Below are positions 1 to 64,000 of a stretch of DNA of 64,000 nt, piece by piece; positions within the stretch are counted from its first letter, which is position 1, and each line of letters begins with the position of its first letter. The DNA comes from Argopecten irradians (lineage: Eukaryota; Mollusca; Bivalvia; Pectinida; Pectinidae): the NCBI RefSeq assembly GCF_041381155.1, contig NC_091147.1, positions 15,661,318 through 15,725,317 of the forward strand. The letters are read 5' to 3'. The notes beneath the pieces were generated by a model, which saw only the letters and a list, made by a program, of their open reading frames with translations, did no database searches and was not told the DNA's origin. The translations under genes were made by a program, and so were the position numbers.

Positions 1-1348
1 TGAATAGGATTATTGAGGCCGGGCATTCAGCGTAAGCTTTCGGATAGAGGATACGGTGGGGTCGCTCGATATTGCGTGTCTAGATTCTGTTGTTTACAAC
101 GGTACCGATTTCACAATAAACGATGCTTCAAATGACTCATATTATCCGGTTGCTATTGTTTTAAACTTTGGTAGGCCGTACAACAAATATAGATGTTTTT
201 ATGTGGGATTTAATATGTATACAATGTTCTTTAGGGGAGCCAATTTTATTGATACCTAAATTAACTGTAAATATTTAACAAAACAAACCGTCGGTAAGCA
301 TGTTTTTTTTCACACATAAACACAGTGTATATTTTCACATCATTAAAGTCAGAAGCTCAGTAATTCTCTGAAACACAACTATTCACAAGTAATATGTTTA
401 TAACTTTATATAATTTATCGTTATTGAACTATATCATAGTCAGTCCAACGTATATATGAAAGCGTTATTGTCAGCAAGATCCAGTGATTGCGAATTTACG
501 TATTTGCGAATGTTAAAATTAAAGACTCAAAAAAGAAATAATGAACATATGCCTTCATGAACAATTATTTGCACATGCCATTTTTACATATCTTATATTG
601 GGAAACAAGAAAGCAAGCTATGGTAAATGCTGATTTTCGCCCCCAAAAAGCCATCAACCACAATGCGATAAAGATGTCGCTGCATCTGTCTCGGGTCAGA
701 TTCTTTAGTTTGTCATAACCGACAAGGTACATTGCTATACAAACCATCATTTGCAAAGATGCATTCATCACTAGAAGAGACTTGGCTCATGTTACCTTAT
801 CAACATTCTCAAAGAAGCAACGATGGATAACGCATTATTTTTCTACAGGCCTCATCACACAACATACGCAAAGGTGGTAGTCACATGCACAATACCAAGG
901 TATCATCTAGATTTGGAACCAACAAGACAGTTTTGATGAGCGCATATTTTGGTGGGAACGTTATCCTATGTTCTTACAGGGTGTTATATTTACTGTGTGA
1001 TAAATATTTACTTTCCCTTTAATATGTGTGTACGGCGAGTGATGTCCTTTGTTTGTTGAAGACCTATTGACCGCTATTGGACACTCTATCGATAAGTTGA
1101 CGATTACCCACACGTGTCCTTATAAAATTGGACTGAGTAAAGCGTCCCTGGTAACGGACAATCGATACCTATGTAACACACACCAATACATATCTCCTCA
1201 CTTATACACAACAATTTCGCAGAAAAATTATAAAAATTTTCACTATCTAATAATTTTGTTTTCACATTTTATCCATTTTTGTTTTAGGTGTTTTGCTGAT
1301 ATTATCAGGAGGACATTGTCAAAAAATAGTTCCTTCAACAGCTTGTGT
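1..1348. other. Intergenic DNA upstream of beta-tubulin gene 1
   Basis: AT-rich sequence with short open frames on both strands. None has a recognisable domain, splice context or codon bias. I see no gene or transposon here. Confidence 0.6.
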
Positions 1349-1416
1349 CCAATCACAGCGAGCCATCTTTGCGGAAGAATAAACAACAATAACAAATAGG
1401 ACATGGGTATAAATAG
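1349..1416 (+). promoter_or_regulatory. Core promoter of beta-tubulin gene 1 (CCAAT, GCGGAAG, TATA)
   Basis: A CCAAT box lies at 1349-1353, a GCGGAAG motif (ETS-like GGAA core) at 1371-1377 and a consensus TATAAATAG at 1408-1416. The TATA box is 94 bp before the ATG at 1502, leaving room for a short 5' UTR. Genes 2 and 3 carry the same CCAAT plus GCGGAAG pair, so this is likely a shared inherited module. The motifs are read directly; binding by NF-Y, ETS factors and TBP is inferred from known motif use. Confidence 0.7.
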
Positions 1417-1501
1417 CGACAATAGCACTTGGCCGAGCCACAGCCTGATAAAATTTTAACGGATTATAATCTAGCTCCGTCCAATACACTAAACAGACAA
1501 G

Positions 1502-5507
<4,006 letters not shown>

Positions 5508-5735
5508 ATAACATTCGTCAAAAGAAACATCAGAGCAAATAACAAACGATTACGAGACAGTGCATTTTAGGACAAAGTGCAAAAACAAGACAAATCTGAA
5601 TGTGCCAAAAAAAGACAATTTTACTGTTTTGAACTTTTTACACTAAGCAACTGTTTCAACGCCCAAAACTGAAAAAAATAACGTTGTATCAAAATATATC
5701 AAGTGCCAACATGTCTATATTTTGAAATCTACGCA

Positions 5736-5746
5736 ATTAAATTAAA
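5736..5746 (+). terminator. Polyadenylation signal, beta-tubulin gene 1
   Basis: Two overlapping ATTAAA hexamers (5736-5741 and 5741-5746) lie about 230 bp after the stop, followed by a GT-rich stretch near 5762-5775, as expected of a cleavage site. Genes 2 and 3 use canonical AATAAA instead. Confidence 0.5.
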
Positions 5747-6525
5747 TTGAATATTGAATTGATCTTGGTGTTTTAAAAAATAATCTTACATTATTGTTAT
5801 TCTCCATTGAAGTAGTTATCTGTTTGACAAAGGCGTAATTCATTAACATGACACAGTTTCTCAAAAGATTATTGATCTAATCACAGTTTAACAACAATTT
5901 TCAAATCAAGATAGAATATTTCTTGTAAAAAGAACTTGACTAACATTTTACAGACTTCTGGAATATTTCAATCTCTACATAAGTGACCATTTCAGAGAAA
6001 ATATAACAAAGATTTTGCAATAAATGAGAAATTAAAACTTCGCTATTAATCAGCGTTAATCAAAAACATTTTGAGGAACCCGACCCAGATAGTCGTCGAG
6101 TAGATAGATGTTTCTTGCACTATCATTGTATATAAACTTACGTATCATATAATTACATGAAAGTCACTGGTTCAATATATATAGTGTCTATAACAAAATA
6201 CCATATGGACAAGGGTGCATTGAAAAGAATGAGTGGAGACGTGAAATGAAAAGGTTAACATAATCATTCAAACAATATATGCTGGATAAGAAACGTTAAT
6301 CACTAATGAAATGTCCCATAAGGTTTAGAATATTTCTATAGAAGAAAAAATCAGAGAATTTTTATTAGTAGCATACTGCGTTTATATAATAATATACCGC
6401 ATATATGAATTGACACCCTGGTAGATGTAAAAGTTATGTAGATCTAACATAAAATATGGCTGATAAGCTTCATGAAAAGAATACTACATATATTGCACGA
6501 AACTCCGAATTGAACAAATGATTTT

Positions 6526-6566
6526 CACACACACACACGTACACGCACGCGCACGCGCACGCACAC
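6526..6566. repeat. CA/CG-rich dinucleotide microsatellite
   Basis: Run of (CA)n grading into alternating CACG and GCGC steps, about 40 bp. Purine-pyrimidine alternation of this kind can adopt Z-DNA. It lies just before the 30-bp satellite. Confidence 0.85.
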
Positions 6567-6641
6567 TGTATATGAAAATATATTGTATATTGTAATATAG
6601 TGATATCGCAATAACAAAAACAACACCATGCATGAATAAAC

Positions 6642-7690
6642 AAGTATTACATGTGATTACCCGGTAGATACTAGTATTACACGTGATTAGCCGGTAGATA
6701 CTAGTATTACACGTGATTACCCGGTAGATACTAGTGTTACACGTGATTACCCGGTAGATACTAGTGTTACACGTGATTACCCGGTAGATACTAGTGTTAC
6801 ACGTGATTACCCGGTAGATACTAGTATTACACGTGATTACCCGGTAGATACTAGTATTACACGTGATTACCCGGTAGATACTAGTGTTACACGTGATTAC
6901 CCGGTAGATACTAGTGTTACACGTGATTACCCGGTAGATACTAGTGTTACACGTGATTACCCGGTAGATACTAGTATTACAAGTGATTACCCGGTAGATA
7001 CTAGTGTTACACGTGATTACCCGGTAGATACTAGTATTACACGTGATTACCCGGTAGATACTATTATTACACGTGATTACCCGGTAGATACTAGTGTTAC
7101 ACGTGATTACCCGGTAGATATTAGTGTTACACGTGATTACCCGGTAGATAATAGTATTACACGTGATTACCCGGTAGATACTAGTGTTACACGTGATTAC
7201 CCGGTAGATACTAGTGTTACACGTGATTACCCGGTAGATACTAGTGTTACACGTGATTACCCGGTAGATACTAGTGTTACACGTGATTACCCGGTAGATA
7301 CTAGTATTACACGTGATTACCCGGTAGATACTAGTATTACACGTGATTACCCGGTAGATACTAGTGTTACACGTGATTACCCGGTAGATACTAGTGTTAC
7401 ACGTGATTACCCGGTAGATACTAGTATTACACGTGATTACCCGGTAGATACTAGTATTACACGTGATTACCCGGTAGATACTAGTATTACACGTGATTAC
7501 CCGGTAGATACTAGTATTACACGTGATTACCCGGTAGATACTAGTATTACACTTGATTACCCGGTAGATAATAGTATTACACGTGATTACCCGGTAGATA
7601 ACACGTGATAACCCGGTAGATACTAGTATTACATGTAATTACCCGGTAAATACTAGTATTACACTTGATTACCCGGTAAATACTATAACT
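6642..7690. repeat. 30-bp satellite array, about 35 units
   Basis: Head-to-tail units with consensus parts CCGGTAGATACTAGT and RTTACACGTGATTA, exactly 30 bp apart through most of the array. A single G/A polymorphism after ACTAGT separates two unit types. Nearly every unit holds the palindromes ACTAGT and CACGTG (an E-box). The last units (from about 7600) are shortened or mutated, the usual picture at an array edge. It lies between beta-tubulin genes 1 and 2, outside any exon. There are no variable spacers, so it is not a CRISPR array. Confidence 0.97.
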
Positions 7691-8485
7691 CATACCTACG
7701 TGTATAACACTAGTTTATCCCATGCAATTCATGCATGTCGTCTGAGGCTGGGTACACATGCACTACAGCCTCGTGACGTCACTGCATGTGAGTGCATCAA
7801 CGAAATTACAATATTTTCCGGTAAATTTTAACATCTGATCCGGAAAGAATGCTGGCTTTACCATAAAAGATGCAAATAACGGGATTTGTTTTAAAATATC
7901 ACTCAATGTTCATGTATGGAGAATTGATTAAGTGGCAGTTTTCATCAGCGAATTTCTTTCAAGTGTGCAAAACAATGCAATAAAACGTTGGCATATGAGA
8001 GAAAAATATTTTTAATATAAGGATATGAAGAATGAAGATAGTCTCGGAATCACAAAATGTTGTAAATCCCCGGGCTGGTATCTATCCTTCATATCCACAA
8101 ATGAAAGAGTCTGTTAGTTTCTAGTAGTTGGCTAATCACATCAGACAGAACGGTTCTGGTAATGTAACTATGCGGAAGTATGTGTAAAGCTGATTGACAA
8201 AATATAAACGTTAATTACTAAGCCTAAAAATATATGAATTTTTCTCTAAACAAAACAAGGAACCATACACACTCAGTGTCCAGTTACGTTGAACAAAGTT
8301 TGGTTGTTGTAGCTTTTGTTCTTTGTCAATAACTGCGATGGACGATATGGGCATGACAAAGGGCTTCGTACAAAATGTGATTTCACTTCATTGTAGACTT
8401 AGTTTGTACTGCTTTCTCCAATTACATGATTGAAAAGGGCGTCTGAACTTGTGATATTATCTTTTCTGTTCTTCCAAGCATCTTC
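7691..8485. other. Intergenic DNA
   Basis: No gene, clear repeat or transposon terminus was recognised between the satellite and the retroposon copy that starts near 8486. Confidence 0.5.
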
Positions 8486-8960
8486 CTTGACACTACATCA
8501 GTGTTTGACTTGGAGTAGGCGTTCGACCCTGTGGGGCCCTTGATTCTGTCCTCTGGTCGACACACCACATGCGTTTCGTTCGTTAAGTCTATAGATATTT
8601 TCTCTCTCTTTATTTGTAATACTGAGCGCCAAACGTCTGTGGACAGACACATCAAAGTCTATAAAATTGAAGTTTCTACTGTTAAGCGCTTCATATAAAG
8701 GGAGTGGGACGACTGGTTTACCCGTTGTATGTATAATATGACCTGCAGGTGGGTGTAATGTTCTGTATCTTTATAGGTATGCTTCAGTGAGATAGCACTA
8801 TAATATGAACAAGAGCATCACGATCGCATGGAGACACAACACGAACATATACTCATCCTCAATCACTCGGAGTTGCTATCACTACCTATCACACATCACA
8901 TATGGGAGGTCCGCTGTTAAAATTATGAACCTAGCTGTCGGTAGGACTATTAAAATATCG
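8486..8960 (+). mobile_element. Dispersed retroposon copy A (diverged)
   Basis: Shares several blocks with 28085-28450: a TTCGNCCCTGTG block, CACACCA..AAGTCTATAAAA, GGGAGTGGGACGACTGGTT, and ATGCTTCAGTGA.ATAGCACTATAA, then a TATGGGAGG block and a GCTGT..TAGGAC tail. The order is conserved and the copy is strongly diverged. A reverse-oriented truncated copy lies at 37400-37563. The family looks like a non-autonomous retroposon; I cannot assign a named family. Confidence 0.65.
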
Positions 8961-9757
8961 CTTAAATACGCATTACAATTTTCAAGTATCTTAATATAAT
9001 AACTTGTCTTGTTTACAAATACATGGTCCAGTAGGTGTGACCTTGAAAGGTCAGTCCTAAGCTAAGCCATAGACGGTTTTATACTTGAAGGTCACATATA
9101 CACGTACCCGTGTTAGTTTGAAAGTCAGTACGATATTATCAAATTATACACGTTTGTCCTTTTAGAACTTCTCCTCGTGTCACCGCCTTCTCCTTGAAAA
9201 TGTCGGTAACGGGCGTTTTATCTTGGCATGTTGCATTAAATGGCATACTGTTATGTAGTGACATCTTTGTAAGTGATAACACATTTTATATCAAACATCT
9301 CCCTAATCAATTACAAATTGTACGTAAAATCTCCAGTGATCGAAGCAATGTGTACGAGAAGAAATTCAACATGTAATTTATCATAAAATGCTTGAGTAAT
9401 ACACAATATAAATATATTATATATCGGATCGCAACGTAATGTATTCAATGATAAAATAATCGATTAGGTATAACATAGTTATCTCCCTTGTTGATTTTCT
9501 TTTTCGTTTTTACCCCGACTATAATATTAAACAGTCTTTAGTGTGTGCTTTTCTGTTTTAATTAAAACAAAACAGGTTTAATCTAACTCAAAATTTATGT
9601 AGGTTACAAACCAAAATATGTAGTACCAGTACGATGGCCCGATGTCCTATAGGTTCCGATATAACCGGAAAAAGGACATTATTAATTATGTTCAATCATC
9701 ATTTACTCGATTTATGTATTCTGTGTATCCGATGACAATCGATTTGATTTAGTGAAT

Positions 9758-10393
9758 AAAGATGCTCCATCGCCGACAGAGCATAAACGATATACGTCTA
9801 ATTAACACAACAAATATTCTAAAGTAATTTTGATATTTGCTTCTGTTGCATGCGCAATCAGTAGTACTTCATTCCATATAGGACATAGTGCCACTTCAGA
9901 GATATCTATTGTCTGATCGATTTTGAAAAAAAAAATAGAAAAAATCCCTTTTTAAAATGCAAAGTACTAAAGTACTGCTTCAGTGACACTATAATGTAAT
10001 ATATAAAGCAAAACACATTGATGAAATAGTATTAGCTAGACTAGGATGAATCACTACTGTTCCTATCGATGACATTTTGTTGTGGAAACGAGCACCTGTT
10101 ATGGTTCAATATCATCTAGGTCAATTAAATGCCACTAAAACTATAGCTTCCATACGTATTTTTCACGCTAGACGAATACACACCGTAATGAAAACTAATA
10201 CATTACTTACGCTACGGATTTTTTTTCGTAATGAAATTAATTTAATTTTTTTCTGGAACACAAACTTTTCGACGGTGGTAATCACCATCAGTAATGGTGT
10301 AAAGTAAGGAACTTTCGTAAATGAAGAAAAATACTAAATCGTCTTTTCCTGTTGTTGAAAAAAAATACCATTTGTCAGCGGTGGCGCATCTTT
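9758..10393. mobile_element. MITE with AAAGATGCTCC termini (full copy)
   Basis: Terminal inverted repeats AAAGATGCTCCATCGCCGAC on the left and, reverse-complemented, AAAGATGCGCCACCGCTGAC on the right bound a 636-bp element with no transposase frame. Partial copies lie at 11130-11400 (same orientation) and 12940-13240 (inverted). No clear target duplication was found, so the superfamily is left open. Confidence 0.7.
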
Positions 10394-11129
10394 CACTGTA
10401 TAAGATAATTATTTTGTGTGTGTGTTCATTATGCCATATCTAAGCCTAATTTAAGTTTACTAAACAAACACCTGTGTTTTGAACTTGTACTAGAAACTCG
10501 AGAAATTCTAAAATCATATTTATATTTGGGCTATTTGAATTCTTATTTATACTTTTTCACATTTTCAGGGCTTTCTATATTTCTAACGCTTCATGGTCTG
10601 TTTTCGTCAAGTGAAAAATCAAAATGAAGAAAAACATTCATGGTTAAGTTATCAGCGAGTAGTATTTAATATTTCATCATTTTTTCTGTTTTAATCTAAA
10701 CACACACGATGAAAAATACACTTTTGAAGATACCAGTAATGAAATATCCAAACAAACATCAAAGTGTTATAGAGCCAGTGCATGGTCAATTTTCTTGATT
10801 TTTTTTATCCTTCACACAAAGCATCCGTATTCCATCTAAACTCTCTAGAGAACAATCTTCCCGTAAATGGAGCAATTTCTCTAATTTATTTATAGAGGTG
10901 TGTATAGTTCCATAGCCAAATCTTTGCACAGCACGTTGAGAAACGTTAAATTGTTAAATGCACTGAGAACAAGGTGTGGTAACGAGCAATGATGTAGGTG
11001 TAAAAGTGACTTAAAATCATAGGATAATTTAACCCAGAGACTAAAATAGGCATGAATTGCAAATTAATTCTATATCAATGCTGAAACATTTTATCAGAGA
11101 ACTCCGATTTTCTCTACGATTATATGTAT

Positions 11130-11400
11130 GAAGTAATTATCGTGTCCTTCAGAAATATCTATTTTCTGGTCGATTTTTTTTAAATATCTGTTTAAAATGC
11201 AAAATACTGCTTCAGTGATACAAATGTAATACACATCAACTGATCAAATACTAAAATCATTGTTGTGGAAACGAGCACCTGTTCTGGTTCAATATCATCT
11301 AGGTCAATTAAATGCCACTAAAACTATAGCTACCATACGTATTGTTCACGCTAGACGAATACACACAACGAAAACAACTACATTATTTACGCCACACAAT
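11130..11400. mobile_element. Partial second copy of the AAAGATGCTCC MITE
   Basis: Matches about 9890-10220 in order and orientation, including the long match around GGAAACGAGCACCTGTT and CACGCTAGACGAATACACAC. Both ends are missing. It lies just upstream of beta-tubulin gene 2. Confidence 0.65.
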
Positions 11401-11689
11401 AAAAACACGGGATAATAGCAGTTCGCACTGGATCGTTTTCCCTTGGGCCACATATTCATGAATCACGTGTGTGCTTCTGGCATCCTAATGATGGAAAGTT
11501 GTATTCCTACGCGACCCGGCATCGATGATGAAATTTTATAAATAAAACATTTTTCAGTAATTTTTTCATCTTAAATCACTGTTAGTTTTGTTTGCATATT
11601 GTCTGCGTGATTAAAAAGTATGTTCTTTCTATTACATTTTCAGAAATTGATTACAATTAGTCAAAACATAGTCCATATTAGCCTTTTAT

Positions 11690-11709
11690 CCAATAGAAAT
11701 TCGCGGAAG
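11690..11709 (+). promoter_or_regulatory. CCAAT plus GCGGAAG module of beta-tubulin gene 2
   Basis: CCAAT (11690-11694) and GCGGAAG (11703-11709) are separated by 8 bp, exactly as in gene 3. No good TATA box follows; the best candidate is a weak AGTAAATC near 11731. The ATG is at 11820. The sequence TTTTCAG ends at 11818, one base before the ATG, and could be the acceptor of a 5' UTR intron. Confidence 0.5.
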
Positions 11710-11819
11710 GGTAAACTCGATGAGAACACGAGAGTAAATCTAGCCAGGTTCAAAGCAAGGGAGCCAGCGGAGAAGGTTGGACAGACATTCTTTGAATTGC
11801 TTAAGTTATAATTTTCAGT

Positions 11820-16806
<4,987 letters not shown>

Positions 16807-16887
16807 ACTTGATATATGAATTATGGACCAATTTACCTCAGTGATCATGACCATACCATCCTGTCATGTGTTATGAACACAACATGC

Positions 16888-16893
16888 AATAAA
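16888..16893 (+). terminator. Polyadenylation signal, beta-tubulin gene 2
   Basis: Canonical AATAAA about 80 bp after the stop codon, followed by T-rich sequence (TTTGTCTTTATTTATC). Confidence 0.7.
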
Positions 16894-17246
16894 ACAATAG
16901 AAAATTATAAAATATTTGTCTTTATTTATCTTAAAGTTTAAACATACATAATTTGGCACTATTTTATTTCATCACTCAAGTCACAACATACATAACTAAC
17001 TGCCAAGAGTTAAGTTACGGTAGATTCAACCCCAATATTATTACTTTTTTGACAAATATTAATTCTATTGATGTATTTCTATATGGTTTTTCTCTGAATT
17101 CCTCCGAAATAAACAAATAATTCTACTTAGTAGATATGTATATTGGGATTTTTGATTGGACCTAAATTAACCCTCTGTTTTCTCTAAAATTATTTGCCAA
17201 ATTCTGCATGTTTAAACACACATATATATATATGTATATACAAATG

Positions 17247-18154
17247 TACCGAAATTGACCCGATAAGTGCCCCTATCCTTGTTAAGGCCTCATTTCAATG
17301 GTTTGGCACAAGATCAAAACTATGGGTTTGAAATAATTTCGTCTTTAAAAGCACAATTTTCATTTTGTAAAGTCCTTGGGCGCTTGGGTGAAATTTTATA
17401 ACGTACTGGTATTTCTGGGGCCATTTTAAAGACTTCTATAATGAACGCGACAACTTCTGACTTGTTTGAACTTTTAGAGTTTCGAACGTTTCTACACCAA
17501 AATAATGATAAATGGTGTGTTCAAGGTTTGCAATGAACTTTGTTTACATGTACCATATTCGAACCAATACGTGCCCAGGGCGTTTAAAAATGGAAAAAAG
17601 GAAAAGGTGCTTAAAAATGACAAAATCATTGCAAACCTCATCCTCGATACTCCAGGGGTTCCGATCACTTGTGATCTCTACACCCCTGGACTATCTCATA
17701 GTGAAATTGAAGGCAGCTCAGCGGAAAACATTTGACCAATCACAGGCTAGCAAAGATTTACTTTGAAGACAGAGAGAGCGACGCCTAACATCAAAACCAC
17801 ACAGTCAACCACAGTATTGTTTTACGGCTCTTTTGATGTACATCAAATGACTAAATTACCCGTTCTATTCTGTTGCCTCCAGTTTTAATATGAGATAGTC
17901 AAGAGGTGTAGAGATCGTAAGTGATCAAATGGCTCTTTTGATGTACATCAAATGACTAAATTACCTGTTCTATTCTGTTGCCTCCAGTTTTACTAAGAGA
18001 TAGTCCAGGGGTGTAGAGAAGAGATTGTATGTGATCGGAACCCCTGGAATATCGAGGATGTGCAAACCTATACAGCTTTGATAAGTCTTGTGCCCTGGCA
18101 ATTGAAATTGAGGGCTCAAAAAGGGGAGGGGCGCTTATTGGGTCAAATACGGTA
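17247..18154. mobile_element. Non-autonomous DNA transposon with TACCG termini, interrupted
   Basis: The left end reads TACCGAAATTGACCCGATAA and the right end, reverse-complemented, TACCGTATTTGACCCAATAA; both continue into GCGCCCCT-like sequence. About 0.9 kb in total. A second element (17639-18060) is inserted in its middle. No transposase frame is visible. Confidence 0.7.
17639..18060. mobile_element. Nested MITE with 9-bp target duplication (Mutator-like)
   Basis: Long terminal inverted repeats begin CATCCTCGATACTCCAGGGG and end with the matching CCCTGGAATATCGAGGATG. The element is 422 bp and is flanked by the exact 9-bp direct repeat TGCAAACCT (17630-17638 and 18061-18069). A 9-bp duplication with long inverted ends is typical of Mutator-like elements. 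About 60 bp of the right end (GGCTCTTTTGATGTACATC...) is duplicated internally near 17827 and 17932. Confidence 0.8.
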
Positions 18155-19060
18155 TTATGAATACTGGGGTCTTAACACACCTTTGGCATAATGTATATGG
18201 TTAACACACCCTCTAGCAAAAATCACAAAACTACAACGGTGGATAACAGTTAACTGGAACATACAAAGCATAGAATACAAAGAACCTGCAACTTTTTAGC
18301 AGGGATTATTTCATGTTTCAGAGAAGATTGACCCCTCATCACCTTGATAGTAATAAGTATACTATGCAAAGTTCACTGCAAACATTTGGCATAGGTTAAC
18401 CTATAATACAAAAAATATACCAAGTTACCTCCTTATGTAAAGGTTACCCACCCACTTGGAGGGGCAAGTCGCAAAAGTTTAGTTGGGGCATCCTCAATTC
18501 CAAGGGGTCTAGGTAAAACTGAGGGTAGTTCAGGATCAGGAGAAAAAAGCTACCTTTTGGAGGCCTGCAGAAACTTGTTTTGAATATTTACTGGCCAGGA
18601 AATAGAAGATGAATTTAAGAGGGAGTTGTGTTGTTCTGATAACCTTGGGTGTATGGTGGCGAGGAGAGTTTGGATACGGATTTGAATCTGAAAATGGTCT
18701 CTGGCCTATGGTTACCCTCAATATAAGTGATTCTAACTCAAACACGATGGTCTCCGTAAAGAAATGTGATGGTTGCAACTGATGCCGATATTAACATTAC
18801 AATGTATCTGACGCGATAGTTGTTTTGCAGTTTTACCAAAAGATATGTTTTCTTTATGTACCAGGTACGTTTACACATACCTAGTAGTAAACATACCACG
18901 TATATACTACAGAGAGCGAAATAGAATAGTCAAATGCCTGTGGTTTTACAACTTAGAAATGTATAACCATTAAAATTAGGTCTAGAGAAGATGCTGATGC
19001 AATGCAATATTGGATGAATGTGAAATGGTTTAAGGATTTAGCTTTGTATATGTAATTGTA
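18155..19060. other. Intergenic DNA between beta-tubulin genes 2 and 3
   Basis: No gene or element termini recognised. The 80-aa minus-strand frame at 18536-18778 has no recognisable features. Confidence 0.5.
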
Positions 19061-19262
19061 TTGAACGTACATACGTATGGTTATCCCATTTTTGTCTGGC
19101 GGGTATATATACCCGTTCAGCACCCGACCGATGAATTAGATATATACCCGTTCAGCACTAGGTAATTGCATTGAACGTGTACGGTACTGTATGGTTTTCC
19201 CATTTTTGTCAGGCGGACCCGACCGATGATTAGATATATACCCGTTCAGCACTACTAGGGTT
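19050..19262. repeat. Local imperfect tandem duplication
   Basis: A segment with TTGAACGT, TATGGTT.TCCCATTTTTGTC, GACCGATGA and TATATACCCGTTCAGCAC occurs twice with small differences; the last block occurs three times. Simple local duplication of about 110 bp. Confidence 0.8.
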
Positions 19263-20609
19263 AAAAAAACCTATAAATCCAATCCTAACTAAACTTTAAA
19301 CATAGCTAAAGGACATCATTGTCACCTCAACGCAGGATTCATTTCAGGGTGTGGGATTCAGAGGCTGTGAAACTTAGGGATGCTAAACTATACTTACGGT
19401 AGCTCCTTTTCTCAAAAAGTAAGTCTAATCCTTAACAATCTTGGAATATAGCTAAAGGACATCATTATCACCTCAACACACCTAATTCTTGTTTTAAGAT
19501 TTAATTTTACTTCTGTGGATATATTTTTTTCTGGAAAGCATTACTGTAGGCCTACATGACATATTTCACTCAGAAAATCCATGTCCATGTTATAAGCTTA
19601 CAATACGAATACGAAAAACCTTTATCAACCGTATAACACACAATGTTACATAGGTAAAACAAATTATAAAGGGTATTAAACACAACGGTAACATATAAAT
19701 AGTATTATAATAAGATATTATATTATTGATCAGTAAAATACAAATACTTTACACATAGAATAATGTAATATACTCATAGAGTAATGCACATGATATTTTG
19801 TAATGGACATTAGATAAAAATTAAACTAGATTAGACTCTATCTAGATTCTAGATAATGATACAAATCAAGTGACAAACAAATCTCAAGTTGTATGCAGAA
19901 TTTACAACCTTTTTACAAATTTCAGTGTCCCCATTGTATTAAAAAAATAAACATTCTTCACTACATTTTGATGTATAAAAAAATGTCCATAAATCTACTG
20001 TAGTAGGCCTACATGATTTGCGAAACATTCAAGACCGATCAAGAAACAAAAACCTAGGACTGGTTTCTAGATCGATAATTTTCTAAATGTAACCAAAAGG
20101 CTAGTGTTGCAAATAAGTGCAAAGGGTCGCATAACAATAATTTAACTGTTAGACATAAGTTAGGTCTAACTAGGTTTTGTTAAAATCATGTTTCGTTCGT
20201 CAGCAGGTTTCCAATCATCGACTTGCCGCGGTCAAAGGGAAATTACCCCATCACTAGATCTAATGGTTATGATTCGAATAACATTTCAAACTTAATAAGT
20301 TATCTATATAGTGGTGTGTTCTTTGAGGCGTCCCTGGTTCTCTTCGTTATTAGGCCTACATGTCGTTGAGTCACCAAAAGTTCGGCAAAATTCTCGTTGT
20401 TAAACTTTCGGTTTCACAATTTCTAACTGTCTGTCATATTCATACGCGTTTTATGTCTGATTATATCATAATAATATATAGCTTAAATGCCGTTTAGAAA
20501 ATTGATCTAAATTTGGAATATACGTATTTATGAAAAATGTCATTTTCGTCCAACAATCAGTTGTTTTTAAAATAATGCGATTGTGAAATAGTTCTTGTTG
20601 AGGCGTCAG

Positions 20610-20658
20610 CCAATGAAAATACGCGGAAGCGGAAGTAAAGGGTTCGGTAGTATAAAAG
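20610..20658 (+). promoter_or_regulatory. Core promoter of beta-tubulin gene 3
   Basis: CCAAT at 20610-20614, then 8 bp, then GCGGAAG at 20623-20629 with a second GCGGAAG directly after it, and TATAAAAG at 20651-20658. The ATG is at 20739, 88 bp past the start of the TATA box. The spacing between CCAAT and GCGGAAG is identical to gene 2, the TATA distance close to gene 1. Confidence 0.75.
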
Positions 20659-20738
20659 CGCGAGCGCGTTCAAACAACTTAAACGAAGACTAGTAACGGA
20701 AAAGTGGTTGAAGCAAACAAAAGAAAGAAACGGTCAAG

Positions 20739-27512
<6,774 letters not shown>

Positions 27513-27579
27513 ACATAAACATGTAACACTCAACATCACTGCATGAAAAAGGAAAAATTCAGAAAACAACATAAAAAAG

Positions 27580-27585
27580 AATAAA
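27580..27585 (+). terminator. Polyadenylation signal, beta-tubulin gene 3
   Basis: AATAAA about 70 bp after the stop, with a GT-rich stretch (CTTGTGTTGAG) about 20 bp downstream. Confidence 0.7.
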
Positions 27586-28084
27586 GTCCTAATATCTCAG
27601 TACTTGTGTTGAGTCCTTTCATACCAAAAGGAGTTTGAAAAGTATTTTCAGAAATTCATGATTGTTGCAAGATAAATAATATATAAAATTATATAGCCAC
27701 AAGCGTAATTGACAAAAAAATCATTAAAATGTTGAAGACACTTTTCAAACTCTTTAACAAATCTATGAAATGGTAATATTCCAATATCAAATTAGCAATG
27801 CATTTGTGTCTCTGTGGTTGACTGATTGAGTAAATAGCTATTACATTAAAGGACTCGATCGTCAACTCTTGTTGTCGCACTCTCTAGGTAGGGAAAAGAT
27901 TTTATTAAATCTTCTCCCTCGCAACCACAGAATATCCCTGTGAAGTATGGAAGAAATACAAAGTTTGTTAAAAGAATATTTCGGTGAGACACGTTAGTGT
28001 TTTATAAAGTTAACAATAAAAACTATTGAGCTGTAAAATGATTGAAAATCACTTTTTACATTTATATAGTCTGGTAATAACGGG
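27586..28084. other. Intergenic DNA after beta-tubulin gene 3
   Basis: AT-rich; no gene or element boundary recognised. Confidence 0.5.
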
Positions 28085-28450
28085 ACAAATAGTAATGCCT
28101 CACTTTTGGCCTTGAGTCGAGTGTTCGCCCCTGTGTGGAAGGCTATGGGTTCTGTCCCCTGGCCGAGACACACCAAAGTCTATAAAAGTGGAAGTTTCTG
28201 CTCAGCATACAGGGAGTGGGACGACTGGTTAGCCCGTTGTCAGTATAATGTGACCGGGTGGGGTATGTTGCTTGGTGTCTTCGGCGGCATGCTTCAGTGA
28301 TATAGCACTATAAAAAGGGCAACAGTTCCACTATACAAGAAGACACAGCATGAATATACCGCAGTCTCCCAAAACACACCTTGCACAACATACATGGGAG
28401 GCCGTCCTTACATGACCATAGCTGTTAATAAATGAAACAAACAAAAAAAT
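28085..28450 (+). mobile_element. Dispersed retroposon copy B
   Basis: Best-preserved member of the family also seen at 8486-8960 and, reversed, at 37400-37563. Ordered blocks include GAGTGTTCGCCCCTGTGTGG, GGGAGTGGGACGACTGGTTA, GCATGCTTCAGTGATATAGC and CAACAGTTCCACTATACAAG, ending with GACCATAGCTGTTAATAAAT and an ACAAACAAA tail. The tail matches retroposition; no protein is encoded. Confidence 0.75.
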
Positions 28451-28800
28451 GACTAATAGAATTTTTCCCTACTTAGAGGATGTGAAAACAAAATTATAAT
28501 TGTTGGAGGTTCATGAATTCATGAGGGTTGTAATTTCGCACCCTCATAGGTGTTCTCCCACATCCAAAAGAAATAAGATGAGACAATAGCCTTAAAAGAA
28601 TTAGAATCCATTATTAACATGGTTCTGCCAACAGCAGACCATATTGATGACATCATCGACAATACACGCCTTAGTTAAACCACATTCACCCTTTAGCATT
28701 CAATCCAATCGTAAATTATGATGCCTTCATTGTTCAATCTGCTGGGGAGTTGTGGCCATATAATTCACAATTTTGATAGGTCTTATACTTCAGCAGTTTT

Positions 28801-28872
28801 TGAGAAGTCAAAAATGTAAATTGAGTTTCAGGTGTCAAGAAGTCAAAAATGTAAATTGAGTTTCAGGTGTCC
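28801..28872. repeat. 35-bp tandem duplication
   Basis: AAGTCAAAAATGTAAATTG followed by AGTTTCAGGTGTC occurs twice in tandem. A related AAGTCAAAAATGTAAAT block occurs at 34089. Confidence 0.85.
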
Positions 28873-28948
28873 TAAAAATCATGACATGGGTTTTTTCCAA
28901 GTATGGAGCTACCTTTAAGTCATGTTGTCGCCTACCTTTTTTACCAGG

Positions 28949-29092
28949 CCCCAGGATCACGAAACAGACTTAAGTCTAAAACTGTCTTAAGTTTAGTCTT
29001 AGCCAAATGACATATAACATTACAAAACGTAATATCATATCTGATTGACTAAGCTAGAACTAGTTAGTCTAATCTTTTCATGATCCTGGGCC
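28949..29092. mobile_element. Palindromic foldback MITE, copy 2
   Basis: Begins CCCCAGGATCACGAAACAGA and ends TCTTTTCATGATCCTGGG, with AGACTTAAGTCTAA and TTAGTCTTAGCCAA mirrored inside. About 144 bp, almost entirely two inverted arms. Same family as 23690-23890. Confidence 0.75.
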
Positions 29093-29417
29093 AGAACTTC
29101 AGGTGCAAAAGGTTAGTATGCGCAATCTTATACCCTAGACGTTGATTTATGCTAAAGAGATACTAAAGAGGTATTTTGCATCCATAATATTAATTTTCTC
29201 TTTGTTTCTGGCTTTCTGATTGGCCTATTCCATTTTTTTCATTCCTAGATGAAAAATATCCGAGAATGGCGCGGAGAAACCCAACTTTATCGTGACGTCA
29301 CAAAAGAAACATTGATGTTGCTTATCGATTTGGAAAAAATAATCCCTTGGAAAAAATCAATGGAATCGTACGTGTAAACGTATTTCATTTTATAAAGTAG
29401 CCTGGAAAATTAATTAT

Positions 29418-29553
29418 AAGCATTGAAGTCACTATTTTTTAATTTCATCAGTGTAGGAAATAAATTTTGTTCGCTATGCGGATTCAAACAGTTTTGCAAA
29501 CAAAATTTCTTTAATACCCCGATGAAATTAAAAAATAGTGACTTCAATGCTTA
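29418..29553. repeat. Long hairpin (arms about 55 bp)
   Basis: AAGCATTGAAGTCACTATTT and the following 35 bp are mirrored at the right end (AAATAGTGACTTCAATGCTT) with a short loop. The arms nearest the ends match perfectly. It may be a foldback MITE. Confidence 0.8.
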
Positions 29554-30094
29554 AATGAATAAACAATTCATTATTGTCAATAATGTAAAAGCCATCTCCT
29601 GTGATTGCAGGGACAATGTTACAATGATAATGACATCAAAATAAACATAGACAGCTTGGTAGGGTTGTGGATATGCCATGAAAATGTAAATGTTAAGTCC
29701 AACTTAACGCAGAATGATAACCAAGCGGATAACTATATGATTGTAGAATATTACCATTATATTTTGAGAACCAGTAAAAGAGACAAATCTTTAGCAATAG
29801 GTTTATTGCATCACATAATATGAAAGTATAATATACATCACATGTGACAAATTCACCATAGTATAAAATTAATGTATATACTTAATAATTTACATTGTAT
29901 ACATCATACAAATATGCTTTAATAGTCATTTCTTTCATAAGAATTCATATTCACAATTGATCAATCCTTGGTACTGTACCAATAAAAGTTTAAATATTTA
30001 AATATCTGATGAATGCAACAAACGCCAAAGTCTTCTGGGTGAAGAATGACGGGTATCACAAGATGAATGTATTTCAGTTTCATCAAATACCGTA
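29554..30094. other. Intergenic DNA
   Basis: AT-rich; short frames only, nothing recognised. Confidence 0.5.
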
Positions 30095-30668
30095 TTAAGG
30101 GAAAATTCAGTCTATGAGTACATTAAAATTTGCATGTATATCGGAAACAAACCAGTTCTAATAGAAAGATTAGTTGGTTTTACTGTGATATGCCAGAAAA
30201 GTCCACTGTAGTGACAAGTATGTGAAATGTTCAAACTCACTTACTGTCCGTCATTACACATAGTGGTCAGATGAGTTGTATGCCAAACCCTGACCTTTGC
30301 TAGTGTAGTAAAGATTTTTTTTGTCTAGAATTATTCAAATTGCTCTTACAGTAGTGTGTTTACCTTATCAGATACATATTGTTGTCTAAAACAAAATTCA
30401 TCAACTCCTCAGTGGTTATGTATTGCATTTGTTTAACGTACATGACTTTGGCTCGGGGTATGGGTACAGGATACATGTTGTACCTGGTTAATCGTATTGA
30501 TCAACGATTTGGAATATTAACGGTATCAATCAAAATACTTAACAATGTCGTGGAATTTGTCAATATTTCATGTTAAATGTTTCATAAGGAATGTAGAACA
30601 ATACATTTATGTCATATTTTGCTTCATGTTTATGTAACAGAATTAACCTCACTGAATTGTCCCTTTAA
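30095..30668. mobile_element. TTAA-bounded MITE, copy 1 (full length)
   Basis: Starts TTAAGGGAAAATTCAG and ends CTGAATTGTCCCTTTAA; 574 bp. It is the reverse-complement relative of 62038-62612 (575 bp). TTAA at both ends fits piggyBac-like target choice, but this is inference from the ends only. Its right part was copied by the adjacent tandem duplication. Confidence 0.75.
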
Positions 30669-31387
30669 ACCGAATGTCAGCTGAAATATTAGCATCATAA
30701 ATTATGGAAATACTATCGTTGTTAACCAAGAGTTATGATCCAGTACCTTCAGAGGAGTATCTTATTGAAACTCTTTACAAGCCAAGATTCAGTAACTAAA
30801 GTGCTCTATTTATTTCTTAATTTGCCTAATTTGTAATGGTAATACTTGGTATAACTAAGATAGATGTTCATATCTCAACAGGACCACCATATTTGGCTGG
30901 TATAGAAATGCTTCAAAATTACACAGGTTTTAATATTGCTATAATAAAGAAGATAATGTCATAATAGACAGGGGACCAGATCAGACAAGGGTCGATTTTG
31001 ACAGGTTAAACTCTTTTAAAATGAACTCTGATAATACTTTGAACATTTGATCTGGCCACTACTCAATAGAGACAGGATTAGTTTCTGTTGTAGAATATTC
31101 AATAGTCAATTTATTTTTTGTTGTTGCATAATCTTGAAAGAGGAAGATAACAACAATAGCACCTCAATTCCAGAATCTAGAATCCCATACTACAACTGTT
31201 GCCAATTTTTCCTAATTTTAAAATCCAACCTATATATATGTGCAATATAGCTACAGTATATAGTACAACCCGATCATACAGTTGCTGCAGCACTTTTATA
31301 TATTAAAACTTCACTTGTTCATATCTATACACAGAGATTTCCATCCCTCGTCTACATTCCTCAAGTCAAGCACAATTCCTGGGCACA

Positions 31388-31542
31388 TTAACTAGGGATA
31401 CTTTTCTTTTGAACATACAGTCCTTCAAATAATGAGTCCAGATTCACATCCGAATATGAGTTCTGTTTAAGCCATCTAGATGACAAATCCTTCAACTTGT
31501 TATAACTTGCAACAAAATCCTTTGACTTGATGTTGGCAAATT
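31388..31542 (-). CDS. Duplicate POLA1 terminal coding exon (distal copy)
   Basis: Intact second copy of the last POLA1 coding exon, 155 nt, with the same AATTTCAG acceptor, reading frame and stop as 33030-33184. It encodes the family's C-terminal [14 protein letters not shown] motif. At least one residue differs (Lys for Met in the N-x-LKDLSS stretch) plus a synonymous Val codon. Transcription meets the 33030 copy first, so this one needs exon skipping or downstream splicing to be used. It may be an alternative last exon or a non-functional duplicate; the sequence alone cannot tell. Confidence 0.8.
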
Positions 31543-31624
31543 CTGAAATTTGAACAAAAAATATTTCAATTAAATAAATGCAGAAAATTACACTTACATC
31601 CTGAATATAAATGGAGAAAAATGT

Positions 31625-31639
31625 AGGTCACAGTGACCT
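31625..31639. promoter_or_regulatory. Perfect AGGTCAnnnTGACCT palindrome (copy 1)
   Basis: AGGTCACAGTGACCT is the consensus inverted nuclear-receptor (estrogen-response-type) site. A degenerate version (AGGTTACAGTGACCT) lies about 120 bp further on. It sits in the duplicated segment and may belong to an old dispersed repeat; receptor binding is only a possibility. Confidence 0.35.
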
Positions 31640-33029
31640 ATTTTGGTTGGTGACACACAACCTCACCTAGATAGATACATAGGTACAAGTAGAATGAATG
31701 ATCTTTTATATACATTTTCTTTGATGTGGGTCAAGGTCAAAATATAGGTTACAGTGACCTGCTTCTGATACACAAGATGAAACCCACTCCTCTATGCTAA
31801 AATAAAGTTCAATTGCAAAAATGCCAAAAAACAGCCCACTGTACTGAAATGTATGTGAAATGTTTAAAACTCACTTACTGTCCGTCATTACACATAGTGG
31901 TCAGATGTGTTGTATGCCGAACCCTGACCTTTGCTAGTGTAGTAAAGATTTTTTTTTGTCTAGAATTATTCAAATTGCTCTTACAGTAGTGTGTTTACCT
32001 TATCAGATACATATTGTTGTCTAAAAAAAAAAAAAAAATTCATCAACTCCTCAGTAGTTATGTATTGCATTTGTTTAACGTACGTGACTTTGGCTTGGGG
32101 TATGGGTACAGGATACATGTTGTACCTGGTTAATCGTATTGATCAACGATTTAGAATATTAACGGTATCAATCAAAATACTTAACAATGTCGTGGAATTT
32201 GTCAATATTTCATGTTAAATGTTTCATAAGGAATGTAGAACAATACATTTATGTCATATTTTGCTTCATGGTTATGTAACAGAATTAACCTCACTGAATT
32301 GTCCCTTTAAACCGAATGTCAGCTGAAATATTAGCATCATAAATTATGGAAATACTATCGTTGTTAACCAAGAGTTATGATCCAGTACCTTCAGAGGAGT
32401 ATCTTATTGAAACTCTTTACAAGCCAAGATTCAGTAACTAAAGTGCTCTATTTATTTCTTAATTTGCCTAATTTGTAATGGTAATACTTGGTATAACCAA
32501 GATAAATGTTCATATCTCATCAGGACCACCATATTTGGCTGGTATAGAAATGCTTCAAAATTACACAGGTTTTAATATTGCTATAATAAAGAAGATAATG
32601 TCATAATAGACAGGGGGCCAGATCAGACAAGGGTCGATTTTGACAGGTTAAACTCTTTTAAAATGAACTCTGATAATACTTTGATCTGGTCACTACTCAA
32701 TAGAGACAGGATTAGTTTCTGTTGTAGAATATAAGAAATTCAATGGTTAGTATATTTTTGTTGTTGCATAATCTTGAAAGAGGAAGATATAACAACAATA
32801 GCACCTCAATTCCAGAATCTAGAATCCCATACTACAACTGTTGCCAATTTTTCCTAATTTTAAAATCCAACCTAAATATATGTGCAATATATCTACAGTA
32901 TATAGTACAACCCGATCATACAGTTGCTGCAGCACTTTTATATATTAAAACTTCACTTGTTCATATCTATACACAGGGATTTCCATCCCTCGTCTACATT
33001 CCTCAAGTCAAGCACAATTCCTGGGCACA

Positions 33030-33184
33030 TTAACTAGGGATACTTTTCTTTTGTACATACAGTCCTTCAAATAATGAGTCCAGATTCACATCCGAATATG
33101 AGTTCTGTTTAAGCCATCTAGATGACAAATCCTTCAACATGTTATAACTTGCAACAAAATCCTTTGACTTGATGTTGGCAAATT
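33030..33184 (-). CDS. POLA1: POLA1 terminal coding exon (proximal copy)
   Basis: The first terminal exon met by transcription. It starts with the last two bases of a split Glu codon after acceptor AATTTCAG and encodes the [14 protein letters not shown] block before a TAA stop; human ends SGYSEVNLSKLFAG. A second intact copy lies at 31388-31542 because of the 1.63-kb tandem duplication. Confidence 0.95.
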
Positions 33185-36100
33185 CTGAAATTTGAACAAA
33201 AAATATTTCAATTAAATAAATGCAGAAAATTACACTCACATCCTGAATATAAATGTTGAAAAATATAGGTCACAGTGACCTATCTTGGTTGGTGACACAC
33301 AACCTCACCTAGATAGATACATAGGTACAAGTAGAATGAATGATCTTTTATATACATTTTCTTTGATGTGGGTCAAGGTCAAAATATAGGTTACAGTGAC
33401 CTGCTTCTGATACACAAGATGAAACCCACTCCTCTATGCTAAAATAAAGTTCAATTGATAAATAATGCTTCTAATAAAATCTCCATCCATCTTCATTACA
33501 TTATAGAAGAATAATGAAACCGCTGCAGTGAAATCAATCCTTGAACAACATACATGTATAGTGTATAGTGCATAGTGTAAGGTGAAAACCAGCTTCAAAT
33601 TAAAAATTTGAGTAACTGAGTTTCAACTGTATTGGTGCAGTATTACCCCAGCAGTAACTATGAAACCTCATCCCTGCTTTAGAAAAGAAAATCCACATTA
33701 TGGTTTTTGACCAATGACTTTGACTATGTTCTGTGTAATACTTCATCACTGTAAACCATACAATTCCATTTTGTGTATTTCACTAGATAACTCACCTCGC
33801 TCTCTCTCTGACAAATGGTTCCTGGCTTTCTCAATGTCAAACACATGTTGGTAGAAACACAGCTGGTTGTACAGCATGGAGTCTGTATACTGTAAATATA
33901 AATCATGTCCCTATAAATTAAGATCTCATGTCTTTATATATATATATTACACAAAGTAAGCACGAGTTTGTGTTATTCAAAGAAAAAAATAATCTCCTGG
34001 CTGGGACCATATAATTTTGGTTGACCTTTGGCCATGGAAGGTTTCTGCAAAATTTCAACAAATTCGGTTTATTGGTTTTGAAGAAGAAGTCAAAAATGTA
34101 AATTATTTATCACCATACAATGCACGAAGATGGACAAAAGCTGATTAGAATACAAACAAGAGCTCCACATGGGATCAAACTTGTGACCTAGAGGTGGAGG
34201 CCCCAGAGTGATGTTTAACCTGAAGAACCAACAGATCAGAATACTTACACATGTATTTAAGTGTCCTTTATGACATGCTGGGCAGACTGGATGACTCCTC
34301 TGGAAGATCAGCGGCAGTCGTCGCGTCACATGACCACACGTGGTGTCGTCACATTTTAACCATCCCTGTGAATATAGAACCATATCATAGGTCTGATAAC
34401 AACAGCCTATGGGCTAAAATAACTTAAATAGACATAGATTAGAAACAGAGCAATAGACAGTCAATCAAGCTTAAATTGATTAATTCTTTACTTTCTGCTT
34501 TTGGTCTCTATTATGAACCCTACAAAATTCAAAATATTGAAGACTAATTTAAGTTCTTCCACTTGATTTTTTACAGAATAGGCAAATAGGAGCTGGAAAT
34601 ATGTTTAAACCTATCTAAACAATCTTCAATAAATTATCATCATTTTTCAATGTATTTTCTAACCAAATCTCACCTCATAATATTTACGAATATGTTTTCG
34701 TATCGTCATGACCAGTTGATTTGCTATCTGTGGGAGACTATCGTCTGGCTTACACTGGCACTGGGGGTTTGTACATCTAGCCAGGGAACAATCAATTTCT
34801 TGTTCCTAAATATACATGTAAAATATAATATTATAACATCATAGCAAAGACTCTTAACATTTTAGTTAAAAAAAAATTCTGGTCTTTCCTAAGGATATAT
34901 CTAAAGACGAAAATGCTCTAAATTGTTTACTATTTCTTACCTGTGATTAGGAAATAAACATATAGAGACTACAGTCGAATCTGTCTTAAGCAACCACTCA
35001 AGGGAAATTGAAAAATGGTCTCTTAATAGAGTAGCTCAGGTTAAGGAGGATATATAGTTTGATGTTTTAAAATATGAGTGGTCATTCACTGTTCATGAGC
35101 AGTGAATGAAAAGACCAGTCAGAAACAATTACCCCAGTGTGGCATAACTTATACAGGGCTTCAGGTACAGGCTAATTGTTTCAAACCTCTTTTGTTACCA
35201 TTAACAAGCTATAGGCTTCATTGCTCTGACCCAGCGTTATCAAAACTGGCGATTAGATGATGGGAGTTTTGGAAAGATCAAAATGACATTCGTTTTTATG
35301 GTCGCTGTAAAGAGATTTTTTGCGACCATGGGAAGGAAATTTTGTGGTCGCTGGTCGCGTTAGAGAAATGGTTACTTAAAAGAGTTAAAATATATAGTGA
35401 AAATGCTTGGGAGGAATTGAAGTGGTTGTTTAGAGCAGAGGGTCTCTTAATACAGATGATCGTTAATACAGATTCGACTGTATATGGTTCACATTTATAA
35501 ATCCATTTAGGTTAACTCTTTTTATAGTTATCCTCAGTCAAATATCTAGTGTTTTGTTTCGGCCTTTAGTTTGTTAGAGCTAATTAATCTACTTATTAAA
35601 ATTGGCAACATGTTCGGCAATTGACCTTGACCTATCTCTTTACAAGTGTATGCGTTATGTAAAATGTCTTTCTATAAGAAATCGGAACAGGACAAGACAG
35701 ATATGGTTATCTATCTGTACCCCCCTCCTTCACCATTTCAAAGCATTGTCACTAACATCAAAACTTAATTATATCTTACCGCTCCAGTGAATACACTGTC
35801 AAAGATGATCTCTCTTCCACAGCTCACACTTGGACATTTAAACTTGAAGCGGTCACAATCTTTAAACTTTTCCTCGTCTGACATGTCTGTCCCCCCTAAC
35901 AGGGCGTCCTCCTCCTCTTCGTCTTGCGTCCGGCTAGTATGTCTGTACCCTGTGGGATCCAGTCCTATAACGAACAAAATATATGTTAAGAACATTCACT
36001 GTAAAACTTTTTAAAGGAACAATTTTTTATGCTGATTTTGCTGCCATAAACTGAAAATCTTAACTTACAATTATCTTCTTTGGTATTGACTTACATCCTA

Positions 36101-39100
36101 TTAACAGCCAGAGTCTTCAGTGAAAAACCACTGACCTATTCTCATAACCTGTCTACTATTAACTGTGTCTACTATGTTTGTTTCAAACATGCAATCCATT
36201 GGTGAAGAGTGTGCTACAATTTTAACAACTGTTTATCCAGACAGCCTCCACTCCTTTTAAAACCAGTAAATAATACAACCAAATGTGGGTTAGAGCAGTC
36301 TGTGTAATTCATGTGTAGTTACATATACAGCTTCTTTTGAGGGAGGTTAGAAACGAAGTTCCAGAACAAGCTTATTAGAGTTGTCTATTGGACACTTAAC
36401 CCTTTCAAAATGCACTGTAGATCATAATGAACTTATCCAGATCAAAGCATGGTAGAGTTTACTAAAGTTATATAGGGTTGAAAGAGTTAAGCTATGAGGT
36501 ACTGACAATGAAAATCATGGATATTTGGAAAATGGATGAGAGTTATGTTCTGGACAAAGATTTTATTTGGTATTTACTTACGTCCTATCAACAGTCAGTG
36601 TTATTTATGGACGGACACCCGTGTATGTGGTGTCTTGCGTGTGTGAAGTGCAAGGTGTGTGTTTTGAGAGACAAAGAAACATATGATTTATGTCCAAAAC
36701 CCAAACCTCCCGGATTGTTAATTTCAAGACGGCTGGATTCTTTTTATTTTATCAAACATCAAATCTGTTCCCTGATATTTACATCCCAAGTTATCCAGAC
36801 AATCAGCGTTCAGATTATAGAGGGACAGCAGTAAATCAAGACTTACCCAAACATTCAGCGAGATGTGCAGCATCTGTCCCCTCTATAGGGTCACAGAGAC
36901 GGGACACAACAGGATGGACCTGATGAGCAAGGTAGTACTTGGCATCTAGAATAAAACATAATTGTTACCAGGTTTATATATCATATAAACAAATGATATT
37001 TTTGCAATTTGGCAAGAAAACTTGATCAGTAAATTATTGAGAAATCGATTGAATCATATATATCCAGATCAGCAACATTTAACTGCTCAAATTTAAATTT
37101 TCAAACATCATTCTCCAGAGGGAGAAAATATTTATTCTAAACAGTATCTTTAACAAATTTTCTGCCTCTTGGCCATCTTCCATAACAAGAAGTTCAAGAC
37201 AAATTTCACATTGCTGGTTTTTGTTTACATGTACCGGATGATGGCAAAGACACCAAAACTTTGTAAAAGAAGAAACATTTGTATTTCAATTTGAAATTCA
37301 TTATGTCCATTTTCAGTTATAATTACAAAACAATTTTACCATCATAAATAATCACCTATGCGATACAAATGAAATAAGCATGTTCTATAGTCATTCAGTC
37401 CTGTTTGTTTGTTTATTTGATTAATTAACGTCCTATTATCAGATATGGTCATGTAAGGACGGTCTCCCATGTATGTGGTGTGTTGTGCGCATGTTGTGCG
37501 AGGTGCGTGTTTTGGGAGACTGCGCTATATTCATGTTGCGTCTTCTTGTATAGTGGAACTGTTGCTCAGTTCTGATATTTTGAATACTAAATTCTACAGC
37601 AGTATCTTAAAGATGATCACAAAACTCCTGCAAATTCACACTCAAATTTATATGGTTAAACAAAATAAATTTAGTTCACATGGTTACATGGAGGCAATAC
37701 ATTTGAAATACATACCAATGGTGAGAGTCTCACTTTTAGCCAGTTCGTCTGGGTGATAAGCTCGCTGTGATGCTGCTAACGTGGAGCCATCCTACAAAAA
37801 TATTTTTTTAAATCATAATTTTATTAACAACAGCTAGTCACAAAGAAATGTATGTGGCATAGAGATCTGTGGCGCTTTGTAAAGATTAGGCAAGGTCGGT
37901 ATCAGTGCATCCTTACAAAGGCATACTCACAACAAATTATATTGTTGATATTGTTTATGGTAGGAATAAAATTACCAACATTTTTCATATTATTTTTTTA
38001 TATAATGATCTGAATCTACCATTACATGAGATCTGAATCCACAATATTTTCCTTAATTTCGCTTATCCATCAAACAATAACATCTTAATGACCAGTAAAA
38101 CACCAAATCTACTAAACTAAATAATTTCATTTGCAATAACGTCTGTGTAGTTTATCAAATTAAATCTTTGAGTCCATCAATTGAAGGTTATAACATAGTC
38201 AAGGTTCCTATAAGATGTTTGTTATATGTATATTTAAGTCTTGTAAGTCTTTTTAGACTGGACATTTTAATTCAATTATATTTTATTGTAAGTTTGAAAA
38301 ATGTGTGACACTCTAATAAAATAAATTATCATTATATTATTATTACTATTCTAATAGTGAAGTAATCTTTTTGCATAATAATCATGTTTCACTTATTTTT
38401 CACTGGAATCCACAACACTTTGTGACACCTGTAAAATTCTCACCTGACAGATAATATATGGTACTGTGTCACCTGCCCTCATTCTCTTTCCTCCTTTACT
38501 GTTAAATCTCATGGCAACTTGAACATGAGGTAGACTTTTCTTGTCGGGATAATCCTCCGGATTTTTCGTCAATGCCTGAAATCCATTAACTTATTATTCA
38601 AGCTTCTGAATGATGTCATAAGAGATCTTTTAAACAGCAATACAGAGTATTTTTTTTACCTGTTTGATAAACGAGGTTCTACAATGAAGATTACTATATG
38701 ACAAGAGGACTATTTTTACCTTTGTGATATAGAAGAGTTCCACTGGTATTTTGTTGTCCTTGACTTTTTCCCCGACCTCCATCAATTTGTTGTGAATGTT
38801 TTCCACAACAGTTTCCTTAGACTCACCAGAAAGAATCTGGTCAACGACAAAGCTGAAACATAAATTTATTGGATGTTATAATTCTCAACTTACACACGAG
38901 ATCTTCATTAATGATTTACAACATAATAGATAAAAAAACAAGAGGCCCAGAGGGCCTGTATCGCTCACCTGGTTTGTAATGCCAAGTAATGTTCTAAATA
39001 CAGGTTCATTGTTTCCTTTCTGAAGGAATTTTAATATTAACCTCTAAATCCCCTATTGGGCCCCACCCCTCCTGCCCCCAGGGGGTCAGAGCCAAAATTT

Positions 39101-42100
39101 ATACAAGTTCTGTTCCCCTTCCCCCAAGGATGTTTGTGGCCAAATTTGGTTACATTCCATTCAGAACTCTATGACTAGTAGCGATTTAAAGGATTTACCT
39201 CTATATCCCCTATTGGGCCCCGCCCCTCCTGCCCCTGGGGGATCAGAGCCAAAATTTATACAAGTTCTGTTCCCCTTCCCCCAAGAATGTTTGTGGCTAA
39301 TTTTGGTTACATTTCATTCAGAACTCTATGACTAGTAGCGATTTAAAAGATTTACCTCTATTTCCCCTATTGGGCCCCGCCCCTCCTGCCCCTGGGGGAT
39401 CAGAACCAAAATTTATACAAGTTCTGTTCCCCTTCCCCCAAGAATATTTGTTGCTAATTTTGGTTACAATCCATGCAGAACTCTATGACTAGTAGCGATT
39501 TAAAGGATTTACCCCTATTTCTCCTATTGGGCAGTGCCCCTCCTGCCCCTGGGGGGTCAGAGCCAAAATTTATACAAGTTCTGTTCCCCTTCCCCAAAGG
39601 ATGTTTGTGGCCAAATTTGGTTACAATCCATGCAGAACTCTATGACTAGTAGCGATTTAAAGGAAATGTTGACAGACAGACGGACGGACGGACGACGGGC
39701 CATGACATAAGCTCACCCGCCCTTCGGGCCAGGTGAGCTAAAAAGAATAAAATGGTCTTTTGTTGACAATGAAGCAGGAATCTCCGAATGAAAGAGAAAC
39801 CATCCGCCAAAACAATTCCTCTACACAAAGATTTCTTTCAAATATACACATGACCTTTTGAGAGAGAAAGAACTTCACATGATAGGTCTGTATCAGCTTC
39901 CAGGAGGGGCTAATTAAAATCAGAACTAGAAATTAATGCAAGACATTAAATAACTCTGCCTCTTTATGAATTCTGAATAGTATGGGAACAGAAGTTTGCA
40001 TCACTATATGCCTCCATTTCATGTACGAGTATAAAACTCCTTCCGAGAAGCCTTATTTACTTAGCAAACTAGAAATGCCTGTAAGACACAAGTATCTCTG
40101 TCTCTAAATGAATTCTGAACAGAACAGGACAGATGTGGGATACACAATACTACTGATACTAAGGTATGTGTCTCCTCCATCAACTCCTTGCCATACTTAC
40201 TTGCCAGCTTCCTTAGCTAGATCTGACCAGTCTCGTCTGACAATATCCAGCCCCTTCAGTTCACGGTGTGTTGTGTATTTACCGTCACCACCCTTTGTCA
40301 CGTTTAGAGCAGCATATTTTTTCTTTTTGAGGAGAAGCATTGACTGGAATACACCGTCAATATCAATCTCCAGAAGTCTGTACAGCTTGTTTACCTCACC
40401 TTTCACCTGAAAACACAAAACATTTATTTCAACGTACAGTCAACCCTGGCTATAAAGACCACCCACAGTACAAGATTAAGTTGTCTCTATAGCCAAATAG
40501 TCATTATCAACAAGTCAAACTGGGTTAGAAAAGATCATTTGGCGCAATAAGCAGGTAGTCTTTATACAGAGGTGGTCACTAAGGCAGGTTTTACTGTATC
40601 TACAATGCAGAAAATGTATTTATAGGCAGGGAATAAAGACAGATTGGTTGTTTAATGGAATGATTTGATTTAACTTTACCCAAACAGCTCAATATAACCA
40701 ACAATCATCTCCTATGACAGGTATTGAAGAAATACATAATCATTTGTTGAAAACATGACTATCCCAGGGTTTACTGTAACTGTCATTATAGCCACCCTGA
40801 ATTATGTCATAGCAAAACTGAAGGCACCGTGTGTGACAACAGATGAGACAGATAGTTTAGTCCTTTGAAGTACATCAAAAGAATCAAATAAGTGTACACT
40901 GTATGACTTTAGAGTTGAGAGTCTATATCAACCTATGGTTGGTCAGCATTTTTCTCCTCAACTGACTTCAGATTTGCTTTGACATATTCCAGGGTTGGAT
41001 ATGAGACAGCAATAGTAACCCCTAGAGTATAGGGAATAAGTAATATCATATTTGTTACTATGGACTAGTACCTTGTTGCCCAGTTTGAAGACGACATCGA
41101 GATCTGTACAGTTGGTGTTCACCATAATGGAATCTGTGTCGCCATAGATGACATCCAGGTTCATCTGTAAACGTAATGTTAAACTGATAATTCTTGTCAT
41201 ATTGACAAACATATTACAGATACAGAAGAACATGTTCATAACAAACAAACAACAGATTCATGGTTAAAATATCATAATTTTTTACTCCCTGTCATGTCTA
41301 TAACGAACTGTGCTTATAGCAAGAAATTCAAACAATAACAGGAATAATAGCGTCATTGTTTGGTATTAATTTTGCCTTGCCATATGGACACTAAAGATAA
41401 GTAAAGAAAAATATCAATACTAGCTTTCTCTCAACCCTGTTTAGACATTTGGTTCTTCTAGTTGCTGTGGATTGTAGATTTATATAACAGTGAACAAAAT
41501 GACTTCTGAAAACCTGACACTGAAAGTATTGGTTGGATGTGACTGCTTGAATATTTACTTACCCCTTGCACAAGATCTTTAGTTTTCATTAAAATCTGCA
41601 AAAGATAAACGAGACAAAATCAAGAGATGCATTTCATCAATTCGGATATTTTGCGTCACTTTTCACCTCAGCTATATAGAAAAAAATTCCCCATCATAAC
41701 CAGATTTTTAAAGTATGGGTTATAAAATATTTGTTGCACGTTTCTTACTTGACATTTCAATGACTAGTACTATGTGTAAAATGTTGCTTTTATCAGACAA
41801 ATCTTTCTTCTGATAAAAATGACAGTAGTCATCCAAACATCACACAGGAAACATTCATTTTTAGCGTTACAAATATCATAAACCTATTTCAGAAATTATT
41901 TTAAACAGAATTTCCCGTCGGTTCAAGGTAATCCAAAATCTTACAATCTAATTAATATTAGACTTGTAATTCCACTCCATTATGGTGCTCTATGATATAT
42001 TTCAAGATTTTAAAAGAGCTCTCAATTCATGGTCACCTCAGCATGACCCCTGGCCTAGAATCAGGATTCCAAATCTTACAATATTAAATAATTATGACAT

Positions 42101-45100
42101 CTACAATATCTCCCATCTTTGATGGTATACAATGTGTGTGATGCTATTTACCTCTCGTCCTTTGCCTGTGATGAGAGCGGCCAGAGGTTTAGCGTAAAAC
42201 CGTGAGAATGTAAACCCTAGACACCCGTACATACTGTTGGCGGTCAACTTCAGGGCTTTCTGGCGGATATCGTACTGTAAAAGATAATCATATCACAATC
42301 ACTGCCAGTCATTTTAATTACATGAGCTACATTTTAGAGTTTGTACAAAGAAAATTTAATTTATTAATATTTCATATCCAGAAAACTCCAAAAACGGTTA
42401 TGAAGGCATAAATTTTAGAATACGACAACAGAAAGCCCATTGATGAATTCAAGCAGATTTTTTAAACAAACGTTATTGTAACTTTTAAAATGGCTACACT
42501 AAACAAATTTGAAATCACATTTTGACTGGCAAATATACCTATGAAATTAAAATTTAACATAGAAGTACTGTTTGAAACCTCAATGCTTTGTATAGTGCCT
42601 GAAAATGTAGTTAGCATCAAACGGATTGGCAAGCTAACTGATCAAATAATCTTACTTGTGTATACTGTTCGTGAGATATATCGCCTTTCATCAGCTGTTT
42701 CACTTGCCGTCTGCTCTCCACCAACTTTCTGATCTCTGTTGGCAGAATGCCAGGTTCCAGGTCGGGTTCGGGTAATTCTGTAAACATGTCCTCCTCTGCT
42801 CCTTCCTATCAACAAGACGACAAAACCAATGATTCGTGCCATTTTTACAAGAAGATATAGGATATTTACTTGCTTGTTTGGCTATGTCATAAAATATCTA
42901 AGATACATGTGAATGACTGAATGGACACCACCACAAGTACTTTAGAATTTTATTAGAATCTACAACAAAACATATTTGGTAAAGGACATACACTCCCAAA
43001 GATCTCATATTGGAGTCAATTTAAAAGTTTCTGCTTAATATTTTCCATCACCGACTTTTTTATATGAAGGAAATCTATATCTGCTAATACACAGCATAAT
43101 AAGTGATCAGAAAACAAGACATAGTGTGAAATTCTACAATTCAAGACACCAATAGTGATTTGAAGTACTATACACCACTTTCTTTTCATGAATTTGTAAA
43201 AAAGAACTCATAGTGACAATCAGTCATTCTAATATATGTTTTATCCTTTTATACAATTATTTGAGAAACATTTGAACTCACATTCAAATTTTTTTTTATT
43301 TGTATCTCGTGAAAAATAAAAGGTTTATAGTATTCTATGTTGTACTTACAGTTTTCTGTTTGTCCTTGTCAGGGCATTTGGCTGTAGTAAAACTGATGTT
43401 GTACTTACAGTTTTCTGTTTGTCTTTGTCAGGGCATTTGACTGTAGTAAAACAGATGTTGTACTTACAGTTTTCTGTTTGTCCTTGTCAGGGCATTTGAC
43501 TGTAGTAAAACAGATGTTGTACTTACAGTTTTCTGTTTGTCCTTGTCAGGGCATTTGACTGTAGTAAAACAGATGTTGTACTTACAGTTTTCTGTTTGTC
43601 CTTGTCAGGGCATTTGACTGTAGTAAAACAGATGTTGTACTTACAGTTTTCTGTTTGTCCTTGTCAGGGCATTTGACTGTAGTAAAACAGATGTTGTATT
43701 CTATGTTGTACTTACAGTTTTCTGTTTGTCCTTGTCAGGGCATTTGACTGTAGTAAAACAGATGTTGTACTTACAGTTTTCTGTTTGTCCTTGTCAGGGC
43801 ATTTGACTGTAGTAAAACAGATGTTGTATTCTATGTTGTACTTACAGTTTTCTGTTTGTCCTTGTCAGGGCATTTGACTGTAGTAAAACAGATGTTGTAT
43901 TCTATGTTGTACTTACAGTTTTCTGTTTGTCCTTGTCAGGGCATTTGACTGTAGTAAAACAGATGTTGTATTCTATGTTGTACTTACAGTTTTCTGTTTG
44001 TCCTTGTCAGGGCGTTTGACTGTAGTAAAACAGATGTTGTATTCTATGTTGTACTTACAGTTTTCTGTTTGTCCTTGTCAGGGCATTTGACTGTAGTAAA
44101 ACAGATGTTGTATTCTATGTTGTACTTACAGTTTTCTGTTTGTCCTTGTCAGGGCATTTGACTATAGTAAAACAGATGTTGTATTCTATGTTGTACTTAT
44201 AGTTTTCTGTTTGTCCTTGTCAGGGCATTTGACTGTAGTAAAACAGATGTTGTATTCTATGTTGTACTTACAGTTTTCTGTTTGTCCTTGTCAGGGCATT
44301 TGACTGTAGTAAAACAGATGTTGTATTCTATGTTGTACTTAAGTTTTCTGTTTGTCCTTATCATGGTGCTTGACTGTAGTAAAACAGATGTTGTATTCTA
44401 TGTTGTATTTACAGTTTTCTGTTTGTCCTTATCATGGTGCTTGACTGTAGTAAAACAGATGTTGTATTCTATGTTGTACTTAAGTTTTCTGTTTGTCCTT
44501 ATCATGGTGCTTGACTGTAGTAAACAGATGTTGAATTCTATGTTGTACTTAAGTTTTCTGTTTGTCCTTATCATGGTGCTTGACTGTAGTAAACAGATGT
44601 TGTATTCTATGTTGTACTTACAGTTTTCTGTTTGTCCTTGTCAGGGCATTTGACTGTAGTAAAACAGATGTTGTATTCTATGTTGTACTTAAGTTTTCTG
44701 TTTGTCCTTATCATGGTGCTTGACTGTAGTAAAACAGATGTTGTATTCTATGTTGTATTTACAGTTTTCTGTTTGTCCTTATCATGGTGCTTGACTGTAG
44801 TAAAACAGATGTTGTATTCTATGTTGTACTTAAGTTTTCTGTTTGTCCTTATCATGGTGCTTGACTGTAGTAAACAGATGTTGTATTCTATGTTGTACTT
44901 AAGTTTTCTGTTTGTCCTTATCATGGTGCTTGACTGTAGTAAAACAGATGTTGTATTCTATGTTGTATTTACAGTTTTCTGTTTGTCCTTATCATGGTGC
45001 TTGACTGTAGTAAAACAGATGTTGTATTCTATGTTGTACTTAAGTTTTCTGTTTGTCCTTATCATGGTGCTTGACCGTAGTAAACAGATGTTGTATTCTA

Positions 45101-48100
45101 TGTTGTACTTAAGTTTTCTGTTTGTCCTTATCATGGTGCTTGACTGTAGTAAAACAGATGTTGTATTCTATGTTGTACTTACAGTTTTCTGTTTGTCCTT
45201 ATCATGGTGCTTGACTGTAGTAAAACAGATGTTGTATTCTATGTTGTACTTACAGTTTTCTGTTTGTCCTTGTCAGGGCGTTTGACTGTAGTAAAACAGA
45301 TGTTGTATTCTATGTTGTACTTACAGTTTTCTGTTTGTCCTTGTCATGGTGCTTGACTGTAGTAAACAGATGTTGTATTCTATGTTGTACTTAAGTTTTC
45401 TGTTTGTCCTTATCATGGTGCTTGACTGTAGTAAACAGATGTTGTATTCTATGTTGTACTTACAGTTTTCTGTTTGTCCTTGTCAGGGCGTTTGACTGTA
45501 GTAAAACAGATGTTGTACTTACAGTTTTCTGTTTGTCCTTATCATGGTGCTTGACTGTAGTAAACAGATGTTGTATTCTATGTTGTACTTACAGTTTTCT
45601 GTTTGTCCTTATCATGGCGTTTGACTGTAGTAAAACAGATGTTGTACTTACAGTTTTCTGTTTGTCCTTGTCAGGGCATTTGACTGTAGTAAAACAGATG
45701 TTGTATTTACAGTTTTCTGTTTGTCCTTGTCAGGGCGTTTGACTGTAGTAAAACAGATGTTGTACTAACAGTTTTCTGTTTGTCCTTGTCAGGGCATTTG
45801 ACTATAGTAAAACAGATGTTGTATTCTATGTTGTACTTACAGTTTTCTGATTGTCCTTGTCAGGGCGCTTGACTGTAGTAAAACAGATGTTGTATTCTAT
45901 GTTGTACTTACAGTTTTCTGTTTGTCCTTGTCAGGGCATTTGACTGTAGTAAAACAGATGTTGTACTTACAGTTTTCTGATTGTCCTTGTCAGGGCATTT
46001 GACTATAGTAAAACAGATGTTGTATTCTATGTTGTACTTACAGTTTTCTGTTTGTCCTTATCATGGCGCTTGACTGTAGTAAACAGATGTTGTATTCTAT
46101 GTTGCACTTACAATTTTCTGTTTGTTCTTGTCGGGGCGCTTGACTGTAGTAAAACAGATGTTGTATTCTTGGATGATCGATGGATACAAACTGTTGAAGT
46201 CCAGCAATAATATGAACTTGTCATAGAAACCTGTAGGATGTAAAACAAAAAGTTCTTCATTGAAGTTGAATTGGTACATGGGCAGTAAAACCTCTGGAGA
46301 CCAAAAAATAAAATTGCTTTGTTATTAACATTGTTCGTTACACACATTATAGACATCTTATAGAAACCTTGACGGGGAATGGAAGTCATGTTCTTACCAT
46401 GCAGTCGCTGTTTTGAAGTTTTGAAAATCAAAACGTCCAAAATAGCTATCAAAATTACCATTGAATTAGTAAGGCCAAAAACGTTTCTGCAGTAAAAACA
46501 ATATCATTCATACAAATCTGTGACACTCCAATTACTTTGAGAATTTGAGAAAAAAAAAAGATGAGGTTTTTTCCTCCGAAACTTAACCATTGAAAGCCAT
46601 TGAAAAAATGTGTGAAACCTACATGACCGAATACAGTGTCACTACGAAATAATTTTGTTATAATAAACACTATATATGTTTGCAAATAAAAATCCTCAAT
46701 TGAAGCAGTGATCATTGAAGATATGATTATTTCCTAATCTACCTCTTTTGGGTTCCAGTACCAGACCGCCAGCGTAAGCAGGTTTCCGTCGTCCCTTCAC
46801 TGGCGCCTTCTCTTCACCGTCTTCATCGTCCACTGGAGCCTGGCCAGATATAAATATATAAATAATGAACAACTATGTTTTACATCATAGGAGAAGACAT
46901 ACAAATAGTACTCTCACATGTGATCAAATTTTATGGACAGGTTTTAATTAAATCGCTCGAAAAAAGTTGAAACTTGATATTAACTTTGATGATTAATACT
47001 ACATGTATTACTTACTGCTATTTTCTTCTTGTATTCCTTATCAGGAACAATGAAGTTTTTCTCTGTGAAGGCATGTAGCAGTAGGTATTCATTCCTCTCT
47101 GATCGGCCACCCATTAATGTCCTCGTCTAGAAAAAAAAGTGAAAAATTTACTTTAGAAACATCTTTTCTTTTTCTTTACATATGATAAATATTATTATTG
47201 AATGTCCCCATCTCTATATTAGAAATGATACAGATGCAAAATCTGTTCGCAATGAAGCATTTTTCTAAAATATATAGAAATATCAGTTTCGATTTTTTTT
47301 GCTGAAAGAATGAAAATTTGTAGCTCTGAAAGAAACAACCAACATTACACAACATAGACTTGGCTCAGATTATGTGTCAAACTTATCACAGAAATAGCTT
47401 CATTTTTTTTTTTTTTTAATTTCAACAGAAATATTACCATGACGTTTCCACAGATATTGGTGATCTGTAGAGCCAGAGGTAGGACGTTCAACTCGTACAT
47501 TATCCGTAGTATCAACGTCGAATCAACAAGAGTTAGTTCTACAAACTGCAGCAGCTGTTTGCTGGATCTGGAAAAGAAATGTTATGATTTATATTTATTG
47601 TAAACTTGTATTTATCACACTTTTAAACCCAAATGGAAAAAATATTACTGAACCCCAGAATTAAGCCAATTCCATTTAAATATTAAAGTGTAATTATATT
47701 TCAATGGACCTGAATATATAATTCAAAATTATTAAGTTTGTGCACAGGGTTTGCTTACTTATTCAGTAACAATTTGAAAACAGTAGAAAAATCTTACTTC
47801 AAAAGCAAATCTTAGTCACAGAGATACTTACAAAGAGCAGCTTTCTTTTAAGTGTGATTTATTTTGTGAATTTTGTGATTAAAGTAAATAAGTGAAAGTT
47901 TCTTTCCACAAATAAATATCCACCAGTCTCATATTGATTACTTACTGGTACATGATTTTGATTATTTACTGGTACATGTCTTTGATTACTTACTGGTACA
48001 TGATTTTGATTACTTACTGGTACATGTCTTTGATTACTTACTGGTACATGTCTTTGATTACTTACTGGTACATGTTTTTGATTACTTACTGGTACATGTT

Positions 48101-51100
48101 TTTTTATTACTTACTGGTACATGTCTTTGATTACTTACTGGTACATGTTTTTATTACTTACTGGTACATGTTTTTTTATTACTTACTGGTACATGTCTTT
48201 GATTACCTACTGGTACATGTCTTTGATTACTTACTGGTACATGTTTTTGATTACTTACTGGTACATGTTTTTGATTACTTACTGGTACATGTTTTTGATT
48301 ACTTACTGGTACATGTCTTTGATTACTTACTGGTACATGTTTTTGATTACTTACTGGTACATGTTTTTGATTACTTACTGGTACATGTACTTATTGGTAC
48401 ATGTTTTTGATTACTTACTGGTACATGTCTTTGATTACTTACTGGTACATGATTTTTATTACCTACTGGTACATGTTTTTGATTACTTATTGGTACATGT
48501 TTTTGATTACTTACTGGTACATGTCTTTGATTACCTACTGGTACATGTCTTTGATTACTTACTGGTACATGTTTTTGATTACTTACTGGTACATGTTTTT
48601 GATTACTTACTGGTACATGTTTTTGATTACTTACTGGTACATGTCTTTGATTACTTACTGGTACATGTTTTTGATTACTTACTGGTACATGTTTTTGATT
48701 ACTTACTGGTACATGTACTTACTGGTACATGTTTTTGATTACTTACTGGTACATGTCTTTGATTACTTACTGGTACATGATTTTTATTACCTACTGGTAC
48801 ATGTTTTTGATTACTTATTGGTACATGTTTTTGATTACTTACTGGTACATGTTTTTGATTACCTACTGGTACATGTTTTTGATTACCTACTGGTACATGT
48901 TTTTTATTACCTACTGGTACATGTTTTTTATTACCTACTGGTACATGTTTTTGATTACTTACTGGTACATGTTTTTGATCTGATCGTAGTCAAGCTCAAT
49001 CCGCTTCTGTTTCAGTATTACATTGGCCAGTTCAGTGAGATCGTAACTTCGACTGCGGATGAGCTCCCGTGATGATATCTTGACGTCACACAGAAGACGG
49101 CCACAAGTGATGTACTTGTCTGTGAACCCTCGTCCTGCGTGGGTCTGCAACAAGGCACTAACACTTATAAATAATAGCGAATATTGTGTTTCAGCCACTA
49201 ATCCAAATTCATGTCTCTGATACACGGAGTGTGTTTCCTGAAATTCTTATCGATTTCCAGAAAATCTCATCTTTTTGTGTCTTTTTAACATATGTGGCGA
49301 CAAATGTTTGAAAGTAATGCATATTTATTCTTGAGGGAGAGATCAGGAGCCTTTTTTTGCAAATATCAAAACGTTTACAGCAGCAGGCATTACTGAAAAC
49401 CGGAGATCTATCCAGACTACCCAATTTTTCATTGAATTACTTCCTACTCATCAAACACAGATAATTCTTGAATTACCATATTATAGTCACACCAAAGTAT
49501 TTTGCTGAAAGTCAATATGCTTATTCTATTTCACTCGATATCCTTCAATTCATAAATAATAAATAACAATAAAACATTATTCTGTTATAAAACCTAGACT
49601 TATGATTCAATACAAACATTCTATCTATTCACGGATATTTTATTGATTTCACACAACATTGGCAATGATCAGGAAAACTTGATATGCTAAATATTGTGAA
49701 ATGATTTAATGTTATCTAATCAGAAAGTCAGATCACAAAAAATCAAAATTGATTAATTTAATATCAACATTTTAGGTTGAAATCACAATATCTTTTAACC
49801 AAATCAATAGCAAAGTGAAATAAAAGATATACAAAATAATCTGAATTCTGACAAGAAAGTTAAATTAGAGCTGTTGATACATACCGAAAGCTTGGGCATT
49901 TTTGTTCTCTTAAGACGACCGAGCTTTGACCAGTGAGGGATCTTGTTGGCATTGATTCTGTGTAACAGTACATCCAAGTCAAACCCATAGATATCATGGC
50001 CCTGAAATCATTCAGATTTGTCATGGAATACTAGAAGGAGTATCTCTAACTTCAAGAATGCAAAGCATTAAACTTCAAAATTATTTTAGCGTAAGTTTCA
50101 TGTGAGTGCTTTTCAGGCCAGCTGTGCTAAAATATGATTGAATGAATTGTATTCACTTTATATCATTTACATAATGGTGTTTGTGCTAATTTATCATGGC
50201 GCCAAACTCTTAAGATCACTTTTGTGCTAAAATTGTTTTGGTGCAAAATAAGTATTAAGTAGGATGTTGTAGCTAATAGTTCATCTTCTCAAATTTTCTT
50301 TCAAGTGTCCTTACCACTAAGACATCTGGGTCGATCTTGTGAATTTTGGCAAGCATGTAGCCTAGTAGAGCTCTCTCATTGGGAAATGTTTCCATTTTTA
50401 TATTGCAACTCTGCAGATACAAAGGGAAAATACATTATTTATGCATCGAGTAATCCTAAAAATACAGATGTCTATAGAGACAATATACAGATGTCTATAT
50501 AGACAAAATACATAAGTCTATAGAGACAAAATACAGATGTCAATATAGGCAACATACAGATGTCTATAGAGACAAAATACAGATGTCAATAGAGACAAAA
50601 TACAGATGTTTTGGACAAAATTCAGAGTTCTTTAGCCAAAATATAGATGTCTATATACAAAATAGAGACAAAATATAAATGTCTATACAGACCTGCCAAA
50701 AACAGGTCTATAACAAATATTGATGTCTATGGAGACAAAATACATAAGTCTATAAAGGCTAAATGTAGATGTTTATAGAGACAAAATACAGATGTCTATA
50801 GAGACAAAATACAGATGTTTTGGCCAATATACAGAGTTCTTTAGCCAAAATATAGATGTCTATATACAAAATAGAGACAAAATATAAATGTCTATACAGA
50901 CCTGCCAAAAACAGGTCTATAGACAAATACTGATGTTTATGGAGACAAAATACAAATGTCTATAAAGGCTAAATGTAGATGTCTATAGAGACAAAATACA
51001 GATGTCTATAAAGGCTAAATGTAGATGTCTAAAGAGACAAAATACAGATGTCTATAGAGACAAAATACAGATGTCTATAGCCAAAATACAGATGTCTATA

Positions 51101-54100
51101 GAGACAAAATACAAATGTCTATAGAGACAAAATACAAATGTCTATAAAGACAAATTACAGATGTCTATAGAGACAAAATACAAATGTCTATAAAGACAAA
51201 ATACAGATGTCTATACAGACAAAGTACAGATGTCTTTATAGACAAAATACAAATGTCTAAAGACATAATAAGTTCTTATCAGTTTTTCGATAAATACACC
51301 AACTATTTAATGCAGGAGAAATTTTTACACTAAAATGTCCTTTGTTTAATTGATGAAAATTCCCCTCTCACATAAATTTTCACAGTAATTTTGTTCAGTA
51401 CCAACAAAATACTTTCAATTACACATGGTCTTAAGACTTACATTTTAGAAGTTCAATTGTATATCATCAAAGCAAATTAATTCTTTCATTGTTCAAAGAA
51501 TGAATCGAGCAATGGCTCTTAAAAATACTCCTCCCCACCCATTTATTCATCATGAACAGTACCAGTCTGTCCATTTTTTGAAAACCCAAACATCATGCAT
51601 GCAAACTTCTTAGTTATCACTTTGGCATTGTGCCTATAAACTTAGGAAACAGAAGTGCAGCACATCCATGCAGGGTCACTTTACAAAACTAGCTTACAGT
51701 GTATACATCCAAAATTTACTGTAATATTTCAGATTTCTTTTGTTTAATTCTCAATGATGTTTCAATCAACGAAACTCTTTTGAGCTTACAAAGATTTGTA
51801 CGACACTAATAAATTCTCTTACATTCAACATGTTTTGAAATAAAAATTGTGATATACATTTTATAATTTAAAATAATCACAGAGCAAGCTTGAATCAGGA
51901 GTTGTAGATGAATTCTAGAAATTTCTGACCTATCCAAAATCAAAATTTCCTTCTGTGCATGCACAAACTATAATCCTTATAATATTTTTTACTCTAATAA
52001 CACTGTCTTAATCATAGTGCAATGAATGATAAAATTGTCTAAAGAATTAAACAAAGATATCTCTCACAACTTTGACTGCTGTATGAACATCTGATATGTA
52101 GTATTTACAAACACAATAGGTGTGCAAAGCAGTGTCAATGAAGTGTCAATGAATTGTCAATGAAGTGTCAATGAATGTGTCAATGAAGTGTCAATGAAGT
52201 GTCAATGAAGTGTCAATGAATTGTCAATGAAGTGTCAATGAAGTGTCAATGAATTGTCAATGAAGTGTCAATGAATTGTCAATGAAGTGTCAATGAAGTG
52301 TCAATGAATTGTCAATGAAGTGTCAATGAAGTGTCAATGAATTGTCAATGAAGTGTCAATGAAGTGTCAATGAAGTGTCAATGAATTGTCAATGAAGTGT
52401 CAATGAAGTGTCAATGAATTGTCAATGAAGTGTCAATGAAGTGTCAATGAATTGTCAATGAAGTGTCAATGAAGTGTCAATGAATTGTCAATGAAGTGTC
52501 AATGAATTGTCAATGAAGTGTCAATGAATTGTCAATGAAGTGTCAATGAAGTGTCAATGAAGTGTCAATGAAGTGTCAATGAAGTGTCAATGAATTGTCA
52601 ATGAAGTGTCAATGAATTGTCAATGAAGTGTCAATGAATTGTCAATGAAGTGTCAATGAATTGTCAATGAAGTGTCAATGAATTGTCAATGAAGTGTCAA
52701 TGAAATGAAATTGAAATAAATAATACTATCAAACTTATGAAGCATTAAAAACCTGGGGGGAGAAAAATGATCTTAAAATTAATCCTGGGAGGATGCTATC
52801 AACAAATTAAAGGCACCATCACAGAAGCAGTGTTACCTCTCCATGAGCTGCATACGACGATACATAATTAAATATAAACATATTAACATACATAGTAATT
52901 AACTCAGTGATATAAACTCGTTAAAGGTGTTTCATTTACATCAGGATCTTAAAACATTGAAATGACTCTTTTTTCATGATAAAGGCGTTTCATTTACATC
53001 AGGATCTTAAAACATTGAAATGACTCTTTTTTCATGAAAATTTAACAAGGTCTGTATCAATAAAAAGAAATAATTTTACAAAATACTACCAGAGTTCAAC
53101 ATTCATAAAGAATTTATTCAGGTGGTCTATTTTTATTTCTATGTAATAAGTATATAGGATGATTTCAAAAACTCCATTTTACTTCCACTGAAAAAGATTA
53201 TGACAACAATAGTAGAGTTCATATATTTCTAAATCTCTTGTTAGGGCTGTTCCAGCAAAACATATACAGTGGACCCGCGATAATCCGGACGCCGATAGTC
53301 CGGAAAACTCACAATCCGGACGGAAATGTCAGGGAACGGATTTCAGTAACGGTATTTATACTCACTAGTCCGGAAATTCGTATTCCGAATCCGGAACTCC
53401 ATTTTGGGAACGGAATGTAATTTTCGTTAATAAATTCCCGCAATAATCCGGACAATTTGTTGTCGCGACGTGCCGAGAAAATCCAAGGCCAGCTACAATC
53501 ATGTGTACAATACACACTATCACTTGTCACTGACTGTGTTGTCATAACGACGGCTGCCAGGTCATAGCCACGGGCGTTTACCTGAACACCTTTCCCACAC
53601 GGGTACATGCAGTCATGTAACGGTTCATAAGTTTTCTATAGGAGATCAAACTTCAGTGTTGTAATTGAGATACGCAATATATTTTTAGCAACACGCTTTT
53701 AAACATGCAGTTTGAGTTTGGGTACGGGTACGTATGTTGTAGATACCATACTTGTTTCGCATGCAGAATATATCGCTATGAGTATCGGATACAATAAAGT
53801 GAGATAATACTCACAAAATTAATAATAATTTTAAATGTATGTGAATCTATTCGAATTCATCGTCTGTGGTATAAGATATAAAGGCTACGGCATATGCCAT
53901 TTACACGTGTGTGTGATATTGTGCACGAAGTTAGACGTGAATGGGCGCGTGGTTGTTACACACGTCTGTAAGTCAGAAAGCAAAGACTTGTGGAAATGGT
54001 GATTAAAAACACACATTATACAAAATAACAATTATATAACTTCATAAAATGTTCACAACTATTTGTTATCATAGTTTTTTTATGCCAAGAACGTAGATAA

Positions 54101-57100
54101 TATTGATCCTTGGTTAGGCAATTTGCCGTACGACAGATCAAGAGTGGGATAGGTAGTTATATGCATACATAGTGCAAAATTAACGACGTCACAGCCTTAT
54201 GTTTCGTATTTCGAAAAAAGAAATACGTTTATTTAATATTCTTAACGTAATGATTTAAGAATACCTATAAAACATAACAAACAAAGTATTAATTATAATA
54301 CACGTATGTTACATAAAAGCCTATCATCGATTACAAGGTCAAGGGGAGTAACTCGTACGTGACAATTTAATTGACTAACACGGAATTCGTCAGTCCGGAA
54401 AACTCGTAATCCGGATGGTTTAGGCTGGGAACCAAGGTGTCCGGATTATCGAGGGTCCACTGTATGGCACCCAGGGAAGGCACTTTAAAAAATAGTATGT
54501 GCCATGGTGGGTTCAAAATAAAATCACTTCTGTGCCAGGGTGGCGTTTCAATAAAATCCCTTCTGTGGGTGGGTCTATCTGAAGCATTTGTAACCGAAAT
54601 AAAATGCAAATTTTATGTTTTATTATGTTGCTCAGTCATCTGGACTACAAAAATGAATATTGAAAAAAATGTTAATTTCTGACAATATTTAATGTGTTGT
54701 TCATCTTCAATAAAAAACAATTATTTTATTTTCTGAGTATTTTGATATAATAATGATAGACTATTTATCTAAATTTTGCTAAAATATATTTTTTACTTAT
54801 AATTAATGTCCGTATTCAAATTACAGTTATGTTATATATAAAATCCTTTATTTTTGCATGATGATGTGAGGTGTATAAGTACATAATGTATATCAACAAC
54901 ATTATTGTAAGAACTGGGCCCCCATATTTTCCATTACAACAATTTTTCACAATCATTATGCCATTTTTACAGTTGTCCCTGATAAAAACCACTTGCTAAA
55001 ATAAGCAAGTGTATATTTTTTTCACTTGCTATTCTGGTATATCTACTTGCAAAAAGCAAGTAAAACAGTCTGAAATCCGAGCCCTGATACAAATCGGAGT
55101 GAAATTAAAAATTAAATCGCTTCTATGCCATAGTCTTGTTCACAAAAAAACAGATATGTGTGTGGGTCAACCAAATTGAAAATCACTTCTATCGGTGGGT
55201 CTCCCAATTTCAAAGTGCCTTCCCCCCCTACCATATATGTTTTACTGGAACAGCCCTTATTTAGTAACTGCTAACTTGATCGACACTGATAGAACTATCT
55301 TACCTCTTTCTGTATTTTGTCTTTGAGATCATATGGGAAGATACAGTCATTGGGTTTACCAAGTGCTGAAACAGGCAAACATATTGGTATGAAAATTGAT
55401 TATAACAAACATAGATGTCCCTGCATTCAGAAATTAACACAAGATCTGACAGTACAGGTCCAAACATAGTTAACATTCTATCCTCCTTCCTACCAGAACC
55501 AGTATAAATTTTGTAGTTTGACACTTTTGTACTGAAAAGAATTGGCACAAATTCTTGATATGGTGATAATTATTCCATACATACCTTACTTAAAAATTTA
55601 CTTAAAATATTATTCTTCTATTCATTTATTATGCAACGCTTCAAGACTGAGAACCTTGGTATCACAGATTTCTAGAGAATTCAGACAAGTGGAATGAAGT
55701 TTTAATGGTGTATAGATAGAGATGATATATCTGTAATAGAATACTTTACCATAGAAATGTTCCTGTGTATAGATAGAGATGATCTATCTGTAATAGAATA
55801 CTTTACCATAGAAATGTTCCTGTGTATAGATAAGAGATGATATATCTGTAATAGAATACTTTACCATAGAAATGTTCCTGTGTATAGATAGAGATGATCT
55901 ATCTGTAATAGAATACTTTACCATAGAAATGTTCCTGTGTATAGATAGAGATAATCTATCTGTTATAGAATACTTTACCATAGAAATGTTCCTGTGTATA
56001 GATAGAGATGATCTATCTGTAATAGAATACTTTACCATAGAAATGTTCCTGTGTATAGATAGAGATGATATATCTGTAATAGAATACTTTACCATAGAAA
56101 TGTTCCTGTGTATAGATAGAGATGATCTATCTGTAATAGAATACTTTACCATAGAAATGTTCCTGTGTATAGATAGAGATGATCTATCTGTAATAGAATA
56201 CTTTACCATAGAAATGTTCCTGAAACTGTGTCTTGGGAGCTGGTTTGTCAATCTGGAAGGAGTTGTGTACCAAACATGAAAACCCAATAACCTGAAAAAC
56301 AAAATGTCCCAAATCAAACAACATCCATCTTTTGTTAAACTTTCTCTCAACTAGATTTTAATAATCAAAGGCAAATTTTAAAGAACATCACTAGAGACAA
56401 TATCCCCCCCCCCCCCCAATACAAACCTCATTCTGGTGTGTTTTTGGATTAGGTAGAGTACGCAGGTTCATCGTCATGACAACAAGGGGAGGCGGAGACA
56501 AGTTCAGAGAGGAGTCTGCCATCACACTAACATAGTCTGGTCGCGTTAACGTCACCTAGTAAACAACAAGAAAACATTAATACACGGAAATCAGCAAAAT
56601 TGTATCTGCATATTATTTTCAGCCATTATTTTGAGAAGCAAAAGTACATATTTCCACTAAACAAGAAAAATTCTATAATCAAAAGACTATTTGTTATTTA
56701 TCTAGCACAACTTCATAAGACATTAGATATGATATAAAGACCTTACATTAACTATAAAAAGATAATTTTACATTGAAGCATGTATCAATATCAAACTACA
56801 TACCTCAAGTTTACACCAACTGATGGGTGGATTGGAAATTTCTGTAAAATAATGAATATTTAGGAACAGATTATAATAATATGTACACCAAGTGATAGTG
56901 AATTGAAAATTTCTGCAAAGTAATGAATATCCATGAACAATTTATAATGATATGTACTTTTTCTTTCCAAAGTGACACATGTTTTTTCATCTCTTACCCT
57001 AATATTTTTGTTCTCTATACAAGTCAGTTTCCAGAGGTTTTATATTAATCCTTGTTTAATGTTATCATTCACAATATCAAGATCGTCTGTATAGTCACCT

Positions 57101-58025
57101 TATCTTCCTTTTCATCATTGAAATAATTAGTCACAATTTACTACATATGTTATTCGATCATTATTATTTCAATGCAATTTCAAAGTATACAGATAAACCT
57201 TTATATAGTTTTGGAGTCCTTTGGTTAACTATGTAAAACGTCTGATTTCTAAAGCATAAAGCAAAAATCTAATTGAATGGAATACTGTAAATTTGTAAAC
57301 CAACTTATTTTTGTGGGCTGTCATGAAATTAGGAAGATAGATCATTACGAAAAGGTTTCAAATACAGGTAGAGTAGAACCAAAGAGGTCTAAATCGCAAA
57401 TCTAGTGAAAAAAATTGTCAGGCTGAAAAACACTAAATTATACAGTGACCATTCTCTAATTTCAATATTTTAAAAATAACAGTTAATGTTATGCTGTCCT
57501 AAACTAAATCATTTTGCAATACGATCACTTTACATATGCATGATCTCAACACTATCTAAAGTTTCGAGTAAATTGTGCTCTTCTAGTCATCCAAGAAAAC
57601 AATACTTAACCATATCCATTATATTATTTTTTATACTTACGAGGACACTTTATGTCAAGCCATGAGGGACCTTTCATCTTAGTATCTAATAGAAAGATCT
57701 CCAAGCTGAAATAAAAGAAATCAGGAAAGGGTTATTTTGCCTCCTACTCTCAATGTTTTCTTTTTGCTCTTGTTTTTTTCTTTTTATACTTGTTTTTTTT
57801 TTTTTATATATACAAAATCTAATCAAAATTAATATTGGATCACCATCAGCTTATTCCAAATCTATCTAAACAGCCATTAATTAAAAGATTTTTCAAAGAA
57901 GTTATTGCAAGAATCATTTAACACATGGAGAGACATGTAGAAGAGTATTACCATGAGGTGTTGGTACCAAACACGTGCGAAAATGTTTCTCCCTGTAGAT
58001 CTGATGGCAGGGTGGGATTGTCAGC
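33030..58025 (-). CDS. POLA1: DNA polymerase alpha catalytic subunit, C-terminal 27 exons (partial, ~1010 aa)
   Basis: Catalytic subunit of the polymerase alpha-primase complex, which extends RNA primers at origins and on lagging strands in the nucleus. Exons in transcript order: 57952-58025, 57641-57705, 56804-56841, 56427-56555, 56207-56291, 55304-55365, 50315-50410, 49885-50001, 48963-49144, 47438-47567, 47016-47126, 46743-46839, 46112-46230, 42656-42805, 42152-42274, 41563-41595, 41072-41164, 40201-40406, 38720-38852, 38444-38575, 37716-37791, 36847-36945, 35780-35964, 34674-34805, 34249-34365, 33796-33889, 33030-33184. All have GT/AG borders and join in frame; 3033 nt. The product aligns with human POLA1 from about residue 485 to the end. 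Motifs A, B and C and eight zinc cysteines are intact. The N-terminal ~480 residues are outside the window. Introns hold several minisatellites that copy splice donors. Confidence 0.95.
33267..33281. promoter_or_regulatory. Perfect AGGTCAnnnTGACCT palindrome (copy 2)
   Basis: Second copy of the site at 31625-31639, carried by the 1.63-kb tandem duplication. It lies in the last POLA1 intron, 83 bp upstream of the terminal exon on the minus strand. Confidence 0.35.
34145..34230 (-). mobile_element. tRNA-derived SINE fragment
   Basis: On the minus strand it reads CCTCCACCTCTAGGTCACAA then GTTTGATCCCATGTGG, including a B-box-like GTTTGATCC. The same head occurs in the fuller element at 58105-58290. 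Confidence 0.5.
34249..35964 (-). CDS. POLA1: POLA1 C-terminal zinc-module exons
   Basis: Three exons (35780-35964, 34674-34805, 34249-34365). The first two give Zn1: CPSVSC and CTNPQC, equivalent to human CPCPTC and CSNIDC. The third gives Zn2: CDDTTC and CPAC, equivalent to human CEEPTC and CPAC. In the family this domain binds the POLA2 B subunit and primase. All eight cysteines are present. A pogo-like MITE lies in the intron between the first two exons. Confidence 0.95.
34972..35480. mobile_element. TA-flanked MITE with CAGTCGAATCTGTCTTAA ends (pogo-like)
   Basis: 509 bp; left CAGTCGAATCTGTCTTAAGC; right reverse-complements to CAGTCGAATCTGTATTAACG. Flanked by TA on both sides, the Tc1/mariner-pogo target. 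Subterminal GGTCTCTTAATA blocks are also mirrored. In a POLA1 intron between the two Zn1 exons. Confidence 0.8.
36571..36690 (-). mobile_element. Diverged retroposon fragment (family of 28085)
   Basis: Reads TTACGTCCTATCAACAGTCA then GTGTATGTGGTGT and GTGTTTTGAGAGAC, matching the 3' part of 37400-37563 in the same orientation with many changes. It accounts for part of a 118-aa plus-strand frame. Confidence 0.55.
37400..37563 (-). mobile_element. 5'-truncated retroposon copy C
   Basis: The minus strand matches the last ~140 bp of 28085-28450 (from CAACAGTTCCACTATACAAG on) and ends GGACGTTAATTAATCAAATA with a run of CAAA. Truncation of the 5' side with an intact tail is typical of LINE-driven insertion. 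In a POLA1 intron. Confidence 0.75.
38938..39740. mobile_element. Element with four 157-bp internal repeats and hairpin ends
   Basis: Starts with the palindrome AGGCCCAGAGGGCCT and ATCGCTCACCTGG; ends with a GACGGACG run and AGCTCACCCGCCCTTCGGGC then AGGTGAGCT, itself a hairpin. Between them a ~157-bp unit (TATTGGGC...CAGAGCCAAAATTTATACAA...GACTAGTAGCGATTTAAA) repeats about four times. This layout resembles the bivalve pearl/HINE-type non-autonomous elements with internal ~160-bp tandem repeats (family assignment is inference). In a POLA1 intron. Confidence 0.75.
40436..40598. mobile_element. MITE with ACAGTCAACCCTGGC ends
   Basis: Left GTACAGTCAACCCTGGCTAT; right reverse-complements to TACAGTAAAACCTGCCTTAG. 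Inner GACCACC blocks are mirrored. About 163 bp, TA at the ends; Tc1/mariner-type MITE. Confidence 0.65.
41072..41164 (-). CDS. POLA1: POLA1 motif C exon (YGDTDS)
   Basis: 31 codons reading [18 protein letters not shown] and ending FKLGNK. YGDTDS is motif C with the second catalytic Asp pair of B-family polymerases. The next exon (40201-40406) supplies the KKKKYAAL and GLDIVRRDW thumb/palm blocks. Confidence 0.97.
42152..42274 (-). CDS. POLA1: POLA1 motif B exon (KLTANSMYG)
   Basis: 41 codons containing [13 protein letters not shown] and [13 protein letters not shown]. Motif B lies in the fingers domain and contacts the incoming dNTP. Phase 0 at both ends. The upstream neighbour (42656-42805) encodes the finger helix [20 protein letters not shown]. 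Confidence 0.97.
43330..46105. repeat. 71/59-bp minisatellite copying the POLA1 motif A exon end and its splice donor
   Basis: About 41 tandem units after the real exon (46112-46230). On the minus strand the 71-bp unit is 57 nt of exon end ([16 protein letters not shown]) plus 14 nt of intron start (GTAAGT.CAACATA). Shorter 59-bp units have lost 12 nt at the junction. About thirty units keep a GT donor, mostly GTAAGT; about ten have lost it, nine of these by a shared one-base deletion (CTTAAGT). The array makes up most of the 3.3-kb intron and creates long spurious plus-strand frames. Confidence 0.95.
46112..46230 (-). CDS. POLA1: POLA1 motif A exon ([10 protein letters not shown])
   Basis: This 119-nt exon begins [10 protein letters not shown] and contains [10 protein letters not shown], polymerase motif A, whose Asp binds catalytic metal. 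It ends with PDKNKQKI and donor GTAAGT. The last 57 nt of this exon plus the first 14 nt of its intron are the founder of the minisatellite that fills most of the next intron (43330-46105). Confidence 0.97.
47936..48956. repeat. 24-bp minisatellite copying a POLA1 exon end and splice donor
   Basis: About 42 units. On the minus strand each is AAAAACATGTACCA (last 14 nt of exon 48963-49144, encoding KNMYQ) plus GTAAGTAATC (first 10 nt of its intron). Most units keep GTAAGT or GTAGGT. The array begins exactly at the exon end and occupies most of the intron to exon 47438-47567. Confidence 0.96.
49885..50410 (-). CDS. POLA1: POLA1 exonuclease-fold exons ([20 protein letters not shown])
   Basis: Two exons (50315-50410, 49885-50001; 32 and 39 codons) encode the conserved block [10 protein letters not shown] followed by [17 protein letters not shown] and [11 protein letters not shown], equivalent to human [22 protein letters not shown]. 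In B-family polymerases this is the exonuclease fold; in polymerase alpha it is proofreading-inactive and structural (known for the family). The upstream acceptor lies next to the 23-bp minisatellite at 50455-51265. Confidence 0.95.
50455..51265. repeat. About 23-bp minisatellite beside a POLA1 3' splice site
   Basis: Imperfect units around ACAGATGTCTATAGAGACAA with AAT, including a larger repeated block near 50590-50780 and 50810-50960. It starts about 45 bp from the acceptor of exon 50315-50410. Read on the minus strand each unit gives GTATTTTGTCTCTATAG, a short pyrimidine-rich stretch ending in AG, resembling the genuine acceptor region. Confidence 0.9.
51266..52125. other. POLA1 intron sequence
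   Basis: AT-rich intron between two minisatellites; no exon or element termini recognised. Confidence 0.6.
52130..52702. repeat. 11-bp minisatellite with two unit types
   Basis: About 52 units of TGTCAATGAAG or TGTCAATGAAT in an irregular mix of the two forms. Entirely intronic (POLA1 intron 50411-55303). Few other substitutions, so it is young or well homogenised. Confidence 0.96.
52926..53036. repeat. 58-bp tandem duplication
   Basis: Two near-identical copies of a block containing TTTCATTTACATCAGGATCT and TGACTCTTTTTTCATGA, offset 58 bp. Confidence 0.9.
53244..55256. mobile_element. PIF/Harbinger-like MITE, interrupted by a pogo-like element
   Basis: Ends GGGCTGTTCCAGCAAAACAT and, reverse-complemented, GGGCTGTTCCAGTAAAACAT, flanked by TTA (53241-53243 and 55257-55259), the 3-bp target typical of PIF/Harbinger. 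The inverted repeats continue past the nested insertion (GGAAGGCACTTT and its mirror). Without the insert it is about 0.8 kb; no transposase seen. Confidence 0.8.
53267..54462. mobile_element. Nested pogo-like DNA transposon, non-autonomous
   Basis: Ends CAGTGGACCCGCGATAATCC and, reverse-complemented, CAGTGGACCCTCGATAATCC, flanked by TA on both sides. 1196 bp, with further internal TCCGGA blocks. No transposase frame, so it is mobilised in trans if at all. It is inserted in the left terminal repeat of the 53244-55256 MITE and is therefore younger. Confidence 0.85.
55709..56206. repeat. 57-bp minisatellite copying a POLA1 exon end and splice donor
   Basis: About nine units. On the minus strand each holds CAGGAACATTTCTATG (last 16 nt of exon 56207-56291) followed by GTAAAGTATTCTATTACAG and about 22 nt more of intron. 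The true donor is the copy at 56201-56206. The unit length is divisible by three, so both strands give long repetitive open frames. Confidence 0.95.
56404..56417. repeat. Poly-C run
   Basis: Fourteen consecutive C on the plus strand, just past the donor of exon 56427-56555. Confidence 0.85.
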
Positions 58026-58104
58026 CTGTATAACACATAAATCAGAATTAACAGAATCTCTTAACATATCAATGTAATGAGACTTGGATATTATAAGTCA
58101 AATC

Positions 58105-58290
58105 AACAGCCAGGGCCATTTTAAGGAGGAACAAGGTTTAGGTAAGCCAGAGCAGCTGGGGAAAACGACACTAACCAATGGTCAGTACCTGGTAACAACT
58201 TTACATAGTATTTGAACTCGTGACCCAGAGATGGAGGTCTTGTTATGATATGTTGGGACAACGTTATCATTTAGCCAGCGCGGCCCCGTC
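58105..58290 (-). mobile_element. tRNA-derived SINE
   Basis: On the minus strand: a tRNA-like head with GCGCTGGCTAAATGATAACG and a B-box-like GTCACGAGTTCAAATAC, then a body with ACCAGGTACTGACCATTGGT, ending near TTAAAATGGCCCTGGCTGTTG. The final CTGGCTGTT matches the tail of other retroposons here. Not a functional tRNA gene: no cloverleaf end or CCA-side stem. Confidence 0.65.
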
Positions 58291-61200
58291 AATCTTGAAC
58301 AATCTAGTTTTCAAAGCATGAATTTTACTTTGTTTACACAATCAATTTTAGATATACAATAATTTTTTATTAATTGCCCAGAGAGAATAAAGAAATTTGA
58401 AAGTTCCATGGGATTTTGGCATTCAGATTGGCCTATATGCACTGGGATGATTTTGTTAGATGGATTTTCAACATTAATCAAGGTAACAAAAGAACAGGCC
58501 GAATACAGAACTCTAGCTGGGCTCACGCTTGCTTTCCAGTTTGCTTAGCAAAAGTTGTGAAAATGGGTCTGTTTTCGTAGCATTTGTTAATGAAAAACAT
58601 TAAATCACTTAGAAACACTAAATAATGTATTGTATGCATCATTTGAAAAGCACATTACATACAAATCCCTATCATTCAATAGACCAAACTCTGTTGTGCA
58701 TTACTTGACACATTCCTCAACATTAAAACAGACATTGTACCATAACTGATTATCTTATTGACTATTTTAGACTTCCTATGAAAGCAATGTGACTGAAAAA
58801 GAAGGGCCGTTTTTGATTATACGGTTTGACTGGTTGGACCTAGTTGTTTGTTTATTCATCAAAGACGGACCTGGTGATTTTACATTGTTTTCAGACGAGC
58901 CTTGGCAAAGCCCTCACATGCCTGTATCAAAAACTGCAGGTCTGTCAAGATTTATACTTGAAATAATAACTTTAACCAACGGTTGAACCGGTTGTTCCGA
59001 ATAAACGAAAACGGCCATAGATACAGCGAAATCATGTATGGAAAAAGTAGTCAATAAGTGGCAGGAGGGAAAGTCAAAAATTATAAATTTCAGTTTATGC
59101 TGGAAATGGCTTTATTAGCACGTGTAGAAACCTCTCCGTGCCGCGCGCGACCGGAATAACCTGTAAACCGTCGATATCGAGGTCCAAACTTCTGACCGCC
59201 CGATTATGCATATTTTCTAGCTCTAAACCGTGTGACATCATAATAGTCCGTGGCTTATAGCTGTACTATAACTGATGTGCTATCACTTACATCGACGGTC
59301 ACAGGAAAAGCCGATCAACGATTTTTTATGATTACTTTTGTGTGAAGTTAATCATACAATAACTTTGGCTCGAATGTAAATAACTAAAAGAGTGAAATTC
59401 GATGTTTCAAATACTCTAATTTATGCTCTAATAACAGGTATCTTCGTGTAATTATGAAAGAAAATCCACACAGAAATAAAAGTTTCGATTTTTTTTGTCG
59501 AGGAGTTCAGCAACGAATAAGCTTTAATTAGATAATATTTTCCTGTAGTCTGTATCTTTGATACATTGTGAATTACAAAGTTTGTGACTGTAAAATGAAA
59601 TTTTATGAAACAATTTCAGAAATCCTTTATTAAAGTATTGACGTACATACCAGAAACATATATATATATATATATGTATACGGTGTATATGTTTCTGTAC
59701 ATACACACCGATGATTGATCATTACAAACATTGTGTTGTGTGTTGCTAACCGAATAAATTGAGATACATTTATTACAATACCGTAAAACGTTTCAACATG
59801 TGGTAGAAAGAATTTATTTTTGATATTATAAAAGATCTAAATATTGAGATATTAGCAAAACAAACTATTTTTTCAGACTGTGTGGTCGCTTTCAATTTTT
59901 AATCGATATACGAGTAGATATCCCTATATAGATATATAATTAGCCATGTCTTTGGTTTGATGGTTATGTAATACCTGGGCCAGGATGTTGTTTACCTGTA
60001 CCAAACGCCATTCATCGAACTCACCTGTAAGTACCTGGCCGCGGGCAATTTGCTATTCGGTGGACTATGTCGGGTATTTGCTATTGTCTTACTGTCAATC
60101 AGGTTAGGACATCCGTTAATTGGATTGTGACTTGAATTATGGAAACCCCGTACATCTATGCTCTAGGTTTTTTTATTGTCACCTCCATTTTTAAAATGAA
60201 GATGTAAAAGCAAATGGAAATAAAATATCCCTGATCATACATGTACCTAGGAATATATATTACATATATATATGCCGTACACAGGTAAAACAATAATGGA
60301 AGTTGACTTATTCAGAAACAAAAATGGTTCTAAGAACTATTTCAACTAAAGATTTAACCTTAAAAATTATTCCAGTCTAGTACTGTAATTACGGAATCGT
60401 GGAATATAGCAATCACCCGTAATTTCTAAGGTTTTAGGAAAAATTCTAAGCATGTATTTTCATAGCCGCAATATTGTAGCTCAAAAGACTTTTTGACAGA
60501 AAATGGTGTCGTCTTTAGAAAGGTATAGTAGGCCGGGTACGTATATTCGTTCTAGTATTTTCACCGTTTCGAATCTACATGTATAGTCATACAAGAAGGG
60601 TTACAGCATTACCACACTAAATATACTTATTTAAATATCACCAAGTATAATTTTGAAAAGGTACAACATTTCATATCTATTTATGATGCCTGTATACAAG
60701 TAATTTCATTTTTCATTTGAACACTATATGTGGTTACTTTTTGGATAATACGATAAATGTTCATATATCATACTATTAAATCTCGGTATGATATACAAAA
60801 GGATCGACAATGGATATACTATTTTAAGGATTTAGTATAATTTTGAAATTATGAATTTAAATCTACACTTATACTGTAATTTAGAAACACATATCAGAAA
60901 TATCATTGATGTATTTCTTCTTTTTAGTAAATGTTATGGATAAAGTTTCAAAGGCAACAATATAGATATACATATTATTTTCGGTATAAGTTCGGTATTG
61001 TCACTCCAATATCACATAACTAATAACCGTCCACATTTTACTTTTACTCAAAAACTGTGACGTATTTGCATCGTTATGGTAGAAGTTTGAAATAAAAACA
61101 ATAATAAGTAATAAGATAGCGTTGCATTATACTGGGGTTTTTTTTATTACAGAGAAATTTATATAATATGCTATCTAAATCTCAGTCCAGACTGATCCGA

Positions 61201-61554
61201 ACATCATTTTGATATCGCTATCAAATTGGACAGATTATCTAATCTAAAGTTAGATATATGCTTGTTTGAATGTTTGAAATGGTGTAAATGGATTGTTTTG
61301 AAACTGAAAATATCTACATCATTATCTCATTATCTCTGAACCGTAGTCGACACTACCCGTAAATCACGACCAAAACCAACCGATAGCGCTAAAAGCTAGG
61401 CGATTCGTTGGGTGGGACTTAATTTTTCATTCATCAAAAGCAATATCCTGACGTATTATCAAAAAAATATTTTGGCTGCACAAATCCTTTAATATCTTAA
61501 CGGAATATCCCTTTGTATAGAATATGCAACATCTGCAAATAAACAAGATATTGT
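58291..61554. other. No recognised gene: presumed POLA1 upstream intron
   Basis: No exon continuing POLA1 upstream of 58025 was found, and no other gene. Seen instead: an AT microsatellite near 59657-59690 and one member of a 39-bp repeat pair (about 59037-59075, second copy about 63760-63798). Confidence 0.5.
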
Positions 61555-61810
61555 TAAAAACAAGAAAAAAATATATTTCACCTTACATAAAAAAATATTT
61601 TTTGTCTTACATAAAAAAAAAACATTTTTCGTCCCACATAAAAAAAATATTTTTCACTATACATAAAAAATATTTCTTGTCTTACACAAACTGTTTTACG
61701 TGAGCACGTAAACGTTTTACGTGCTCACGTAATAAGTTTTACGTGAGCACGTAAAAGAAAAAATATTTTTCACCCTACATAAAATCTTTTTTTTTTGGTC
61801 CTACATTAAA
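61555..61810. repeat. Degenerate AT-rich tandem repeat with GTGAGCAC hairpins
   Basis: Repeated CTTACATAAAAAAATATTTT-like units flank three alternating copies of TTTTACGTGAGCACGTAA and its inverse (about 61693-61757), which can form hairpins. Confidence 0.75.
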
Positions 61811-62037
61811 AAAAAAATTTTCGTGTCACTTCTGTGCCGCCGTACTTTTATGTTTATTTTTGAGAAATGTTTTGTTAATAATGTTGCTTCAGAATGAATC
61901 AAATTACACAGTGATGCTATCATTTCCAAATATTATTCGACATGAGGTCTTCAAAAATTAATTAAAACGTTTACATGTCAGAAAATGGGCGATTTTCTAT
62001 GTCGGAAATACTCAAAATATTGCCGATTTTTTATAAC

Positions 62038-62612
62038 TTAAAGGGACAATTCACTCAGGCTAATTCTTTTACATAACCAAAAAGCAAAATATGGCATAAA
62101 TGTATTGTTTTACATTTCTTATGAAACATATAACATAAAATATTGACAAATTCCACGTCATTGTTTAATATTTTAATTAATATCGTTGAAATATCAATTC
62201 GTTGATCAATACGATTAACAGGCACAATATGGACGTTGTACCCATACCCGAGCCAAAGTCACGCACGTTAAACAAATAAACTACATAACCCCTGAGAAGG
62301 TGATAAAATGATTTTTAGGCAAGACAATTCGCCTAATAAGGTAAACACACTACTGTCAGAGCGATTTGAGCAGTTCTAGACAAAAGTTGCATTACTCTAC
62401 GAGCAAGGGACAGGGTTCGGCATACAAGAAGTTCGACCACAATGTGTAATGGCGGACAGCGAGCGAGTTTGAACATCTACACACATGTCACAACCATGGG
62501 CTTTTCAGGCATATCACAGTAAAAACGACTGATCTAATTTCCATTAGAACTGGGTTTTTTTCGATATTATGTACAAATTTTAATGTTTTCTTCGACTGAA
62601 TTGTCCCTTTAA
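62038..62612. mobile_element. TTAA-bounded MITE, copy 2
   Basis: Starts TTAAAGGGACAATTCACTCA and ends CGACTGAATTGTCCCTTTAA; 575 bp. It is the inverse-oriented relative of 30095-30668. TTAA ends fit piggyBac-like elements, though no transposase is present to confirm. Confidence 0.8.
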
Positions 62613-64000
62613 AAACAATATATGCGCAAATTACCTGAAATATCGTAAACAAACTAATCAATATTTGTATCATGGCTCCATCAATATATTTGCTCTGTAA
62701 AACACTGTTATTTCTGCTTTGTCCGTGCCGATTCACCGTCCGTTCACCGCTTCTTTCACTTTCTATCGTTCCGAGTAGTGTGTTTATTGTAGGATGTTAG
62801 TACATTATTTGCCGTTGAAAAATGCACGAAAATAATCTGATCAACTGTAAATGAAACATATTAAAGGATTATTGAAGTTTTGACAACAAGTTTTTAACAA
62901 AATTATCAACACTCACGGCTGTAGACTCGCCAGCCATTCCAGGACCAACACGGCGTCATGATCAGGTAATGGCGATAGTACGGGACCTCGCCGTTTTTCA
63001 TGTACGTCAGATTTTCGTTCGGTCAAATTGAATAAAAAAATCGTCAAAATCATTGTCAGATTATATCCTTTTAGGCCTGTGATATTTAAATATCATGACA
63101 TCGTACTTATAATTACAAATATATACCGTAATATCAACAGCAGAAGCCATGATGGCGTCCCCGGTAACATGAGTGAAGCAGTGAACACAAGTGCGTCGGC
63201 AGAGTTTGTAACAGTTGTCTCCCTTTGTACGGACTGTTCTTTTTGACATGTTCGTTAGTTTGGGGAATTCTAGTTCATTTTTATAAAATATTAGTGGATA
63301 GGCCTAGCAATATTCGATTAAATACCCGTAATTGAAAAGGCATTTATTGTCAGTTGAATTATTTTTACTTACAAACAAGTTCATATGCAATTACTGTTAG
63401 ATTCGCGGTTTGCAAGTTAGTCTGCCGTAGGTTAGTAAGGCCAACAGATCTAGATGCAGCGCACTCACTAGTATAAGTACCGATATTGAGACACACTTTC
63501 GGTGAGAATAATTAATAACTAATTGTAACATTGAAAATAAGTCTAAAGTAATTAAGTAGGAAATTATAATGTGACTGAAACATGTAATCAACGGAGAACC
63601 TCTGACTGCTGTATAATACACAACGTACGTTGCAATACACAGTGTAAAGTTATCTCCCGTAGTTCCGGAAACTGTCGATAGGATTACCAAGGTATAGTGT
63701 TCCGGTGATAATTGAAAACCAGAGTGATTACATGATGGCAGGCTGCGCCTCCATAAAAAGTATGGAAAAAGTAGTCAATAAGTGGCAGGAGGGAAAGTGG
63801 ATTGAAATTAAGTTGTGCATAAAAACATCACCGAATTTGGAGCTCTAGTTAACATGATTGGATATTGGGCGATTGAAGAAAAAACTTTCGCATTTTTTTC
63901 GAATTAGGATGAAATTATTTTCGAATAAACCAGATAGATTGGCTAATAACGAAAATGAAAATGGGTAGTGAGCCCAACTCTAGTGCCTAAAAATTCACAA
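62613..64000. other. Unassigned sequence at the window end
   Basis: Two ATGs on the minus strand precede good donors: 62917-62937 (MAGESTA then GTGAGT) and one at about 63151 (MASAVDIT then GTATAT). Either could be a first exon, but no downstream partner is recognised, so no gene is called. Confidence 0.3.

What the first reader, a model, noticed from the sequence alone, without database searches (positions are those of the whole stretch)
43330..56291. Three unrelated minisatellites in one gene, each built on a genuine exon-5' splice site junction
In POLA1, arrays of 71/59-bp (43330-46105), 24-bp (47936-48956) and 57-bp units (55709-56206) share no sequence with each other. Each unit joins the end of the adjacent exon (57, 14 and 16 nt) to the start of its intron, including the GT donor. 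Each array begins at the real donor and runs only into the intron. Three of 26 donors in one gene amplified this way is hard to explain by random slippage. A process tied to the junction (co-transcriptional R-loop, splice-linked template switching, or selection that permits growth only downstream of the first working donor) is inference.
Basis: partly seen in the sequence, partly recalled or inferred. Interest (0 to 1): 0.9.

Follow-up and report, generated by a model that had tools for sequence, protein, structure and literature searches.

The report
Repeat arrays over POLA1 splice junctions
In an animal's DNA polymerase alpha gene, three exon ends and the start of the following intron have been copied head-to-tail into the intron, a known kind of repeat also found in human genes; having three in one gene is unusual, but the gene's own data do not require a special mechanism.

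Summary
The minus strand carries POLA1: 27 exons placed, 26 of them joined in one open frame. Arrays of 71/59 bp (42 units), 24 bp (44) and 57 bp (9) overlap the 5' splice sites of exons E16, E12 and E8 and run only into the intron. Units are 57, 17 or 16 nt of exon plus 14, 7 or 41 nt of intron. Two founders lie between direct repeats of 7 and 5 bp. Later donors show no constraint; 10 of 41 extra E16 copies lost GT; using a later donor meets a stop within 4-23 nt. Best reading: ordinary tandem duplications, tolerated because the original splice site stays in place, then grown by unequal exchange. Human CBS, ABCA7 and IFI6 carry donor arrays of this kind. Random placement gives P 0.011 over 11 arrays and 0.0004 for the five with 5 or more copies, chosen after the fact. 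No genome-wide test was possible.

The parts
46112..46230 (-). POLA1 exon E16 ([20 protein letters not shown]); its last 57 nt are the exon part of the 71-bp unit
   Evidence: spliced alignment and open frame; part of a 397-aa stretch that matches PDB chains of DNA polymerase alpha, E 5.6e-184
43336..46169 (-). 71/59-bp array over the E16 donor: 42 units, 57 nt exon + 14 nt intron; 59-bp form lacks 12 nt; 210-bp longer period
   Evidence: TRF rows merged, unit alignment
48963..49144 (-). POLA1 exon E12; its last 17 nt are the exon part of the 24-bp unit
47934..48979 (-). 24-bp array over the E12 donor: 44 units (two of 16 bp), 17 nt exon + 7 nt intron; internal block repeated at 328 bp
   Evidence: TRF, unit alignment, self-comparison
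56207..56291 (-). POLA1 exon E8; its last 16 nt are the exon part of the 57-bp unit
55708..56222 (-). 57-bp array over the E8 donor: 9 units, 16 nt exon + 41 nt intron
   Evidence: TRF, unit alignment
56812..56957 (-). 71-bp two-copy duplication over the E6 acceptor (E6 starts at 56841); the extra copy lies upstream in the intron and keeps an AG (TTTGCAG)
   Evidence: TRF, 82% matches; self-comparison; alignment of the two copies
33040..58082 (-). POLA1 exons E4-E30 (human residues about 437-1462); 26 donors and 26 acceptors used in the placement tests
   Evidence: spliced alignment, E4-E29 in one open frame, PDB match

Best explanation
Each array began as one ordinary short tandem duplication whose ends fell on either side of an exon-intron boundary, in two cases between short direct repeats. 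Because the original exon end and its donor stay first in line, the mRNA is unchanged as long as the splicing machinery uses the first donor, so the duplication is nearly neutral; later donors lead at once to stop codons. The extra copies then multiplied in the intron by slippage and unequal exchange of blocks of units. The same filter in mirror image explains the acceptor-spanning duplication at E6, where the original acceptor stays last. Shown: junction-spanning units, direct repeats, no visible constraint on the extra donors, early stops, block duplications, the mirror case. Inferred: use of the first donor, near-neutrality, the mechanism of growth.
For: Unit make-up with no shared geometry. 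Direct repeats at the founder ends, read by eye from the sequences printed: 7 bp (AGAATAC) at E16, 5 bp (ATCAA) at E12, 1 bp at E8; random pairs at those spacings reach 7 bp in 0.0026 and 5 bp in 0.0094 of cases. Donor columns of the extra copies are no more conserved than others (6 random columns are as conserved in 0.60, 0.67 and 0.63 of draws). First in-frame stop ends 15, 4 and 23 nt into the intron for E16, E12 and E8. Acceptor mirror case at E6. Block structure: 328 bp in E12, 210 bp in E16. Precedent: in human ABCA7 a 25-bp array begins at the GT of the exon 18 donor; the passages call splicing at the first donor canonical and give retention of one unit as 2 +/- 1% of transcripts (PMC5954066, passages).
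Against: Three of the five arrays with 5 or more copies lie on donors against 0.19 expected (P 0.0004), so a donor bias is possible; slippage opportunity does not favour donors (donor share 0.053-0.061, acceptor share 0.042-0.054 of viable direct-repeat pairs). The E8 founder has only 1 bp of homology. First-donor use is not shown: no RNA data. Two native donors are weak by my matrix (E8 4.7, E16 5.3 bits; the 26 donors range from 3.5 to 12.8, 23 of them used to build it). Neutrality is doubtful by precedent: long ABCA7 alleles go with disease risk, lower expression and exon 19 skipping, and in one brain region the alternative transcripts outnumbered the canonical one in 90% of cases.
Confidence: 0.75

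Rival explanations
1. A mutational process tied to transcribed 5' splice sites (R-loop, stalled U1 or polymerase, pre-mRNA-templated repair) preferentially seeds or expands tandem repeats at exon-intron junctions.
For: 3 of 5 arrays with 5 or more copies lie on donors, P 0.0004; none of these five lies on an acceptor; slippage opportunity alone does not predict it.
Against: No common distance from the donor, direct repeats at two of three founders, an acceptor-spanning duplication, more C than G on the coding strand. With all 11 arrays P is 0.011 for donors and 0.012 for any splice site, and the gene was picked because of the pattern.
Confidence: 0.12
2. The extra donors are kept by selection, as splicing regulators or decoys that tune POLA1 level through unproductive splicing.
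For: 9, 36 and 27 sites within 2 bits of the native donor or better lie in the E8, E12 and E16 arrays, native site included; reading on past the native donor meets an early stop. In human ABCA7 array length goes with lower expression and exon 19 skipping (PMC5954066, passages).
Against: Donor positions in the extra copies are not more conserved than the rest, and 10 of 41 extra E16 copies lost GT.
Confidence: 0.08
3. The arrays, or their copy numbers, are assembly artefacts.
For: Tandem repeats are a common source of assembly error (general knowledge); no reads were available.
Against: Units differ by patterned variants, unit lengths of 59/69/70/71 and 16/23/24/25 bp and block structure, which a simple misassembly would not invent. 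Copy number may still be wrong.
Confidence: 0.05

Closest known systems
Human CBS 31-bp VNTR, c.1444_1467+7(16_21) (PMC2630376, passages seen; Lievers 2001 not read)
   Same: By its coordinates (my reading of the name) the unit is 24 nt of exon end plus 7 nt of intron with the donor, 16-21 copies; close to the E12 geometry (17+7).
   Different: Polymorphic in people; polymorphism unknown here. One such array is named there, three lie in this gene.
Human ABCA7 intron 18 VNTR (PMC5954066, abstract and passages seen)
   Same: 25-bp unit, about 12 to 427 copies, array begins at the GT of the exon 18 donor; splicing at the first donor is called canonical; retention of one unit gives a frameshift and a premature stop.
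   Different: The repeat is described as starting at the GT; here 16-57 nt of exon belong to the unit. Long alleles are linked to disease there.
Human IFI6 (6-16, G1P3) minisatellite with multiple splice donors (Turri 1995: title seen in reference lists; paper not held; one passage on IFI6 in PMC4526556)
   Same: Minisatellite that supplies several donors in one transcript.
   Different: Two downstream repeat units are used as donors there and three mRNA species result; here reading past the native donor meets an early stop.
Human CBS 844_845ins68 (PMC2630376, passage seen)
   Same: [quoted passage not shown] a counterpart of the E6 duplication.
   Different: Carried by some chromosomes only; variation at E6 is unknown. 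The passage says 'splice donor sites', although the junction it names is an acceptor.

Membership tests
Minisatellite spanning a 5' splice site (CBS, ABCA7, IFI6 kind) | tandem array of short units (about 10-100 bp) | tested here: met
   24, 57 and 59/71 bp; 44, 9 and 42 units
Minisatellite spanning a 5' splice site (CBS, ABCA7, IFI6 kind) | unit includes the genuine donor of a coding exon | tested here: met
   exon ends from spliced alignment and open frame fall inside the first unit of each array
Minisatellite spanning a 5' splice site (CBS, ABCA7, IFI6 kind) | array runs into the intron and leaves the exon intact | tested here: met
   array limits against exon ends and open frame
Minisatellite spanning a 5' splice site (CBS, ABCA7, IFI6 kind) | first donor used in the main transcript | not testable with these tools
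   no RNA data; early stops after the native donor make it likely
Minisatellite spanning a 5' splice site (CBS, ABCA7, IFI6 kind) | copy number varies between individuals | not testable with these tools
   one sequence only
Intron creation by tandem duplication of an AGGT-bearing segment (definition recalled; listing only) | the duplication creates a new intron inside an exon | tested here: inconclusive
   the arrays lie over junctions whose exons join in frame to the next exon, and the duplicated units lie wholly at one end of each intron, which speaks against it; no relative without the introns was available to compare

The most novel reading that the evidence does not exclude
In this lineage transcribed exon-intron boundaries, donors above all, are hot spots that seed or expand minisatellites, so that many genes carry donor arrays and the spliceosome must routinely pick the first of dozens of near-identical 5' splice sites.
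Probability: 0.12. Interest if true: 0.75.

Novelty: new member of a known kind. Interest (0 to 1): 0.38.

Why it matters
Three donor arrays in one essential gene are a natural test of how a spliceosome picks one 5' splice site among many near-identical ones when the later ones lead to early stops. Together with the E6 case they suggest that duplications over splice sites are tolerated in either direction if the outermost genuine site is kept, which bears on how VNTRs such as those of CBS and ABCA7 arise. If a genome-wide excess at donors were found, it would point to splicing- or transcription-linked repeat birth.

Tried and rejected
Whole-genome count of donor-spanning arrays: no genome is held for the window. 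Related POLA1 loci: one viral-contig scan with a 134-aa stretch gave 7 pattern matches, none confirmed; genome contigs, phages and plasmids were not searched. Rfam: no match at gathering score. R-loop and template-switch readings: held against strand skew and unit content, not supported. Selection on the extra donors: tested, no sign. Slippage-opportunity null: donor share 0.061, 0.059 and 0.053 of viable direct-repeat pairs for repeats of at least 5, 6 and 7 bp, acceptor share 0.054, 0.043 and 0.042, so opportunity alone does not explain the donor count. Molluscan precedent: the searches listed 3 papers and 1 paper; passages of PMC4732748 (clam globins) and PMC3045353 (fish) showed no donor array. 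Donor-competition papers: listing, passages of PMC8724738 and PMC5585400; not decisive.

Rows dropped before counts: the spliced alignment proposed 30 exons; the first three (62763-62575, 59694-59577, 58516-58329) were dropped as unconvincing. It chose the 31542-31400 copy of the last exon; I used the 33184-33040 copy, whose lower end is approximate. The acceptor of E4 is uncertain: it was among the 27 acceptors but not among the 26. TRF rows were merged by hand: 11 loci of score 50 or more in the gene, and 25 loci of period 7 or more and score 30 or more, of which one is wholly exonic. The script ended in an error after printing the exon table, so its identity count never ran.

Full report
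What is there. The minus strand of the window, about 33.0-58.1 kb, holds the gene for the DNA polymerase alpha catalytic subunit. A spliced alignment guided by a recalled human sequence proposed 30 exons; I kept 27, called E4-E30, and dropped the first three as unconvincing. E4-E29 join into one open frame. A 397-aa stretch of the spliced product matches PDB chains named DNA polymerase alpha catalytic subunit with E 5.6e-184.

The arrays. TRF gives 71/59 bp at 43336-46169 (rows merged), 24 bp at 47934-48979 and 57 bp at 55708-56222. They overlap the donors of E16, E12 and E8. Unit alignments show 42, 44 and 9 units: 57 nt of exon plus 14 of intron, 17 plus 7, and 16 plus 41. An ungapped comparison of the gene with itself (offsets 8-400) around 26 donors and 27 acceptors found these three donors and one acceptor, that of E6, where a 71-bp duplication (56812-56957) has its extra copy upstream, in the intron. 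This mirror image of the donor cases was not in the finding.

How they began. At the exon side and at the distal end of each array the founder's limits can be read from the sequences printed. At E16 both limits carry AGAATAC, at E12 both carry ATCAA; at random pairs of the same spacing in the gene, 7 bp or more is seen in 0.0026 and 5 bp or more in 0.0094 of cases. At E8 only 1 bp is shared, which is no evidence either way. Slippage or microhomology-mediated joining leaves such repeats (general knowledge). The exon and intron lengths in the units share no rule, which speaks against a process measured from the junction.

How they grew. The E12 array contains a block repeated at 328 bp with few mismatches, and the E16 array a 210-bp period, as expected from unequal exchange of blocks. 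In the E16 array a form that lost the donor G occurs in 9 of 41 extra copies, and one more copy has G to A. Donor positions in the extra copies are as variable as other positions, so selection on the extra donors is not visible. The native E16 copy differs from all 41 others at four sites, so that copy no longer seems to exchange with its array.

Why they may be tolerated. Reading past the native donor meets an in-frame stop that ends 23 nt into the intron at E8, 4 nt at E12 and 15 nt at E16, so use of a later donor would bring in a premature stop. That the coding frame is intact suggests that the first donor is used, in spite of 8, 35 and 26 further sites within 2 bits of the native one or better (native subtracted). 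This is inference; no RNA was available. The ABCA7 case warns against assuming neutrality: long alleles go with disease risk, lower expression and exon skipping.

Is the number surprising? With the founder unit placed at random among viable positions of the gene, the 11 arrays of TRF score 50 or more give 0.51 expected on donors against 3 seen (P 0.011), and 1.02 expected on any splice site against 4 seen (P 0.012). For the five arrays of 5 or more copies it is 0.19 against 3 (P 0.0004), or 0.37 against 3 for any splice site (P 0.0028); for the six of 4 or more copies P is 0.0017 and 0.013. Other array sets give P 0.0017-0.02 for donors and 0.011-0.025 for any splice site. The sets were chosen after the pattern was seen, so the true surprise is smaller than these values suggest. 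Slippage opportunity does not favour donors, so it does not account for the count. Outside POLA1, the TRF arrays do not lie next to the exon landmarks of the three beta-tubulin copies (by inspection, exact tubulin splice sites were not mapped).

What is known. Donor-spanning minisatellites are described in people. The CBS 31-bp repeat is named c.1444_1467+7(16_21), which I read as 24 nt of exon and 7 of intron (PMC2630376, passages). The ABCA7 25-bp repeat begins with the GT of the exon 18 donor, has about 12 to 427 copies, and a single unit is retained in 2 +/- 1% of transcripts (PMC5954066, passages). IFI6 carries a minisatellite with multiple donors (title and one passage). CBS also has a tolerated 68-bp duplication of an intron-exon junction, the counterpart of E6. 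No report of several such arrays in one gene appeared in the titles and abstract starts listed by the searches (one search listed none); none of these searches asked for that directly, and the library holds only openly licensed papers.

Verdict. The kind is known; the cluster of three, with a fourth at an acceptor, is a notable example. A junction-linked mechanism is possible but not needed by these data. A genome-wide count would settle it.

Noticed in passing
1502-5500, 11820-16803, 20739-27509: Three beta-tubulin gene copies on the plus strand, with the same order of exon landmarks.
   Followed up: no
31400-31542 and 33040-33184: The last exon of POLA1 occurs twice, nearly identical, with similar flanks: a local duplication.
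   Followed up: partly
6643-7685: 30-bp array of 35 units, away from the tubulin exon landmarks; one frame is open for 305 codons at 6691-7605.
   Followed up: no
39036-39664: 157-bp unit in 4 copies in a POLA1 intron; the consensus looks GC-richer than the surroundings.
   Followed up: no
50459-51270: 23-bp array ending about 50 nt upstream of the E10 acceptor; units contain TTTTGTCT...TAG, like an acceptor, but the array does not span it.
   Followed up: partly
58100-64000: The N-terminal exons of POLA1 (human residues 1 to about 436) were not convincingly recognised here and may lie beyond the window.
   Followed up: no
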